From assembly GCA_017792345.1 (NCBI GenBank), contig CP051228.1, positions 2,742,501-2,806,500 on the forward strand: DNA of 64,000 nucleotides, written 5' to 3'. The notes under the pieces were generated by a model that saw only the letters and a list, made by a program, of their open reading frames with translations, searched no databases and had not been told where the DNA came from. This document shows positions 1 through 64,000 of this stretch, in pieces. Numbering within the stretch: position 1 is the stretch's first letter; every line of letters begins with the position of its first letter. The translations under genes were made by a program, and so were the position numbers. The DNA is from Mesoflavibacter sp. Its GTDB lineage: Bacteria; Pseudomonadota; Alphaproteobacteria; UBA8366; Aestuariispiraceae.

Positions 1-2041
1 GGGTGGCCTCGTCACTCATATCTTCCAACCAGAGATCGATTGCCCCAAAATTGCCGGCGGTGACGGACTCCCATTCCACCGTATCGTCTCCGACCCGGCG
101 CGACGGGGCGTCCGGGTTCCAGGCGCAGATATCTGTGGTGCGGGCAATCCTGGCACCGCGGACGGTCACCTTGCCTTCCCAGGACGCGCGGGCGCCACGC
201 CCCTTGACCATCGCGCCGCGCCACAACAGCCGAACGCGGCTCAACGGCCCGGCACACTCCTGGGTCGCCGGGTTGTGGACCGTGGCGATGGTGTCCATCC
301 CATTCAGTACGTCGACGCGCAGGATCGGCATGCGCGCTTGGGATGTAAAGGAAAGCCGTGCGCCTGTGCCGGTGACACGGGCGATATCCCCCATGCCAAG
401 GACATCGGTACGGGTCACCGGTCCCTCGCCGACATGCGGATCGACGGCAAAGCGCTCCGCCGCCGCATCGGGTTCCACTGTGAGGTCGATATGTATGCGC
501 GCGCCGGTCGTGGCGTAATGCCGCCGGTTCTTCAGGCATGCAAACAAGTCATCGCGGGTCAGGCGGTCCATAAGGAAACAGGTCAGGCCGCCATAGGCCC
601 CGAACTGAGACGTACCCGGATAGCTGGCGCCGGGCCGTCCCTTGTGGCCGTCGGAATTGGCGACGACACCGACGCGGTAACCTTGTCCGAAACAGTCGGC
701 CATCAGCCACTCGAACGTGCCCCAGGCGGAATGGATTTCCATCGCCGTTTCGATACGCGGGTCATGGGCATAGGCCACGTCGGCAGGCCGCCCGCCGATA
801 TGGGCATAGGCGACACAGTCTTCGTTGCGAAGGGCGGCGAACAGCTCCCGCGCGGTGGGGGCATCGTTCATGATTTCCGCCCGATCGGCGATCAGCGCGT
901 GAGAAGACCGGCGGATCGGCCGGCCTTCGATGCGGAAATAGACATTACGATCGCCGCCTACGCCGGTATTCCCCGACCACTCATAGCCCGGCAGGGTCAG
1001 GAAGCGGTCGTCCTCATGGTATTCGGCGGTCAGCTCGTTGATATGCGTCCAGAACGCGCCATTCACCTGAAAATCGTTCGCCTGATGGCTGGTCGCATCC
1101 AGGAAGGCCATGTTCCGCGCGAAGTCGAAATATTCCCGGGCGGTGTTGAGGCCGACAGACTCGCCGGACTGGCCATGCATGTCGGCCCACCAGGACGCCT
1201 CCGTCCCGGCCCGGATCATCAGGGGATTTGTTCGCGCCAGCAGGGACCCGTCCGCGTCGTGAACGGCGATGTCCAGTGTACCGGCCGTGGCGGCGCTTAA
1301 ACCATCGATCACCACGGACCTTTGGCCGGGCGGGAAGGCGACCGTTTCCGGTAAACCGCTGACCGACGAGGACGCCGTCAGCCGGAGCGTCCGGTCGACC
1401 TGGTTCGATGGATTGCCGTAGCGGTCCTCGGCCTTGATACCCAGGCGGAAGGGTTCGCCTGGGCGGCGCAGGGTCGGCAAAATCGCCTTCCAGACCGCCG
1501 GCGGGCCGGGAACGATATCGATGGTCGGGCTTTCCGCGATTGGGATGTAGTGTCCCGTGGCACACACATCGGCGATGACCCGCCAGGTGAAGGCGCTTTC
1601 ACACATCGACTGCAAGATGTGGCCGGGCGAACCGCCGGACGTGTCTCCCACAACGATCACGATCGTATCGCCTTCGCGCAGGAAACCTTTATGCACGAAG
1701 ATTGTAAGCGCCCGGTACCACGGCCGCATATGCCCCGACGAGTCGAAGGACAGCTTAAGCGGCGTCCCGTTGGAAGCTGTCGCCGTCACATAGTTCGGCG
1801 CGGTCGGATCGTGTGTCTGCAAATCGCCGCCATCCGCCGTGAAGCGAAAGACGACCTTGATGGATCCGGTATCGTCCAGACCGTAGCGCCCACAGGTATA
1901 GGTCAGCCGGAAGGTTTGGTAACTGCGCGCCTGAAATGCCCCCTTCGGCTCCAGGTCCGCATGTCCGTACAGTACGGGATCTTCGGCCGGCAGCGCGTCG
2001 GTAAAGATCTCGCCAATCAACTCGGGCCGGGGTGCGGGCAT
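1..2041 (-). CDS. PHP-like DUF3604 metallohydrolase-family protein, 3' end cut off by the window
   Basis: The minus strand is open from the ATG at 2041 to the window edge without a stop, giving at least 680 residues. The first 280 or so residues form a beta-rich domain. A PHP-type metal motif, WADMHGQSG, lies at about 285-293, and SDGHKGRPG lies at about 463-471. These two are the hallmarks of DUF3604 proteins, which are predicted metal-dependent hydrolases; no reaction has been assigned here. There is no signal peptide, so it should be cytoplasmic. It lies 136 bp downstream of the gamma-glutamyltransferase gene and may be the last gene of the same operon or carry its own promoter. The C-terminus is missing. 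The family call is firm and the substrate is unknown. Confidence 0.8.
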   Translation of the reverse strand, partial: MPAPRPELIGEIFTDALPAEDPVLYGHADLEPKGAFQARSYQTFRLTYTCGRYGLDDTGSIKVVFRFTADGGDLQTHDPTAPNYVTATASNGTPLKLSFDSSGHMRPWYRALTIFVHKGFLREGDTIVIVVGDTSGGSPGHILQSMCESAFTWRVIADVCATGHYIPIAESPTIDIVPGPPAVWKAILPTLRRPGEPFRLGIKAEDRYGNPSNQVDRTLRLTASSSVSGLPETVAFPPGQRSVVIDGLSAATAGTLDIAVHDADGSLLARTNPLMIRAGTEASWWADMHGQSGESVGLNTAREYFDFARNMAFLDATSHQANDFQVNGAFWTHINELTAEYHEDDRFLTLPGYEWSGNTGVGGDRNVYFRIEGRPIRRSSHALIADRAEIMNDAPTARELFAALRNEDCVAYAHIGGRPADVAYAHDPRIETAMEIHSAWGTFEWLMADCFGQGYRVGVVANSDGHKGRPGASYPGTSQFGAYGGLTCFLMDRLTRDDLFACLKNRRHYATTGARIHIDLTVEPDAAAERFAVDPHVGEGPVTRTDVLGMGDIARVTGTGARLSFTSQARMPILRVDVLNGMDTIATVHNPATQECAGPLSRVRLLWRGAMVKGRGARASWEGKVTVRGARIARTTDICAWNPDAPSRRVGDDTVEWESVTAGNFGAIDLWLEDMSDEAT

Positions 2042-2177
2042 GGGACGTTCTCTGCTTTCTCTGGCGACTATCCCAAGTAGGGATCGTGGAGAACTGATGG
2101 CGCGCGGCTGCAAGGCCGCAGATCAAACCATAAGAGGCCCGCATCCAGTTTCAACAGCATTCACTCGGCTGGTGAAG

Positions 2178-3803
2178 TCAGTTTTCTGCAAGGCCGAGGG
2201 CCATACCGTCATGCCCCGGGTCCGCTCCGCCGGTCCACAGGCCGTCCGGTTCCCGCTTCAGGCCATGAACCGCCGCAAAACCATAGCTCAGATGACTGCG
2301 GATAATTTCATATCCGCGTTCCTCGAGCGGGCGGGTCACATAGCCCGGAATCCGGTTGCTGATATCGATCGCGTTGCTGGTTGCGGAGAAGCGAGGCGCC
2401 GCGATGGCCTCGACGATGGGCATGTCGAATTCCAGCACGTTCAGCGTTGCCTGCAGCACGCCCATCGCGATCTGTGTGCCGCCCGGTGCGCCGATGATCA
2501 GACGGGGATCGCCGTCCTTGAACGCGATCGTCGGGCAGACCGAACTGAACCGGGACTTGCCGGGGGCAATTGATCCTGCCCGCCCGGGACGCGGATCGAA
2601 GACGCCCATGCAGCCATTGTACATGAAGCCCAGGCCTTCCGTGATCACGCCGGACGGCATGCCGAGCGAATGGGTCATGCTGACAATGCCGCCCTCCGGA
2701 TCGACAACGGCGATATGCGTCGTGTCCTTGGATTCGTCGAACGCCTTCACGAGGCGTTCCACCGACGCGACCTCACCCGTGCGGATGGCCTCGGCCTGGT
2801 CCCGCGCATAGTCCGGATCGGTCAGCCGGGCCACCGGTACGTCGTAGAATGCGGGATCACCGACAAAGGAATCCTTGTCACGGGTCGCGCGCTTCATCGC
2901 TTCGGCAACAATGCGCAGATATTCGGACGAGTTGTGGCCGAGCGACCTGAGATCAAAATGCGCAAGCATCTGCAGCATCTCGATCAACATGATGCCGCCC
3001 CCCGGCGGCTGATTGCTGGCGATGTCAAAATCGCGGAACCGCCCCCATAGCGGCTCCGTCCTTGTGGTCCGATAGGTCTCCAGGTCTTCACGGGAAAGCA
3101 GACCGCCATTCGCTTTCATATCGGCCGCGATCCGGTCCGCGATTTCACCGCGATAGAAAACATCCGCGCCTTCCGCCGCGATGGTGCGCAGCGTCTGGGC
3201 CATGTCGGGATTGTGCAGCCGGTCCCCTGGCCGCTTGAGGCTGCCATCGGTATTGAAATAGATGCGCCGTCCCGATTCCGTGAAAGCCAGCCGATCCGAC
3301 GTCAGAACCCGCCCCATGCCGTCATTCTGGGTCCAGAAGAAATACATGTGCGGCCGAATAACGACGCCGCGTTCGGCATGGTCGATGGCGGGTTGGACAA
3401 CGTCGGCCCAGTCCATGACGCCATGCTCTGTCTGCGCCTCGTAATAGGCCTTCAGACTGCCGGGAACGGTGATGGACTGATAGCCGACATCGTTGACCCG
3501 TCCCTTCAGAATGAAGCCGAACCCGTCGCGCGTCTCACCTTCGATCAGGTGTTCCCACATGTCCGGACGCGCGGCCGAGGGGGTCTTCCCATGGAAGTCG
3601 ATAAGACCGTGAAACCCTTTCTTCGGCAGGAAGATCTGCATGCTGCCGAAGCCTGCGATGCCGCACATCTGCGGATCGACGACGCCCTGGACCAGCGCGA
3701 CGGCGATTGCCGCGTCGACGGCATTTCCGCCGCGTCGCAGGATCTCGATTCCGGTTTCGCTGGCCTCGGGTTGCGGGGTGCTGACGAAGGACTTGGCTTT
3801 CAT
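2178..3803 (-). CDS. ggt: Gamma-glutamyltransferase family protein, probably cytoplasmic
   Basis: This 541-residue protein is an Ntn-hydrolase of the gamma-glutamyltransferase family. These enzymes self-cleave before a threonine and then remove or transfer gamma-glutamyl groups. The processing site KDTTHIAVVD puts the nucleophile at T361. N-terminal GGNAVDAAIA and the C-terminal region around IIGAPGGTQIAMGVLQA are typical. Periplasmic GGTs carry a signal peptide. This one starts MKAKSFVSTPQ, so it should act in the cytosol, as do some short GGT-like enzymes. It is 27 bp downstream of the FAD oxidoreductase and belongs to the hyuA-hyuB operon. The context suggests removal of a gamma-glutamyl group from an imported or internally made amine. 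A cephalosporin-acylase-like activity is a family alternative. Confidence 0.9.
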   Translation of the reverse strand: MKAKSFVSTPQPEASETGIEILRRGGNAVDAAIAVALVQGVVDPQMCGIAGFGSMQIFLPKKGFHGLIDFHGKTPSAARPDMWEHLIEGETRDGFGFILKGRVNDVGYQSITVPGSLKAYYEAQTEHGVMDWADVVQPAIDHAERGVVIRPHMYFFWTQNDGMGRVLTSDRLAFTESGRRIYFNTDGSLKRPGDRLHNPDMAQTLRTIAAEGADVFYRGEIADRIAADMKANGGLLSREDLETYRTTRTEPLWGRFRDFDIASNQPPGGGIMLIEMLQMLAHFDLRSLGHNSSEYLRIVAEAMKRATRDKDSFVGDPAFYDVPVARLTDPDYARDQAEAIRTGEVASVERLVKAFDESKDTTHIAVVDPEGGIVSMTHSLGMPSGVITEGLGFMYNGCMGVFDPRPGRAGSIAPGKSRFSSVCPTIAFKDGDPRLIIGAPGGTQIAMGVLQATLNVLEFDMPIVEAIAAPRFSATSNAIDISNRIPGYVTRPLEERGYEIIRSHLSYGFAAVHGLKREPDGLWTGGADPGHDGMALGLAEN

Positions 3804-3830
3804 CTGAACTGAACTCCGAATGGGACCGTG

Positions 3831-5099
3831 TTAGCGGCCGGCAAAGCCGAGGGCATCGCGCAGGCGGTAATACGAAATGGCGGTGGCGAGTGCCGGGCGC
3901 CGCAGACTGTGAAAAGGGATGGTCGGTGCGTCAACCACCGGGAATCCCGCTTCCCGCCCAATGGTATGATCGGCGGCGGCTTTGCCCAGCGCCGTGGCCA
4001 TGGCGACGCCCCGACCGTTGAACCCGACAATGGCCAGGCAGGCCGGACGCGGCGCGGCAAGTCGCGGCAATTCGTCGATCGTGATCCCGATGCGGCCAGC
4101 CCAGATATGTGACCAGGTCTGTCCCTCGACGGCGGGGAAGAGCCGCGTTATGGCGCGGATCAGGTCTCCGCGAATGCGATTGTCGATCTTGCCGCTCAGC
4201 GGTCCGCGGCCGGTGATTGCCAGACGACCGGCGGCATCCATCCGGATCGCATTCGCCAGCTTTCGCGTATCCGACATGGCGGAGACACCCGGAAGGATCG
4301 ATCGGGCGATATTGGCGGTCAGGGGTTCCGATGCGATCTGCATCGCCTGCACGGTCATAAAGGTCGTCGACCAGCCGGGAATAAGGTTCTCGTGATAAGC
4401 GCCGGTCGCGAGGATCACCTTGTCCGCACGGACCGTGCCCCCGTCGGTATCCAGGCGCCAGCGTCCGCCTTCGCGTGTCATTGCGCGAACGGGGCTGTGC
4501 TGATGCAGTTTCGCCCCGGCCGCTTTTGCGGCGCGCGCGAGACCCCGGCAATAGGACAGGGGCTGAAGCCGCCCGGCACGGCGGTCGATCATCCCGCCGA
4601 TATAGTTCGACGTTCCCAACAGGGTTTCAGTCTGGTTGCGATCCAGCAATTCGACCGGCGCCCCCCGCCGTTCCCACTGGGCTGCCTGTTTCTCGATGGT
4701 CGGCAAAGCAACGGGGCTGTGGGCGGCACGGACCCAGCCGCGGCGATCCGGTTCGCAATCGATGGCGTGCTTTTCGATCAGGTCGAAAACGAGATCGGCG
4801 GTACCCGCCGCCGTCTGTGCGACGACGGCACCCGCGTCGCCGTAGCGCGTCTCCAGGTCGTCCGGACCGTATTTCAGACCCGGAATGACCTGACCGTTAT
4901 TGCGCCCGGAGGCGCCGGCACCGAATGCCTGCGCCTCCAGCAACAGACAATCGGTGCCTGATTCCGCTAAATGCAGCGCGGCGGAAAGGCCGGCATAACC
5001 GCCCCCGATCACCGCGACGGACGTCTGGCATTCGCCCTTATAGACCTCCGTCTCGACAGCCGGTTCGGCGGCCGTGTCCGACCAGACTATGCGCTCCAT
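3831..5099 (-). CDS. FAD-dependent amine/amino acid oxidoreductase (DAO family, PuuB-like)
   Basis: The protein has 422 residues. An ADP-binding Rossmann motif VIGGGYAGLSAALHLAE lies near residues 30-46. It is followed by GAGASGRNNGQVIPG, a stretch typical of the OrdL/PuuB branch of the D-amino-acid-oxidase fold. PuuB oxidises gamma-glutamylputrescine to the aldehyde in Escherichia coli. Here the gene lies 5 bp after hyuB and 27 bp before a gamma-glutamyltransferase, which fits oxidation of a gamma-glutamylated amine, although the substrate is inferred. The C-terminal GFNGRGVAMATALGKAAAD segment closes the FAD site. A sarcosine or glycine oxidase-like role cannot be excluded. Confidence 0.85.
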   Translation of the reverse strand: MERIVWSDTAAEPAVETEVYKGECQTSVAVIGGGYAGLSAALHLAESGTDCLLLEAQAFGAGASGRNNGQVIPGLKYGPDDLETRYGDAGAVVAQTAAGTADLVFDLIEKHAIDCEPDRRGWVRAAHSPVALPTIEKQAAQWERRGAPVELLDRNQTETLLGTSNYIGGMIDRRAGRLQPLSYCRGLARAAKAAGAKLHQHSPVRAMTREGGRWRLDTDGGTVRADKVILATGAYHENLIPGWSTTFMTVQAMQIASEPLTANIARSILPGVSAMSDTRKLANAIRMDAAGRLAITGRGPLSGKIDNRIRGDLIRAITRLFPAVEGQTWSHIWAGRIGITIDELPRLAAPRPACLAIVGFNGRGVAMATALGKAAADHTIGREAGFPVVDAPTIPFHSLRRPALATAISYYRLRDALGFAGR

Positions 5100-5104
5100 T
5101 CCGC

Positions 5105-6778
5105 CTACTCGGCCGCTTCGGGAAGGGCATAGATCCGGGCCGCTTCGCCCGGCGACAGAAGGCCTTCGGCAATATCGTTCTCGATGTCGCTGCGCGCACG
5201 TTCCCTCGGGTCGCCATAGCCCCCGCCACCGCCGCAGAAGACCTCGACAATGTCGCCCTTCTTGAGATTCACAAGGTTCTTGGAGCCGACGATCACTTCC
5301 TCACCGCCCCGCAGAACGCGGCAGTATCCCTTCGTGCCGTCACTGCCGCCGAACAGGCCGGAGGGGGCATATTTGTGATGGTCGGAATAGATCGCGAAGG
5401 TCGCGCCGTCCTTCAGGATTTCATAGCTGCGCAGGAAGCCGGCCCCGCCGCGATGGCGGCCGTGACCGAAGGAATCCATGACCATGCTATAGGCCTTGAC
5501 CCGGAAGAAGCTATATCCCGTATCCAGGGATTCCACCGGCGTGTTGGCACAATTGGACAGCTGGTTGTCAATTGCATCGCACCCGTCCTGATCGACGCTG
5601 CCGCCGAATCCGCCGCCATAGGGTTCGATATGAACGGCAAAACCGTTATCGTCCTTGTGGGCCAGGCAGGCAATCGTGGTGCAGTCGAAGCCCATGGCCG
5701 TCACCTTTTCCGGTGCCGCCTTGGACAGGGCCTTCATGATCGCGTCATAGGCGCGATAGGCGGGGATCATGCGGGCGCGCACCGGGGCGGGCGGTTTCGG
5801 GTTCAGGATCGAACCATAGGGTGCCCGGAAGGTGATCGGCCGGCGAAGGCCGGAATTGAACGGCACATCGGAACCCGTCAACGCAACCTTCACCGCCGAC
5901 AGCGCGACCGATTGGGTTGAGGCGAAGGGGCAGTTGATGTTGCAGTTGACCTGCGGGTCGGTGCCTTCGAAATCAACGTCGATGCTGTCGCCCTTGACCG
6001 TGACCTTGGCCCGGATCCAGACCGGGTCGTCCCCATCGAATGCCGCATCGTCGATGCAGTCCTCTCCGGTATAGACGCCGTCCGGCAGATCTTCGATCGC
6101 AGCGCGGACGCGGCGTTCGGTGTAGTTGAGCATCTCGTCCATGGTTTCCAGAACTGCGTCGACGCCATGCTTCGTGCACAATTCCTTCAGACGGCCGCCG
6201 CCCATGAAATTGGCCGCGAACTGGGCATTGAAATCGCCGATCGTCTGGGTCGGAACGCGGATGTTCGAGGCGATAAGCCGTTCGAAGTTACCGCCGTTCC
6301 AGTCGCGATCCATATTGTATTTCGACGGCGGGATCAGGATCCCTTCCTGATAGACGTCGGATGCGTTCGGGTTGAGGCCGGCACTGCCGCCACCGAGGTC
6401 AAGATGGTGCGCAACGCTGGCCCCGAAACCGATCAATTTGCCTTCGAAGAACACCGGGTTGAAGATGAAGACGTCCTGCAGGTGCTGACCACCGTGATAC
6501 GGGTGGTTGTTGATCAGGAAATCCCCTTCCTGCAGCGTCTCGGGCGGGAAGAGTTCCAGACAGGGCTGCACGATGGCGTCAATCGTGCCGAGCTGCATCG
6601 GGATCAGTTCCGCCTGGGCGATGGTTCGACCTTTTGCATCCAGCAGAGCGGCGGAGCCGTCCCGTGCCTCGCGCAGAATCGTCGAATAGGCGGAGCGGAT
6701 CAGTTTTACACCCATCTCGCGGGCGGCCGCCTGGACGCCCTGGCTGATGACGGCGTAGTCGAGCGCGCTGATCTTCAT
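5105..6778 (-). CDS. hyuB: Hydantoinase B/oxoprolinase family subunit
   Basis: This 557-residue protein matches the HyuB / N-methylhydantoinase B family. The landmarks are the N-terminal REARDGSAALLDAKGR stretch, NNHPYHGGQHLQDVFI at about residues 90-105, HHLDLGGGSAG, and the glycine-rich C-terminal GGGGGYGDPRER. HyuB pairs with HyuA in ATP-dependent opening of cyclic amides such as 5-oxoproline or hydantoins. The start overlaps the end of the upstream context closely: there are 3 bp between the hyuA stop and this ATG, with an AGAGGA ribosome site 9 bp away inside hyuA. Translational coupling and a HyuAB complex are therefore likely. The exact ring substrate is unknown. Confidence 0.92.
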   Translation of the reverse strand: MKISALDYAVISQGVQAAAREMGVKLIRSAYSTILREARDGSAALLDAKGRTIAQAELIPMQLGTIDAIVQPCLELFPPETLQEGDFLINNHPYHGGQHLQDVFIFNPVFFEGKLIGFGASVAHHLDLGGGSAGLNPNASDVYQEGILIPPSKYNMDRDWNGGNFERLIASNIRVPTQTIGDFNAQFAANFMGGGRLKELCTKHGVDAVLETMDEMLNYTERRVRAAIEDLPDGVYTGEDCIDDAAFDGDDPVWIRAKVTVKGDSIDVDFEGTDPQVNCNINCPFASTQSVALSAVKVALTGSDVPFNSGLRRPITFRAPYGSILNPKPPAPVRARMIPAYRAYDAIMKALSKAAPEKVTAMGFDCTTIACLAHKDDNGFAVHIEPYGGGFGGSVDQDGCDAIDNQLSNCANTPVESLDTGYSFFRVKAYSMVMDSFGHGRHRGGAGFLRSYEILKDGATFAIYSDHHKYAPSGLFGGSDGTKGYCRVLRGGEEVIVGSKNLVNLKKGDIVEVFCGGGGGYGDPRERARSDIENDIAEGLLSPGEAARIYALPEAAE

Positions 6779-6781
6779 GAC

Positions 6782-8794
6782 TTAGATCCTCTTCATAATC
6801 AGATTGTTCGCATGATCGAGCTCGGCGCGCCAACCGACCGGGATGAACGTGGTCGCGGTACTGCCCTCGATGATGGTCGGGATGTCGATGGTGCCGGCAT
6901 TCTTCACCGCCTCGCTGGCGATATGCTGGCAGGTGATCCAGTCGCCGCCTTCGAAAACGGGATGATCCGCCGGCGTGCGTGCGACGTCGCCGGTCGAATG
7001 CATGACGGGAACTTCCTCGACGGGATATGTCGCCCCGACGCGGAAGGACACGATTTCCACCGGCCGGTTCGATCCGATGCCGTGATAGAACATCCGGTAG
7101 TGAGCCTGCTCGAAACCGTCACGGAAATCGTCGACGGTCAGCGCGTTCAGGCGGTCGCCCGGCAGTTCGACTCCCAGTTCGAAGGCCTGGCCCACGAAGC
7201 GCATCTCGGCCGTATAGGTGAATTCAAGCCGGTCGCCGGAAAGTCCCATCTTCTGGAATTCCTCGACCAGTTCGGCTTTCAATTCTTCCAGGATCGCGGC
7301 GCCGTCCTTTGGCCCGGCATCCATCGGCATCTGTTGCGTCCGGCTGGCATATTTGACGAAATCGGAGGCGAGCAGACCGAAGGCCGAGATCACTCCGGCA
7401 TTCGGCGGAATGCAGATCGTGGACACACCCAGCTCGTCGGCGATGGATGCCGCATGCAGCGGCCCTCCGCCTCCGAACGGCACCAGGACGTAATCGCGCG
7501 GATCGCGGCCGCGCTCCGTCGATACCAGCTGAATCGCTCGCACGATGTTCGAGTTGACCAGTTTGACGACGCTTTCCGCAGCTTCCTCGATCGATATGCC
7601 GAAATGTTCGGCGATGCCGGTGAAGGCGTTTCTCGCCGCCTCGACATCGATCTTCATCCGTCCGCCGAGGAAGGCCTCCGGGCGGACCGCGCCGCGCACG
7701 ACCTGGGCATCGGTGACGGTCGGCAGTTCGCCGCCATGGCCATAGCAGGCGGGGCCGGGATCGGCGCCGGCGCTCTGCGGTCCGACCCGCAACATGCCGC
7801 CGTCATCGATCCAGGCGATGGAGCCGCCACCGCCGCCGACGGTCACGATATCCAGAACCGGCGTCATGACCGGCAGGCCGCCGATTTCCGTTTCCATGGT
7901 CAGGGCCGGTTGGCCGTCATTGACCAGACAGACATCCGTCGAGGTGCCGCCCATATCGAAGGTGATCAGGTTCTTGAAATTCGACTTCTCGACTTGACGC
8001 GCCGCGCCGACGACGCCGGCGGCAGGACCAGAGAACAAGGCAGTAATGGCGCTGCGCCGCATGGCAACCGCCGGAAGCCGGCCGCCATTGGACTGCATCA
8101 CCGTCAGATGCCCCTTGAAGTCGGCTTCTGCGAGGCTCTTTTCGAACCGGCCCAGATAGCGGTCGATGACCGGCTGCACATAGGCTGACAGGCTGGTGGT
8201 CGACGCCCGCTCGTATTCACGGAAGATGCGGACGATCTCACTGGAACGGGTGACCAGGAGGTCGGGCAGGGCCGCCTCGATCATTTCCACCAGCCGGTTC
8301 TCGTGGACCGGGTTGGCGTATCCGTTCAATAGGCAGACCGCAACGGCGCCGTAATTACCTTCCTTGAGTTTCGGGATCAAGACCTCGCGGACGGCCTTCT
8401 CGTCTAGCGGTGTCGCGATGCTGCCATCGGCCAGCACCCGTTCGGACGCTTCGAAGCAGTCACGGCGGGCCATCACGGGCTCCGGCTTGCGATACTTGAT
8501 GTCATAGATGCTGCGGCGGTCGTGACGCTGCAGGAATAGGATGTCCCGGAAGCCTTCGGTCGTCACGAACGCGACCTTGGCGCCTTTGCGCTCTAGCACG
8601 GCGTTGGTCGCGACAGTGGAACCGTGGGCCAGATCGGTGACGGATTCCAGAGAAAGCCCCGCGGCCTTGATTCCGTTCAGGGCGCCGATATCCGGGCTGT
8701 GCGGCGTGCTGGGGACCTTTGTGATGGTGATCCCGCCATTTCCAACGGCCACTAGGTCCGTAAAGGTTCCACCGACTTCAACACCTACGCGCAT
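6782..8794 (-). CDS. hyuA: Hydantoinase A/oxoprolinase family subunit
   Basis: The product is 670 residues with an N-terminal acetate/sugar-kinase-type ATP site, VGVEVGGTFTDLV, immediately after the start, a HGSTVATNAVLERKGA segment, and a central GGTSTDVCLV phosphate-binding motif. It belongs to the HyuA/oxoprolinase A family, which uses ATP to open cyclic amides together with HyuB. I place the start at the ATG at 8794 because AAAGGA lies 8 bp upstream. An in-frame ATG at 8815 would add seven residues without a good ribosome site. The gene follows dctM by 53 bp, which links uptake with ring opening. Hydantoin, N-methylhydantoin, 5-oxoproline or acetone-carboxylase-like substrates all remain possible. 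Confidence 0.92.
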   Translation of the reverse strand: MRVGVEVGGTFTDLVAVGNGGITITKVPSTPHSPDIGALNGIKAAGLSLESVTDLAHGSTVATNAVLERKGAKVAFVTTEGFRDILFLQRHDRRSIYDIKYRKPEPVMARRDCFEASERVLADGSIATPLDEKAVREVLIPKLKEGNYGAVAVCLLNGYANPVHENRLVEMIEAALPDLLVTRSSEIVRIFREYERASTTSLSAYVQPVIDRYLGRFEKSLAEADFKGHLTVMQSNGGRLPAVAMRRSAITALFSGPAAGVVGAARQVEKSNFKNLITFDMGGTSTDVCLVNDGQPALTMETEIGGLPVMTPVLDIVTVGGGGGSIAWIDDGGMLRVGPQSAGADPGPACYGHGGELPTVTDAQVVRGAVRPEAFLGGRMKIDVEAARNAFTGIAEHFGISIEEAAESVVKLVNSNIVRAIQLVSTERGRDPRDYVLVPFGGGGPLHAASIADELGVSTICIPPNAGVISAFGLLASDFVKYASRTQQMPMDAGPKDGAAILEELKAELVEEFQKMGLSGDRLEFTYTAEMRFVGQAFELGVELPGDRLNALTVDDFRDGFEQAHYRMFYHGIGSNRPVEIVSFRVGATYPVEEVPVMHSTGDVARTPADHPVFEGGDWITCQHIASEAVKNAGTIDIPTIIEGSTATTFIPVGWRAELDHANNLIMKRI

Positions 8795-8847
8795 TGACAA
8801 CATCCTTTCATACATTCGTGCACTTCGTTCCCAAGAGACATCGCCGT

Positions 8848-10161
8848 TCAGCGCATCATCGAAGGCAACCAGAGAGAGATCGCCGGGAAAGCGATTAGCA
8901 GTCCAAGCGTGACCAGGTCCGCGACGATGAACCAGGACACGCCGCGGAAAATCTGCGGCAGGGTAACCAGGTTGCCGAGCGACGATTTCATCACGAAGAC
9001 GTTCAGCCCGACCGGCGGGGTCACCAGTCCGATTTCAAGCAACTTGATCAGGATCACGCCGAACCAGATGAGGCTGACATCCGCCTGGTGCAGCAGGGGC
9101 AGAATTATCGGCAGCGTCAGCAGCATGATGCCGATCGAATCGATGAAGCAACCCAGCAGGAGGAACAGTAGCGAAAGCTGCAGGATCAGCAGGATCTGGG
9201 AATCCGAAGTCAGGAAGGACCCGGCCAGGAAATCCGGCACACCGGTCAGCGCCATGAACCGCGCGAACAGCCCCGCGCCCACCGCAATGATGAAGATCGA
9301 TGCCGTGCCTTCGACGGCCTGACGGGCCGCCGTCCATGCGCGCATCCAATTGAAGTTGCGCTGCACCAAGGCAATCAGAACCGTCAGCCCCGACCCTACC
9401 GCACCCGCTTCTGTCGGGGTGAAGATTCCGGCGTAGATCCCGCCGAGGACCCCAACCACCAGCAGTGGCAAGGGCCAGATCTGGCGCAACGCCCAGATAC
9501 GGTCGGCGGTACTCGGCTTTTCGACCATGTCCGGGGCCAGTTTCGGGTTCAGCTTCGCCCGGATGATGATCATCAGGCAGAACATGATCGCGGACAGGAT
9601 TCCCGGAAGGATGCCGGCCGCAAAAAGTTTCCCGATCGAAACCTCCGCGAAGATGCCGAAAATCACCATCAGAATGGACGGCGGGATAAGGGAGCCGAGC
9701 GTTCCGGCCGACGCGACGGCGCCCGTGGCGAGGCCGGGATTGTAGCCCAGTTTCAGCATTTCCGGCACGGCGATCCGGCTCATGGATGCCGAGGTCGCGA
9801 CCGACGACCCTGAGGCCGCGGCGAACATTGCACAGGCGGAAACGCTGGATACCGCGAGGCTGCCCGGAAGGCCTGCAAGCAGGATGCGCATGGCGCCGAA
9901 CAAGGACGACGTCAGCTTCATCTCCGTGGCGAGAAATCCCATGAACATGAACATCGGAACGGCCGAAAGGGACCAGTCGCCGATGAATTCATAGGGCACG
10001 TTGCTGAGCAGTCCGAAGGCGACATTGCCATTCGTGACGATCGCTACGCCAAAGAACGCCACCAGCGCCAACCCCACCCCGATCGGCACCCTGAGCGCGA
10101 GCAGCAGAAGCAGCACCGCGATGCCGACGAGGCCCATTTCGACCCGATCCATACCGTACAT
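8848..10161 (-). CDS. dctM: TRAP transporter large permease (DctM)
   Basis: This membrane protein has about 437 residues and roughly 12 hydrophobic segments. It begins with MGLVGIAVLLLLLALRVPIG and carries the family's SGSSVATSASMSRIAVPEM and GTLGSLIPPSILMVIFG blocks. DctM is the ion-coupled translocating subunit of a TRAP importer. I chose the ATG at 10161 (AGGA six bases upstream); the open frame extends 39 bp further upstream. It is the first gene of the hyuA-hyuB operon. No dctQ or dctP adjoins it in the operon. The likely partners are dctP at 11095-12231 and dctQ at 13696-14250, an inference from proximity. Confidence 0.93.
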   Translation of the reverse strand: MYGMDRVEMGLVGIAVLLLLLALRVPIGVGLALVAFFGVAIVTNGNVAFGLLSNVPYEFIGDWSLSAVPMFMFMGFLATEMKLTSSLFGAMRILLAGLPGSLAVSSVSACAMFAAASGSSVATSASMSRIAVPEMLKLGYNPGLATGAVASAGTLGSLIPPSILMVIFGIFAEVSIGKLFAAGILPGILSAIMFCLMIIIRAKLNPKLAPDMVEKPSTADRIWALRQIWPLPLLVVGVLGGIYAGIFTPTEAGAVGSGLTVLIALVQRNFNWMRAWTAARQAVEGTASIFIIAVGAGLFARFMALTGVPDFLAGSFLTSDSQILLILQLSLLFLLLGCFIDSIGIMLLTLPIILPLLHQADVSLIWFGVILIKLLEIGLVTPPVGLNVFVMKSSLGNLVTLPQIFRGVSWFIVADLVTLGLLIAFPAISLWLPSMMR

Positions 10162-10261
10162 TCCCCATCCTGTGAGGTGGCCGAAACCTTGCCCTGCCAC
10201 TCAACGAATTCCGTGCGTGATGCGGGACGCCCCTTGTTCACAAAAGCGGGAAAAAGCGCGT

Positions 10262-10278
10262 CAAAAGTGCATCTTTTG
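10262..10278. promoter_or_regulatory. Palindromic operator candidate between dctM and the XRE-cupin regulator
   Basis: Perfect 6-bp arms, CAAAAG and CTTTTG, flank a TGCAT centre in the 200-bp divergent region. The site is about 100 bp from each start codon. XRE-family regulators bind such short dyads and usually control themselves and the divergent operon. Function is inferred. Confidence 0.45.
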
Positions 10279-10361
10279 CACAGGAATTATTGTTACACTC
10301 GCTTTAGTCTCGTAAGAATGGTATGGGCCAAAAATGAATTTTGCAAACCGAGATTTCAAAA

Positions 10362-11009
10362 ATGGCGAACGAAATGAAAGCTAATGAAGTGACCTCGTCA
10401 GACATCGATACCGTCCGCCGGCAGTTCGCTGCCGAGGTCGGAGACATGTCCGATCAATGGGTCGGCCAGCAGGTCCGTGACATTCGAAAAGCCAAACGAA
10501 TGTCCCTGAAACAACTGTCCGAAGCGGCGGGAATATCGATCGGGCTGTTAAGTCAGATCGAGCGCGGCTCGTCGTCTCCTTCCCTGCGGTCTTTGCAGGC
10601 GATTTCCAAGGCCGTCGGCGTCTCGCCGGTCTGGTTTTTCAACGACGGCAAGATCCCACCGGCTGAGGAGCGTAAAGTCATTGTCCGCAGCGGTTCGGGA
10701 CGGAAACTCGACCTGCCGCACAAGCGGCTGATGAAGGAGCTGCTGACCCCCGACTTGTCCGGCTCCCTGCAGATGCTGCTGGTGACAATCGAGGCCGGCG
10801 GCACGACAGGCGGGGATTCCTATTGGCACCCGGGCGAAGAATGCGGGTACGTCCTGCAGGGCGAAATGGAACTCTGGGTCGGGGAGCAGCATTTCCATCT
10901 GCACAAGGGCGACTCCTTCCGCTTCAAGAGTGAACTGCCGCATAAGTCCTATAACCCCGGTAAGACCGTCGCGCGCGTGCTGTGGATTACGTCTCCACCT
11001 TTCTATTGA
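10362..11009 (+). CDS. XRE-family transcriptional regulator with C-terminal cupin (PuuR-like)
   Basis: The protein has about 215 residues. A helix-turn-helix covers LKQLSEAAGISIGLLSQIE (roughly residues 50-70), and a C-terminal cupin contains WHPGEECGYVLQGE and a later PHKSYNPG. This architecture is that of PuuR, which senses putrescine and represses gamma-glutamylputrescine catabolism. Here it is divergent from an operon containing a PuuB-like oxidase and a gamma-glutamyltransferase, so control of that operon is a sensible inference. The start is uncertain: ATG at 10362 or 10374, or TTG at 10341, none with a strong ribosome site. A bidirectional terminator follows. Confidence 0.88.
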   Translation: MANEMKANEVTSSDIDTVRRQFAAEVGDMSDQWVGQQVRDIRKAKRMSLKQLSEAAGISIGLLSQIERGSSSPSLRSLQAISKAVGVSPVWFFNDGKIPPAEERKVIVRSGSGRKLDLPHKRLMKELLTPDLSGSLQMLLVTIEAGGTTGGDSYWHPGEECGYVLQGEMELWVGEQHFHLHKGDSFRFKSELPHKSYNPGKTVARVLWITSPPFY

Positions 11010-11040
11010 GTTTCCTCAGAAAGCACCTCGGAAAGAAAAA

Positions 11041-11077
11041 GGCGCTCACCCCGGTTTGGGGCGAGCGCCAATTTTTT
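11041..11077. terminator. Bidirectional rho-independent terminator
   Basis: GGCGCTC pairs with GAGCGCC (11041-11047 and 11063-11069), and CCCC pairs with GGGG inside, around a GGTTT loop. Six Ts follow on the plus strand at 11072-11077. An A-rich run at 11030-11040 precedes the stem, which gives a T-tract on the minus strand. It therefore serves both the regulator (ends 11009) and the convergent dctP (ends 11095). Confidence 0.9.
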
Positions 11078-11094
11078 CGGCCTGTGTAGACAGA

Positions 11095-12231
11095 TCAGTT
11101 CATGCCGAATGTGGAGACATCAACTTTCTTGTAGATGTCTTCGACGAAGAGCTTGGTCAAGGTATCCTTGTCCGTCATTTCGACGCCTTCCAGCTTCTTC
11201 TCCCATTCCGCGACGATCGCCTTGAAAGTGTCGATCAGGTCGACGGCCAATTCCTCGCTGACGCCATACTGTTCCTGCGCCATGGAAACCAGCGCCGCGG
11301 AGTCGCTGGCCACGAAGTTGACGTGCTTTTCCATCAGGGCCGGATCGACTTGGATGAATTCCATGCCATGGTCGGATTCACCCTGGTCGATAGCCTTTTG
11401 GGAATTGTCTAGATACATCAGGGCCGAACGGATGAAGGCCGCGCCGGCCTCTTCCAGAAGAATAGCCCGCTGTTCGTCGGTCCGATTTTGCCAGAACTCG
11501 ATATTGTATGCCCACATCGGCCCGGAGTAGTAGGATCCCAGCGGGATCATCGGCACGTATTTGGCCACGTCCCAATAGCTGCGCGACAGCAGGGAATCCA
11601 GCGGGTTCACACCGCAATCCAGCGTACCGCGATCCAGACCGGTGTAGATTTCGCTGGACGGCACATTGACGGACACCGCGCCCATGGCACTGGCCCAACG
11701 ATCCCAGATCCCACCCGGCATGCGCAGGCGCTTGCCTTCCAGATCGGCCGCGTTCCGGATCGGCTTGTTGCAGATCAGGTAGTAGATCGGCGTGCCATAG
11801 CCGCCACCGAAGACAACACCGTTTTTCTTGTATTCCTCGATCAGCGCCGGATGCGTGAACGACATGATCGTCGATGCCGCCGCCAGGGCGTAGAAGTTGT
11901 CGGTCAGGAAGGCCAATTCCGAAATCAGGTTCGTAATCGGCAGGTCGGACGGGGTGTAGGTCCCCGCATGGTAGGCGACCTGTGCGACGCCGTCCCCGGT
12001 TCCGCTCAAGGACGCACGGCCGCCCAGCAGCACACCGCCCAGAAACACATCGAACGAGATGTCACCGTCCGTGCGTTCCTTCACACGCTCCGCGAAGTTT
12101 GTGTAGTTCTCGACGGAGAAGGGATGGCTCGCGTCGAGGAAGTTGTTCGCCGAAAAGGTCTCAGCCTGCGCGGTCGCCGCGCCGGAGGTAAGAGCGGCCA
12201 CAGCCACTCCCAAGGCAATCTTTTTTAACAT
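11095..12231 (-). CDS. dctP: TRAP transporter substrate-binding protein (DctP)
   Basis: This 378-residue periplasmic receptor has a Sec signal peptide, MLKKIALGVAVAALTSGAATAQA. The body shows the DctP fold markers: NKPIRNAADLEGKRLRMPGG near the ligand-binding arginine, SSEIYTGLDRGTLDC, and the C-terminal helical tail. It captures a small, probably carboxylated, solute and delivers it to a DctQM permease. It is not in an operon with a permease, since it is transcribed alone and ends at the shared terminator. By location it should serve dctM at 8848 and dctQ at 13696. It is clearly distinct from the two receptors at 22977 and 24045. Confidence 0.93.
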   Translation of the reverse strand: MLKKIALGVAVAALTSGAATAQAETFSANNFLDASHPFSVENYTNFAERVKERTDGDISFDVFLGGVLLGGRASLSGTGDGVAQVAYHAGTYTPSDLPITNLISELAFLTDNFYALAAASTIMSFTHPALIEEYKKNGVVFGGGYGTPIYYLICNKPIRNAADLEGKRLRMPGGIWDRWASAMGAVSVNVPSSEIYTGLDRGTLDCGVNPLDSLLSRSYWDVAKYVPMIPLGSYYSGPMWAYNIEFWQNRTDEQRAILLEEAGAAFIRSALMYLDNSQKAIDQGESDHGMEFIQVDPALMEKHVNFVASDSAALVSMAQEQYGVSEELAVDLIDTFKAIVAEWEKKLEGVEMTDKDTLTKLFVEDIYKKVDVSTFGMN

Positions 12232-12332
12232 TCAATCAACTCCCCGTTCATTCATTCCGAAGTTTACGGATGCCAGATCCTCCTCAAGCGGATGAACCCG
12301 GCGTTTTCGTCGCCCGATCACAGGCTTCGAAT

Positions 12333-13517
12333 TCAGGCGGTCGCCGCGCGGCCGCTGGATTCCTTGGATGCTTCGAGCGCCTTTGCGCGTCGGTAGAGCC
12401 ACCAGCCATACGGCTTGGGCCATTCGGGTTCATAGGCTTCCAAACCGGCAAGGGCGACTTTGGCGTGAAGCCCCCAGTTCGGGTTGTTGAGTGCCTCGCG
12501 GCCGATTGCGATCAGGTCCGCATCGCCGGACTCGACGATTTCATTGGCGTGCTCAGGATCCATGATCAGGCCGACCGCCATGGTCGGCACGTCCGCATCC
12601 TTTTTGATGCGACTGGCGAAGGGAACCTGGTAGCCGGGCGCGCGCGGAATGATCAGCGGCGTCGTGCGCCGGCCCAATCCACCGGATGAGCAATCAATGA
12701 CATCGACGCCCCGTTCCTTCAGCGCCTTCGACAGCGCGACACTGTCGTCCAGCGTCCAACCGCCCTCTGCATCATCGATGCAGGACAGGCGATAGAAGAA
12801 CGGCAGTTCGGCCGGCCATTCGGACCGGACGGCATCCGCGACTTCCAGCGCAAGGCGCATCCGGCCGTCCAGATTGCCGCCATACTCGTCGTCCCGTGCA
12901 TTGGACAAGGGCGAGAGGAAGCAATGGATCAGATAGCCGTGCGCACCATGCATGTCCAAAACCTGGAAGCCGGCTTCCCGGACGCGGCGCGTCGCCGTGG
13001 CGTAGCTTTCGACAAGGCGCTTGATATCGTCGCGGCTGAGGGCCTTCGGTACCGGCCAACCCGGATTGGCCTCCAGTGCAGACGCGGACACGACCGGCCA
13101 AGGCTTCTCGCCGCGTTCCTTGGCATCCTTGTCGCTCAGCGGTTCGAATCCATGATAGGGCGGGGCAACGCTTGCCTTCCGCCCAGCGTGAATCAACTGT
13201 GTCGCCGGTACGGCGCCGGCATCCGAAATGCCCCCGACGAGGCGCTTCAGCCCCTCCAGATGATCGTCGCTCCAGACGCCCAGATCGTGGTAGGTCACAC
13301 GCCCTTCCGGCTCGATGGCCAGGGCTTCGGTAAAGACGGTACCCGCCCCGCCAACGGCCATTTTGGTCAGATGCACAAAATGCCAGTCACGAACTTTTCC
13401 GTCCCGGCCGGCCATGTATTGCTGCATCGGAGAGATCACGATTCGATTGGGCAGCGTTATCGATCGCAGTGTCATTGAATTCAAAAGGGCGGCGTCCAAA
13501 ACGGAAACTCCTCTCAT
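12333..13517 (-). CDS. Old Yellow Enzyme family NADH:flavin oxidoreductase (YqjM class)
   Basis: This FMN enzyme of about 394 residues forms a TIM barrel. TLPNRIVISPMQQYMA opens the barrel, LIHAGRKAS follows, and HGAHGYLIHCFLSPLSN supplies the substrate-binding histidines. RDDEYGGNLDGRMRL is the usual YqjM-type signature. Members reduce activated alkenes such as enones, and relatives act on 2,4-dienoyl-CoA or trimethylamine. The start at 13517 has AGGA six bases upstream. The gene stands between dctP and a divergent dctQ, so it may act on the compound brought in by that transporter, which is inferred from position only. Confidence 0.9.
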   Translation of the reverse strand: MRGVSVLDAALLNSMTLRSITLPNRIVISPMQQYMAGRDGKVRDWHFVHLTKMAVGGAGTVFTEALAIEPEGRVTYHDLGVWSDDHLEGLKRLVGGISDAGAVPATQLIHAGRKASVAPPYHGFEPLSDKDAKERGEKPWPVVSASALEANPGWPVPKALSRDDIKRLVESYATATRRVREAGFQVLDMHGAHGYLIHCFLSPLSNARDDEYGGNLDGRMRLALEVADAVRSEWPAELPFFYRLSCIDDAEGGWTLDDSVALSKALKERGVDVIDCSSGGLGRRTTPLIIPRAPGYQVPFASRIKKDADVPTMAVGLIMDPEHANEIVESGDADLIAIGREALNNPNWGLHAKVALAGLEAYEPEWPKPYGWWLYRRAKALEASKESSGRAATA

Positions 13518-13695
13518 ACAAGTCCTACCAAACACACCGCGGCAAACCTGAAATCCGGGTTGTTTGGTGCCCGGGCCGTTGCAGCGGTATTGAAACTATC
13601 GCCTCAATATTTCAAACTGGCAAGGGTCGGCTTCAGAGGCCCAGACAAACGGCAGCGTCATTGACTCGCTGCGCGAACGGTGTTGGAGATAGGTC

Positions 13696-14250
13696 ATGAA
13701 TGATGGGGCAAGTGTGCGAGAGAGAGCGTTGAAGCGTTTGGAAACGCTTATAGAAATGCTGGCGCGGGTGGTGCTCGTGTTCGGCACGATCTCGCTTGTT
13801 CTGATGGCGGTTCACGTCATTTTGGACATTCTTGGACGCTTGGCATTCAACAGTCCTGTGTACGGGACGACCGAAATCGTTTCCTTCTATTACATGGTCG
13901 GTGCGGTCTGCCTGCCGCTTGCCTATATCGAACTGCGGGACGAACACATCACCGTCGAAGTCATCTATCAGAAGCTGCCGCTCGTCCTGCGGCGCGCGAT
14001 CTTCGTGTTTGCCGCGCTTGCCACCGCCCTGTTCTTCGGCCTGTTCGCCTATCAGTCCTGGCTGGATTCGGTCGATGCCATGGCCAGCCGTGAAATGGTC
14101 ATGGGGGCGGCCCTGATCGAGATTTGGCCAAGCCGCTTCTTCATGCCGATTTCCTTTGGTTTGCTGGTCGTTGCGGCCCTGCTCAGGGCGGCAAAGGCCG
14201 TGCTGACACCCGCCCTCGCGGAGCCCCACCTGAAGGCCGCCGCCGAATAG
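13696..14250 (+). CDS. dctQ: TRAP transporter small permease (DctQ)
   Basis: The protein has 184 residues and four predicted membrane helices. The first is near residues 20-45, followed by GRLAFNSPVYGTTEIVSFYYM, the typical DctQ helix-2 region. ELRDEHITVEVIYQKLP corresponds to the conserved ELxxDGHI-type segment. A good ribosome site (TTGGAGATAGGTC) precedes the ATG. It lacks an adjacent dctM and is followed 10 bp later by an MFS gene. The nearest DctM and DctP without a partner are at 8848 and 11095, so I infer one dispersed TRAP system. Confidence 0.88.
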   Translation: MNDGASVRERALKRLETLIEMLARVVLVFGTISLVLMAVHVILDILGRLAFNSPVYGTTEIVSFYYMVGAVCLPLAYIELRDEHITVEVIYQKLPLVLRRAIFVFAALATALFFGLFAYQSWLDSVDAMASREMVMGAALIEIWPSRFFMPISFGLLVVAALLRAAKAVLTPALAEPHLKAAAE

Positions 14251-14260
14251 GATACCGATC

Positions 14261-15457
14261 ATGCAGCCGGATTTGCGTCCGCGGCGTCCCGTCGCGGTGC
14301 TGCTGGCCCTGTCCTGTGCACGTTTCTGCATGGGGCTCCAGTTGCAGACCATTGCCTCCCTGACGCCGTTCCTGATGGAAGATCTCGGTCTGGATTACAG
14401 CGAGATCGGTCTTCTGATCGGATTGTTTCTAGCCCCCGGGCTGGCGCTCGCCGTCCCGGGCTCGATCCTGATGAAGCGGTTCGGACATGTCCGCCCCGGA
14501 ATCCTTGGTCTGGTTCTGATGGCCGCCGGATGTGCGGTCCTGCCGCTGGCTGACGACCTCCTTCCGGCAGCGCTTTGTCGGTTGGTTGCCGGCACCGGCG
14601 GTATCCTCCTGAACATCGCGTTCCTGCGCCTGACGGCACAACTGTTTCAAGGCGCCAGCATGAATACCGCCATCTCCGTCGTGCTGAGTTCCTGGCCGGT
14701 CGGCCTCGGCCTGGGTGCCGTTTCCTATCCCCTTCTCGCGGAGATGGTCGGCTGGCAGTCGACATTATGGATCGTCGCGGCGCTGACTTTGGCGGTCGCA
14801 ATCGGCGTATCGCTCACAGTGCCCGACACCGCCCGTCAGAGCCGGGCTTCCGGCGAGGCCGGGCTGTCACGCATTTCCAAGCAAAGCTGGAAAGTCTCTT
14901 TAGCGCTGGGCTCCGCCTTTTCCTGTTTCACGGCCGGCGGGATCATCTACCTGAGTTTTGCGCCTGCTTTCTTCGCCTCCCTGGACATGACCCATGCCGA
15001 GGCCAGCATTGCGGCCAGCATGATTGTTTGGTTGGGATTGATCGGGACTCCGCTTGGGGCCTGGATCGCCGATCGGTTCGAAATGGCCCGCACAATGATG
15101 GTATCGGGCGCCTGTCTTTCCGCCGTCCTGATCATACCGATTGCGTTAGGCGGAAATCCCCTCTGGCTCAGCATTGTCCTCGGCATCACCTGGGGACTGC
15201 CGGGCGCGCCCTATACCGGCATGCTGCAGCGGGTTCTGCCGCCGATCGACCACGGCCTTGGATACGGCATCTACTTCTTCCTTTTCTACTGCGGCTTCTT
15301 CGGCTTTCCGGCCGTGGCCGGCTGGCTTCTGGAAGTTACCGGCGACCCCACCATGCCGATCTGGTTCTCGATGGTCCTGATGGCCGCCAGTGTGCCCCTG
15401 GTCGCCATCTTTTCGACGGCCTCAAGGTCGCGTCGAAACCTACCGTCGGCAGGTTGA
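14261..15457 (+). CDS. MFS transporter (CynX/NimT-like)
   Basis: The product is 398 residues with about twelve hydrophobic helices. The loop 2-3 signature PGSILMKRFGHVRPGI is present, and the fold is that of the major facilitator superfamily. The N-terminal half resembles cyanate/nitroimidazole-type carriers. The substrate is unknown. The gene begins 10 bp after dctQ and is likely cotranscribed with it. A second, different MFS gene is convergent 62 bp away. Confidence 0.85.
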   Translation: MQPDLRPRRPVAVLLALSCARFCMGLQLQTIASLTPFLMEDLGLDYSEIGLLIGLFLAPGLALAVPGSILMKRFGHVRPGILGLVLMAAGCAVLPLADDLLPAALCRLVAGTGGILLNIAFLRLTAQLFQGASMNTAISVVLSSWPVGLGLGAVSYPLLAEMVGWQSTLWIVAALTLAVAIGVSLTVPDTARQSRASGEAGLSRISKQSWKVSLALGSAFSCFTAGGIIYLSFAPAFFASLDMTHAEASIAASMIVWLGLIGTPLGAWIADRFEMARTMMVSGACLSAVLIIPIALGGNPLWLSIVLGITWGLPGAPYTGMLQRVLPPIDHGLGYGIYFFLFYCGFFGFPAVAGWLLEVTGDPTMPIWFSMVLMAASVPLVAIFSTASRSRRNLPSAG

Positions 15458-15463
15458 AACCTT

Positions 15464-15494
15464 GCCGTCACCCGGCCTAGGGCCTGATGACGGC
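15464..15494. terminator. Hairpin between convergent MFS genes
   Basis: GCCGTCA (15464-15470) pairs perfectly with TGACGGC (15488-15494), and an inner GGCC-TAG-GGCC can add four pairs. It fills the 62-bp space between two convergent genes. There is no T-tract on either side, so rho-independent termination is only possible, not shown. Confidence 0.4.
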
Positions 15495-15519
15495 CGATCG
15501 AGGCGGCGGGTCTGCAGGT

Positions 15520-16770
15520 TCACAACTGTCGCAGGGCCGATTTCAGGTCCGGCCCCGGTCGGAACAACCAGATCAGACTGGCGATCTGGCAGGCAATAGT
15601 GGCGGCGAAAGCGGTCTGGTAGGCTATGGCCGGATACGCGCCCGTCTCGTCGCGCGGCCAAAAATCGATGATGGCACCAATGAGATATTGAATGGCAAAG
15701 GTCCCGGCGAATACCAGCATTGTATTCGCAGTGTTGGCCCGACCGGCCGCGTCGCGCCCGAAGTGACGCGCGAGCGCGGGGTATACCAGCGCCGTTACGT
15801 TGCCCACGGCACCGAACAGGATCCAGTGCCACCACCCTGTCGGATCGACCTGCAACAGAATGGCGACGAGGGTCAGAATGGTTAGGGCGGTGCCGGCCGC
15901 CATGAGATGGATGGAAGAAACGCCGCGCGCGCGAAGGAAGTCGGACAGATAGCCTGTGCCGATGAACCCAAAGGCCATGGCACCGGCCATGGCCAGCAGT
16001 CTGTTGGCGACATCCTCCCGCGGCAGGGCGGCGACGTCCAACAACCATGGTCCGGCCCACAGGCCCTGTATCGACATGGTCACGCCCATTCCAAATACCG
16101 AGATCGGGGCGAACCGCCAGAATAGGGCATCCGTCAGGATGCCACCGACCTCCCGCACTTGAACTGCAAGGGCGGACGGGCTTTCCGACGCATCGCCGCG
16201 CGGCACGAACAAGAAGATCGAAACGGCCGACGTCAGGCTCAGGCCTGCAAGGATCAGGAAGACGCCCCGCCAATCGGTGAAGGTCAACATGAGCTCGATC
16301 GGCTGTGTCGCCGACATCGCACCCAACCCGCCGATCGACAGAAAGCACCCGTTCACCAGGGCCAGGCGCTCCGCCGGAAACCAACGCATTATCGCCTTGA
16401 ACGCCGCCATAAGCCCGCCGGCACAGCCGAGCCCGATCAGCGCCCGTCCGAAGGACAGGGTCAAGATATCATCCGCCAGCGCAAAGATCAGCGAGCCCAG
16501 CGCGGCGATGGTCAGCAGCAGCGACTGAACCCGCGCCGCGCCATACCGGTCCAGAACGACACCAAGCGGCAACTGAATCGATGCGAAGGCGATAAAGAAG
16601 GCCGCTGTCAGAAGCCCAAGGCTGCTGGCGTCGAGGCCGAGATCGCGAGTCAGATCCGCGGCGATAACCGCATTGATCGACCGAAAAAGGAAGGACAGGA
16701 AATAACCCGCCGCGAAGGGCAGAAAGACCAGAAGGAACAATTGTGCGGGACGCAGAGCCACGGCCGTCAT
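15520..16770 (-). CDS. MFS transporter
   Basis: This 416-residue membrane protein has about twelve helices. The MFS loop motif PLGVVLDRYGAARVQ lies at about residues 68-82, and ALIGLGCAGGLMAAFKA belongs to helix 4. These place it with metabolite:H+ symporters. It is followed on the minus strand upstream by the lysR gene (12 bp gap: lysR ends at 16783, this gene starts at 16770), so lysR and the carrier form a two-gene operon. The substrate is unknown but probably relates to the pathway divergently encoded from 17914. Confidence 0.86.
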   Translation of the reverse strand: MTAVALRPAQLFLLVFLPFAAGYFLSFLFRSINAVIAADLTRDLGLDASSLGLLTAAFFIAFASIQLPLGVVLDRYGAARVQSLLLTIAALGSLIFALADDILTLSFGRALIGLGCAGGLMAAFKAIMRWFPAERLALVNGCFLSIGGLGAMSATQPIELMLTFTDWRGVFLILAGLSLTSAVSIFLFVPRGDASESPSALAVQVREVGGILTDALFWRFAPISVFGMGVTMSIQGLWAGPWLLDVAALPREDVANRLLAMAGAMAFGFIGTGYLSDFLRARGVSSIHLMAAGTALTILTLVAILLQVDPTGWWHWILFGAVGNVTALVYPALARHFGRDAAGRANTANTMLVFAGTFAIQYLIGAIIDFWPRDETGAYPAIAYQTAFAATIACQIASLIWLFRPGPDLKSALRQL

Positions 16771-16782
16771 GGTTGGGTCGCC

Positions 16783-17754
16783 TTAACCTGTCATCGCCGA
16801 ATTTGGCGGCATCTCGTCCCAATACGGGGTCGGTCCGAAAGCTTCCCGAACGAAGTCGATGAAGACGCGCGTCTTGCGCTGGATATGGCGGGAATGCGGG
16901 ACGACGGCATAGAAGGCAGTGTTCTGCACCACATATTCCCGCAAGATCGGAATAAGGCGTCCGGCCTTCAGGTCCTCACCGACCACGAAGGTCCCGATCA
17001 GCGCGATGCCTCTGTCGCCCAACAAAGCGTCCCGTATCATCTCTACATGGTTGGTAATCATCGAGCCGGAGACCTTTATCTGCCGGGTCGTGCCGTCCGA
17101 TGCCTTGACCGGCCAGACATTCAGCAACCCCATGGTTCGAGAGACCAGGCAATTATGGTCCTCCAGATCTTCCGGCGTCTTCGGGATGCCGTGCTTCTCC
17201 AGGTAGGCGGGGGAGGCGCAGATGACGCGCCGATTGGGGGCCAGAAGCTCCGCCCGCATCCCTGGCTCCGTCGATGAGGCAATGCGGATCGAAAGGTCGA
17301 TTCCGTCTTGAACCATGTCCAAGGTCTGGCTGGTCAGGATGAAATCCAGGTCGATTTTCGGATATTTTTCCATGAATTCGGACAGCCGGGGAGAAATGTG
17401 ACGCGACGCCAATCCGGTCGGGGCAGTCACCCTAAGCACTCCCATCGGCTCTTGCGTCAGTTGAAAAATCTCTTCTTCGGCGGCTTCCATCTCGCGCAGG
17501 ATCGCGACGCACCGATAGTAGAAACTCATCCCGTTGTTGCTGATCGAAATGCGCCGCGTCGTGCGGTTGACCAACTGGGTCTCCAAACGCTCCTCAAGCT
17601 GGCTGATATGTTTGGAAACCGTCGATGGTGTGATGCCCAAAACACGGGCCGTTCGCGAGAAGCTTTGCGACTCAACCACCGATGCAAAGATCTGAATGGT
17701 TCTCAGATCGTCGACCTGCAACCGCCGAACGAATTTCGGAATCTGATCGGACAT
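16783..17754 (-). CDS. LysR-family transcriptional regulator
   Basis: The protein is 323 residues. A winged helix-turn-helix near residues 15-75 includes FSRTARVLGITPSTVSKHIS, and an effector-binding periplasmic-binding-type domain follows. LysR regulators usually activate a divergent catabolic operon in the presence of a pathway intermediate and repress themselves. The gene lies 159 bp from the divergent FAH-family gene that opens the 14-gene operon, with an operator-like repeat at 17800-17819. The N-terminal sequence is close to the DsdC/PcpR-like aromatic-catabolism group only in a general way, so the inducer is unknown. Confidence 0.93.
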   Translation of the reverse strand: MSDQIPKFVRRLQVDDLRTIQIFASVVESQSFSRTARVLGITPSTVSKHISQLEERLETQLVNRTTRRISISNNGMSFYYRCVAILREMEAAEEEIFQLTQEPMGVLRVTAPTGLASRHISPRLSEFMEKYPKIDLDFILTSQTLDMVQDGIDLSIRIASSTEPGMRAELLAPNRRVICASPAYLEKHGIPKTPEDLEDHNCLVSRTMGLLNVWPVKASDGTTRQIKVSGSMITNHVEMIRDALLGDRGIALIGTFVVGEDLKAGRLIPILREYVVQNTAFYAVVPHSRHIQRKTRVFIDFVREAFGPTPYWDEMPPNSAMTG

Positions 17755-17799
17755 TGGGCCTCCCTCCTTTCCATCGAGCGCATTTCCCGCTCAGTCTTA

Positions 17800-17819
17800 T
17801 TGTTCGAGAAATGGAACAA
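17800..17819. promoter_or_regulatory. LysR-type operator (T-N11-A dyad) at the divergent promoter
   Basis: Perfect 6-bp arms TTGTTC and GAACAA are separated by 8 bp, so the dyad contains the T-N11-A core expected of LysR regulator boxes. It lies 46 bp upstream of lysR and 95 bp upstream of the first gene of the catabolic operon, inside an AT-rich stretch (17795-17850) that should hold the promoters. Confidence 0.6.
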
Positions 17820-17913
17820 ATTTTATTCTTAGTTCGTATATTGTTATAAATCCGAGCTCCCTATAGCGTCCTTCGGTAACGAAGACAAAAAAATTTTAGG
17901 GAGTGCGCAACAT

Positions 17914-18786
17914 ATGAAGCTTTGTAGCTTCCAGAAGGACGGAGTGTACGGATTCGGGCCGACGGATGGCCGGACGGTTCGTGATTTGAGTGATCGTGCC
18001 GCCGGGACCGGATGGCGGGATCTGAAGCATCTTCTCTCTTTGGCGGGGCCCGACCAGATCGCCGCCGCGGCGGACCGGTGCGAGGCGATCCCGGTCTCCG
18101 AGATCCGATTTGAGCAGCCGATACCAAACCCCGAGAAAATTCTCTGCGTCGGCTTGAACTATGCCGACCATGCCGGCGAGACCAAAATCGCGACCCCGGA
18201 CATGCCGTCGATCTTCGTGCGGTTCCCGTCTTCACAGGTCGGCCATCTGGAGCCGGTCGTGGCCCCGACCGTTTCGGACACGTTTGATTTCGAGGGGGAG
18301 TTGGCGGTTGTGATCGGCAAGCCGGCCCGCGGCGTTTCCGAGGCCCAGGCGATGGCGCATGTCGCCGGGTATACGATCTTCGGCGAACATTCGGTGCGCG
18401 AATGGCAGTTTCATTCGCGGCAGGCGACACCCGGTAAGAATTTCTGGCGATCCGGTTCGATCGGGCCCTGGATCACCACGGCGGACGAGATTCCGGATCC
18501 GACGAAACTGCGTCTGGTGACGCGGTTGAACGGCAAGGAAATGCAGAACGACACGGTGGATCATCTGATTTTCAAGATCCCGTATCTGATTTCCTACATG
18601 TCGGGTTTCACCGAACTTCTGCCGGGGGACATCATTTCCACCGGCACGCCATCCGGTGTTGGCTTCGCGCGAGATCCGAAAATCTACCTCAAACCCGGCG
18701 ACGAGATCGAAGTGCAGATCGATCCGATCGGGACGCTGCGCAACAGCGTCGTCGCCGAGGCAGGCTATCAACGGGACGGCGCATGA
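17914..18786 (+). CDS. Fumarylacetoacetate hydrolase (FAH) family protein
   Basis: This 290-residue enzyme has the FAH fold. VGLNYADHAGET is the conserved entry loop, and DFEGELAVVIGK supplies the acidic metal ligands. STGTPSGVGFARDPKIYLKPGD is the C-terminal family motif. FAH members hydrolyse or decarboxylate beta-diketo acids such as fumarylpyruvate, or act as hydratases and isomerases. In the gentisate route the fumarylpyruvate hydrolase (NagK) is of this family. Being first in an operon with a bicupin and a Rieske oxygenase supports cleavage of a ring-fission product. The ATG follows AGGGAG by about ten bases. Confidence 0.9.
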   Translation: MKLCSFQKDGVYGFGPTDGRTVRDLSDRAAGTGWRDLKHLLSLAGPDQIAAAADRCEAIPVSEIRFEQPIPNPEKILCVGLNYADHAGETKIATPDMPSIFVRFPSSQVGHLEPVVAPTVSDTFDFEGELAVVIGKPARGVSEAQAMAHVAGYTIFGEHSVREWQFHSRQATPGKNFWRSGSIGPWITTADEIPDPTKLRLVTRLNGKEMQNDTVDHLIFKIPYLISYMSGFTELLPGDIISTGTPSGVGFARDPKIYLKPGDEIEVQIDPIGTLRNSVVAEAGYQRDGA

Positions 18787-18823
18787 CCGCGTCGGCCCGG
18801 CACCGTATTTCAGGAGTTAGTGT

Positions 18824-19831
18824 ATGACTGAAGCATCCCTGGTTTGGTTAAGCGAACAGGAAATCGTCGAGTTGGTCGATCTGAACGACGCGATCGAAGC
18901 ACTGGAACGCGGGTTACGTTGGGAAGGGGAAGGAAACGCCCTGAATATTCCCAAGGCTTTGGGTACTTGGGCGGATGGGTCGTCCATGCATGCTCTCGGT
19001 TCGGTCTTCACGCAGAACGCCTATTGCGGCTGGAAAGCGTGGGTAAACACCAAACGGGGGGCGACCGCGGTCTTTGTCCTGTTCGACGCGAATAACGGTA
19101 AATTGCTGGCGACAATGGAGGCCGCGTCGCTTGGGCAGATGCGGACATCCGCCATCTCCGGCCTGGCGACGCGCTGGATGGCGGCGGAAGACGCCGACGA
19201 GATGGCGCTGATCGGTACGGGGGCCCAGTCCCTGACCCAGGTGGCGGCGGTATCCGTGGTACGGCCGCTGAAACGCCTTAAGGTGTTCTCTCCCAACAAG
19301 GAGCGGCGGGAGGCATTCGTCGCCAAAGCCGCGGCGAGCTTCGATTTCGAGGTGGTGGCGTCGGACACGGTGGAGAGCGCCGTCGACGGTACGCCGATCG
19401 TGACAACCATTACCCGGGCGGAAGAACCTTTCCTGACCGCATCGATGCTGGCGCGCGGCTGTCACCTTAATGCGGTCGGCGCGATCCTTCCCGCGCGGGC
19501 GGAATTCACCCAGGATGTCTTTGAGCGCGCCGATCTGGTGGTGGGCGATTATCTGCCGAACCTGCAACGCGCGTCCCGCGAGTTCATCGAGTACTATGAG
19601 AAAGGTGCGGGCGATTGGTCGGACGTGAAACTGCTTGGCGCCCTGATCGCCGAAAATGGCAAGCGACCGGCCGGGGCGGACATTACACTGTTCAAGGCAA
19701 TGGGAATGGGTATTTCGGACCTGTCCGTCGCCATTCTGGCCTATGAACGCTCGGTGGAAAAAGGCCTTGGGATCGCGATCCCGCAACCCAGCAGAAAAGA
19801 GCCCCGTTGGCGGGCCATGGCGACGGTGTGA
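18824..19831 (+). CDS. Ornithine cyclodeaminase/mu-crystallin family protein (first copy)
   Basis: This 335-residue NAD(P)-binding protein has the OCD/mu-crystallin fold. It keeps the family lysine in GWKAWVNT (about residue 67), the arginine in GQMRTSAISG, and a Rossmann motif LIGTGAQSLTQ. True ornithine cyclodeaminases have an aspartate in a GGDxPGKTE-like loop. The equivalent here reads VGAILPARAEF, so ornithine is unlikely to be the substrate. A ketimine reductase, an amino acid dehydrogenase or a 2-oxoacid reductase-like role is more plausible. It sits 37 bp after the FAH gene and 54 bp before the bicupin. Confidence 0.88.
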   Translation: MTEASLVWLSEQEIVELVDLNDAIEALERGLRWEGEGNALNIPKALGTWADGSSMHALGSVFTQNAYCGWKAWVNTKRGATAVFVLFDANNGKLLATMEAASLGQMRTSAISGLATRWMAAEDADEMALIGTGAQSLTQVAAVSVVRPLKRLKVFSPNKERREAFVAKAAASFDFEVVASDTVESAVDGTPIVTTITRAEEPFLTASMLARGCHLNAVGAILPARAEFTQDVFERADLVVGDYLPNLQRASREFIEYYEKGAGDWSDVKLLGALIAENGKRPAGADITLFKAMGMGISDLSVAILAYERSVEKGLGIAIPQPSRKEPRWRAMATV

Positions 19832-19885
19832 ACGTCTTCGCCACATAATGACATGCCAGGAATGCATGATGGAGGAAGCCCCAAA

Positions 19886-20992
19886 ATGACCGAACTCAAC
19901 GCACGTTTTATCGATGTTGGATCGACACCGGCGCGGGACATGAATTTCTGGCCGGCGATGGTCATCCCGAAAGAGGATATCGACCGTGAAATGGAACGCT
20001 TGAGCGATCTCGACCGCCCGGGCAACGGCCGCAGGGTCTCGTCCATCGTCCATCCCTATGCGACGGAGCCGGGACTCGGCTTGGCCCCCGGAATCGATGT
20101 GACGATCAATGTACTGCTGCCGGGCGAAGAGACCGTCGTCATCCGGCGCAACTCGAACCAGATCGCCATGTGCATCGAAGGGTCGGGCGACGCATTGATC
20201 GGTGCTGATGTTATCCGGTTTGAGAAGTTCGATGTCTGGAACACGCCGTCGATGATGCTCTATCGCTATCGCAACAGCGGCAGCGAACGTTGCGTCTTTC
20301 TGAGCTATTCCAACGCGCCGATGCTGGAAAAGCTGGAAGTCCACTTCGTGGAGGAAGATCCGCCGGTTTTCGCCCCGGCCGAAGGGGCCGGCGACGCCAT
20401 GGCCGCGATCAAGCGTGCTCGGGAATTCGCCGATAATTTCGAAATCGACGAATCCGGCGCGCGCCTTATGGGGTACGAATATCTGATCGATATCGACGTC
20501 GTGCCTTCACGTCCGTTGATCTGGCGGTGGGATACCGTGGCGGCCCAGTTGGACCGGGTCGCCAATCTGGGCAAAGACTATCGCGGCCGGCGGCTGTATC
20601 TGCTGTACAACCCGGCAACGGAGCGCCGTAACGGCACGTCCCACAGCTTCTTCGCGACCATCGCGCGTTATCCGGGGGGCACGGTGGACATGCCGCATCG
20701 CCATTCCTCGGCCGCGATCAACTATTACTTCGAAGGTTTGGGCAAGAGCACCGTCGAGGGCCAGAAGTTCGAATGGAAGGCCGGCGATCTGATGCTCTCC
20801 GCACCGGGCTGGGCCGTGCACAATCACGGATCCCGTGGTGACGGTTTCCATGCCCTCACCATCCAGGACCATCCGCTCCACATCGCGATGGAATCGCTGA
20901 TCTGGCAGGAAACCTTGAAAGACCCGGTTCTCAAACTGGGCGCCGAACAGGGCGCGCAGACCAATATCGGCGAACTGGTCGGCGTGCGCTGA
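19886..20992 (+). CDS. Bicupin ring-cleavage dioxygenase-like protein (gentisate dioxygenase superfamily)
   Basis: The protein is 368 residues with two cupin domains. The C-terminal cupin has MPHRHSSAAINYYFEG (H271, H273) and GWAVHNHGS (H312, H314), an iron-binding set. The N-terminal cupin carries RRNSNQIAMCIEGSG where histidines would be expected, so it appears metal-free. In gentisate 1,2-dioxygenase it is the N-terminal half that holds the iron, so this is a reversed arrangement, or another family such as hydroxynaphthoate dioxygenase. The ATG at 19886 has GGAGGAAG upstream. The neighbouring Rieske oxygenase and FAH gene support ring cleavage; the substrate is inferred. Confidence 0.8.
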   Translation: MTELNARFIDVGSTPARDMNFWPAMVIPKEDIDREMERLSDLDRPGNGRRVSSIVHPYATEPGLGLAPGIDVTINVLLPGEETVVIRRNSNQIAMCIEGSGDALIGADVIRFEKFDVWNTPSMMLYRYRNSGSERCVFLSYSNAPMLEKLEVHFVEEDPPVFAPAEGAGDAMAAIKRAREFADNFEIDESGARLMGYEYLIDIDVVPSRPLIWRWDTVAAQLDRVANLGKDYRGRRLYLLYNPATERRNGTSHSFFATIARYPGGTVDMPHRHSSAAINYYFEGLGKSTVEGQKFEWKAGDLMLSAPGWAVHNHGSRGDGFHALTIQDHPLHIAMESLIWQETLKDPVLKLGAEQGAQTNIGELVGVR

Positions 20993-21013
20993 TCCGCGGC
21001 GAAGGAGGGAACG

Positions 21014-21535
21014 ATGAATGTAGCATCGCCGGTCGCGAAGTCGGTCATCCAGATGGATCCGCAGGAATTGCGCGATCTGAAGGGGCGTATCCGCGACCTA
21101 AACGAGGACTACGCTTGGGTTCTGGACAATCAGGAACTGAATGCCTGGCCCAAATTCTTTACCGAAGACTGCCTGTACCGGGCCATCTCGCGTGAGAACT
21201 TCGATGAGGGGCTGCCCCATGCGACGCTCTATTGCGATGGGTTGAACATGGTCAAGGATCGTTCGCTGGCCCTGCAGGAGACCGCCGTCTTTGAGCCGCG
21301 TCACCAGAAGCGGTTTGTCAGCGGTGTCCGCGTCCTGGGCCGGGAGGGCGGGGAAATCCTGTCGTCCGCGAATTTCCAGGTTGTGGAATCCATGTCGGAC
21401 CGGGAGCCGCGTATTCTGTTCGTCGGCTCCTATCATGATCGGATTGTCGAGATCGACGGCGCGTTGAAGTTCAAGGAACGCTCTGCGGTGTTCGACAATT
21501 ATCGGGTCTACACCTCCCTGGTGATCCCGATTTGA
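21014..21535 (+). CDS. Aromatic-ring-hydroxylating dioxygenase, beta subunit
   Basis: This 173-residue protein has the NTF2/SnoaL-like fold of ring-hydroxylating oxygenase beta subunits. Landmarks are DYAWVLDNQELNAWPKFFTED near residues 33-53 and the C-terminal sheet FKERSAVFDNYRV. Beta subunits have no cofactor and hold the alpha subunits in an alpha3beta3 complex. It precedes the alpha subunit, from which it is separated by 76 bp containing repeated motifs. Usually alpha comes first, so the order here is reversed. A GAAGGAGGG ribosome site stands just before the ATG. Confidence 0.88.
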   Translation: MNVASPVAKSVIQMDPQELRDLKGRIRDLNEDYAWVLDNQELNAWPKFFTEDCLYRAISRENFDEGLPHATLYCDGLNMVKDRSLALQETAVFEPRHQKRFVSGVRVLGREGGEILSSANFQVVESMSDREPRILFVGSYHDRIVEIDGALKFKERSAVFDNYRVYTSLVIPI

Positions 21536-21538
21536 CCG

Positions 21539-21589
21539 CTGGCCCAACGAAAAAGGCCAGCACAACGATAATGGCCGGCCCAACGATAA
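21539..21589 (+). repeat. Three imperfect GGCC-CAACGA repeats between oxygenase subunit genes
   Basis: Three units of the form GGCC-n-CAACGA(T/A)AA lie in the 76-bp gap. CTGGCC (21539-21544) can pair with GGCCAG (21555-21560) as an mRNA hairpin. The ten-base motif ACAACGATAA (21562-21571) recurs at 22934-22943. A role in mRNA processing, translation or protein binding is possible but unproven. Confidence 0.5.
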
Positions 21590-21611
21590 AGTATCAGAGT
21601 GGGAGGAAATG

Positions 21612-22886
21612 ATGGCTTCGAAACCCCTGCACGAATTGCCGCCCGAGGCCCGAACCGGACTCGACGACCGGCATTGGCCGGAGGATGGGCACACGCGCAT
21701 TCCCTATTGGGTCTATACCGATCCGGAGGTTTTCCGGCGCGAGCAGGAGCGCTTCTTTCACGGCCCCACCTGGAACTACGTGGCGCTGGATTGCGAGGTC
21801 CCGAACCCGGGAGACTTCAAGCGCAGTTGGGTCGGCGATACCCAGGTCGTGGTCGTTCGCGACAAGGATGGGTCCATCAATGTCGTGGAGAACCGGTGTG
21901 CTCATAAGGGCGCGCTGGTGTGCTGGAAGAATAAGGGCAACACGAAGGATTTTACCTGCCCTTATCACCAGTGGAACTACGATCTGAAAGGGAACCTGCA
22001 GGGCGTTCCGTTGAAGCGCGGCGCCTTGGGCAAGGGCGGAATGCCTAAGGATTTCGATAACGCCAAATGGGGCCTGCGCAAGTTGAAGGTCCACAATCGC
22101 GGCGGCTCCATCTGGGCCAGCTTCGATCAGAACGCGCCCAGTTTCGAAGAATATTGCGGGCCGGACGTGTTGGGCTATGTCGACCGTCTTTTCCCGGGCA
22201 AGCCCGGCAAGGGCCTGCGCCTGTTGGGATACAGCCGTCAGCTGATCGAATGTAACTGGAAAATGTACTTCGAGAACCTGAAGGATCCGTATCACGCGAC
22301 ACTGCTGCATGCCTTCTTCATCACCTTCGGCCTGTGGCGGGCAGACTCGAAGTCGGAATCCGTGCCGGGTACCGACGGGCGGCACGGCATCATGGTGTCT
22401 CGTAACGAAGGCAAGAAGACCAGCGATGCCACAACGGAGATGGCCCGCTTCAAGGGGGAGTTCGAACTTGCCGATACCGCGACGGTGACGCCGCGCCCGG
22501 AATTCGAGGACCGAAAGGTCGTCGGCCTGACCTTGTTCCCCAGCGTGGTTCTGCAGCAACAGGCCAACACGTTGGGAATGCGCCATATCATCCCGCGCGG
22601 TCCGAAGCAGACGGAAATCAGCTGGACCTTCTTCGGTTATGAAGATGACGACGAGGAATTGCAGCGATTGCGCCTGCGTCATTCCAACCTGATGGGGCCG
22701 GCCGGCTTCGTGTCGATCGACGACAGCGAAGTTCTGACACAGTGCCAATTCGGCGCAAACGGCGCCGAAAACGAAATGGCCATCATCGAAATGGGGGGCA
22801 AGGACACCGAGGCGCAAGACCATATGGTCACCGAAGTGCTGATCCGGTCGTTCTACAAGTTCTATCGGGAGGCAATGGGTTTTTAG
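21612..22886 (+). CDS. Aromatic-ring-hydroxylating dioxygenase, alpha subunit (Rieske, non-heme iron)
   Basis: The protein has 424 residues. The Rieske [2Fe-2S] ligands are C96-x-H98 (NRCAHKGALVC) and C116-x2-H119 (CPYHQW). The mononuclear iron site is in ENLKDPYHATLLH, with H228, H233 and the bridging D225. A later acidic residue in SIDDSEV probably completes the facial triad. Such enzymes add hydroxyl groups to aromatic acids using O2 and electrons from a ferredoxin. Salicylate 5-hydroxylase or anthranilate dioxygenase-like chemistry fits the bicupin and FAH neighbours but is inferred. I chose the second ATG, five bases after GGAGG; ATG at 21609 is the alternative. Confidence 0.92.
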   Translation: MASKPLHELPPEARTGLDDRHWPEDGHTRIPYWVYTDPEVFRREQERFFHGPTWNYVALDCEVPNPGDFKRSWVGDTQVVVVRDKDGSINVVENRCAHKGALVCWKNKGNTKDFTCPYHQWNYDLKGNLQGVPLKRGALGKGGMPKDFDNAKWGLRKLKVHNRGGSIWASFDQNAPSFEEYCGPDVLGYVDRLFPGKPGKGLRLLGYSRQLIECNWKMYFENLKDPYHATLLHAFFITFGLWRADSKSESVPGTDGRHGIMVSRNEGKKTSDATTEMARFKGEFELADTATVTPRPEFEDRKVVGLTLFPSVVLQQQANTLGMRHIIPRGPKQTEISWTFFGYEDDDEELQRLRLRHSNLMGPAGFVSIDDSEVLTQCQFGANGAENEMAIIEMGGKDTEAQDHMVTEVLIRSFYKFYREAMGF

Positions 22887-22928
22887 AACTTCTGCGGGGA
22901 AGGTCGGAAAGAACCCTGAAAACGCAAT

Positions 22929-22946
22929 TGGTTACAACGATAACCA
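22929..22946. promoter_or_regulatory. TGGTTA-N6-TAACCA inverted repeat before the TRAP genes
   Basis: Perfect 6-bp arms flank CAACGA in the 90-bp gap between the alpha subunit and the first TRAP receptor gene. The centre shares ACAACGATAA with the repeats at 21562. GntR/FadR-type regulators recognise TGGT-N-ACCA dyads, but no such regulator is encoded here. Confidence 0.4.
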
Positions 22947-22976
22947 GGGTGCATACGCGCCCGGAAAGGGAGAGTC

Positions 22977-23972
22977 ATGTTTCGTTTCTTGATGAAGTTG
23001 GCCGCCACAGCGGCGGTCTGTCTGCCAATCGTCGGCGTTTCCGTCGCCCAGGCAGAGCAGTTGAGGATGCTGAACATTCTCGACGATCGTTATCCAGGCA
23101 CGGTGGGCATGTCGAATGCCTTCGTCAAAATGGTGGAGGAAGCGTCGGGCGGCGATATCTCTTTCTCGGTTTTCGGACCGGAAACGGTGCCGCCCTTCGA
23201 ACAGTTGCAGCCGGTTCAGGCGGGCGTTTTCGACATCCATTTCGCCTATCCGGTCTTCCATGCCGGCATTTCGACCATGGGCGTCGGGCTTGAAACCACG
23301 ACGCCGGATCCGGTGGCCTATCGCGAATCCGGCATCTGGGATCTGTTTGACCGTCACTATCAGTCTCTGGGCCTGAAACTGATCTCTCTGCCGACATCGC
23401 ACGGCATTCATTTCGTGATGCGCGAGCCGCTGGACGGCAAGGATTTCACCGGTTTGAAGATCCGCGGCAATCCGCAGACCCACATTTATATCAAGGCACT
23501 GGGCGGCGCGCCGGTGGTGATGCCGCCGGGTGAGATCTATTCGTCCTTCGACAAAGGGGTCATGGACGGGGCGTCCTACCCAATTCTCGGAGCGTTGGGC
23601 TTCAAGTGGCATGAAGTGGCCTGCTGCTTCACCCGCCCATGGTTCGGCGCGCTGCCGCACCTGATCCTGATGAACATGGACAAATGGAATGCGCTGAGCG
23701 CCGAGCAGCAGGCCTTGTTGCTGGAGCAGGGTCGCAAACTCGAGCTCGAAGTCCGCGATACCTTCACCGAATGGGGCGAAGAGGAAGAGAAGAAGCTGAT
23801 TGAGCTGGGGATGAAGGAAACGCAGTTCACGGATGAGGCCTATGGCCGCCTGATCGATGCGTTTACCGAGGGCACGTGGTCCTTCGCCGCCAGCCGCGAT
23901 CCGGACGTTACCGCCGAGCTGAAGAAGCTGGCTGAGGATGCCGGTCTGATCACCCGTCACTGGGATCAGTAG
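22977..23972 (+). CDS. dctP: TRAP transporter substrate-binding protein (DctP), tandem copy 1
   Basis: This 331-residue secreted receptor has the signal peptide MFRFLMKLAATAAVCLPIVGVSVAQA. The DctP core includes TGLKIRGNPQTHIYIKALGG, with the ligand-binding arginine, and PPGEIYSSFDKGVMDGA. It is a close paralogue of the next gene over its whole length (for example both share PPFEQLQPVQAGVFD). In a TRAP system it captures the substrate in the periplasm. A GGGAGAG ribosome site precedes the ATG. The pairing of two receptors with one dctQM suggests two related ligands. Confidence 0.93.
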   Translation: MFRFLMKLAATAAVCLPIVGVSVAQAEQLRMLNILDDRYPGTVGMSNAFVKMVEEASGGDISFSVFGPETVPPFEQLQPVQAGVFDIHFAYPVFHAGISTMGVGLETTTPDPVAYRESGIWDLFDRHYQSLGLKLISLPTSHGIHFVMREPLDGKDFTGLKIRGNPQTHIYIKALGGAPVVMPPGEIYSSFDKGVMDGASYPILGALGFKWHEVACCFTRPWFGALPHLILMNMDKWNALSAEQQALLLEQGRKLELEVRDTFTEWGEEEEKKLIELGMKETQFTDEAYGRLIDAFTEGTWSFAASRDPDVTAELKKLAEDAGLITRHWDQ

Positions 23973-24044
23973 GCCGGAAAAGGGGCGGTCGCCACCATAC
24001 AAAGATAAAGGCGGCCGCCTGCACTGAACTGGGAGGAAATGTCG

Positions 24045-25040
24045 ATGAATACGGTAAGCAGATTAAAAGGGGCACTCACCGCCGCAGCTTTAGGCGCGGG
24101 TATCCTGGCCGCCGGACCTGCGGCCCAGGCGGAGGATCTGAAGTTTCTCACCAGCTGGAACGAGAACTATCAGGGCACCGTCGGTATGGCGCTGGAATAC
24201 AAGAAGCTGGTCGAGGAAGCGTCGGGCGGATCGGTGCAGATGCCGATTTCGGGTCCCGATGTTATCCCGCCCTTCGAACAGCTGCAGCCGGTCCAGGCCG
24301 GGGTGTTCGACGTGCTCTATACCCATGGCGCCTATCATGCCGGGACGACGACCATGCTGATCGGCATGGACACGGTCGATCCGGATCCGGCCAAGCGGCG
24401 AGACGCCGGGTTGTGGGACGCGATCGACGCGCACTACCAGACATTGGGCATGAAGGTTTTGGCGCTGCCGACCTCTGGCGGGGTGCATACCATCTGTCGC
24501 GACAACCTGCCGGCCAGTGGCGATTTTCAGGGGTTCAAGGTGCGCGGCACACCACCGGTTCATCCGATGATCGAGGCGATGGGCGGCACGCCTGTGGTGC
24601 TTCCACCGGCGGAAATCTATTCGTCTCTGGAAAAGGGCGTCATCGATTGCGCCACCTGGCCGATGCTGGGCGCTGTCGGTTTCAAATGGTTCGAAGTCAC
24701 AAAGACCTTCGTGCGGCCGGCAACGGGTTCCGTGACCCATCTGATCGCCATGAACCTGGATAAGTGGAACTCCCTGTCCCCGGATACGCAGACGCTTCTG
24801 TTGGACCAAGGCAAGGTCTTGGAAGAGAGGGTCCGAGCCATCTTCACAGATTGGGAAAACGAAGAAGAAGCCCGGCTGCTGAAGGAAGGTATGACGGAAA
24901 CCCAGCTGGACGACGCCAATGCGGCAAAGCTCGTTCAAGCCCATGCGGACGGCTATTGGACCATCGCAGGCAAGCGTGACACCGATAGGGCATCCGCCCT
25001 TCGCGAGATGGCCAAGCAAGCGAACCTGATCGGACAATAG
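24045..25040 (+). CDS. dctP: TRAP transporter substrate-binding protein (DctP), tandem copy 2
   Basis: The product is 331 residues, beginning MNTVSRLKGALTAAALGAG and ending its signal peptide near AAQA. The ligand-binding block reads FQGFKVRGTPPVHPMIEAMGG, and PPAEIYSSLEKGVIDCA follows. It differs from copy 1 in pocket positions (HTICRDN against HFVMREP), which hints at a different ligand. I prefer the ATG at 24045, eight bases after GGAGG; the ATG at 24039 is too close. A strong hairpin follows the gene, before dctQ. Confidence 0.92.
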   Translation: MNTVSRLKGALTAAALGAGILAAGPAAQAEDLKFLTSWNENYQGTVGMALEYKKLVEEASGGSVQMPISGPDVIPPFEQLQPVQAGVFDVLYTHGAYHAGTTTMLIGMDTVDPDPAKRRDAGLWDAIDAHYQTLGMKVLALPTSGGVHTICRDNLPASGDFQGFKVRGTPPVHPMIEAMGGTPVVLPPAEIYSSLEKGVIDCATWPMLGAVGFKWFEVTKTFVRPATGSVTHLIAMNLDKWNSLSPDTQTLLLDQGKVLEERVRAIFTDWENEEEARLLKEGMTETQLDDANAAKLVQAHADGYWTIAGKRDTDRASALREMAKQANLIGQ

Positions 25041-25055
25041 GACGGGACGCACCGG

Positions 25056-25080
25056 CCCGGCGGCAAAACGCGCCGCCGGG
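25056..25080 (+). terminator. Strong intercistronic hairpin between dctP and dctQ
   Basis: CCCGGCGGC (25056-25064) pairs perfectly over nine bases with GCCGCCGGG (25072-25080) around an AAAACGC loop. No T-tract follows, so it more likely stabilises or attenuates mRNA, giving more receptor than permease, than stops transcription completely. Confidence 0.6.
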
Positions 25081-25105
25081 GCGGTCGCGACCGAAAGTGA
25101 TTGCG

Positions 25106-25624
25106 ATGTTGAAACTAGTCGCGCGAGCGCATGACGCGTTCACACGGGTAAGCACCATAGCCGGCGGTTCCGTCCTTTTCGTTGCGACGGCGATGTATGT
25201 TTATGAAGTTGCCGTCCGGTACTTCTTCAACGCGCCGACCGTATGGACCAGTGATTGGACCAGTTACTTCTTGGCCGTCGTGATCTTCACGATGATCCCG
25301 GAGCTGGCGCGCAGTCACGGACATATTTCGATCGAATTGGTTCCTGAAATGCTGCCGCCCGTCGGGAAGCGCGTTCTGGAAACAATCACCATGCTGACTG
25401 CGGCGGGAGCCTGCCTCTTCAGTGCATGGGTGGCCTATGGTCAAACACTCAGCCTGTTCAAATCCGGCGTGGTGACCATTGCGTCCGCACCGACACCCAA
25501 ATGGTGGATCATGGCGTTCATCGCCTACGGCTTCGCGAATGCAGGGCTCTATTTCCTGCGTCATGCCGCGACCGTCGCCCAAGGCAAGCCCTTGGTCCGT
25601 ATCCCCTCCGAGGCAGAGAGCTGA
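25106..25624 (+). CDS. dctQ: TRAP transporter small permease (DctQ)
   Basis: This membrane protein of about 172 residues has four helices. Helix 1 includes GGSVLFVATAMYVYEVAVRYFF, followed by WTSDWTSYFLAVVIF. PELARSHGHISIELVPEMLP is the conserved cytoplasmic DctQ segment. It forms the permease complex with the DctM that starts 4 bp after it. An ATG at 25106 or a GTG at 25097 could be the start; neither has a strong ribosome site, which suits translation after the hairpin. Confidence 0.9.
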   Translation: MLKLVARAHDAFTRVSTIAGGSVLFVATAMYVYEVAVRYFFNAPTVWTSDWTSYFLAVVIFTMIPELARSHGHISIELVPEMLPPVGKRVLETITMLTAAGACLFSAWVAYGQTLSLFKSGVVTIASAPTPKWWIMAFIAYGFANAGLYFLRHAATVAQGKPLVRIPSEAES

Positions 25625-25628
25625 AATC

Positions 25629-26939
25629 ATGGAATGGTCGACACAACTCGGACTGGGTTTCGCGATTCTGCTGGCGCTGTTCCTGTCGGGATTGCCTGTC
25701 TTTGCGTCCTTCTTTCTGATCAATGCGATCGGCACATTGGTCGTGATCGGGCCGGCGGGGTTCGGCATGTTCGCCAACAGCGTCTTCGATACCGCGACGA
25801 CAAAGCCGCTCCTGACGATCCCATTCTTCATCCTGCTGGGCGAAATTCTGTTTCGGTCCGGTACGATGGAGGTGTTGTTCGATTCCGTCGACAAGCTTGT
25901 CGGACGGGTTCGTGGCCGTCAGTACATTCTCGTCATTTCACTGTCCGTCATCCTGGGCGCCTTGTCCGGCGCGGGCATGGCGGTTGCCGCAATGTTGGGC
26001 CGGTCGGTCCTGCCCGGAATGGTGAAACGCGGCTACAACAAGACCTTGTCGGCGGGCGTGATTCTGGGTGGCTGCGGCCTGGCACCGATCATTCCGCCCA
26101 GCATCCTGGTCATCATCATCGGTACCTTGTCCGACACGTCGATCGCAAAACTGCTGATCGCGGGCATCCTGCCGGGCCTGATGCTGGCGGGTCTGTTCAT
26201 CGTCTATGTCCAGTACAGAATCAGGACCCATGCTGCCGATGCTCCGGCGGATGTATCCGATGAACATCAGAACGTGACGCCAAAGGACCTCGCGATGGCG
26301 ATCGTTCGGATGCTGCCCTTCACCGTCATCATTTTCTCGGTAATGGGCCTGATCCTGCTTGGCATTGCCACGCCGACGGAAGCCGCTGCGACCGGGGTTG
26401 CCGGCGCGATGGTCGCGGCGGCCGTCAATCGACGTCTGACCGTGCGCATGCTGGCCGACGCATCGCTGGGGGCGGCGAAGATTTCGGCAATGATCCTGGT
26501 CATCATGGTCAGTTCCAAGATGTTCACACAGCTGTTGAGTTTCACCGGTGCGACCAGCGGCATCATCAACGCCGTGTCCAGCGCCGGGCTGGATCCGTCG
26601 CTGATGTTCCTGCTGATGATGCTGGTTCCGTTCGTGCTGTGCATGTTCATCGATCAGATCGCCTTGATGCTGGTGGTCATTCCGATCTTTGCGCCGCTTC
26701 TGGGTTCGTTGGGTTTCGACCCGGTTTGGTTCTGGACCATCTTCCTGCTGAACATCACGGTCGGCGGCATCTCGCCCCCGTTCGGCTATGCCCTGTTCGC
26801 CCTTCGAGGGGCGACAGACCTGATGACCACCGGAGAGGTCTTCAAGGCAGCCTGGCCGTTTGTCGGCATCTTCCTGGCGGCGATCGTCATTCTGTATTTC
26901 GTGCCGCAGATCGCGACGCTGCTGCCGGCGCTTCTGTAA
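25629..26939 (+). CDS. dctM: TRAP transporter large permease (DctM)
   Basis: The protein has 436 residues and about twelve membrane helices. Landmarks are FFILLGEILFRSGTMEVLFD near the N-terminus, GALSGAGMAVAAMLGRSVLP and GCGLAPIIPPSILVIIIGT. The ATG at 25629 is coupled to the end of dctQ; an upstream extension of the open frame lies wholly within dctQ. It provides the transport path for ligands from the two tandem receptors. The gene order P-P-Q-M is compact and complete, in contrast to the dispersed system in the first 15 kb. Confidence 0.93.
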   Translation: MEWSTQLGLGFAILLALFLSGLPVFASFFLINAIGTLVVIGPAGFGMFANSVFDTATTKPLLTIPFFILLGEILFRSGTMEVLFDSVDKLVGRVRGRQYILVISLSVILGALSGAGMAVAAMLGRSVLPGMVKRGYNKTLSAGVILGGCGLAPIIPPSILVIIIGTLSDTSIAKLLIAGILPGLMLAGLFIVYVQYRIRTHAADAPADVSDEHQNVTPKDLAMAIVRMLPFTVIIFSVMGLILLGIATPTEAAATGVAGAMVAAAVNRRLTVRMLADASLGAAKISAMILVIMVSSKMFTQLLSFTGATSGIINAVSSAGLDPSLMFLLMMLVPFVLCMFIDQIALMLVVIPIFAPLLGSLGFDPVWFWTIFLLNITVGGISPPFGYALFALRGATDLMTTGEVFKAAWPFVGIFLAAIVILYFVPQIATLLPALL

Positions 26940-26974
26940 CCACCTCCATCCTCCAGACCGGAAGGACGACTGTC

Positions 26975-27532
26975 ATGACCGACACTTTTCCACGGCTCGA
27001 CTTCGATGCCTCAGACCCTCAGGTGCAGGCGCTGCTGAAGCCGGTTGTCGAAAGATTGGGATATTACGGCGACTTCTTTCAGGTGGTCGGTCATTTGCCC
27101 GACGCTCTTGTGGCCTTCATGGATTATACCGGCACCGTAAAATCGCCGCTGACCATGCGTCAGAACGAGGTGCTGGCACTCAGTACCTGCACGGCAGCCG
27201 GTGGCGATTACGAACGCATCCAGCACGAACGTCTGGCGCTCAAGAGTGGCCTGGACAAGGACTGGATCGGGGAACTGACCGGGCATGCGTCTCCCAAGCC
27301 TTCGACGCTTAGTGAAGAAGACGCGGCCCTTCGTGATTTGGCCGTCGCGGTCGTAAGCCGGGACGGTCGTGCGGTCGGGACCGAGATCGATATCGTGAAC
27401 CTCCTGCTGGGGCCGGAAAAGACAGTCGCGGTGATCCTGCAGATCACCCGCTTCCAGATGATTTCCACCTTGAACAAGATGTTCGCCATGACCCTGCCCG
27501 TGGCGTCCATTTTCGATCAGGCGGAAGGTTGA
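26975..27532 (+). CDS. Carboxymuconolactone decarboxylase/AhpD-like protein
   Basis: This 185-residue helical protein carries the CMD-domain stretch KSPLTMRQNEVLALSTCTAAGG followed by DYERIQHERLALKSGL, which corresponds to the usual glutamate and histidine core. Only one of the two cysteines of a CxxC AhpD site is present, so a peroxidase role is less likely. CMD proteins decarboxylate gamma-carboxymuconolactone in protocatechuate breakdown, but many relatives have no assigned role. It begins 35 bp after dctM with GGAAGGA upstream. A step in the same catabolic pathway is inferred. Confidence 0.8.
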   Translation: MTDTFPRLDFDASDPQVQALLKPVVERLGYYGDFFQVVGHLPDALVAFMDYTGTVKSPLTMRQNEVLALSTCTAAGGDYERIQHERLALKSGLDKDWIGELTGHASPKPSTLSEEDAALRDLAVAVVSRDGRAVGTEIDIVNLLLGPEKTVAVILQITRFQMISTLNKMFAMTLPVASIFDQAEG

Positions 27533-27539
27533 TCCGGCC

Positions 27540-28286
27540 ATGACGGGTGTGTTGATCGTCACCGGCGGCAGTCGCGGTATCGGTCGTGCGGTCTCGCTAA
27601 GGGCGGCGGCGCTGGGGTATCGGGTCGCCGTCAACTATCGGGGGGATGAGGGTGCAGCCGGCGAAACCGTCGACGCCATTCGGGCTGCCGGAGGAACGGC
27701 GGAGGCGATGCGCGGCGACATGTCGATGGAAGACGACATATCGGCCCTGTTCAATGAGGTGGACAGGAGTCTTGGCCCGGTCACGGCATTGGTGAACAAC
27801 GCCGGTATCACCGGCGGCGATGCCCGCATCGATACGGTAACCCGGGACCAGGTTACGCAGACCATGGCGGTCAACGTCGTGGGCCCTTTCCTATGTTGCC
27901 GCGAGGCGGTTCGGCGCATGTCGACCGCGCATGGCGGGAAGGGCGGCACAATTGTGAACATGTCTTCCGGGGCGGCTCGTTTGGGATCCCCGGGGATGCG
28001 GATTCATTATGCCGCCAGCAAAGGGGCGCTGGATACGCTGACCATCGGCCTGTCGAAGGAAGTCGCGGCCGAAGGTATCAGGGTCAACAGTGTCCGGGCC
28101 GGCATTACCGATACCGAAATTCACGGCTTCGCGGACAATCCGCAGAAGCTTGCCGCCCTGTCGCGCATCCCGCCCATGGGGCGGGTCGCGACCGTCGATG
28201 AAATTGCCGCCAGCGTGATCTGGCTTCTATCCGACGAGGCCTCCTACGTCACCGGCGCACTGCTGGATGTCGGCGGCGGTCTCTAA
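27540..28286 (+). CDS. Short-chain dehydrogenase/reductase (SDR)
   Basis: This 248-residue classical SDR has the cofactor motif TGGSRGIG (residues 8-15), NNAG (about 88-91), a catalytic serine in VNMSSGAA and the YAASK tyrosine-lysine pair. The C-terminus SYVTGALLDVGGGL is typical. It oxidises or reduces a hydroxyl or carbonyl group with NAD(P). In aromatic pathways SDRs often re-aromatise a cis-dihydrodiol formed by a Rieske dioxygenase, which would fit here, but the substrate is not evident from sequence. It starts 7 bp after the CMD gene. Confidence 0.92.
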   Translation: MTGVLIVTGGSRGIGRAVSLRAAALGYRVAVNYRGDEGAAGETVDAIRAAGGTAEAMRGDMSMEDDISALFNEVDRSLGPVTALVNNAGITGGDARIDTVTRDQVTQTMAVNVVGPFLCCREAVRRMSTAHGGKGGTIVNMSSGAARLGSPGMRIHYAASKGALDTLTIGLSKEVAAEGIRVNSVRAGITDTEIHGFADNPQKLAALSRIPPMGRVATVDEIAASVIWLLSDEASYVTGALLDVGGGL

Positions 28287-28306
28287 TCACGAAAGGAAGG
28301 AATGAC

Positions 28307-29218
28307 GTGATACAGCTCGACAAGACGGCGCTGCGCGGCTCGATCCCGCCGCTGATAACACCTTTCAAGAACGGCACGGTCGATTACGACGCCTATGCCG
28401 ATCTGGTGAACTTTCAGTTCGAACAGGGCGGCCATGGAATCCTGGTGAATGGCACGACGTCCGAACCGTCCTCCCTTACGGTGGAGGAACGCAATCGTCT
28501 GGTCGATGTCGCCGTGGAAGCGGCCGCGGGACGGGGCCATGTCGTTGCAGCCACAGGCTCGCAATCCTATGCGGAGACCGAGGCTTTGACCCTGCATGCG
28601 GCGAAGAAGTCTGGCGTCGATGCCCTGTTGATCGTGACCCCGTATTATTCGCGTCCGCCACAGCGCGGCATTGTCGAATATTACAAGGCGCTTGCGGCGC
28701 AGCACGACAAACCGTGGATGATCTATCACATTCCGGGCCGTGCCGCCGTCGACGTAAAGCGCGAGACCGTCCGTCAGATCGCGGAAGCCAGCCCGACCTT
28801 TGTCGGCATGAAACATGCGTCGACCGATCTAGCCTTCGTGTCGGACCTCTTGCAGGATCATGGTGAGGATTTCCGTATCTTCGTCGGATTGGAGGACCTG
28901 TCCTTCCCGATGATGGCGGTCGGCGCCTGCGGCTTGATGAACGCCGTCGGCAACATTCAACCCGGGCCGCTTGCGGCAATGTGCCAGGCAGTTTGGGACG
29001 GGGATCTGTTCCGCGGCCGGGAACTGCATCGTCAGCTTTTTGAAATCAACAAGGCGGTCTTCTTCGATATCAATCCGATTCCGATGAAGTACATGATGAA
29101 GCGGCTGGGGATCTTGCCGCGCAACGAACACCGGCTGCCGCTGGTCCCGGCGGACGAGGCGTTGGAACGTCGCCTGGATGACGTGCTGGCCCGGACCGGC
29201 TTTCTGAAAGCGGCGTAA
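28307..29218 (+). CDS. DapA-family (dihydrodipicolinate synthase-like) lyase/aldolase
   Basis: This TIM-barrel enzyme has 303 residues. NGTTSEPSSLT holds the paired threonines, YHIPGRAAVDV the catalytic tyrosine and the carboxylate-binding arginine, and FVGMKHAS the Schiff-base lysine. All residues for pyruvate-dependent class I aldol chemistry are present. The context is catabolic, so it is probably not lysine synthesis. It is more likely a hydratase-aldolase or a 2-oxoacid aldolase releasing pyruvate, as NahE does. The start is GTG at 28307, after GGAAGGAA. Confidence 0.87.
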   Translation: MIQLDKTALRGSIPPLITPFKNGTVDYDAYADLVNFQFEQGGHGILVNGTTSEPSSLTVEERNRLVDVAVEAAAGRGHVVAATGSQSYAETEALTLHAAKKSGVDALLIVTPYYSRPPQRGIVEYYKALAAQHDKPWMIYHIPGRAAVDVKRETVRQIAEASPTFVGMKHASTDLAFVSDLLQDHGEDFRIFVGLEDLSFPMMAVGACGLMNAVGNIQPGPLAAMCQAVWDGDLFRGRELHRQLFEINKAVFFDINPIPMKYMMKRLGILPRNEHRLPLVPADEALERRLDDVLARTGFLKAA

Positions 29219-29234
29219 GGAAGGAGTGGCATTT

Positions 29235-29552
29235 ATGTCCGATTGGAGAGAGGTCGCGCCGGCCGACACGGTTGATGAAGACGAGGGGATCGGCGTCGAA
29301 GTCGACGGCAAGAACATCGGCATCTTCCTGTATGAGGGGAAGTTCTATGGCTGCGAAAATGTCTGCCCCCATGGAGCGGCCTTCCTGAGCGATGGATTTC
29401 AGGAGGGCTGCGAGATCGAATGCCCGCTGCATCAGGGGCGGTTCGATTTCATCACCGGCGAACCGAAAGGTCCGCCGGTCGACACGCCGATCCGCACCTA
29501 TCCGGTGAAGGAAGAGGGCGGGAAGTTGTTCGTCGACATCGGCGCGGAATGA
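29235..29552 (+). CDS. Rieske [2Fe-2S] ferredoxin
   Basis: This small protein of 105 residues has the two Rieske ligand pairs, C-x-H in ENVCPHGAA and C-x2-H in CPLHQGRFD. It resembles NagAb/BphF-type ferredoxins that pass electrons to the Rieske oxygenase alpha subunit encoded 6 kb upstream in the same operon. It ends with VDTPIRTYPVKEE, a common closing strand. I chose the ATG at 29235, eight bases after AAGGAG; a GTG at 29226 is possible. The partner reductase is not found in this window. Confidence 0.92.
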   Translation: MSDWREVAPADTVDEDEGIGVEVDGKNIGIFLYEGKFYGCENVCPHGAAFLSDGFQEGCEIECPLHQGRFDFITGEPKGPPVDTPIRTYPVKEEGGKLFVDIGAE

Positions 29553-29556
29553 CGGT

Positions 29557-30543
29557 GTGCGATATATAACCAGCCAGAACGTCCTTTCGCTCCGCGACAT
29601 CGGCGGCGCGGGCATGGCGGCCCATATCGCGGCGGTCGAGGCCGCCTACCGGGAGGTCGGCAACGGCACGGCCCGCGTCCTCAATCGGCAAAGCCTGGTG
29701 GAGGATTTGAGCCCGGAGGTCTTGCGGCCCAGATCCTTCAAGATCATGGGCGCCATGCTCCTCAACGCGGGCTATGTCGGCACGGTCGCTTACCCCGCAG
29801 GCTATGGCAGACCGCTCGATTTCCGGATCGTTCTCAGTTCGGCGGAAAGCGGCGAACCCTTGGCGATCGTCGAGGGTGAGGCCATCACACAATGGGCCAC
29901 AGCCTCCGTGACGGCGGTCGCGACGCGGGCCCTGTCCCGCCCGGATTCAAAAGTTCTGGGTATGATTGGTACGGGCCGCTTCGCCTTCGACCAGCCCAAG
30001 GCAATCGCGTCCGTGCGTCCGATCGAGGAGGTGCGCTGCTACAGCCGCGACCCGGCCAAGAGAGCCGATTTCGTATCGCGTCTTTCGGACCAATTGCCCG
30101 ATATCCGCGTTCTGGCCGTTGAACGCCCTGAGCAAGCGGCCGATGGTGCGGATATCCTGACGACGGTGACGACGGCGAACCATCCCGTCATTTCAAGCGA
30201 AAGCCTGTCGGACGGAATGCATGTCAATGCCATCGGCATGCACTATCCCGGCACCCGCGAGATCGATAGTGACACCATGCGGCGGTCCCGATTCTTCGTG
30301 GATGATGTCGCCCAGACCTTCGAGGAGAAAGGGGAGTTCCTGATCCCGCTGAACGAGGGCATCGTGGACAAGGGACATATTGTCAGCGATCTCGGCACGC
30401 TGGTGGCGGACAGGAGCGGTTGGCATCGGAAGGAGTCCGATTTGACCCTCTTCGGCTCGGGAGGAACGGCCGTGGAATATATCGGAGTCGCCGCGTGCCT
30501 TTACTCGGCGGCTGAAGCTGCGGGGATCGGAGTCGCGATCTAA
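29557..30543 (+). CDS. Ornithine cyclodeaminase/mu-crystallin family protein (second copy, active-site variant)
   Basis: The protein is 328 residues with the OCD fold and a Rossmann motif MIGTGRFAFDQPKA. When aligned by eye with the first copy at 18824, the family lysine position reads YVGTVAYP and the arginine position reads TQWATASV, so both conserved residues are replaced. The aspartate loop reads IGMHYPGTREID. It therefore cannot use standard OCD chemistry. It may be an NAD(P)-dependent reductase or dehydrogenase of another substrate, or a binding protein. The start is GTG at 29557, four bases after the ferredoxin stop. It is the last gene of the operon. Confidence 0.85.
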   Translation: MRYITSQNVLSLRDIGGAGMAAHIAAVEAAYREVGNGTARVLNRQSLVEDLSPEVLRPRSFKIMGAMLLNAGYVGTVAYPAGYGRPLDFRIVLSSAESGEPLAIVEGEAITQWATASVTAVATRALSRPDSKVLGMIGTGRFAFDQPKAIASVRPIEEVRCYSRDPAKRADFVSRLSDQLPDIRVLAVERPEQAADGADILTTVTTANHPVISSESLSDGMHVNAIGMHYPGTREIDSDTMRRSRFFVDDVAQTFEEKGEFLIPLNEGIVDKGHIVSDLGTLVADRSGWHRKESDLTLFGSGGTAVEYIGVAACLYSAAEAAGIGVAI

Positions 30544-30653
30544 CCCGCCTCGGCCGACCCTATATACGGACTGTGATCTTCTCCCCAATCTGGCAGGAGC
30601 TCAGGGGAGCGGGTCACTTTGTATACTCTTCACACTGACTGCCCTTTTTAAGG

Positions 30654-32225
30654 TCAACCGATGAATTGATATGTCCAGGTTTCCGAGATGGGTTCGTCGC
30701 CGACATGGAGATAGGCCCGCATTTCGACGGGATCCTGTCCCTCCGGATCGAGGTCGAACTGGGCGCGCCAGCGGTCCGTGCCGGGGATCTTTTCGGTGAA
30801 GACGTAGGACACGGCCCCGCGCGACGTTGAGATCGCGACCTTCACCGGATCGTCGGGTGACAAGTCAGCCAATGGGCCGCCCGCGAATTCGATCACGAAT
30901 TTTTTGACACCTTCCGGCCTCTGAGTCCCGGGTTCGCCGCCGCGTCCCATTCGAGTCGCAACGCACCGGGCCAGCCTGTCCGGCCATCCGGGCTGATCCG
31001 CCGTCCAGTGCATGCGGTAGCCGAAGCGCAGTTCGCTGCCCTTGCCGACCCTCTCCTGCGGCACCCAGAAGGCGACGATATTGTCATGGATTTCGTCATC
31101 GGTCGGGATTTCGACGAGCTGTACCGAGCCCTTGCCCCAGTCATCGTGCGGTTCGATCCACAGGCTTGGCCGCCTTTCGTAATGCACGCCGTCCAGGAAG
31201 TTTTCGAAGTTCCGATCGCGCTGCATCAGACCGAACCCCTTGATGTCGGAATCGAGGAAGCTGGAAACGATGGTCCGGGACGGGTTGTTGAGGGGGCGCC
31301 AGAGACGCTCGCCGTTACCGGTGAACAGGGCGAGTCCGTCGGAATCATGCACCTCCGGCCGCCAATCGTTCAATGCTGCATCGCCGTATTCGGCATACCA
31401 GAACATGGAGGTCAGCGGGGCGATGCCAAGTCGCTTCACCGGCTTGCGGAAATACAGGCGTTGGTCGACATCGACCGTCACGGCATCGTTGCGGGTCAGA
31501 TGAAATCGAAATGCGCCCGTCAGGCTGGGGCCGTCCAGCAATGCATAGACCGTAACGGTACCGCCGTCGTTTGGTTCGAGGTAGAACTCCGTGAAGGCAG
31601 GAAACTCCTCCGGCCCGTCGACCGCCGTGTCGATCGCAATGCCACGCGCCGACAGCCCGTACTGTCCCAACTCTCCGATGGCCCGGAAGTAGGACGCGCC
31701 CAGGAAGGCGATCCAGTCCTGGGTCTTCCAATCGTCCCGGCTTCGGTCTTCGTGCAGCCGGAACCCGGCGAATCCCGCATCGTCCGGCATGGACTGGGCC
31801 GGACTGTCCTGCGGCATTTCGAAATAGTCCTTCCGGTACAACAGCTCGGCGGCCATGCCGTCGGAAACGGCGAACATTTTGACTGGGCGTTGAAAATACA
31901 TGCCGAGATGAAAGAAGGTCGCCGGAAACTGTCCCAGCCCGTCGGCGAATAGGGCCTTTTCCGACGGATACCGGATTTTGCCGTGGTGCTCGTAACTGAG
32001 GCTTTCGGTAATGTCCGGCGCAGGTTTCGGGGGTGGGGCGAAGGGCTGTCCCGCGAGGCGGGCGGCGCGGCCGATCAATTGATCGAACACGAAAGGACGC
32101 GCCTCCTCGAAGGCCAGACCACCGTTCGACACTGCACCTTGTGCAGCGGCGGGAACGAGGCCCGGCGCCAGACCGCAGGCGGCCATGGTTTCCAGAAACC
32201 GTCTGCGGGAAAAGCCACTAGTCAT
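30654..32225 (-). CDS. opgD: Periplasmic glucan biosynthesis protein, OpgG/OpgD (MdoG) family
   Basis: The protein is about 523 residues. The N-terminus MTSGFSRRRFLETMAACGLAPG holds a twin-arginine export signal (SRRRFLE), as OpgD does in Escherichia coli. The mature part starts near GLAFEEARPFVFDQLIGRA, a typical MdoG-domain opening. Later landmarks include YFRAIGELGQYGLSARGIAID and the C-terminal immunoglobulin-like domain. OpgG/OpgD shape the backbone or branching of osmoregulated periplasmic glucans made by OpgH. OpgH is encoded 30 kb away at 61865. I prefer the ATG at 32225; an upstream ATG at 32282 would bury the signal. Confidence 0.9.
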   Translation of the reverse strand: MTSGFSRRRFLETMAACGLAPGLVPAAAQGAVSNGGLAFEEARPFVFDQLIGRAARLAGQPFAPPPKPAPDITESLSYEHHGKIRYPSEKALFADGLGQFPATFFHLGMYFQRPVKMFAVSDGMAAELLYRKDYFEMPQDSPAQSMPDDAGFAGFRLHEDRSRDDWKTQDWIAFLGASYFRAIGELGQYGLSARGIAIDTAVDGPEEFPAFTEFYLEPNDGGTVTVYALLDGPSLTGAFRFHLTRNDAVTVDVDQRLYFRKPVKRLGIAPLTSMFWYAEYGDAALNDWRPEVHDSDGLALFTGNGERLWRPLNNPSRTIVSSFLDSDIKGFGLMQRDRNFENFLDGVHYERRPSLWIEPHDDWGKGSVQLVEIPTDDEIHDNIVAFWVPQERVGKGSELRFGYRMHWTADQPGWPDRLARCVATRMGRGGEPGTQRPEGVKKFVIEFAGGPLADLSPDDPVKVAISTSRGAVSYVFTEKIPGTDRWRAQFDLDPEGQDPVEMRAYLHVGDEPISETWTYQFIG

Positions 32226-32338
32226 GTCTACAGGAATCCCCCGTTCTTGGTCGGACAGTCGATCAGCCCCGATGCCCGCCACTGGGGCGGGCGGAAAGCG
32301 TCGGCAGGGCGGTTTGGGGTCGCCGAAGCGCGACGGCC

Positions 32339-32695
32339 TTACTGGCCGTCCTGGCGCATCTCGATGATCTTCTCGGTCACGCGCTCGCGCAGTTCCGTGT
32401 CGGTTTCGAGCTGACGCGTTATCGAATTGTACTCGTCCACCGTCAGGTCCTCGGATTCGACGGCTTCCGTAATATGATTGCCGTAGAAGCTGCGGAGCTT
32501 CTCGATCTCCGCATCCGATTGGGCTTCGTCGGCCTTGGACTTGTACTCGCGCACGATGTCCTGAACGTTCATATAGGCGACGACATAGCTTTGAACCTTG
32601 TCATCGGTGACGGCCTGGCCTTGCTGAGCAAATGCTGCACCGGCGGTCAGAAACATCGCGGTCACGACGGTGGCGGCGGCGGTTCGTAGTTTCAT
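32339..32695 (-). CDS. Secreted DUF4168-like protein
   Basis: This small protein of 118 residues has a Sec signal peptide ending near AGAAFAQQ. The mature helical part reads KVQSYVVAYMNVQDIVREYKS and ESEDLTVDEYNSITRQLE, which resembles the DUF4168 family of unknown function. It should be periplasmic. AAGGAG stands eight bases before the ATG, so the start is firm. It lies between the sensor kinase and opgD (gaps of 104 and 113 bp) and may be co-regulated with them. The domain call is from pattern recognition. Confidence 0.8.
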   Translation of the reverse strand: MKLRTAAATVVTAMFLTAGAAFAQQGQAVTDDKVQSYVVAYMNVQDIVREYKSKADEAQSDAEIEKLRSFYGNHITEAVESEDLTVDEYNSITRQLETDTELRERVTEKIIEMRQDGQ

Positions 32696-32799
32696 GATAT
32701 CGCTCCTTATCGCGTATGGTCCGCATCGGCCTTCGACAAGCGTCGGCCGGGTGTCTGATATCAAGGAAGACTGAAAACGGCCGCGAAAGTTCCACTCGG

Positions 32800-34287
32800 T
32801 CAGCGTGCCAGGGGCAGTTTGATCTCAATCCGAAGGCCGCCATCCGGTGCATTGTCCGCGTGAACGAAGCCGTTCATCGCCGTCACATTGCGCCGCACGA
32901 TCCAAAGGCCGATGCCGAAATTCGTGCCGTTCGGCATGCCCGACCGCGTTGAGTAATACCGGTCGAACAGGTGAGACAGCACGTCGGGGTCGACACCGGG
33001 GCCCTGATCCGTAATCGCGATCGTCTGGTAGCCCGGCTGAGTTTCCTTGCATGCCACCAGAATGACGCCGCCCGTCGGCGAGAAGTCGAGGGCGTTGCTG
33101 ATCACGTTTTCCAGTGAGGTGATTAGCAGGTCCTCATTCGCCATGACATGAATCCCGGTCGGAATCACCGCATCGATCCGGATATCCCGCGCCGAGGCGA
33201 CAGGCCTATACTGTTCCAGAACGTCGGAGAGTATCCGATCGACATCCAGCGCGACCATGGGCTCGTCAATTGCGGCCGGCGTCGTTTCGTCCATCTGCCG
33301 GGCAGCGGAAATCAGACCATCCAGTTTCAGGATCGACTGCTCGATTCGCGACAGGCTGCGCGCCGCCGGACTGTCCTGGTCGACGACATAGTTCCGGAAA
33401 GGCTCGATCGATTGTGAAATCACAGCCAGCGGCGCCTTCAGGGCGTGGGCATTCTCCTCCGCTGCCTGACGGATCTGACTTTCGGACCGTCGTAGAGCGG
33501 AAACCAGCCGGTCGAAACGGCCGGCAACCTTGGACAATTCGGGGATCAGGTTCCGGTCCTGGAACGAGACGGCGGTATCGCGGCCGCGCAGGATATCCGC
33601 GATCGCGCCATCGAAACGGCGCAGATTGTTCCGAAGGGACAGAAAGACGGACAGGATGAGGCAGGCCATCGCCGCGTAGATGGCCGCCGCGATCTGGATT
33701 TCTTCGCGGCGCCAGTATTCGCTGTCTTCCGTGGTGCCCAAAATGGCCGCACGATCTGTCGAAGATATGACGACCCAGCAGCCGCTTGCGCTGCGTCGGG
33801 TACCGAAATAGGTCAGGATCTGCCGCGACCCGTCCGGCCGGTCCTGCCGCAGGGATAGTGGTCGCCGGCGGTCGCAGGCCTCGGACACGTCGTTCAGCAA
33901 TCCCGTACTGCGCAGCTCCTTTAACTCGGTATTGATCCGTGCCGGGTTGATCCGCGGGTGACGGGCGACAAACAGGAACGCGTCTCCATTGGATGTGTCG
34001 ACAGGTCTGAAAAAGACCGCGACCATGCTGTCCTCTGGCGTCAGTTCAGCCAGGCGGAACTGAAGGTTCTCCGCGACCTCGGGCGAAAACTGCTCGAGGT
34101 CGGGGAACAGGGAATTGGCGACAATCCGGCCCTCCTGCTGAACCGAGCGGAGCACCAGTTGGTTCTTCTGATTGTCCGCCTCTTCGAGCGGGATGTAGAC
34201 CAGGACGGGCACCGCGCCGAGCACGACGCAGATGATCGCAAGCTTGATCGAAAGCGAGCGGAATATTTTGCTGCCCGAGGCCTTCAT
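32800..34287 (-). CDS. Membrane sensor histidine kinase (ChvG/PhoQ-like)
   Basis: The kinase is about 495 residues. Two membrane helices, near residues 12-34 and 198-218, enclose a periplasmic sensor of about 165 residues. The phosphoacceptor is H281 in ENAHALKAPLAVIS, similar to the HSLKTP box of PhoQ. The N box NVISNALDFSP, G1 DQGPGVDP and G2 GIGLWIVRR form the ATP lid. The ATG at 34287 is 7 bp after the response regulator stop. It should phosphorylate the regulator at 34295-35062 in response to an envelope signal, and the adjacent exopolysaccharide and glucan genes are likely targets. Confidence 0.9.
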   Translation of the reverse strand: MKASGSKIFRSLSIKLAIICVVLGAVPVLVYIPLEEADNQKNQLVLRSVQQEGRIVANSLFPDLEQFSPEVAENLQFRLAELTPEDSMVAVFFRPVDTSNGDAFLFVARHPRINPARINTELKELRSTGLLNDVSEACDRRRPLSLRQDRPDGSRQILTYFGTRRSASGCWVVISSTDRAAILGTTEDSEYWRREEIQIAAAIYAAMACLILSVFLSLRNNLRRFDGAIADILRGRDTAVSFQDRNLIPELSKVAGRFDRLVSALRRSESQIRQAAEENAHALKAPLAVISQSIEPFRNYVVDQDSPAARSLSRIEQSILKLDGLISAARQMDETTPAAIDEPMVALDVDRILSDVLEQYRPVASARDIRIDAVIPTGIHVMANEDLLITSLENVISNALDFSPTGGVILVACKETQPGYQTIAITDQGPGVDPDVLSHLFDRYYSTRSGMPNGTNFGIGLWIVRRNVTAMNGFVHADNAPDGGLRIEIKLPLAR

Positions 34288-34294
34288 CCGGCAC

Positions 34295-35062
34295 TTACCG
34301 CGGCGCCTGCCACCTGTAGCCGAAGCCGGCATAGTTTTCGATATGGTCAAAGTTCGAATCCAGGGATCGGAACTTTTGCCGGATCCGCTTGATCAGGGAA
34401 CGAACATTGGCACGGTATCCGTTCTCGCCGTCCCCGGCGATGAAGCCGTAACCATGGACCACATCGTAGATTCGGCGGTAGGGCAGGTCCGTGCCGGGTT
34501 TGCTGGCGAGCGCCTTGACGATGCCGAATTCCGACAGGGTCAGATAGACCTGCTCCCCGTTCCAATAGGCGCGGTGGGATTCGAGATCGAGATGCAGCGG
34601 GCCGATGGTAAGGGTCGTGTCTTCCGTTTCCGGTTCGGCGGGCACGTTGTTCGGCTGGCTCGTGAACGGCGCCAATTCGATCCGTCGGACGATGATCGAG
34701 AAGCTTCGGGACTTTTCGACGAAATCCACCGCCCCGCCCAGCAGGGCCGCCTCTTCGTAGATCTGATCGCTCAGGACCGTCAGGAAAATCACCGGCATGT
34801 TCGGGGCGATTTTTCGGACATTGCCCAGGACCTCGATGCCGTTCATGCGCGGCATCTTCCAATCCAGCAGGATCAAATGGATGTCGTGCGGCTGGTTCAG
34901 GCGCTCGAGAAACGCCTCGCCGTCAGAGAATTCTTCGACCAGATAACCACGGCCGACGAGATTCTGGGCGAGCGATTCCCGGAACAGCGGGTCGTCGTCG
35001 ACGATCGCCAGATTGCGGCAGGTATTCGGGGCAATGGAATCTACTGTTTCAGCTCTTAGCAT
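34295..35062 (-). CDS. OmpR-family response regulator (ChvI-like)
   Basis: This 255-residue protein has a receiver domain with the acidic pair DDD near residue 23, the phosphoacceptor aspartate in LILLDWKMPRMNG and a lysine in VDFVEKSRS. A C-terminal winged helix follows, with YLTLSEFGIVKALAS and a wing near YAGFGYRW. It belongs to the OmpR/PhoB class and is ChvI-like in its receiver. The ATG at 35062 has GGGAG eight bases before it. It overlaps the end of the lipoprotein gene by 14 bp, so the two are cotranslated. OmpR regulators bind direct repeats about one helical turn apart, and such repeats occur at 58499-58514. Confidence 0.92.
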   Translation of the reverse strand: MLRAETVDSIAPNTCRNLAIVDDDPLFRESLAQNLVGRGYLVEEFSDGEAFLERLNQPHDIHLILLDWKMPRMNGIEVLGNVRKIAPNMPVIFLTVLSDQIYEEAALLGGAVDFVEKSRSFSIIVRRIELAPFTSQPNNVPAEPETEDTTLTIGPLHLDLESHRAYWNGEQVYLTLSEFGIVKALASKPGTDLPYRRIYDVVHGYGFIAGDGENGYRANVRSLIKRIRQKFRSLDSNFDHIENYAGFGYRWQAPR

Positions 35063-35549
35063 TGGCCAGGCTCCCATAGCAGTTTTCCGTCTCCGTTTCG
35101 GGGGATATGTCGAGGGTCAGGACGCGGTAGGTATTCGCCGCGATGTCGAGATAGAAAAATATTTCCATGGCGCAGACATCCGAAACGTACTTCCAGACAT
35201 GGCCCGGATATTTAGGAATGACGCCGCTCGGCGGTCCGAACAGCGCCTTAACCCCTGCTTCGCTCTCACCAATAATGGTTTTGGCGACGACTTTCCCGAC
35301 CGCATTCTCGGTGCCTTTGATGGCTTCCGGGCCGGCGGTCGTCACATTGGTCTCCGGTTCCAACCGCCTCGGGGGTTCCGGTGGCCTTTCCGGATAGGGC
35401 AGGGATGAGGCGGTCGCTCCGACCGTTGGCGGTTCGGTTACCTGAGCCGGGGCTGCCGGCGCGGTATCCGGTGCGCGCTCCCCGGTCGGGGTCGTACATC
35501 CGATCAAAGTCAGCATGCCCATCGTCAATATCGTCTTTCTTATCGGCAA
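35049..35549 (-). CDS. Small proline-rich lipoprotein, cotranscribed with the two-component system
   Basis: This 166-residue protein of unknown family has a lipobox LTLIGC with the acylated cysteine at residue 18. The mature part has a proline- and alanine-rich linker, then a folded C-terminus containing FGPPSGVIPKYPGHVWKY. The best start is TTG at 35549, with AGAGGAA about ten bases upstream. The open frame extends further but would put the lipobox too far inside. It overlaps the response regulator. A role in tuning or reporting to the sensor kinase at the outer membrane is an inference from position. Confidence 0.72.
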   Translation of the reverse strand: MPIRKTILTMGMLTLIGCTTPTGERAPDTAPAAPAQVTEPPTVGATASSLPYPERPPEPPRRLEPETNVTTAGPEAIKGTENAVGKVVAKTIIGESEAGVKALFGPPSGVIPKYPGHVWKYVSDVCAMEIFFYLDIAANTYRVLTLDISPETETENCYGSLANAKS

Positions 35550-36054
35550 TGCGCGGCTGTTCCTCTCGTTTGCAAAGGCGGCAAAATCCAGATTTCGGTG
35601 TCCAACCAGTATAGGACGCGCCGAGGCACACCCGACTGGCGGGCCTCGACCTAGCCTCCCTTGCATCCGGTGTGCCGGATCGCCGCCGGCTTCTGTCGCA
35701 CGCCGGCCTTACTAATAAAACGTGGTTGGACCGAAAAAGTTCCAAACTTTGTCACGGCTTGGGTATCATGTTACCCGACAAAGGAAGCATTGCAATCCTA
35801 GTGTTTCAAATACATTGCGTGGATTGATGTTCGGTGGCTTTTACATCAATTATAGTTAAATACCGTCAAAGTCGGCGCCAATCTTATTCTTTGAATACGT
35901 TTCAAAGAACGCCGGTGTGCCACAAGTCTATTTGAAGTATCGGGAAAAGCGGGTAAGTAGGGAACATCGTCCAGGCAATCGCGTCTCACTTGCGACAATG
36001 TCCGGTCGATGCGTTCACGGTCGCCGGACCCACACCGATATATGGGGGACTGCT
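35550..36054. promoter_or_regulatory. 505-bp divergent regulatory region between the two-component operon and the exopolysaccharide locus
   Basis: No gene is supported here. The stretch 35760-35910 is noticeably AT-rich for this DNA and should hold promoters for both directions. It includes a short inverted repeat GGGTA-N6-TACCC at about 35762-35777, a GTCACGGCTTGG motif at 35751-35762 that resembles one at 58499, and the 23-bp palindrome listed separately. Confidence 0.6.
35887..35909. promoter_or_regulatory. 23-bp palindromic operator candidate
   Basis: Perfect 9-bp arms TTCTTTGAA and TTCAAAGAA flank a TACGT centre. The site is 146 bp upstream of the porin start and 338 bp upstream of the lipoprotein start. 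A half-site TTTCAAA also occurs about 100 bp upstream of it. No T-tract follows, so it is not a terminator. A repressor or activator dimer site is the likely meaning. Confidence 0.6.
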
Positions 36055-37377
36055 TTGCGGCGCTTGGATTTGACGGGTTCGATGATTGCAGGCGTTCTGA
36101 GCGCCGGCGTCTCGCTGGGCGGATTGTCATCGATTTGCGCGGCGCAAACGGTCGCCCAAGCTGTCCCGGAAGCGCCAGCTGACGCGGGCGACGCCCTTTA
36201 TGACGGCCCTAAGCGCGGTGAAACCGTTCGCGAGCGCAGCAGACCCGGTTACGACCCGGTCGGCATTCGCATGGGATCCTTCTTCTTGTTCCCGGAGATC
36301 GGGATCGAAGAATTCTACCGCGACAACATCTTCTATTCGGATACAGGGGAAGAATCCGACTTCGTGACGGTTGTCGAGCCGCGCGCTAGCCTGAAATCCA
36401 ACTGGGACAATCACAGCCTGCAGTTCCAGGGCGGGGTCGAGGCCGGGCGATACCTGGACAATACCAGCGAGAATTACGTCGACTGGGATTTCAGCGCGGA
36501 TGGGCGGATCGATATCCAGCGCGGCTTCGCGCTGACCGGCGGCGGTTGGGTGGAGCGAAACCACGAGGACCGGCGTTCCGTCGACCAGGTCGGGGCGGGC
36601 GAACCCGTGACCTTTTACGCCTACGGTTTGCAGGCCGGAGCGGTGAAACGGTTCAACCGGCTGTATGTCAGGGCGGATTTGGCATCCGAATGGTTCGCCT
36701 ATGACAATGTCGACGCGGCGGGGGGCGGCAGCTTCCGTTCTTCCGACCGTGACCGTCGCGTCCTGGAAGGCAGCGTTCGAAGCGGATATTCGGTTTCGGA
36801 GCGTCTGGAGCCGTTCGTGGAACTGGCCGTGAACGACCGGTCCTACGATCAGCGCGTCGACGACAACGGGTTCGAAAGGGATTCCCAGGGTTGGGAGGCC
36901 ACTGTCGGCACCGCGTTCGATTTGACCGGGGTCACCTTCGGCGAAGTCTATGCCGGCTATCTGTCCCAGGATTACGACAGGGACGGGTTTGATACGATCA
37001 CCGGCTTCAGCTTCGGCGGTGCGCTGACCTGGAATCCGACCGGGCTGACCACCGTGACCGCAGAGGCCGCGCGGACCGTCGAGGAGACGACGCTGTCCGG
37101 GGCTTCCGGCGCCTTGGCTTCGGCGATCGATCTGCGGGTCGATCACGAGCTCCGCCGCAATGTCATCCTATTCGGCACCGCCGGCTACACCACGATCGAG
37201 TATCAGGACATCAGTCGTGACGACGATCTGGTCAATGCCGGACTGGGTGTGACCTATCTGGCCAATGAGTTTCTGAAACTCGATATGTCCTACTCGAATG
37301 CCCATCGGGATTCGACGGCGAATGGCTCTGACTACAATACGCAAACCGTGCGCTTCCGGGTGACCGGCCGGCTGTGA
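36055..37377 (+). CDS. Outer-membrane beta-barrel protein of the exopolysaccharide locus (BBP2-type porin)
   Basis: The product is about 440 residues. A signal peptide ends near ICAAQT, a short linker rich in acidic and proline residues follows, and the rest alternates polar and hydrophobic residues in the manner of an outer-membrane barrel, ending TVRFRVTGRL. It resembles the putative beta-barrel porin 2 family found in polysaccharide loci. The start is probably TTG at 36055 after GGGGGA; an ATG at 35998 is possible. With the short OPX protein at 40095 it probably forms the polymer exit pore. It begins the locus, 218 bp before manC. Confidence 0.78.
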   Translation: MRRLDLTGSMIAGVLSAGVSLGGLSSICAAQTVAQAVPEAPADAGDALYDGPKRGETVRERSRPGYDPVGIRMGSFFLFPEIGIEEFYRDNIFYSDTGEESDFVTVVEPRASLKSNWDNHSLQFQGGVEAGRYLDNTSENYVDWDFSADGRIDIQRGFALTGGGWVERNHEDRRSVDQVGAGEPVTFYAYGLQAGAVKRFNRLYVRADLASEWFAYDNVDAAGGGSFRSSDRDRRVLEGSVRSGYSVSERLEPFVELAVNDRSYDQRVDDNGFERDSQGWEATVGTAFDLTGVTFGEVYAGYLSQDYDRDGFDTITGFSFGGALTWNPTGLTTVTAEAARTVEETTLSGASGALASAIDLRVDHELRRNVILFGTAGYTTIEYQDISRDDDLVNAGLGVTYLANEFLKLDMSYSNAHRDSTANGSDYNTQTVRFRVTGRL

Positions 37378-37595
37378 GGGGCCCCGCCTAACACGGCTAC
37401 GGGATTGTCACACCATTGCCCTGGCAAGGTTGGAATTCTCTTCGGGTGACTTCGTCTTAACGGACAGTCCGGCCTGACAGGGTCCTTTGATCCTTGGGCC
37501 AGGAACTTTCGCATGGACTGCCGTCGGCGGCGTCGCCGCGGTCGTGCATGCGGCGTTTCCGATGCAGATCCACCCGTTCACCAGGGAGTGCCGAC

Positions 37596-39071
37596 ATGAA
37601 CACAATCGTTCGAGACGACCCCACCATGATTGAGGCCGTCGAGGCGCGCCAGGCGACTGTCTATCCCGTCATCCTGTGCGGTGGCAGCGGGAAGCGCCTC
37701 TGGCCGGTTTCCCGGCACGACTGCCCCAAGCAGTTTCAGCGCATCACCTCCCGGCACAGCCTGATTCAGGAGACCGTGCTGCGTGCCCGCGACGTACTGG
37801 GCCTCGGTGCGCCGATCATTCTCTGCAACGAGGAGCACCGGTTCCTGGTTTCCGATCATATGAAGGAGGTCGGGATTGAGCCGCTGGCAATCGTCTGCGA
37901 ACCGGTGTCGCGCAATACCGGCGCCGCCATGGCTGCAGCCGCCGCGATCCTCAAAGAGCAGGATCCCAACGGGGTGCTGCTGGCGATGCCGTCCGATCAT
38001 TTCATCGGCAACGGCCCCGCCTTTCGGGAAGCCTTCGAGCGTGCCCGGATGGCGGCGGATTGCGGTTTTCTCGTAACCTTCGGGATCGAGCCGACGCGCC
38101 CTGAAACGGGGTACGGATACATCGAGCAGGGCGGCAGCATTTCCGGCGCGCCGCATGTTTCCTCGATCGCCCGTTTTGTCGAAAAGCCGACCGCCGTCGA
38201 GGCGGAAGAGCTTCTGTCCCAAGGCGGATATCTGTGGAACAGCGGCATGTTCGTCCTGCCGGTTTCTGTCTTGCTGAAGGAGTTCGAACACCTGGCGCCG
38301 GAAATTCACGCGGCGAGCCTCGAAGCCGTCGAGAAGGCCACATCAGTGGATGGGGGCATCACGCTCTCGCGTTCGGCCTTCTCGAAGGCACCCGATCTGT
38401 CGATCGATGTCGCCATCATGGAGCCTACCCAGAAGGCTGCCGTGGTTCGGGCCGACATTGATTGGAGCGATATCGGCACTTGGCCCGCTGTGCGGCGCAT
38501 GCGGGCGCCGGATGCGGACGGCAATGTCATCGAGGGCAATGCTGTGACCGAGGATGTCAGCAACTGTCTGATCCAGGCGAATGGGCGTCTGATTGCGGCT
38601 GTCGGTCTGCAGGATCTGGTGATCGTGGATACAGAGGACGCGACGCTGATCAGTGCCGCGGACCGGACCGTCAGCGTCGACCGGTTGGTGGGCAAGATGC
38701 GCCTTTCCGGCCTCAGCGCTGCCGACAATCACGTTCAGGTCATCCGCCCCTGGGGCACATTTCAAACCGTGGAGCAGGGCGACGGTTTCCAGGTCAAGCA
38801 CATCGTCGTGAAGCCGGGGCAGGAACTGAGCCTTCAGATGCATCATCACCGGGCGGAACACTGGATCGTCGTCGGAGGAACCGGTCGCATCACCCGGGAC
38901 GGTGTGTCCGAGCTGATGCATGAGAACCAGGCGATCCACATTCCGCTTGGCGCGACGCATCGGTTGGAGAACCCGGGCAAGATCCCCTTGCACCTGATCG
39001 AGGTGCAGGTCGGTTCCTATCTGGGCGAAGACGACATCGTTCGTTTCGACGACCGCTACGGAAGGGCCTGA
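37596..39071 (+). CDS. manC: Mannose-1-phosphate guanylyltransferase/mannose-6-phosphate isomerase
   Basis: This 491-residue bifunctional type II enzyme makes GDP-mannose. The nucleotidyltransferase signature GGSGKRLWPVSRHDCPKQF lies at residues 29-47. A C-terminal cupin with QMHHHRAEHW near residue 414 is the isomerase zinc site. AGGGAG stands eight bases before the ATG. GDP-mannose feeds Gmd and Fcl, encoded 17 kb away at the other end of the locus, to give GDP-fucose, and may itself be used by a mannosyltransferase. No phosphomannomutase gene is present in the window. Confidence 0.95.
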   Translation: MNTIVRDDPTMIEAVEARQATVYPVILCGGSGKRLWPVSRHDCPKQFQRITSRHSLIQETVLRARDVLGLGAPIILCNEEHRFLVSDHMKEVGIEPLAIVCEPVSRNTGAAMAAAAAILKEQDPNGVLLAMPSDHFIGNGPAFREAFERARMAADCGFLVTFGIEPTRPETGYGYIEQGGSISGAPHVSSIARFVEKPTAVEAEELLSQGGYLWNSGMFVLPVSVLLKEFEHLAPEIHAASLEAVEKATSVDGGITLSRSAFSKAPDLSIDVAIMEPTQKAAVVRADIDWSDIGTWPAVRRMRAPDADGNVIEGNAVTEDVSNCLIQANGRLIAAVGLQDLVIVDTEDATLISAADRTVSVDRLVGKMRLSGLSAADNHVQVIRPWGTFQTVEQGDGFQVKHIVVKPGQELSLQMHHHRAEHWIVVGGTGRITRDGVSELMHENQAIHIPLGATHRLENPGKIPLHLIEVQVGSYLGEDDIVRFDDRYGRA

Positions 39072-39074
39072 CCT

Positions 39075-40079
39075 ATGGTGGACCGGATCCTGGTCGTCGG
39101 CGGTGCCGGCTTCATCGGCAGTCATGTCTGCAAGGCGCTCGCCGCATCGGATTTCTTGCCTGTCGTCTTCGACAACTTATCCGGCGGGCGACGCGATGCC
39201 GTTCGCTGGGGGCCGCTTTACGAGGGGGACATGCGGGACCCCGATGCCCTGGACCGCGCCTTCGAGAGGCACGATCCGTCGGCGGTGATTCATCTGGCCG
39301 GCTATATCGCTGCCGGCGAGTCCGTCGTCGATCCGCAAAAATACTATGATGCGAATGTCGGTGGGTTTCTGTCCCTTTTGGACGCAATCCGCCGACACGG
39401 CGTGCGGTCGATCGTCTTCTCCTCCAGTGCCGCTGTGTATGGCGACGCGGCCGACATGCCGATCCGGGAAACCGCCCCCATGAGTCCGACCAATCCCTAC
39501 GGTTGGACCAAGGCGATGTCCGAGATCATGCTGCAGAACTATGCGGTTTACGGTCTCAATTCCGTATCGCTGCGCTACTTCAACGCGGCGGGCGCGGATC
39601 CGGACGGCGAGATCGGGGAGTTGCACGATCCGGAAACCCATCTGATCCCGCTGATCCTGGAGGTGGCAGCCGGTTTGCGCCCGCATATCGATGTCTTCGG
39701 CACGGATCATCCGACGCCGGACGGGACTTGCATTCGGGATTACGTCCATGTCGAGGACCTGGCCAGTGCCCATGTCCTGGCTCTGCGGGCGTTGCTGGAA
39801 GGCCAGGTGGACGGTGCCGCCGCGTACAATCTGGGCAATGGGCAGGGCTACAGCGTTTTTGAAGTCATTGCCGCGGTAGAGGCCGTGATCGGGGTTCGAA
39901 TTCCGACGCGCCATGGCCCGGCTCGTGCGGGCGACCCGCCGCGACTCGTTGCGGATTCCAGCGAGGCGGAGCATGTGCTGAACTGGCGACAGGACCATGC
40001 CGATCTGGCGTCCCAGATCGCCCATGCCTGGGCCTTCCTGCGCACGCATCGTTTCGAACTCTTAAGATCCGTCAGCTGA
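39075..40079 (+). CDS. galE: UDP-glucose 4-epimerase
   Basis: This 334-residue extended SDR has the NAD motif GGAGFIGSH (residues 9-17), the catalytic serine in FSSSAAVYG and the tyrosine-lysine pair YGWTK. RYFNAAGADPDGEIGE is a GalE signature. It interconverts UDP-glucose and UDP-galactose, so the polymer probably contains galactose. It lies 3 bp after manC. Epimerisation of N-acetylated sugars by some GalE enzymes cannot be excluded. Confidence 0.93.
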   Translation: MVDRILVVGGAGFIGSHVCKALAASDFLPVVFDNLSGGRRDAVRWGPLYEGDMRDPDALDRAFERHDPSAVIHLAGYIAAGESVVDPQKYYDANVGGFLSLLDAIRRHGVRSIVFSSSAAVYGDAADMPIRETAPMSPTNPYGWTKAMSEIMLQNYAVYGLNSVSLRYFNAAGADPDGEIGELHDPETHLIPLILEVAAGLRPHIDVFGTDHPTPDGTCIRDYVHVEDLASAHVLALRALLEGQVDGAAAYNLGNGQGYSVFEVIAAVEAVIGVRIPTRHGPARAGDPPRLVADSSEAEHVLNWRQDHADLASQIAHAWAFLRTHRFELLRSVS

Positions 40080-40094
40080 CGGAATGGAGGAGCC

Positions 40095-40685
40095 ATGCGC
40101 AATTCCAATATCATCAACTCCGTCACGGCTCGCTTCCGCGCCTTTGTGAAGACGGCGCTGACCGTGGTTGCGGGCGCCGGCTTGCTGTCGGCCTGCGCAT
40201 CCGGACCCGCGCCGACTGCCTTGGCGCCTGATGAAACTGCCTACGAATACCGGCTCGGGCCGGGCGACTTGGTGGCCGTGAACGTGTTCGGCGACGAAAC
40301 CCTGAGCGGCGAGCAGAGCCTGGACGGCAATGGTGCGCTGTCGATGCCGTTGATCGGGGAAGTGGATGCCGCCGGCCAGACGCCCTTGGAACTGCAACGA
40401 ACGTTGGAATCCGAATTCAGCGAGTTCATGCAGACGCCGAATGTGACGGTACGGGTGGTGGAGTACCGACCCTTCTACATCGTTGGTGAGGTGCGGAAGC
40501 CGGGCAGTTATTCGTATGTCGACGGCATGACGGTGGTAAACGCCGTCGCTCTGGCTGGGGGGTATTCCTACCGGGCATCGAAGGACGGTTTCATCGTCCA
40601 GCGCGAGCAGGAGAACCTTCTGGCGCGCGATCTGACCCCGGTACGACCCGGTGATGTGATCACTGTTCGGGAGCGTTACTTCTGA
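40095..40685 (+). CDS. wza: Short outer-membrane polysaccharide export (OPX) lipoprotein
   Basis: The protein has only 196 residues, about half the length of Escherichia coli Wza. It has a lipobox LLSAC (C34), a poly-export domain starting YEYRLGPGDLVAVNVFGDE and one SLBB domain (YIVGEVRKPGSYSYVDGMTV). It lacks the C-terminal helix that forms the Wza outer-membrane pore. Short OPX proteins of this kind are known to need a separate beta-barrel porin, and a candidate is at 36055. The stop codon overlaps the wzc start by one base. Confidence 0.92.
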   Translation: MRNSNIINSVTARFRAFVKTALTVVAGAGLLSACASGPAPTALAPDETAYEYRLGPGDLVAVNVFGDETLSGEQSLDGNGALSMPLIGEVDAAGQTPLELQRTLESEFSEFMQTPNVTVRVVEYRPFYIVGEVRKPGSYSYVDGMTVVNAVALAGGYSYRASKDGFIVQREQENLLARDLTPVRPGDVITVRERYF

Positions 40686-43009
40686 TGCATCCGATCGAAC
40701 CCGACCGAAGCCTGAGACACCATCCCGACCAACCGGTCGGCCCGCCGCAAATGCCCTATCTTGTGGCCTATCCACCAATGGATCCGGAGCCGGAGCCACA
40801 GGACGGTGGTTGGGACCTGCTGGTCAAGCTATGGCGGCGGAAGCTCTTGATCCTGGCAGTTGTGGGCGTCTGCGGCGGTGCGGCGGTCGTGGCCGGGCAG
40901 AGCCTGGCACCCCGCTATGAGGCGACCGCGGAAGTCTTGGTAGGCGGATTGCGGCCAGAGGTTTCGCGCAATTCCGCGGAACTGGCGCAGACCAATATGG
41001 ATGCAGATGCGATCCGAACCGAGGGGCACGTTATCGCGTCTAGAACCCTGGCCGAAAAGGTCTCCAAATCGCTCGCGCTTAACAGCCACCCGGAATTCAA
41101 TCCGTCGCTGAGGCAGGAGGAAACCCTGGCTGAGAAGCTTGGGGTCGCGGCGGCGAAGGACTCTCTCGGCAAGGCAGCCGGCGCGCTCTTCGCCATGTTC
41201 GGCGGGACGGAGACAGAGACCGAAGAGGCGGGTCAGTCCGAGAAACGCGCGCCGGTCGTCGATCAGGAAACGCGCATCGTCTCCAAGCTGCTATCCGGAT
41301 TGACGGTGGAACCGATGGCCCGCAGCCATGTCCTGAACATCACCGCGGCCGCCGGCGATCCGGAACTCTCTGCCAAGATCGCAAATCGCTTTGCCGAGGA
41401 GTATGTCGTCCACCGCCTGCATGAACAGGAGGGCGCCATCCGGCGGGCCAATGGTTGGCTTGATGAGCGCCTGACCAGTCTTCAGACGCAGTTGAGCGAG
41501 GCCGAGGCCGCTGTCGAAATCTACCGAAGAGAAAACAACTTGTTTTCGGTGCGGTCCGAAACGGTGGTCGGGCAGCAGATGGCGGAGCTGAACAGCCGCC
41601 TGGTCGAAGCACGGTCGAACCTGGCCGAGGCCGAAGCAAAACTGACCCATGCAGAGGCCACGGCCGGGTCTGCCGGCGACGCGGAATCAATCCCGTCGGT
41701 GCTGCAATCGCCGCTGATCATTTCGCTGCGCACCGAAAAATCCGGCCTGGAACGGAAGATCGCGGAATTGCGTGCGGAATACACCGACAAGCATCCGACC
41801 ATGGTCGCCATGCTGGCGCAGCTCTCCGACATCGAGCAGGGCATCGCGACGGAAATCGAACGCATCATAGCCAGTTTGCGGCAGGAGGCGGATATCGCCC
41901 GTCAACGGCTGGACCGGGTCGAAGCACGGATGGGCGAAGTCGAAACGCAGATGGGTACATCGAATGCCCAGACGGTCGAGTTGCGCCAGTTGGAACGGGA
42001 GGCCGAAGCGACGCGGGCGATGTATGAGAGCTTGCTGTTACGCTCGAAGGAAACCGCATTTCAGGCAGGCATCCTGGAGCCGGGCGCGAAAATCCTGTCT
42101 GCCGCCGTGGTGCCGGGATCCGCTTCGTTCCCGCCCAAGAAATTGCTGCTGGTCGTCGGTATGCTGGCCGGCGCGGTGATCGGTATCGTGCTGGCTTTGA
42201 TTGTCGAGAAATTGGACAATACCTTCCGGACCCCAGAGGATCTGGAGGATCATACAAGCATCCCGAACCTCGCCGTCCTGCCGCGCACGGCGCGCCGCTG
42301 GTCAGGACGCTGCGACGAGGTCGTGCGCCGTCCTCTGTCCCCCTATACCGACGCGTTGCGGATGATCTGGGCCCAATTATCTCTGGAGAACCGCAAGGGC
42401 GACCTGCCGGGCGTGACCTTGTTCACCTCGGCGGCGGCGGGCGAAGGGAAGTCGCATACGAGTTGCAGCTACGCCCGCCTGATGGCGGCGGAAGGCAAGA
42501 AGGTGGTGCTGGTCGATCTCGATTGGCGGCAACCGACCCAACACCGGCTGTTCGGCGAGAAGTTCCGCAGGACGGATATGGTCAATCTGCTGAGCGGGGA
42601 TGTATCGCCCGAGGATGCAGTCTTCGTCGACCGGCAGACCGGTCTGCACGTCATTTTCAACGGCAGACTTGGCAAATCTCAGGGTCGGGCCGTGCAACTG
42701 GACCGGATCCTGGCGCTGTTGCGCACCCTGTCGAACTACTACGACGTCGTTGTGGTCGATACCTCGCCGCTGCAAGTGACGCCCATGGTGCTCCATCTCG
42801 CACGTGCCGCGGACCGGGTGGTCATGTGCGTCAAATGGGGCAGTACCCGCCGCCAGGCCGTTGTCGGCGAGGTGCGGAATCTGCTGCGCGTCGGCGTCCA
42901 TGTTTCCGGGACGGTGATCACCCAGGTGGAGCCCAAGAAGTACCGTCGGTACAGCGAGGGTTCGTCCTATTACGCGCGGACCTCTCCGGTCATGCGAAGC
43001 GCGGCATAA
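40685..43009 (+). CDS. wzc: Polysaccharide co-polymerase/bacterial tyrosine kinase (Wzc-like)
   Basis: The protein is 774 residues. A Wzz domain begins with a membrane helix near residues 54-74, and a long coiled-coil periplasmic region spans about 240-500. A second helix, KLLLVVGMLAGAVIGIVLAL, leads to the cytoplasmic kinase. The Walker A loop is AAAGEGKSHTS (about 581-591), A' is VDLDWRQP and Walker B is VVVVDTSPL. The C-terminal tyrosine cluster KKYRRYSEGSSYYART is the autophosphorylation tail. It sets chain length and couples polymerisation to export. No cognate low-molecular-weight phosphatase (Wzb) gene is present. Confidence 0.94.
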   Translation: MHPIEPDRSLRHHPDQPVGPPQMPYLVAYPPMDPEPEPQDGGWDLLVKLWRRKLLILAVVGVCGGAAVVAGQSLAPRYEATAEVLVGGLRPEVSRNSAELAQTNMDADAIRTEGHVIASRTLAEKVSKSLALNSHPEFNPSLRQEETLAEKLGVAAAKDSLGKAAGALFAMFGGTETETEEAGQSEKRAPVVDQETRIVSKLLSGLTVEPMARSHVLNITAAAGDPELSAKIANRFAEEYVVHRLHEQEGAIRRANGWLDERLTSLQTQLSEAEAAVEIYRRENNLFSVRSETVVGQQMAELNSRLVEARSNLAEAEAKLTHAEATAGSAGDAESIPSVLQSPLIISLRTEKSGLERKIAELRAEYTDKHPTMVAMLAQLSDIEQGIATEIERIIASLRQEADIARQRLDRVEARMGEVETQMGTSNAQTVELRQLEREAEATRAMYESLLLRSKETAFQAGILEPGAKILSAAVVPGSASFPPKKLLLVVGMLAGAVIGIVLALIVEKLDNTFRTPEDLEDHTSIPNLAVLPRTARRWSGRCDEVVRRPLSPYTDALRMIWAQLSLENRKGDLPGVTLFTSAAAGEGKSHTSCSYARLMAAEGKKVVLVDLDWRQPTQHRLFGEKFRRTDMVNLLSGDVSPEDAVFVDRQTGLHVIFNGRLGKSQGRAVQLDRILALLRTLSNYYDVVVVDTSPLQVTPMVLHLARAADRVVMCVKWGSTRRQAVVGEVRNLLRVGVHVSGTVITQVEPKKYRRYSEGSSYYARTSPVMRSAA

Positions 43010-43021
43010 GAAGAGACCGAC

Positions 43022-44260
43022 ATGTCCAATATCCGTTTCACGCGGGCGCTGGTTCTGTCCCAGAACTATCACCCCGAGCCGATTGGGTCAGGCCCCTATA
43101 TGACCGAACTGGCCGAACATCTGGCGGCCCATGGGATGAAAGTGGACGTGGTCACCAACCGTCCCAACTACCCGGACGGGCACGTGCCGCACGAATTCCG
43201 GGACGGCCGGAAGGATCTTGAAATCCAGCACGGGGTGACGATCCGCCGGCTGAAGCCGACGCTGATCAATGAAAGAGGCGTCGTCGGGCGACTGATCGGC
43301 GAGGGGATGTTCCTGCTTCGCGGTCTGCTGACCCTCCTGTTCGTGCCGGGGCGGCGGCGCACGGTCGTCGTCTCCCTTTGCCCGTCGATCTTTACGGTGC
43401 TGTTGGGCTGGATCGCGGCCGGCCGACGGTCGGCGCATTTCGCCATCGTGCACGACATACAATCCGGATTGGCGGCGGGTCTCAGCTTTCTGGGCGATGG
43501 GCGGCTGCTGACCTGGCTCCGGCGGTTGGAAGCGTTCGCGCTGAACCGGGCGGATGTGGTGCTGGTCCTGTCCGAACAGATGCAGGAGCAATTGCGTCGG
43601 ATCGGCGTCACAGCACGGATCGAAATCCTGCCGATCTGGATCGATACCGTAAAGGTGGCTCCCCAACCCGTGCCGCGATCGAACGAGATCATCGTTATGT
43701 ATAGCGGCAATTTCGGTCGCAAGCAGCATCTCGGCCAGGTCATCGATATGGCGGAGAGGCTGCAGCGGCAGGGCAGCGGCATCCGGATCGTGCTGCGGGG
43801 ACAGGGCGGTGAGGAGCAGACGCTGCTGCGCGCCGTGCGGGACCGGAAACTGAGCAATGTGTCCTTTGGTCCATTGGTTCCTGCCGACAATCTGGCGAAC
43901 AGCATGGCGCAGGCGGATATTCATATCGTCTCGCAGCACCCCGACATCGCCGACTTCGCGGTTCCTTCCAAGATCTACACGATCATGGCGGCCGGCCGGC
44001 CGTTCGTGGCGGCGGCGCCTGAAGCAAGCTTGCTTTGGCAGATGAGCGAAGCGTCCGATGCCTTCATATGCGTCCCATCCGGGAATGCCGATGCCTTGGC
44101 CCAGGCCATAGACAGACTTGCGCGCGATGAAGACGCACGCGCGACACTGGCGAGAAACGGGCGCGACTATGTCATGCGCCTGCATGATCGAAACCGTGTG
44201 TTGGACGGTTTCCTGGACGTCGTCGAATCGGCCGTGGAGGCTAGGCGGAATGCAGCCTGA
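43022..44260 (+). CDS. Glycosyltransferase family 4 (WcaI-like)
   Basis: This 412-residue GT-B enzyme opens with LSQNYHPEPIGSGPYMTELAE, as in WcaI of the colanic acid cluster. The nucleotide-sugar side shows MYSGNFGRKQHLGQVI and VPSKIYTIMAAGRPFVAA. WcaI adds a fucose to the lipid-linked intermediate in colanic acid, so a similar fucosyl transfer is a reasonable but unproven guess given gmd and fcl. It is 12 bp after wzc and overlaps the next gene by 11 bp. Confidence 0.88.
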   Translation: MSNIRFTRALVLSQNYHPEPIGSGPYMTELAEHLAAHGMKVDVVTNRPNYPDGHVPHEFRDGRKDLEIQHGVTIRRLKPTLINERGVVGRLIGEGMFLLRGLLTLLFVPGRRRTVVVSLCPSIFTVLLGWIAAGRRSAHFAIVHDIQSGLAAGLSFLGDGRLLTWLRRLEAFALNRADVVLVLSEQMQEQLRRIGVTARIEILPIWIDTVKVAPQPVPRSNEIIVMYSGNFGRKQHLGQVIDMAERLQRQGSGIRIVLRGQGGEEQTLLRAVRDRKLSNVSFGPLVPADNLANSMAQADIHIVSQHPDIADFAVPSKIYTIMAAGRPFVAAAPEASLLWQMSEASDAFICVPSGNADALAQAIDRLARDEDARATLARNGRDYVMRLHDRNRVLDGFLDVVESAVEARRNAA

Positions 44261-45569
44261 AATTCGGCGGGTCGTCATTTTCGAATCCGATCCCCGCGGA
44301 CATGCGCGCGAATGGTTGACCCATATTCTCCAAGCGGCCGAACGCCAAGGGCTGCGCAATCGGATGGTTCTGTTGGTCGCCAGGGAATTGGCGGATGTGC
44401 TGCCGGTGCCGCTGACCGGTGGTGCCGATGTCGTCGCGCTGTCCGATACGGAGCAAAGGCTGTGCAATACGGGGTCAGCCTTCCAACGGGGCATGGCGAA
44501 ATGGCGCGTGGTGCGACGCCTTGCCAGGCGGATCGGTGTGGACGCTGCGTTCTTCTTGTCGCTCGATCACCTTCTGGCGCCTTTGGCTCTGGGGTGTGGC
44601 CTGGGAAAGAACACCTCGGTTTCGGGGATACTGTTTCGTCCGACCGCCCATTACGATGCCTTCGAAGGCGGAACGGGTGGGGCCGGGGCCTGGTTGAAAC
44701 AGAGGATCAAGCGGGATTTCGTTGTTCGCGCGCTTGGGAACCCGGCTTTGTCGTCCTTGCTGTCGCTGGACCCTTACTTTCCCGACTATGCCCGGCGGCA
44801 CCTGCCGGGTGGCGGCAAGGTAATGCCGATCGACGATCCCGCACCGACGATGCCGGCCCTCGCGCCGGAGGCGGGAGAGACCAGAAAAACGGGACGGACC
44901 GCCTTTCTGCTGTTCGGCGAGATCACCGAACGCAAGGGGGCACTACAACTGCTCCAAGCCCTCCATCAGGCGCCGGTGAGCCTCCTTCGGCAGATCGAGA
45001 TATCCATCGCCGGCCGGATCGATTCAGGGATCGAGGAGCGGTTCTATCGGCTGCTTCGAGAACTAGAATGGGCGCGGCCCGACGCGATGGTTCATGTCGA
45101 GGATCGTTGGGCCTCCGATGCGGAACTGGCCGACCGGCTGACAAGGACGGATATCGTTCTGGCGCCCTATCAGAATTTCGTCGGTTCCAGCGGCGTGCTG
45201 ATACGTGCCGCACAATACCGGAAGCCGGTAATATGTCAGAGCTTCGGCCTGTTGGGCCAGTTGGTGCGGGATTTCGGATTGGGAATCGCAACCGATACCT
45301 CCGATCCCTCGAAACTTGCCCAGGCTTTGGAGATGGCTGCGGAGGATCGGCTGCAGGGCACAGCCTGGGTCACTCGGTTTCAGGATTTTCTCAACAACCG
45401 CGAGGCTGAGACCTTCGGAAACAGGGTTCTGGAAGCGGCATTTTCCGGAAATCACAACACGACGCTGCGCCTGTCTTCGTTGAACGCCGGTGGGTTGGTC
45501 GAGCCGGAAAAAATGGTCACAGGTGTTCCCCGGTTGGTCACACGAATGGCCGGGCGCCTTGTGAAATGA
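44250..45569 (+). CDS. Glycosyltransferase, GT-B fold (family 4-like)
   Basis: The product is 439 residues. The first half is a Rossmann-like domain beginning VVIFESDPRGHAREWLTHIL. The second half has FLLFGEITERKGALQLLQAL and YQNFVGSSGVLIRAAQYRKPVIC, which fit the donor-binding half of GT4 enzymes. The ATG at 44250 is nine bases after GGAGG and overlaps the previous stop. The sugar and acceptor are unknown. It is more divergent from family norms than the other transferases here. Confidence 0.75.
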   Translation: MQPEIRRVVIFESDPRGHAREWLTHILQAAERQGLRNRMVLLVARELADVLPVPLTGGADVVALSDTEQRLCNTGSAFQRGMAKWRVVRRLARRIGVDAAFFLSLDHLLAPLALGCGLGKNTSVSGILFRPTAHYDAFEGGTGGAGAWLKQRIKRDFVVRALGNPALSSLLSLDPYFPDYARRHLPGGGKVMPIDDPAPTMPALAPEAGETRKTGRTAFLLFGEITERKGALQLLQALHQAPVSLLRQIEISIAGRIDSGIEERFYRLLRELEWARPDAMVHVEDRWASDAELADRLTRTDIVLAPYQNFVGSSGVLIRAAQYRKPVICQSFGLLGQLVRDFGLGIATDTSDPSKLAQALEMAAEDRLQGTAWVTRFQDFLNNREAETFGNRVLEAAFSGNHNTTLRLSSLNAGGLVEPEKMVTGVPRLVTRMAGRLVK

Positions 45570-45608
45570 TGCGGACCGATAAGGAACGACATGTCATAGG
45601 AGATCCCG

Positions 45609-47096
45609 ATGCGTTACCAAGAGCGTCGCGCCGTTGTCGGCAGTGCCGTTGCGGGTGGGCTGAACAGTTCGGAACTCAGCCGAGTTAAACCGGCCCAGGA
45701 ACCGATCTCTCGAAAACAGATTGCGCGGACCCTGGCGCTGACCGATTTCGGCCTCGTGCTTACCTTGGCGCCCGTCGCTTATGCCGCGACGAGCTGGAAC
45801 GGATCGTTAACCGGTTTCTCCGCGCAATTGCCCCTGGTCCTCCTGGCCGCCGTCTTGACCGTTTCCCTGTGCGGTCAGGCCGGCATCTACGAACCGCGGA
45901 AGGTGAACCGTCCGGGCATGACGGTGCTGCGGGCAACCCTGTCCTGGGTTGCGGCGGCGCTGTCCGTTTTTGCGGTCGGGATCGTCAGCGGATCGTTGGT
46001 CTTCGGGTGGTCGCCCTGGCTTGCCGGTTGGTTCGGCGCGGTTCTGGTTTCCCTGTCCGGAACCCGCGTCGTCTTTTCGGCGCTTGCTACCCGATGGGCC
46101 CTGGAGGGGCGGTTGGGAGAACGGGTGGCGATCATCGGTGATCCCTTGATGGTCCGGCGGCTTTCGGGCCGTCTGGCACGTTCCGAGGAAGGGGCTGCCC
46201 AGATCGTCGGCTTGTACAGCGATCGGTCGGTCGGGCGTACCTCCCTCGGCGCGATCAGCGGCGATTGCGACGATCTGCTGGCCGATCTGCGGACGCAGCC
46301 CGTCAATGCGGTGATTATCGCGGTTCCGGAAGGCGAGGACGAAAGGGTCGCCGCTCTGCGTGAGCGGCTGTTGGAGGCACCGGTAGATGTTCGATTGTGC
46401 CCGGGCGGCCATGCGTTGCTGGATGGCGGCTATCCGGTCGCCGAGACGTCGGGCGTTCCGCTTATGGAGGTCGGTTTTCGCCCTCTCGCGGGCTGGCGTC
46501 GAGTGGTCAAGGAGCTCGAGGACCGCGTCATCGGATTGGTGATCACGCTCATGATTGCACCGGTCCTGCTGGGCATCGCTTTGGCGATCAAACTGGACAG
46601 CCGGGGACCGGTCTTCTTCAAACAACGCCGCACGGGCTATAACAATCAGCTGATCGAAGTCCTCAAGTTCCGCACGATGTATGTCGAGGACAACGACGCG
46701 GATGGCGTTCGACTGACGCAGCGCGACGACCCGCGCGTGACACGGGTCGGCGGGGTGCTGCGGCGCTGGAGCCTGGACGAACTGCCGCAATTCCTGAACG
46801 TGCTGCGCGGGGACATGTCGATCGTCGGTCCGCGCCCGCATGCGCTGCTGTGCAAGGCGGGGGACAAGTATTACCGCGACGCCGTGCCCGGTTATGACGC
46901 CCGTCATCGGGTCAAGCCGGGCATTACAGGTCTGGCCCAGATACGCGGCTGGCGCGGCCCGACGGAAACCGAACGGCAGATCCGCAAGCGGGTGGAATAT
47001 GACATCCGTTACATAGAGAACTGGTCGTTGTGGCTCGACCTCAAGATCATTCTCGTGACCGCATTCACGGGGTTCAAATCGGAAAATGCTTTCTGA
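45609..47096 (+). CDS. Polyprenyl glycosylphosphotransferase, initiating sugar transferase (WcaJ/ExoY-like)
   Basis: The protein is 495 residues. Four N-terminal membrane helices lie between about 40 and 165, followed by a CoA-binding-like domain starting [13 protein letters not shown]. The C-terminal catalytic domain has one re-entrant helix, then [23 protein letters not shown] and [21 protein letters not shown], the PF02397 signature. It transfers the first sugar-phosphate, most likely glucose or galactose, to undecaprenyl phosphate. Its stop overlaps the next start by 11 bp. The first sugar is inferred from WcaJ-like architecture. Confidence 0.93.
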
Positions 47097-48348
47097 TCAA
47101 GAAGTGGCGACGGCCGCAGAGAGCGTCCGGGAAGTGACCCTGCACAATCTGCAACGGGTGTTGTGGATTACCTGGGTCGCGCCTTTCCCGGAACGTGACG
47201 GCCAAAGAATGTATTCCGGTCGGCTGATCGATGCGGTCGCGCGGTCGGGTGCCTCGGTTCATGTGCTTTGCCTGTCGAACGAGGACGGCGAAGGCTGGGG
47301 CTCGGCGCCGCCGGGCAACATTACCTGGCATACCGTGGATCGAGGGCGCCGTGCGCGGTGGCGTAGCCTGTTTTCCCGCCTTCCCAGCATGGCCTACCGG
47401 GCCGGCGGCCGCGAGATGAGGCGCGCGCTGACCATCATGCTGTCGGGCCGCAAGTGGGACGCCATCGTTCTCGACGGCATCTCCTCGGGCTGGGCGCTGC
47501 CGGTAATCGAAGCGGTGGTGCCCGCAAACCGCGACGCGCAGGGGAGGCCGAAGCTCATCCATGTATCGCACAACCATGAAACCTCGACCCGAAGGGCCGT
47601 GGCGAAATCCTATATCGGCAATCCCGCGATGTGGCTCGCTCTGCGGCGCGATGCCGAGAAGACGCGTCGGCTTGAACGGCGCGTCGTCGAATCCTGCGAT
47701 GTGGTCAGCGCCATTACCCAGGATGATGCGGAGCGATACCGGCGGGAACATCCGGAACGAAAGATACTGGTCCTGACCCCGGGATATGGCGGGCACCGTG
47801 TCTCGCACAGACAGATTGTCCAGGCGACGCCGCGCAACGCGATCATCGTCGGCAGTTTCGAATGGGTCGCCAAGAAGATGAATCTGAAGGCCTTTCTGGC
47901 CGCGGCCGATCGGCGTCTGGCCGATGCCGGGGTGCGCCTGACCGTGGTCGGACGCGGCGACCGAGGGTTCCTGACGGAGCTGGGTCAGAATCTGCGCTCG
48001 GTGACCATTGTCGGAGAGGTCGATGACGTGACGCCGTATCTGGAAGATGCGCGGATCGCGGTGGTGCCGGAGAAGACAGGCGGTGGGTTCAAGCTGAAAC
48101 TCCTGGACTACGTCTTTCACCGCGTACCGATATTCGCAATGGCTGGCAGCTTGGCCGGATCGCCGCTGCGGTCCGGTCGGTCGGCGATGGAATTCGCAAC
48201 TTTCGAGGAACTGGCGGACGGCATCGTGCGGGCCATCGATGATACCGATCATTTGAATGCATATCAGGACCGCGCCTTCGAAGCGTGCCGCGCAGAATTC
48301 GATTGGGAGGATCGCGGCGCGGCCTTGGTTCGGGCAATTGCCGGTTGA
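47086..48348 (+). CDS. Glycosyltransferase family 4
   Basis: This 420-residue GT-B enzyme has an N-terminal WVAPFPERDGQRMYSGRLID and an acceptor-side HVSHNHETSTRRAVAKS. The donor half has IIVGSFEWVAKKMNLKAF and VVPEKTGGGFKLKLLDYVF, where the EKTGGGFKLK stretch is the usual glutamate-containing nucleotide-sugar loop. The start overlaps the end of the priming transferase by 11 bp, and its stop overlaps the wzy start by one base. The sugar is not predictable. Confidence 0.88.
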   Translation: MLSDQEVATAAESVREVTLHNLQRVLWITWVAPFPERDGQRMYSGRLIDAVARSGASVHVLCLSNEDGEGWGSAPPGNITWHTVDRGRRARWRSLFSRLPSMAYRAGGREMRRALTIMLSGRKWDAIVLDGISSGWALPVIEAVVPANRDAQGRPKLIHVSHNHETSTRRAVAKSYIGNPAMWLALRRDAEKTRRLERRVVESCDVVSAITQDDAERYRREHPERKILVLTPGYGGHRVSHRQIVQATPRNAIIVGSFEWVAKKMNLKAFLAAADRRLADAGVRLTVVGRGDRGFLTELGQNLRSVTIVGEVDDVTPYLEDARIAVVPEKTGGGFKLKLLDYVFHRVPIFAMAGSLAGSPLRSGRSAMEFATFEELADGIVRAIDDTDHLNAYQDRAFEACRAEFDWEDRGAALVRAIAG

Positions 48349-49745
48349 TGCGCCACGCTTACGCTACATCGCATGCCTATCGTCGGGCGGCGGCCGCCCC
48401 GGACATGCTGGACGGCGTCCTGTGTCTCGTGTTTCTGGTCGGCCTTTATCTCGGCATCGCACTACCCTTGCCGGGCGGCATACCCTTGCCGTCCGTATTG
48501 GCCGGTGTTGCCGGTCTGTTACTGCTTTCCAAGAATATGGGCGAACTGCGTCCGGCCCATGTCCTGGCAGGCGGGTCGGCCTTGTCGATCGCGGTTCTGT
48601 CGATTCTGGCGTCGGGCGAGATTTCCCTGCTGGGCGAGAAGTTCAAAGGCTTCGTTCAGCTGACCTACTCGATCCTTATGGCCTTCGGCTTCTTTCTGGC
48701 CGCGCGGCACTTTTCCCGGGACGGTTTTGCCCGAATTTTTCTGGCCCTTACATTGGCGATCCTGATCGGTAGTGCGCTTGAAACCGTCATCCCGGCGGTA
48801 CGGGCCATCAGCGACGGCTTTCGTGGCGCGGTGTTCGACTCCGGCGTCTATGCGGCGGACCAACGCGATCTTTCCCTTTACGGCCGGATCCGCCCGAAAC
48901 TGTTCACGTCCGAACCGTCGTTCATCGCATTCGGCTATACGCTATTCGCATTCTGCTGGTACGTCCTGTCGCGGCAGGCGGGGAAGGTGGTGATGTATCT
49001 GACCCTGTTGGGGCTGGGCTATTTCCTGATCCGGGGGCCGATCATTCTCTTCGGGGTCGCACTGGTGCCGGTCTATGAGATCTTTTTGGCATCCCGCCGC
49101 CGAATGGCCTCCGGCCACAAGCAACTGGATGTCTGCCGTGCGGCCATAGCCGCGATCGCGACATGCCTATTGGTGGCCATCGGGGCGATTCTTGGGTGGG
49201 AGGTCCTATCGCCTCGGATCGATGGCATTCTGTCCGGCCGGGACCCCAGCTTCTTTGCGCGGATCATGGCCCCGGCGATCATTGCCGGCGACGTCCTGAC
49301 GGAGCATCCCTTCGCGGGCGTCGGGCTGACCGGCTGGGAAGCATTGGAAGCAAAGGTCGTCCATCTCTACGCCACAACCGAATATCTGGCCTATGATGTT
49401 CAGTTCGACGGCGCGTCGCAGTCGCTGACCAACTATTTCTGGGCCCTTTGGATATTCATGGGATTGTTCTGGGGCACGGCATTCGTCGTTGCCATCAGTT
49501 GCCTGTTGCGCAGCCTGGGCGTGCCGAGCCTGGCCTTCTGCTGGTCGGTTTGGATCGTTTTCGGTCAGGCGGCCGGCGGCTTCGTCTCTCCCAGGACCTG
49601 GGCCGTCATGGCCCTGGCTGCGCTGGTATCCGTCCTGCACGAAAGGCGTCAGAGGCGGCCCGGCGCGGCCCGGCCGCACCGTCTGGTGCCGATGGAGCCG
49701 CATTTCGCTTTGCCGGCACCGCAACGGGCAGGGGCTGCGCTATGA
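48348..49745 (+). CDS. wzy: Wzy-type polysaccharide polymerase
   Basis: This 465-residue integral membrane protein has about eleven hydrophobic segments and one large external loop between roughly residues 155 and 200. It resembles O-antigen polymerases and ligases in topology: EPSFIAFGYTLFAFCWY and HPFAGVGLTGW are the kind of loop motifs seen in this family. It would join repeat units on the periplasmic side. The start codon ATG is embedded in the stop of the preceding gene (TGATG). Sequence identity in this family is low, so the call rests on topology and location. Confidence 0.85.
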   Translation: MRHAYATSHAYRRAAAAPDMLDGVLCLVFLVGLYLGIALPLPGGIPLPSVLAGVAGLLLLSKNMGELRPAHVLAGGSALSIAVLSILASGEISLLGEKFKGFVQLTYSILMAFGFFLAARHFSRDGFARIFLALTLAILIGSALETVIPAVRAISDGFRGAVFDSGVYAADQRDLSLYGRIRPKLFTSEPSFIAFGYTLFAFCWYVLSRQAGKVVMYLTLLGLGYFLIRGPIILFGVALVPVYEIFLASRRRMASGHKQLDVCRAAIAAIATCLLVAIGAILGWEVLSPRIDGILSGRDPSFFARIMAPAIIAGDVLTEHPFAGVGLTGWEALEAKVVHLYATTEYLAYDVQFDGASQSLTNYFWALWIFMGLFWGTAFVVAISCLLRSLGVPSLAFCWSVWIVFGQAAGGFVSPRTWAVMALAALVSVLHERRQRRPGAARPHRLVPMEPHFALPAPQRAGAAL

Positions 49746-51010
49746 GGGTCCTTCATCTCGGAACGTCGGACATTCGCGGCGGCGCCGCCAGAGGTGCCTA
49801 CTTCCTGCATCGGAAACTGGAGGAGATCGGCATCGACTCCCGCATGCTGGTTGGCCGGAAATACAGCGACAGCGACCGGGTGATCCAATTGGAAGGGGCG
49901 TTGGCACCGATTTCGGAGCGCATCCGGGGCAAGTTGGACCAGTTGCCGCTGCGGCGTTATCGGAAGACCGGAGAATCCTTCTGGACGACCGGATGGCAGC
50001 CGCGCCGGCTGCGCCGCATCTTGGCGCAGATCCGCCCCGATATCGTGCATCTGCAATGGACCGGCGGCGGATTCCTGCCGGTCGAGGCGGTCGAGGATAT
50101 CGATGTGCCGGTCGTGTGGACGATGCGGGACATGTGGCCCTTCACCGGCGGATGCCATTACACATCCGGCTGTTCGCGTTACGCCGTCGGCTGCGGGCGT
50201 TGTCCGCAACTCCGTTCGGAAGATCCAGGCGATCTCAGCCATGGAATCGCCCGCCGTAAGGCCCGCGCGCTGCAGCGGTCCAATCTGTGGCTCGTACCGA
50301 TCAGCGATTGGCTGGCCGACCGGGCGCGCGAAAGCCGCGTACTGACCGATGGGCTCTTCGCCGAGGAGCGCATCAAGGTGATCCCGAACGGGATCGACAC
50401 CGGGCAGTTCTATCCGATCGACCGCGCTGTCGCGCGCCGCCAGATGGGACTTCCGGGTGAGGGGTGCTACATCCTGTTCAGCGCGCTGAACGCGCTCAGC
50501 GATGAGCGAAAGGGGTTCGCGCATCTGGTCGCCGCTCTGAACCAACTGCGCAGTTCCGGCGAGGGCCGCGTGCCCGAATTGCTGATTGCCGGCGACGTGC
50601 CGCCGGACCGGTTGCCGAAGTTGGATGTGCCGGTGCGCTTTCTGGGCACAATCGATGACAACGATCGCCTGCGCCTGGCCTATGCCGCAGCGGATGTGGT
50701 CGTCGCACCGTCTCTGCAGGAGGCGTTCGGCAAGGTTCATGTCGAGGCCATGGCCTGCGGCACACCGGTCGTGGCCTATGCCAGCGGCGGGCCCAAGGAG
50801 ATCGTCGTCCATCGGGAGACCGGCTATCTGGCGCGTCCGTTCGAGGAAGCCGATTTGGCGGCGGGCATCGATTGGTGCATCGATGCGGCACGGAACGGCC
50901 GGGATCTGGCCAGTGCCGCGCGCCATCGGGCCCGGGATAACTACGACACGGCCGTCATCGCGTCTCGCTACCTGAACCTCTACGAGCACATCCTGGGGAG
51001 TCAGTCATGA
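49742..51010 (+). CDS. Glycosyltransferase family 4
   Basis: The enzyme is 422 residues with an N-terminal HLGTSDIRGGAARGAYFLH and a central WTMRDMWPFTGGCHYTSGC, a run seen in colanic-acid-type WcaC and related transferases. A cysteine-rich loop (CGRCPQ) follows. The donor half has IPNGIDTGQFYP and QEAFGKVHVEAMACGTPVVA, the classical GT4 E-x7-E region. It starts in the ATGA overlap with wzy and ends in another four-base overlap with the beta-helix gene. The sugar is unknown. Confidence 0.9.
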   Translation: MRVLHLGTSDIRGGAARGAYFLHRKLEEIGIDSRMLVGRKYSDSDRVIQLEGALAPISERIRGKLDQLPLRRYRKTGESFWTTGWQPRRLRRILAQIRPDIVHLQWTGGGFLPVEAVEDIDVPVVWTMRDMWPFTGGCHYTSGCSRYAVGCGRCPQLRSEDPGDLSHGIARRKARALQRSNLWLVPISDWLADRARESRVLTDGLFAEERIKVIPNGIDTGQFYPIDRAVARRQMGLPGEGCYILFSALNALSDERKGFAHLVAALNQLRSSGEGRVPELLIAGDVPPDRLPKLDVPVRFLGTIDDNDRLRLAYAAADVVVAPSLQEAFGKVHVEAMACGTPVVAYASGGPKEIVVHRETGYLARPFEEADLAAGIDWCIDAARNGRDLASAARHRARDNYDTAVIASRYLNLYEHILGSQS

Positions 51011-52242
51011 TGCCTATCGCCCGCCGTTCCCTTTTTGCCGGCGGCGCCGCCGCTTTCGCCTTGCCTCTGAATGCCGGCCAACCGGCTGCCGCCACCCCTA
51101 TCGACGCCACTGAATTCGGCCTTGTTGGCGACGGCGTCTCGGACGAAACGGAGACACTTCTGGCGGTGCTGGAAGCCGCCTTCGACCGGGGCGGGCAGGC
51201 CCGGCTGATCCGCATTCCGGCAGGCCGGTATCGTGTCACCAGGCCGCTGTATCTCAAGACCGCGTCCCGACCGGAGGGCAATATCACCCAGCCGGCCGGT
51301 CTGTTGGCCGACGGTGCGACGATCGTCTCCGACTTTGAGGGCGATGCGCCGGTCCTCACTCTTGACGTGGAGGCGACGCTTCGGTTCGTGCGTATCGAAG
51401 GTCTGGCTGTACGGGGGAATGGCGGAGAGGGAGCGGGTATTCGCATTTCTTGTCAGAAGCGCGGCACCTATTTCTACAATTTCAGCTTCCGGGACTGCAT
51501 CGTCGAAAATTGCGGCGGGTCAGGGCTGGAACTGATCGGGAATATCTTCGAAGGACAGATCTCGAACTGCTATTTCCGGGACAATCGCAGGCACGGTGCC
51601 TATTTCGCCCATGGCGCCGAAGACACGGTCTTTTCAGCGGTGCATTGCTTCGGATGTGTTTTCGGGGGCAACGGCGGTATCGGCCTGTTGTTGAAGCACG
51701 GTGCGACGGATGTCAGCTGCTATGGCTGCTATTTCCTGCTGAACGGCAGCTTCGGCCTATCCGCAGACCACGGCATCTCGTTGCTGTCCCATTGTGGCTT
51801 CGAAAATAACCATCAGGACGCATCCCGCTTTGACGACGGGGATTACGGCATTCGTTTGTTCATCGGCGGAACATTGGTCGGCTGCACCGCGTATTCGATC
51901 TACAATCAGCACGGCCTGATACGGGCATACATTACAAACCAGCTTACCATGGTCGGTTGCCAAGGCGCCGGATCGGGAGACGCCGCGAGTGCGGGATTGG
52001 CGGATCTCGATGGCGACGACGGTACCGCGACTTTGATCGGCTGCCACGGCAAGGTTCGGTACGGCAACGGCATCGCCGTGAACAAGATCGGCCGTACCGG
52101 GCTGTCGGTCGGCGGTGACTGGGACAGTCCCAATCAGCTTCGGTTGGGCCGTTACAGGCTTTGGGTCGACAATGACGGGCAACTGCGCATGGCGAATGGG
52201 CCGCCCGACGACGACAAGGATGGGGCCCTCGTCGGTTCCTGA
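51007..52242 (+). CDS. Exported right-handed beta-helix (pectate-lyase-like) protein
   Basis: The protein is 411 residues. An N-terminal export signal with two arginines (ARRSLFAGGAAAFALPLNAG) suggests Tat or Sec export. The mature part opens with DATEFGLVGDGVSDETETLL, the PF12708 pectate-lyase-superfamily start. Repeating coils then follow (NCYFRDNRRHGAYF, GCVFGGNGGIGLLL, GCYFLLNGSFGLSA), typical of a parallel beta-helix. In a Wzy locus such proteins can cut or modify the polymer in the periplasm. Catalytic residues cannot be assigned with confidence. It is the last plus-strand gene of the block. Confidence 0.82.
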   Translation: MMPIARRSLFAGGAAAFALPLNAGQPAAATPIDATEFGLVGDGVSDETETLLAVLEAAFDRGGQARLIRIPAGRYRVTRPLYLKTASRPEGNITQPAGLLADGATIVSDFEGDAPVLTLDVEATLRFVRIEGLAVRGNGGEGAGIRISCQKRGTYFYNFSFRDCIVENCGGSGLELIGNIFEGQISNCYFRDNRRHGAYFAHGAEDTVFSAVHCFGCVFGGNGGIGLLLKHGATDVSCYGCYFLLNGSFGLSADHGISLLSHCGFENNHQDASRFDDGDYGIRLFIGGTLVGCTAYSIYNQHGLIRAYITNQLTMVGCQGAGSGDAASAGLADLDGDDGTATLIGCHGKVRYGNGIAVNKIGRTGLSVGGDWDSPNQLRLGRYRLWVDNDGQLRMANGPPDDDKDGALVGS

Positions 52243-52253
52243 TTGCGATCAGG
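52238..52253. terminator. Hairpin spanning both stop codons of convergent genes
   Basis: CCTGAT (52238-52243) pairs with ATCAGG (52248-52253) around TGCG. It contains the stop of the beta-helix gene and the stop of the convergent glycosyltransferase, which are only 6 bp apart. There is no T-tract, so its role as a terminator is uncertain. Confidence 0.35.
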
Positions 52254-53502
52254 CGACCGGCGCGGTCAGCGCCATCCGGCGCAGTTTGCGCTCCAGTTCC
52301 AGATTCAGCGAGGCGATGTCGAAATCCGCTTCTACCTTCAGGCGGGCCGCCTGACTGTAGCGGCGCCATTGCTCCGGCGAGGCCTCGGCAAGATCGATGA
52401 GCGTGCGGGTGATGCCCTCCCGGTCCCGTTCCTTGACCAGCAAGCCGGTCTTGCCGTGTTCGACCAATTCCGGAATGCCGCTGTGCCAGGTTGAAAGCAC
52501 GATCATGCCGCAGGCCATGGCTTCCATGATGGTGACCGGGATCCCTTCCTGATCGCCGCTTTCGGTCGTCACGCTGGGCGCCAGCAGGATGTCGGCCTCA
52601 CGCATTGCGCGGGCGATGTAATCCTGTTTGCGCCATCCCAGGAAGGCGACTCGCTCCCCCAGACCCAGAGCGTCCTTTGTCTGCTCCAGCCGCTCGCGCA
52701 ATGGGCCGTCGCCGATGATGGTCAAGCGGGCGTCGTGGCCGGCCTCAATCAGGCCGGCCATCGCATGCAGCGCATCGGCAACGCCTTTCTTTTCCACCAT
52801 GCGCCCGACCACAAGCAGTTGCAGGGGCTGGGATTTGTCCCGATTTCGGGCCCGGTAGACATAGCGGGCGGTGTCGACCCCCATATGGTGGACATCCAAG
52901 CGGTTCTCCGGGCACCCCAGTTCGCCTAGCTTGCGGCGCCAATGCTCGGAAATCGGCAAGAAGCATTCCCCCCGCCGGAACAGATCCCGGTAGGCGCCGG
53001 GTGTCGCCTTCGGATAGGCGCTGACATCCACGCCGTGCAGGACTGTCGCCAGCGGTCCGGAAATCATCCCGGCTTGGCGCAGGGAATCCGCGAATTCCCC
53101 GACCGGTCCGAAATGCGCCAGGATCGCGTCGAACCGCGGCCGATCCTTCAACATTGCCCCCCAGTAGAGCAACCGCCCGGACAGCGCGTCGCGGCCGTAC
53201 CGCGAGACGTTCAAGGCGGGGATGAGACGCCGGGGGTTCCGCAATGCCAGGCCGCATAGCCGGAACGGCGCCTTGCCGAGGCGCAGCAGCCGGTTTCTCG
53301 GCATATGCGGATATCGGGACCTGGAAATCAGGGCATAGCGCTGAAAATCCGGGTGTACCAAGCCGTCGTTGCGCGGCCGGTCGGAAAACACCGTGACGTC
53401 ATGGCCTCGATCCAACAGCCCGGTGACCTGATTCAGAACGAAAGTCTCGCTCAGGGCCGGGAATTCTGTGGTGAAAACGGCGATCTTCATTCTCGGTATC
53501 AT
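52249..53502 (-). CDS. Glycosyltransferase family 4 (WcaL/AmsK-like)
   Basis: The enzyme is 417 residues. It opens KIAVFTTEFPALSETFVLNQV, the signature opening of the colanic acid WcaL / amylovoran AmsK group. The acceptor half includes ILAHFGPVGEFADSLR, and the donor half has VVGRMVEKKGVADALHAM and TTESGDQEGIPVTIMEAMACG. WcaL-type enzymes are thought to add a late galactose to the repeat unit. The ATG at 53502 overlaps the pyruvyl transferase stop by four bases, with GGAG eight bases upstream. Confidence 0.9.
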   Translation of the reverse strand: MIPRMKIAVFTTEFPALSETFVLNQVTGLLDRGHDVTVFSDRPRNDGLVHPDFQRYALISRSRYPHMPRNRLLRLGKAPFRLCGLALRNPRRLIPALNVSRYGRDALSGRLLYWGAMLKDRPRFDAILAHFGPVGEFADSLRQAGMISGPLATVLHGVDVSAYPKATPGAYRDLFRRGECFLPISEHWRRKLGELGCPENRLDVHHMGVDTARYVYRARNRDKSQPLQLLVVGRMVEKKGVADALHAMAGLIEAGHDARLTIIGDGPLRERLEQTKDALGLGERVAFLGWRKQDYIARAMREADILLAPSVTTESGDQEGIPVTIMEAMACGMIVLSTWHSGIPELVEHGKTGLLVKERDREGITRTLIDLAEASPEQWRRYSQAARLKVEADFDIASLNLELERKLRRMALTAPVA

Positions 53503-54734
53503 CGGTTTCGCTCCAGTCCGATCGCAACGGCCTGCCCGGCGGCATAGGCGCTCTCCCGCAGGTCCGGCAGAATCTCCCGGATGCGCTCGCGATAGGCGGC
53601 GCGGTTGTCCAGGATCATGCGGCACGTACGGCAGAGGGCGGCGCCGGAAATGGAGGTCAGGTCCTGCACGATCTCCTCCATGCCCAGCCGCTTGAACAGC
53701 TCGTTGGTCTTGAATTCATAGGCGATGGGCAGAACCGGTACGCCCGCACACAGCGCCAGGATGGCACCATGCATACGGGTCGACACGTACATGTCGTAGC
53801 CGGCCAAATGGTCCATCAATTGCTGCGGCGAGCGGAAGCTGCGGTCGACCTGCACCCGGTCGGTGTTTTCCCGGCCAATTTCGGCGACGACCCGATCCGC
53901 GACCGCGGAATCGTCGGTCCAATAGGATCCGGCACCCTGGCAGGTCGACACAAAGGTCACCTCCGCGCCGGACCCTTCCGTCAGGTGGCGGACCAGCTTG
54001 GCCACGGCCGCGACATAGTTTTGCATCGCACGGTCCGCATCGGACCCGCCATGGGGCCAATCGCGTACGGAAATGCCGATGCGCAACTTGTTACTGGCCT
54101 CGGAGACCGGTGTCGGGCGACCTGCCAACGCGAAGGCGGCATCGGCGCAGATCGCGATCCGGTCCCCCCGAACCCCCAGGTCCAGCAGATGCTCCACCGA
54201 ACGGGAATCCCGCACTAACACGGCATGTGCGCCGGCAAATATCGCGCGCAGCAGGATACGGTCGCGCGGGAAGGGGCCCAGACTCTGCGTGAACAGGACA
54301 TAGGGGCGGCGCATCAGGCGGGCGGCCAGCAGTTCGAGCAGCTTGGGTCGAATCCGGTAATGTGGAACCAGATAGGTGCCGCCGGCGGATACGATCAGAT
54401 CGCTTTCCGCATAGCCGTCCAGAACGGCGCGCACCCTGGGCGGCACCAAACGCCTCGCCAGATTGCCCTGTGGTGTCCGCCACAACGCCGCCGCCGTCAT
54501 CAGGCGCACCAATCCTGGCCGCCGCGTGTCGTCGGGAAGCGACTCCAGGGCGCCGTAGAGCGTTTCTTCAATGCGGTAATCGCAATAGGCCGCGCGACTG
54601 TCTTCGGCTTGCTGATCCCGCAGCTCGACCGTGATGTCGTTGCCGAAGACGTCGCGCAGGATCGCGTCCGTGCCGGCCATGATGGCCGCGTCGCCGGCAT
54701 TCAGCAGCGCGGTATTGGTTACGGTAATCTTCAA
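53499..54734 (-). CDS. Polysaccharide pyruvyl transferase family protein (WcaK-like)
   Basis: This 411-residue protein of family PF04230 starts ITVTNTALLNAGDAAIMAGTD and contains SAGGTYLVPHYRIRPK and STRMHGAILALCAGVPVLPI, the typical H-containing C-terminal motif. Members transfer pyruvate from phosphoenolpyruvate to a sugar as a ketal. WcaK is the colanic acid relative. Its presence predicts that the polymer is pyruvylated, adding negative charge. It overlaps its neighbours by four bases at each end. Confidence 0.92.
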   Translation of the reverse strand: MKITVTNTALLNAGDAAIMAGTDAILRDVFGNDITVELRDQQAEDSRAAYCDYRIEETLYGALESLPDDTRRPGLVRLMTAAALWRTPQGNLARRLVPPRVRAVLDGYAESDLIVSAGGTYLVPHYRIRPKLLELLAARLMRRPYVLFTQSLGPFPRDRILLRAIFAGAHAVLVRDSRSVEHLLDLGVRGDRIAICADAAFALAGRPTPVSEASNKLRIGISVRDWPHGGSDADRAMQNYVAAVAKLVRHLTEGSGAEVTFVSTCQGAGSYWTDDSAVADRVVAEIGRENTDRVQVDRSFRSPQQLMDHLAGYDMYVSTRMHGAILALCAGVPVLPIAYEFKTNELFKRLGMEEIVQDLTSISGAALCRTCRMILDNRAAYRERIREILPDLRESAYAAGQAVAIGLERNR

Positions 54735-56266
54735 TGATTGACCCTCATCTGCATCATGCGCTTCCGGAATGTCAGCGTTTCGAACAGCATGCGGCGGCCG
54801 CTGGGGGCGATCAGATAGATCGTCAACGCCGTGGCAACCGCGATACCAGTGTCGTAGATCAGCGATATCAGAGCGCTGGGTTCGGTGAGAACGACGTCAC
54901 TGCCAATGAAGTAGATCAGACCCGCGCCTGCGATACCCGCCGTGACGGGCAGGCAGAGAATTCTGAAAAAGGTCCGGCTGCCGACAGGTCCCTTCCGGCC
55001 GACATACCACAACAGGAATGGGGCGCGGACAAGGGCACCGCCCAGCGCATAGGCCATGGCGACGAAGATCGGGCCGAAGGGTAATGAAATCGCCAATGCG
55101 ACCATGTTGACGCAGACATTCACCGCATTGGCGCGCAGCATTTCGGGCGTCCGGTCCTGGCTCATGTACAGCCAGCTCAACGTGAATGTCAGCGGAGCGT
55201 AGAGCAGAGAGATGCCGAGCCAGGAAAGGATCGGTGCCGCCCGGGACCATTGTTCGCCTAGAACGACGCCGGTCACGGACTCTGCGGACATGAAGATCAG
55301 TGCCGCGACCGGCGCGGTCAGCATGCCGATGCGCTGCGCCACCGCGAGATAGGCGGAGCGGTAACGGTCCGGCTCGTCGACGAGCCGGCTCAGCATCGGC
55401 AGTGCGACGGAGGCGAGCGGGGTACAGATGTTCACCACCGGCATCATCGTCAGCTTCTGCGAGCGTTCGAACAGGCCGAGCGGACCCGGCCCCCATAGCC
55501 AGCCGATCGCCATTTTGTCGACGCTGCCGGCAAGCCGTCCCAGGACCATCGCGGCCGTGGCGTTGGTGCCGAATCGGATCTGGTCCCGGATCAGCGACAG
55601 GCGCCCCGGCCGACCCGGCAGCCATCCGCTGGTGAGGAACGCGCCGACGAGCATGGCAAGGCCCCAAGTCAACCGCTGCAGGACCAGGGACCAGATACCG
55701 AAATCCGACGCGGCGGCGGCCACGGCCGCCCCCATGGCGATAATCTCCGAGCCGGTCTGGACCACGGAAAGCGTCTTGAACCGCATCTGGCGGCGGAGCA
55801 GTGCCAGATGCTGGGCACTGAATCCAGTAAAGATCAGTGTCAGGGCAGCGGTCGCCGCGACACCGGTCAGCAACGGCTCGTCGTAAAACCACGCCAGGCC
55901 CGGCGCCAGGGCGGCAAACACCACCGCAACCGCAGCACCCAGTCCGGCATTAAGCCAGAACAGGGTGCTGAGCTCCCGATGGGTGACTTCGGCACGCTGC
56001 ACCGTCGCCCCGGACAGCCCCATATCCTTGAACAGTTCCAGGACAGCCAGGAAGGCAAGTACAATGGCGAACAGCCCGAAATCCTCCGGCGTCAGCAAGC
56101 GCGCCAACAGGATGATCGATCCGATCTGAACCGCGACCTTGATGCTCTGGGCCACCAGGGTCACGACGCCGCCGGAAATCGAGCGCGATGCCAGATCGCG
56201 TTTCAAGTGGCCGACCCCGAGTGGATCCTGGCCGCCGGAATCCCGACGATGTTTATCGGGCGCCAT
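54731..56266 (-). CDS. wzx: Wzx-type lipid-linked oligosaccharide flippase (WzxC-like)
   Basis: This multi-helix protein has about 511 residues and 12-14 membrane segments. It starts with a basic cytoplasmic tail and SRSISGGVVTLVAQSIKVAVQ, then LARLLTPEDFGLFAIVLAF, a hallmark of the WzxC/MOP family. It moves the undecaprenyl-linked repeat unit across the inner membrane. The ATG at 56266 overlaps the fcl stop by 14 bp; an upstream ATG at 56296 is possible. It overlaps the pyruvyl transferase start by four bases. Confidence 0.92.
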   Translation of the reverse strand: MAPDKHRRDSGGQDPLGVGHLKRDLASRSISGGVVTLVAQSIKVAVQIGSIILLARLLTPEDFGLFAIVLAFLAVLELFKDMGLSGATVQRAEVTHRELSTLFWLNAGLGAAVAVVFAALAPGLAWFYDEPLLTGVAATAALTLIFTGFSAQHLALLRRQMRFKTLSVVQTGSEIIAMGAAVAAAASDFGIWSLVLQRLTWGLAMLVGAFLTSGWLPGRPGRLSLIRDQIRFGTNATAAMVLGRLAGSVDKMAIGWLWGPGPLGLFERSQKLTMMPVVNICTPLASVALPMLSRLVDEPDRYRSAYLAVAQRIGMLTAPVAALIFMSAESVTGVVLGEQWSRAAPILSWLGISLLYAPLTFTLSWLYMSQDRTPEMLRANAVNVCVNMVALAISLPFGPIFVAMAYALGGALVRAPFLLWYVGRKGPVGSRTFFRILCLPVTAGIAGAGLIYFIGSDVVLTEPSALISLIYDTGIAVATALTIYLIAPSGRRMLFETLTFRKRMMQMRVNH

Positions 56267-57224
56267 AGGCTTCCGCTTCGGCTGGGATGCGGTCACAGAA
56301 ATCGCGATAGGCGATTTCCAATCCGGTCTTCAGCGGCGTCGCGGCCTGCCAGCCGAGGGCGCTCAGTCGGCTGACGTCCAGCAGCTTCCGGGGCGTCCCG
56401 TCCGGTTTCGTCAGATCGTGCTCGAACCGCCCGCCGAAACCGACGACGGTGGCAATGCTCCGGGCCAATTCGGCGATGGTCATGTCCTCGCCGACACCGA
56501 TATTCACCGGATTTGCCTGGTCGTAATGTTTCATCAGAAAGACCAGGGCGTCGGCGCAATCGTCGACGAACAGGAATTCGCGTTTCGGCTTTCCGGAGCC
56601 CCAAAGGACCATGCGGTCCTCACCCCGGATTTTGGCCTCATGCGCTTTTCGGATCAGGGCCGCGACGACATGGCTGTTCAACGGGTGATAGTTGTCCCCG
56701 GGGCCGTAGAGGTTGGTCGGCATTGCCGAGATGAAGTTACTGCCGTGCTGTTGGCGATAGGCCTGACACTGAAGGATGCCGGCGATCTTCGCGACGGCAT
56801 ACCATTGATTGGTCGGTTCCAACGGCCCGGTCATCAGGGCGGATTCCTGGATCGGCTGTTCCGCCAGACGCGGATAGATGCAGGAAGAGCCCAGGAACAC
56901 CAGTTTCTCGACCCCGGCGCGATGGCTGGCATCGATGACGTTCAGCTGAATCCGCAAGTTGTCGCACAGGAAATCCGCCGGCATCTCATTGTTGGCATGG
57001 ATGCCGCCGACCTTGGCTGCGGCGCAGAAGACCAGGTCCGGCTTGTGCCGTTGGACCCACTTCGTTGTCGCATCGCTGTCGCGCAGATCGACTTCACTGC
57101 GCGAGACCTTCAGGACCTCGCAATCCTCCTCACGAAGGCGACGCGACAGCGCTGCTCCTACCATGCCACGGTGACCGGCCACCCAGACCTTCTTCCCGGC
57201 CAGTTTCGTTTGCGTTCCGATCAT
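56253..57224 (-). CDS. fcl: GDP-L-fucose synthase
   Basis: The protein has 323 residues, matching the usual 320. The NADP motif [10 protein letters not shown] follows the start, then LGSSCIYP and the YAVAK tyrosine-lysine pair. It carries out epimerisation and reduction of GDP-4-keto-6-deoxymannose to GDP-L-fucose. I prefer the ATG at 57224; the ATG at 57242 adds six residues. Either way the 5' end overlaps the 3' end of gmd by 95-113 bp in another frame, which is unusual (see findings). Confidence 0.92.
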
Positions 57225-58284
57225 GGTTCCGTCTCGTCTCATTGTTGCCGTTCAGGGCCGCGCGGTCCGCGTCGACCATTTCTGATACCAGTTGCGGGAA
57301 AGTGGTTTCATGCCGCCAACCCATCTCGTCCTGCGCCTTCGACGGGTCGCCGAGCAGCAGGTCGACCTCGGCTGGTCGGAAGTATTTGGCGGAGACCTCG
57401 ATCAGGACTTTTCCGGTCTCCCGGCAGCGCCCCTGCTCCTCGACACCGGTCCCGTGCCATTCGATCTCACGACCGATCCTGGCGAAGGCCAGTTCGACGA
57501 ATTCCCGCACGGAATGGGTTTCGCCGGTGGCGAGGACGTAGTCCTCCGGCGTGTCCTGCTGCAGGATCTGCCACATGCCGCGGACATAGTCGCGGGCATG
57601 TCCCCAATCCCGTCGGGAATCCAGATTGCCGAGATAAAGCCTGTCCTGTAGCCCGGCATCGATGGCGGCGACGGCCCGGGTGATCTTGCGGGTGACGAAA
57701 GTCTCGCCGCGGATTGGGCTTTCATGGTTGAACAGAATGCCGTTCGACGCGTGAATTCCATAGGCCTCCCGGTAGTTCACCGTGATCCAATAGGAATACA
57801 GTTTGGCGGCGGCATAGGGGCTGCGGGGCTGGAACGGGGTCGCCTCCGACTGGGGCGCAGGGGCGTTTCCGTAAAGCTCCGACGTGGACGCCTGGTAGAA
57901 GCGGACCCGGTCGGTCATGTCCAGAATACGGATGGCCTCCAACAGCCGCAGCGTGCCCAAGGCGTCGACATTGCCGGTATATTCCGGCGTCTCGAAACTG
58001 ACCTGAACATGGCTTTGGGCGCCCAGATTGTAGATTTCGTCGGGCTGGACCTGCTGAACCAGACGGATCAGGTTCGTCGGATCGGTCAAATCGCCGTAAT
58101 GCATGTGGAACCGCACCCCCTGCTGGTGCGGGTCGGCGTATAGGTGATCGACCCGTCCGGTATTGAAGGACGAGGAACGGCGTTTGACGCCATGAACTTC
58201 ATACCCCTTTTCCAGGAGCAGTTCCGACAGATAGGTGCCGTCCTGGCCGGTCACCCCGGTGATCAGGGCGCGTTTCGTTGCCAT
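57130..58284 (-). CDS. gmd: GDP-mannose 4,6-dehydratase
   Basis: The enzyme is 384 residues with the NAD motif GVTGQDGTY (9-17), [15 protein letters not shown], the catalytic-region STSELYG and the YAAAK pair. It converts GDP-mannose to GDP-4-keto-6-deoxymannose, the substrate of Fcl. The family core ends near [12 protein letters not shown]. The last 38 or so residues (from [10 protein letters not shown]) are unlike any GMD tail I know and are encoded by DNA shared with fcl. The ATG at 58284 has GGAG nine bases upstream. It is the first gene of the minus-strand block gmd-fcl-wzx-pyruvyl transferase-glycosyltransferase. Confidence 0.93.
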
Positions 58285-58592
58285 GCGATGATTCTCCGCT
58301 GTGGTGCTTCGGACATGATGGGCGGGTCGGGCTCGACCGCCGCGTCCCGGCTTCGGCCTAATCAAGGCAATGCCTGGCTAAATCGCCAGTGTTCAAACTG
58401 TGACCCATAGGGGTTTCGCCGTGACCTTCAGCGCCAATTTGCACGGTTGGAACGGTTGCTGGTCTAGGCACGCCGTTGGGCATCGCGGCGCATGCAAAGT
58501 CACAGCTTGGTCACGCGTATCGCTGCGGCCGGATCACTACATTCCAGCCGATCTTACGAAACCGAGGCATTTTGAAATGGAGCGAGATCATC
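58285..58592. promoter_or_regulatory. 308-bp divergent region with repeated GTCAC half-sites
   Basis: No gene is supported between gmd and the PP-loop gene. The region holds two GTCAC elements on the plus strand, at 58499-58503 and 58510-58514, exactly 11 bp apart (GTCACAGCTTGGTCAC). Two more lie on the minus strand, as GTGAC at 58400-58404 and 58421-58425, 21 bp apart. OmpR-family regulators commonly bind direct repeats spaced by one or two helical turns. Promoters for both directions are expected here. Confidence 0.5.
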
Positions 58593-59846
58593 GTGCAGAT
58601 AACCAATGTGACGACATTGGAGACCGAGGAGTGGTCCGAATTGGCCGCGCATATCAAGCCGGTTTCCGAGGCCGAACCGATGGCGCTTTACTTTCGGTTC
58701 ACGGGTCTGGATACCCCGATCCGATCCGCAGTCGAACCCTTCGTGCTGGCCTGCTTGCAGATCTCCATGCTTGAGCAGGAGACGATCGAATCGGCCGGTG
58801 ACCTGGATCCGGTTCTGGCCGACGGCCTGGCGCGTGGACAGGAAGTCCAAACGGAGTGGTTCGACTATCTGACAACAACGCCAATCGTTCGTGTGTCTGC
58901 GGAAGGCAAGGGCGCCGAGGCTGGTGCCGCTGCGCCGGCAGGACCCGATGCGGTAGCCTGCTGTTTCTCCGGCGGGGTCGATTCCTGGTACTCGCTGATC
59001 AAGAACCGTGAGAGCGTCACCCATCTTCTGCTCGTCCGCGGCTTCGATATCGATCTTAAGAACCATCGCCTCTGGGACGAAACACGGAACCACGCCCGCC
59101 AGGTGGCCAAGGCGCTGGGGCTGCGGCTGATCACCTGCGAAACCAACATTCGCAGTATCGCCGACCCACGACACCGTCGATGGGGGCGCGCTTTCGACGG
59201 CGATTTCTGGGGACAGTGCCTGCACGGTGCCGCGCTGGCTGCGGTCGGCCATGCCGCATCGGACACGATCGGCACCCTGATCGTGCCTGCGACACATACC
59301 ATCGAACAGTTCAAGCCCTGGGGCTCTTCGCCGGCCCTGGACAGTCATTGGTCCGGATCGCGTCTGACCATTGTGCATGACGGCTGCGAATTGGATCGGG
59401 TCCGGAAGGTTTTCGAAATCGCCGATCATGCCGTGGCAATTCAGAATCTGCGGGTCTGTCACAACAACACGACGGAGCTGAATTGCTGCCGGTGTGAGAA
59501 ATGCATTCGCACAATGATCGCCTTGAAGCTCTGCGGTGCGCTGCACCGGGCGACTACGTTTCCCGATCATCACGCCCTGGCCAAACTGCACCGGTTGGAC
59601 GTTCCCTCCCATCTCCTCCATCACTACGAAGCGTTGCTTTCGGCGGCGGAGGAATTCGGCAATCGGGAAATGGTCCAAGTTCTTGAGGTCATTCTGGGGC
59701 GCCGGTTTTCGGTCGAACGCGCCGTCGCGACCGGCATCCGCGCCCTGCGCCACCCGGGGCAGCGTCGCGATCCAGTTCAGAAAGCGCCAGTGGTTCGGTC
59801 CGCGGAGAACACCTCGACGAAAAGGCAGGATGCCGGTGCCGACTGA
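58593..59846 (+). CDS. PP-loop (adenine nucleotide alpha-hydrolase-like) ATPase with C-terminal cysteine cluster
   Basis: The protein has 417 residues from a GTG at 58593 (GGAG about ten bases upstream; no good ATG in frame). An N-terminal domain of about 120 residues has no recognisable motif. A PP-loop CCFSGGVDSWYSL follows, with SGGVDS at 126-131, the pyrophosphate-binding loop of enzymes that adenylate a carboxyl, amide or urea oxygen. The C-terminal region has CH at 289-290 and NCCRCEKCIRTM at 297-308, likely a metal or zinc knuckle. It overlaps the ATP-grasp gene by 17 bp. It should activate a carboxylate or amide in polymer or precursor tailoring; the substrate is unknown. Confidence 0.8.
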   Translation: MQITNVTTLETEEWSELAAHIKPVSEAEPMALYFRFTGLDTPIRSAVEPFVLACLQISMLEQETIESAGDLDPVLADGLARGQEVQTEWFDYLTTTPIVRVSAEGKGAEAGAAAPAGPDAVACCFSGGVDSWYSLIKNRESVTHLLLVRGFDIDLKNHRLWDETRNHARQVAKALGLRLITCETNIRSIADPRHRRWGRAFDGDFWGQCLHGAALAAVGHAASDTIGTLIVPATHTIEQFKPWGSSPALDSHWSGSRLTIVHDGCELDRVRKVFEIADHAVAIQNLRVCHNNTTELNCCRCEKCIRTMIALKLCGALHRATTFPDHHALAKLHRLDVPSHLLHHYEALLSAAEEFGNREMVQVLEVILGRRFSVERAVATGIRALRHPGQRRDPVQKAPVVRSAENTSTKRQDAGAD

Positions 59847-61005
59847 CACCGTTATCGCCCGCCCGGGACAATCGGATGGCACCGGATCGGGATCGAGAGG
59901 CGGTTGGAAGGCGTTCCGCCGATTGCCCGCCTGGTATCGTGGGGCGCGTTGGGCAATTCAGCGCGTCGCTTGGCGGATGCGTGGCCTGGAATACGCCCTG
60001 CTGGCGGTCGAAAGGGAACTGTCCTCCACCGTTCAGGTAGCCTGGTGGCGGAAGCCGGGGCTGTGGCGTGACGGGTTCCTGAGCGAGTCCTACGTGCTTT
60101 ACGATCTGGCGCGAAATCCGCGTGCGCACTATCTCAGCGACCTCGACCGGTCTGTCTCGGTCCGCCGGATAAACCGCGATTACGGTGTCGTGCTGGACGA
60201 CAAGCTGGTCTTCGAAAATGTCATGGGCCATGGCGGTATTCCGCGGCCGGTGCTGTTCGGCTGCCTGAAGGATGGGCTGGTCGTACCGGTCAGGCCGGGC
60301 CCTCCCGCAGCGGCGTTCCAAGACCTCCTGCATAGCCAGCGGGCTTTCGTGCTGAAGCCTGCGCGCGGCGGCGGCGGACGGGACATATCCGTCGTCAGCG
60401 TCGCCGAAGGCGGCACCGTGCTGATGAATGGACGGCCGACGGATACGGCGGAGGTCATTCAGTCCACTGCGGGGTTGGGGATTGTTCTGGTCTACGAGGC
60501 GGTCCGTCAGCATCGCGCTTTGGATGCCCTGTTTCCGGACGCCGTCAACACGGTGCGTGTACTGACTATGGTGGACGGCAATGGAGAACCTTTTGTTGCC
60601 CGCGCAGTGCTGCGTATCGGGACCACGGCGTCGCAACCGACGGACAATTGGATCCGCGGCGGTCTGTGTGCGGCCGTCGACCTGCGGGACGGCACGCTGG
60701 GCCGGGCCGTTCAATTCCCGGCCAATGACGACGAGCTGCGATGGCACGACGTGCATCCTGATACCGGCGCGGCGATCTCGGGCACCCGAGTGCCGGATTG
60801 GGATGCTGTGCTGGAAACGGCTCTGCGGGCCGCGAGGGCGATGCCCTCAACCCCATATGTCGGGTGGGATCTGGCAATCTCTACGGATGGGCCGGTGGTG
60901 ATCGAAGGGAACAGTTATTCCGGAGTCAATTTGTTTCAGGTCCACGAACCCTTGCTGAACGATCGGAAGATTCGCCGGTTCTTCGAACGGCACGGTGTGA
61001 TCTGA
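59830..61005 (+). CDS. Sugar-transfer-associated ATP-grasp ligase family protein
   Basis: The product is 391 residues. An N-terminal basic helical region (about 25-75) precedes the ATP-grasp fold. FVLKPARGGGGRDIS near residue 176 is the ATP-binding lysine and glycine-rich loop, FPDAVNTVRVLTM holds the central strand, and VVIEGNSYSG (357-364) supplies the magnesium-binding glutamate and asparagine. The layout matches PF14397, found in polysaccharide loci. ATP-grasp enzymes form amide or similar bonds via acyl-phosphates. The start at 59830 overlaps the PP-loop gene. I infer that the two make an amide-type substituent on the exopolysaccharide. Confidence 0.85.
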   Translation: MPVPTDTVIARPGQSDGTGSGSRGGWKAFRRLPAWYRGARWAIQRVAWRMRGLEYALLAVERELSSTVQVAWWRKPGLWRDGFLSESYVLYDLARNPRAHYLSDLDRSVSVRRINRDYGVVLDDKLVFENVMGHGGIPRPVLFGCLKDGLVVPVRPGPPAAAFQDLLHSQRAFVLKPARGGGGRDISVVSVAEGGTVLMNGRPTDTAEVIQSTAGLGIVLVYEAVRQHRALDALFPDAVNTVRVLTMVDGNGEPFVARAVLRIGTTASQPTDNWIRGGLCAAVDLRDGTLGRAVQFPANDDELRWHDVHPDTGAAISGTRVPDWDAVLETALRAARAMPSTPYVGWDLAISTDGPVVIEGNSYSGVNLFQVHEPLLNDRKIRRFFERHGVI

Positions 61006-61329
61006 TCTGTCCGAAAAAGAACACTGCGTGCGGAACCATTTCTCGAACCTCCCGTCAAATGGGTAGGACGATGCGCGGGTAACATTCCCTCTCTCCCCCC
61101 TATCGCCCGCGCAGACGTCCGCTGGACCGCATCCCCCATTCGAGTGCTCCCCCAAGCACTCACCCTCCAAACTCGGCGCCTTCCTTCGGGGAGGCGCCAA
61201 TCTTGTTTCTTTTCAAGTGGTTCCGGGAGCCGACTGGAACCATTGCGGGTCACAACCGTCTATTGGGAAAGGCCGCATTCGCAACCGATTGCGGTGTCTT
61301 GGTCACTCAGTGCGAAGGTGGAGGCGGAA
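61006..61329 (+). terminator. 324-bp intergenic region with two tandem hairpins ending the PP-loop/ATP-grasp operon
   Basis: There is no gene here. A first perfect 7-bp hairpin spans 61142-61161 (GAGTGCT, CCCCCA loop, AGCACTC). A second, with ten pairs and a stable TTCG tetraloop, spans 61175-61198 (GGCGCCTTCC, GGGAGGCGCC) and is followed by a T-rich stretch to 61214. The second is a good rho-independent terminator. GTCAC elements also occur at 61249-61253 and 61302-61306, upstream of the next gene. Confidence 0.75.
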
Positions 61330-61821
61330 GTGTCGAGCACGACCCCAATGAATTACGAAATGCCGGTCCGTCCGCGCGGCCCGGATGCGATGACCCGCGC
61401 ACAGCGCGCGGCGGACCGATACCTGAAGACGGTCGGTGTCACGATCCCCTATGTGCGCAAGCAATTGGTGCGCGCGGCCGCCGACCGGATCGACATTCAG
61501 GACCAGTCGCGCGATCAGCGCGTCCTGGCAGTTCGCATGCTGGCCAGTGTGGAGCGGGTCCTTTGCGACCGCCTTGGCGCCAAGCCGGGCAGCGACACCA
61601 CCGATCCGGACACCGCCCGCCGGCGCTTACTGTTTTCGATCAATCCGTCCCCGGACAGTCAGATGCGACTGTTGCTGGGCGCGCCGGACCTTTCGAGCAA
61701 GGACGATGTCGAAGGTGTGCTGATCCGGATTCCCCCGGTCGAAAAGCGCGTGCCGATGCCGACGCAGGACGTCTCCTTCCGTCTACCGCCCGGCATGTCT
61801 TACGAGCCTCGCGGCACCTGA
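61330..61821 (+). CDS. Hypothetical protein upstream of opgH
   Basis: I do not recognise this 163-residue product. The start is probably GTG at 61330, five bases after GGAGG; ATG at 61348 is an alternative. It has no signal peptide or membrane helix. The middle, AADRYLKTVGVTIPYVRKQLVRAAADR, looks helical and amphipathic, and the C-terminus is proline-rich (RIPPVEKRVPMP). It ends 43 bp before opgH and should be cotranscribed with it, so a role in controlling or assembling the glucan synthase is a guess from position only. Confidence 0.65.
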   Translation: MSSTTPMNYEMPVRPRGPDAMTRAQRAADRYLKTVGVTIPYVRKQLVRAAADRIDIQDQSRDQRVLAVRMLASVERVLCDRLGAKPGSDTTDPDTARRRLLFSINPSPDSQMRLLLGAPDLSSKDDVEGVLIRIPPVEKRVPMPTQDVSFRLPPGMSYEPRGT

Positions 61822-61864
61822 TCGGAGCAGGTCGGTTTCCGAAATCAGAACGGAGTAGGGTGAG

Positions 61865-63961
61865 ATGTCCTCCTTGAACGAATCCGAGTCCTGCCACTTG
61901 ATACAGGAGCGTCCGCGACGGTCCCACTGGGTTGTCGCGGGGCGCCGGCTGGTCTGGCTGAGGCGTCTGTATCTGTCGCTTGTCGCCGTCAGCGCGATCA
62001 GCGGAATCGGAATCGTGGTGTCCTTGCTGCGTCCTGACAGCGTCACCGCCTATGTCGCGGCGACGGCCCTTGTTGTGCTGTTCGCCCTGCTGTTCACCTG
62101 GATCGCCAGCAATTTCTGGATGACGGTGTTTGGCCTCGGTCGGCTGATTTCGGACCGAAGGGCAGGCGCGAAAACGAAGACGGGTGTGGAGGCGGCCGGG
62201 CGGCCGGCGATCGATACACTCGGCCCGCCGCGAACCGCCATCGTCATGCCGATCTACAACGAGGATCCGGCGCGCGTTGCGGCCGGAATCCAGGCGACGC
62301 TGGAATCGGTCGAGGAGGCCGGCGCGCTTGGCGCTTTTGATTTCTACATGCTCAGCGACACCAAGGATGCGGATATCGCAATCCGGGAAGAAATCGCCTG
62401 GATGGAGCTGATCTCGCAACCGTCCTTCCGCAATCGCGTATTCTATCGACGCCGGGAATCGCCGACCGAGCGGAAGAGCGGCAATATCAAGGAATTCCTC
62501 GAGAAATGGGGCCATCGGTACGAGTACATGGTCGTACTCGATGCCGACAGCGTGATGACCGGTGGCGCGCTCGTGGAATTGGTGCGCCGAATGGATGCCG
62601 ATTCCCAATGCGGCCTGATTCAGACCTGGCCCCAGATCACGAATGGCCGAACCTTGTTCTCGCGCATGCACCAGTTCGCGTCGCGGACATATGGCCGGAT
62701 TCTTGCCTATGGCATGGCGACCTTGATCAACCCCCACGGCAATTATTGGGGCCACAACTCGATCATCCGCGTTTCGGCTTTTATGCAGAGCTGCGGATTG
62801 CCGCATCTGCCCGGACCGGCCCCGATCGGCGGCGAGATCTTGAGCCATGATTTTGTCGAGGCCGCCTTTCTGGTGCGCCGGGGTTGGAAGGTCGAGCTGG
62901 CGCCGGATATCGACGGCAGTTACGAGGAAATGCCGCCGAACATCGTGCAGCATGTCGCGCGGGATCAGCGGTGGTGTCAGGGCAATCTGCAGCATGCCTG
63001 GCTGCTCGCCGCCCGTGATATCCACCCGGCCTCCCGAATCAATTTCCTGACCGGTATTCTGGCCTATGCGACCAGTCCGATTTGGTTCCTGTTCGTGGCC
63101 GTGGCCGCGGTCATTTCCTTCTCGGATCACTCGCTGTTTTCGCCCGCAACCGTGCTGATGCGCCAGTCCGAAGCAGGCTGGACCGTCGCGGCCAGCACGC
63201 TCGAGAGTTGGCTTGTGGCGGGCCTGTTGGGTGCAACCCTGATCTTTATCCTGTCGCCAAAGCTGATGGGGATCGTTGCTGCGCTGGCGGCGCGCCGAGA
63301 ACCGGTGCTTCGCCTGCTGCGGAATTTCGTAACGGAAGCAGTGCTGTCCGTGCTCGTCGCACCGACCGTGATGCTGCGGCACAGCATATTCATCGCCCGT
63401 CTGTTGTGCGGACACGGCGTGAACTGGAATCCGCAACAGCGTGACGAGTCCCGGCTGTCCTGGGGCGAAGCCACAAAGGCATTCTATGCGCAGACCGTGC
63501 TGGCGGCCGTGATCATCGTTACCGGCCTCATCTGGCCCACCGGCGTCCATCTGTGGCTGTCGCCGATTCTGGCCGGACTTCTTGTCTCCATACCGCTGGC
63601 CGTCTGGACCGGTCGTGTACCGGGGGGCGACCGGGGGGCCTTGATGCTGGATGACCGCAACGGCATTCCGCCGGTGATGCGCAGGACAAATGCGTTGAGC
63701 GAGACTTTCGCCGGGAAAATGCCGCCCGGCGACCCTGTGGTTCGCATCCTCGACGATCCGAAGCTTGCTTCGTTGCATCTCTTCATGCTGGCGACAGAGC
63801 CTGACGGCGATTGCTGCCGCAGCGTCGAAGGAGGCGTCATGGCCAAGGTGCATGACGGCCGCGAGCCCCTGTCCGATGCGGAGCGGGCCTCGATCCTATC
63901 CAATTCCGTCGCGCTGCGCCGGCTTCAGGCCGAACGGGCGGTGCGGTCCGGAAGGTCCTGA
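61865..63961 (+). CDS. opgH: Membrane glucan glucosyltransferase
   Basis: This GT2-family polymerase has 698 residues. Two N-terminal helices are followed by the catalytic domain: VMPIYNEDPARVAAGI, the DxD in VVLDADSVMTGG, and RDQRWCQGNLQHAWL with the QRW product-binding motif. Several C-terminal helices then form the channel. OpgH uses UDP-glucose to make the linear beta-glucan backbone of periplasmic glucans. It is shorter than the 847-residue Escherichia coli protein, mainly at both ends, as is common in alphaproteobacteria. The OpgG/D partner is at 30654, not adjacent. GGAGTAGGGTGAG precedes the ATG. Confidence 0.94.
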   Translation: MSSLNESESCHLIQERPRRSHWVVAGRRLVWLRRLYLSLVAVSAISGIGIVVSLLRPDSVTAYVAATALVVLFALLFTWIASNFWMTVFGLGRLISDRRAGAKTKTGVEAAGRPAIDTLGPPRTAIVMPIYNEDPARVAAGIQATLESVEEAGALGAFDFYMLSDTKDADIAIREEIAWMELISQPSFRNRVFYRRRESPTERKSGNIKEFLEKWGHRYEYMVVLDADSVMTGGALVELVRRMDADSQCGLIQTWPQITNGRTLFSRMHQFASRTYGRILAYGMATLINPHGNYWGHNSIIRVSAFMQSCGLPHLPGPAPIGGEILSHDFVEAAFLVRRGWKVELAPDIDGSYEEMPPNIVQHVARDQRWCQGNLQHAWLLAARDIHPASRINFLTGILAYATSPIWFLFVAVAAVISFSDHSLFSPATVLMRQSEAGWTVAASTLESWLVAGLLGATLIFILSPKLMGIVAALAARREPVLRLLRNFVTEAVLSVLVAPTVMLRHSIFIARLLCGHGVNWNPQQRDESRLSWGEATKAFYAQTVLAAVIIVTGLIWPTGVHLWLSPILAGLLVSIPLAVWTGRVPGGDRGALMLDDRNGIPPVMRRTNALSETFAGKMPPGDPVVRILDDPKLASLHLFMLATEPDGDCCRSVEGGVMAKVHDGREPLSDAERASILSNSVALRRLQAERAVRSGRS

Positions 63962-64000
63962 AATCGGGCATTCGCCGTTCGGAAATACCTCCCTGAGATC

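Follow-up and report, generated by a model that had tools for sequence, protein, structure and literature searches.

What is the function of two overlapping genes, one for a PP-loop ATPase and one for an ATP-grasp ligase, that stand together at a surface-polysaccharide locus? The preliminary description of the DNA analysed here, a stretch of 64,000 nucleotides (called the window below), saw in the two proteins a candidate tailoring pair, one activating or releasing an amino or amide donor and the other ligating it to a sugar. Judged by its motifs and predicted fold, the PP-loop protein appears to be related to QueC, whose fold has known roles in the modification of tRNA and in defence against phages. 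In the latter role, recent work has shown that enzymes of this fold have proteins as their targets.

The gene pair and its locus

Gene 1 (P0001, 417 aa; 58593..59846, plus strand) has a GTG start at 58593, with a GGAG 10 nt upstream, and codes for a QueC-like PP-loop ATP-pyrophosphatase of an unnamed clade. Gene 2 (P0002, 391 aa; 59830..61005, plus strand; ATG start at 59830) codes for a PF14397 sugar-transfer-associated ATP-grasp ligase. According to the ORF ends, the two genes overlap by 17 bp (59830..59846, plus strand), and they face away from gmd (57130..58287, minus strand; GDP_Man_Dehyd E 2.9e-154), the divergent neighbour of gene 1; both points agree with the preliminary description. 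The pair had also been given a terminator of its own. A terminator-like hairpin with a 10-bp stem is indeed found at 61175..61198 (plus strand), ca 170 bp 3' of gene 2, but the terminator scan yields 3 such sites against 2.9 expected in shuffles, so that an own terminator is plausible only. No RNA or tRNA genes were found within the 64-kb window.

The surroundings are those of a Wzx/GT polysaccharide locus; the preliminary description had spoken of a Wzx/Wzy locus. Pfam and NCBIfam searches identify ManC, an NAD-dependent epimerase, Wza- and Wzc-like proteins, a WcaJ-type transferase, several GT4 proteins, a WcaL-like glycosyltransferase, a polysaccharide pyruvyl transferase (PF04230; 53499..54734, minus strand), a Wzx-type flippase (Polysacc_synt_3 in Pfam; 54731..56296, minus strand), a second epimerase, which we read as Fcl, and Gmd. 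The pyruvyl transferase gene lies 3.9 kb from gene 1, on the opposite strand. The source genome (4.9 Mb, one contig) has one match each for gene 1, gene 2 and PF04230, and this sole PF04230 gene sits inside the same locus as gene 1.

Both genes are found at the same place in a congener (G379), with 74% identity for gene 1 and 62% for gene 2, in a syntenic cluster that is kept, together with the pair, at 62-91% identity. They can therefore be taken as real genes. Both are absent from G105, a further genome of the genus.

Motifs and predicted fold of gene 1

The PP-loop SGGVDS is found at residues 126-131 (58968..58985, plus strand) and the segment NCCRCEKC at residues 297-304, both as previously read. 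The latter had been called C-terminal, which needs a small correction, as 113 residues follow it. Together with C289 it forms a QueC-type zinc site, C289-x8-C298-x2-C301-x2-C304 (59457..59504, plus strand), C(x)8CxxCxxC being the QueC zinc motif as defined in the accessible text of PMC13329287. The relationship to QueC, which is the most informative point, and C289, which completes C-x8-CxxCxxC, had both been missed in the preliminary description. A family motif, PWGSSPALD (residues 242-250; 59316..59342, plus strand), would stand where QueC has its YPDC substrate motif, as placed by the order of the elements and not by residue alignment.

Two alignments were used to assess conservation. The larger one, A4, has 71 rows, namely P0001 and 70 relatives, with near-duplicates, and some frames that had long N-terminal runs or were further copies, left out. 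The scan patterns behind it include the PP-loop and zinc motifs, and just the best 80 of at least 487 confirmed relatives were taken, so that selection accounts for part of the conservation that A4 shows at these motifs. The 12 relatives in the smaller alignment (A1, 13 rows) came from whole-protein searches, were not chosen by motif patterns and are thus free of this effect. The four zinc cysteines are invariant in 71/71 rows of A4 and also in all 13 rows of A1, where SGG and D of the PP-loop, G150, P247, R269 and K272 are invariant too. The spacing within the zinc site is x9 in 56/71 rows of A4 and x8 in 7/71, P0001 having x8. Further positions kept in the family (A4) are W89, W206, G212, P242, G244, H246, P247, D250, S254 and H262-D-G264, the gene 1 of the window having S at position H246.

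The AlphaFold2 model of P0001, built from the 71 family rows, has a pLDDT of 91.1 and a pTM of 0.89. The corresponding model of P0002, from a four-row alignment, is poor (pLDDT 47) and was left out of the results. With VIA-align, the best match of the P0001 model is QatC of the qatABCD anti-phage defence system (PDB 9y01; Z 14.6, 297 residues, model range 1-377), followed by QueC (12.5 for PDB 3bl5, and 12.4), Cap9 of type IV CBASS (PDB 9nto; 11.1) and, after a gap, other PP-loop enzymes from 9.5 down; these rows do not cover every PP-loop family, and absence from them carries no weight. Since residues 118-377 span only 260 residues, at least 37 of the 297 aligned to QatC must lie in the N-terminal part. 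Foldseek gives the same order, with QatC at E 1.8e-5 and QueC at 4.7e-3, the whole-chain superposition on QatC being loose (TM 0.43, rmsd 9.1).

P0001 has no match in Pfam at E 0.1, hence no glutaminase domain, and none in a PDB sequence search; with the A4 profile the PDB search returns marginal matches, QatC among them (E 0.7). When A4 was compared, profile against profile, with four QueC sequences, only the zinc region was aligned, at a probability of 6.6%, which counts against the assignment, as does the loose superposition on QatC. In NCBIfam at E 0.1, P0001 weakly matches asparagine synthase and LarE (E 0.015), over the PP-loop. That last match, and a core fold shared at Z about 8 to 9.5, might point to sulfur transfer or cofactor synthesis by gene 1, as in LarE, MnmA or TtuA; these Z values are below those of the QueC group and no such family occurs among the 25 commonest of the 117 neighbour families, and we consider this option very improbable.

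Comparison with known systems

Gene 1 shares with QueC (PF06508) the SGGxDS PP-loop, the C(x)8CxxCxxC zinc motif and the predicted core fold. However, the QueC substrate motifs YPDC, VPxRN and YxQxHxxE each occur in 0/71 rows of A4, and the median length of QueC is ca 222 aa compared to 417 aa for gene 1. Relative to the QueC gathering score of Pfam, 22 bits, the best A4 row has E 2.6e-4, or ca 21 bits when converted from E/bit pairs, and no member of the 71 seems to reach a Pfam cut-off. That gene 1 is the canonical QueC of the genome was ruled out on the motifs. Two PF06508 matches occur in the genome itself, each confined to positions 5-61 of 210 and set in a long frame; one of the two passes the cut-off (E 2.0e-5).

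QatC has SGGxDS and a four-cysteine zinc site in common with gene 1, and it may also resemble the predicted structure of gene 1 in a long N-terminal part before the QueC core and helices after it. It differs in its zinc variant, C(x)19CGxCxxRR according to the accessible text of PMC13329287, where gene 1 has x8 and most relatives x9. The NCBIfam QatC model does not match P0001 at E 0.1, and 3/71 rows of A4 match it weakly at E 0.01. No qatA, qatB or qatD context emerged from the PADLOC scan, which covered the two genes only, and the Pfam-scanned neighbours are polysaccharide genes. Cap9 has a QueC-type core in common with gene 1 but is described in the accessible text of PMC13279940 as being without N- and C-terminal extensions. 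In the N-acetyl sugar amidotransferases (NASAT: WbpG, WbuX; PDB 8WEX), a PP-loop and a tetra-cysteine zinc site occur in enzymes of LPS loci (PMC10607449, accessible text); their cysteine arrangement, CxxC-Xn-[GN]xCxxC, is absent from P0001, and no NASAT-type model matched. By these comparisons, gene 1 is QueC-like and yet of neither the QueC, the QatC nor the WbpG type.

A role in phage defence was considered and rejected, PADLOC at E 0.1 giving no match for gene 1 or gene 2 and the phage collection holding no gene 1 relatives. A related option is that gene 1 modifies a protein, for instance one of the polysaccharide machine, whose N-terminal amine would be joined to a carboxylic acid. A protein is the target of Cap9 and the proposed target of QatC (PMC13279940, accessible text), and QatC is the best structural match, with its alignment reaching into the N-terminal part. 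On the other hand, neither the missing C(x)19 zinc spacing nor the PADLOC result fits such a role, and the 25 commonest of the 117 neighbour families include no defence family, which makes this option quite improbable.

The listings of literature searches contain no description of the clade. The 2026 family map of PMC13329287 works with clusters of PF06508; its accessible text names WbpG as the only surface-sugar enzyme, and no word beginning with "polysaccharide" occurs in its main text. As the clade appears to lie below the PF06508 cut-off, it would escape a survey of this kind.

The gene 1 family and its neighbours

Gene 1 belongs to a clade that is widespread. When one genome per species was scanned, at least 587 places matched the patterns and at least 487 of these were confirmed as relatives, of which the best 80 were kept (loci L057-L136); these come from many bacterial phyla, and more than one copy is present in 15 of them. 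Plasmid relatives (27 records, all annotated "hypothetical protein") add haloarchaea, cyanobacteria, Priestia and Azospirillum. Within the class of the window, relatives are rare, being found in 6/385 genomes by protein search and in 7/385 by profile, one of the latter being weak and partial. In a family tree of 77 rows, which is of a quick kind and carries long-branch warnings, the window, the congener, L058, L057 and L059 form one clade (support 99). Gene calls at the loci follow a simple longest-frame rule.

We now consider the genes next to these relatives. Among the 94 loci examined, 76 have a same-strand neighbour, and their 117 immediate same-strand neighbours were assigned with Pfam, independently of our own profiles. 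The commonest family is PF04230, with 20 proteins; Glycos_transf_2 is present 12 times, Asn_synthase 7 times, and PF14397 and Mur ligase 3 times each, one of the PF14397 matches (at L113) being below the cut-off and fitting RimK better. By our own profile, 17 of the best 80 of at least 487 loci have a pyruvyl transferase within 2 kb, a number that rises to 21 when the distance is widened to 10 kb.

Of the 13 pyruvyl-transferase genes in the 43 full-length loci, 11 are no more than 2 kb away from the gene 1 relative, compared to 3.5 expected (p 2e-5). Other families are not significantly concentrated at this distance: GT2 14/37 (9.7 expected, p 0.08), GT4 9/35 (9.5), Wzx 1/5 (1.3) and AsnB 4/9 (2.8). 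The pyruvyl-transferase and GT2 profiles were both seeded from genes near gene 1 relatives, and the GT2 genes show no such concentration. The adjacency is scattered over the tree, in 18/77 rows with 15 changes.

As a control, we chose 20 regions from 33 other Wzx places. They contain GT4 in 14 cases, GT2 in 9 and a pyruvyl transferase in 2, while the gene 1 family, PF14397, Mur and AsnB are all at 0, zeros that make weak controls at n=20. Presence of a pyruvyl transferase in 12/43 full-length gene 1 loci versus 2/20 of these generic Wzx loci is not a significant difference (Fisher p 0.10). Against a link with pyruvyl transferase and surface sugars there are also 36 of the best 80 of at least 487 loci with none of our polysaccharide markers, though only 43 of these 80 loci are at least 18 kb long, and the distance of 3.9 kb and opposite strand of the pyruvyl transferase in the window. 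The company of pyruvyl transferases suggests that the QueC fold also decorates surface sugars.

Gene 2 and the neighbouring ligases

The assignment of gene 2 to PF14397 (ATPgrasp_ST), made earlier, is borne out at E 6.3e-47, with 160.5 bits compared to a cut-off of 31.4; its score for TIGR02291 (rimK_rel_E_lig), 67.4 bits, is below the NCBIfam cut-off of 314.2. In a 4-sequence alignment K125, K176, D347 and E359-G-N361 are invariant, and we take these to be the ATP-grasp residues (two Lys; Asp; ExN).

The exact pair of gene 1 and gene 2 is rare: apart from the window, it is present in one congener and in a single further alphaproteobacterium. At two distant loci a gene 1 relative and PF14397 are near each other, and at another two the ligase is of the RimK type. 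Of the best 80 of at least 487 loci, 3 have PF14397 proper no more than 2 kb away from the gene 1 relative (L058, with overlapping frames, L132 and L134), and RimK-type ATP-grasp genes are found upstream of the gene 1 relative at L113 (47 bp) and L133 (22 bp). Six of the same best 80 (L093, L097, L125, L128, L132 and L134) have a Mur ligase on the same strand at a distance of up to 5 kb, the order being ATP-grasp, Mur ligase, gene 1 at L132, with all three on one strand at L134, and a Mur ligase is also near the gene 1 relative of a Gemmobacter plasmid. Taken together, 9 of the best 80 of at least 487 loci (L057-L136) have a PF14397, RimK or Mur ligase at this distance and on the same strand, which means that three ligase families come and go beside the gene 1 family. 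On the tree, ligase proximity is seen in 11/77 rows, with 7 changes. The earlier notion of a two-enzyme tailoring pair is partly supported: carboxylate-amine ligases recur near the gene 1 family, though in a minority of the loci, but the combination of a PP-loop protein with a PF14397 ligase does not make up a general system.

An alternative is that gene 1 acts on the glycan alone, the ligase of gene 2 being co-transcribed with it but serving another pathway. L057 keeps gene 1 and the syntenic cluster (WcaL, pyruvyl transferase, Wzx, Fcl, Gmd) without gene 2, and L059 has gene 1 without ligase and without cluster; no ATP-grasp neighbour is present in the DNA examined around gene 1 at either locus, and the pair thus need not act together. 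PF14397 is over the cut-off in 63/385 genomes of the class, and in 4 of the 6 with a clear gene 1 relative, but the two genes adjoin each other only in the two genomes of this genus. Elsewhere in the class, we looked around further PF14397 genes in 20 regions, our choice among 55 places besides the window and the congener (one region contains three). With our own profiles, none has a gene 1 relative, Wzx, GT2, GT4 or pyruvyl transferase, an outcome that the preliminary description itself would have counted against its reading, as far as the ATP-grasp half is concerned. In the Wzx regions, these profiles do recover GT4 (14/20) and GT2 (9/20). Against separate pathways speak the 17-bp overlap, the retention of the pair in the congener and, beside Wzx, at L058, where the ligase has 42% identity to gene 2, and the other ligase families that adjoin the gene 1 family elsewhere. 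On balance, we find a different pathway for gene 2 rather unlikely, though worth serious consideration.

Proposed function

From the motifs, the predicted fold class, the family, the locus and the recurrent neighbours, we infer a reaction, a substrate and one decoration shared by both genes. Our tentative proposal, which we hold at slightly less than even odds, is that gene 1 tailors the surface polysaccharide by adenylating a glycan carboxylate, which is converted to an amide, with gene 2 as an accessory ligase. Gene 1 would bind ATP at SGGVDS, adenylate a carboxylate on a sugar or a lipid-linked oligosaccharide, and transfer the acyl group onto ammonia or an amine, which gives the amide, while zinc at its four cysteines would complete the fold as in QueC. 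Gene 2 would work by acyl-phosphate chemistry and supply or vary the amine, an amino acid for instance; this step would be accessory, some relatives of the locus doing without it.

The proposal draws on the chemistry of QueC, in which NH3 attacks an ATP-activated carboxylate, and on that of Cap9, in which a protein amine does so (both in the accessible text of PMC13279940); by analogy, the carboxylate-amine ligation of Cap9 could serve as model chemistry for gene 1. It draws also on precedents for glycan amides and amidines made by other enzymes, namely the uronamides of WbpS (PMC7468200), the amidines of the WbpG type (PMC10607449) and the ATP-grasp amidoligase of the Campylobacter capsule (PMC11800379), each as given in the accessible text. 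The last of these, Cj1438C, joins an amine to a glycan carboxylate; it differs in being TupA-like and fused with a glycosyltransferase, and no PP-loop partner is named for it in the accessible text of PMC11800379.

As for the substrate, a pyruvate ketal is our guess, since the pyruvyl transferase is the only carboxylate source identified inside the locus. No gene of the UDP-glucose-dehydrogenase family is over the cut-off within the window; two nucleotide-sugar-dehydrogenase genes are over it elsewhere in the genome, which keeps a uronate as the alternative candidate.

If the clade does amidate glycan carboxylates, the charge and recognition of bacterial coats would be altered, and at least 487 confirmed relatives, including those on plasmids, would gain a testable function. 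A broader version, that the clade performs amide or even nitrile chemistry on surface-glycan carboxylates, with pyruvate ketals made by the adjacent pyruvyl transferase as the prime case and exchangeable ligases (PF14397, RimK, Mur) hanging amino acids or peptides on them, we regard as unlikely; if it were true, the QueC reaction would have one more role, in addition to 7-deazaguanine synthesis and to protein modification during phage defence.

The product of gene 1 might instead be an amidine, as with WbpG/NASAT, or a uronamide, as with WbpS; both are nitrogen-transferring enzymes of LPS loci (PMC10607449 and PMC7468200, accessible text). Asn_synthase proteins, 7/117 of the neighbours, would be in keeping with this. 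WbpS, which places an amide on a sugar carboxylate, is an asparagine-synthase-like enzyme (PMC7468200, accessible text), whereas gene 1 matches no such Pfam domain and has no glutaminase domain; the two weak NCBIfam matches are not of the NASAT type, whose CxxC..[GN]xCxxC is missing, and the uronate-forming dehydrogenase genes lie outside the window. This makes an amidine or uronamide role improbable. Amidation of a pyruvate ketal or other glycan carboxylate by the QueC-type reaction is the reading that we tentatively prefer.

Finally, asparagine-synthase-like genes also occur in 6/20 of the regions around other PF14397 genes. The best plasmid relatives of gene 2 are haloarchaeal; one adjoins a flippase gene, near an O-antigen ligase gene, and another is two genes away from an asparagine synthase.

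We now turn our attention to the DUF6395 family (PF19932), which may be a sister family of the gene 1 family, since DUF6395 gives weak matches in 7 of the 71 rows of the family alignment (the gene 1 protein and 70 relatives) and the two also share a locus. In the cases where the position is shown, these matches lie around the zinc cysteines. The shared locus is on a Priestia plasmid (L016), where a DUF6395 protein is encoded at 14820-16133 together with two gene 1 relatives.

In the Nitrospirales locus L134 (9905-17994), the gene 1 family matches, four full and three partial, are consecutive, and PF14397 and Mur ligase genes are found upstream of this array. PF14397 genes are also carried by plasmids. 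On the Haloplanus plasmid (L182:7965-17074), one is located a few genes from a cluster of YcaO, SagB-type dehydrogenase and TOMM leader-binding genes. On the Halomontanus plasmid (L181:7974-16653), a run of consecutive genes comprises PF14397, aspartoacylase-family and asparagine-synthase-related members, and two beta-helix proteins are encoded after it.

Bordering the gene 1/gene 2 pair, a large GT2-type protein is encoded at window 61865-63961. Its homologue in L057, a closely related locus without gene 2, has 39% identity and adjoins an MdoG gene, so the window protein may be a periplasmic-glucan synthase. In L057, gmd is separated from the gene 1 relative by a gene for an uncharacterised PF14907 nucleotidyltransferase (7413-9089), whereas the same interval in the window contains no gene.

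Finally, window 2178-8815, with genes for gamma-glutamyltranspeptidase and hydantoinase B, reads as a catabolic island adjoining the polysaccharide locus. Beyond these genes, transporter-like and ornithine-cyclodeaminase-like frames could be read from the translations.
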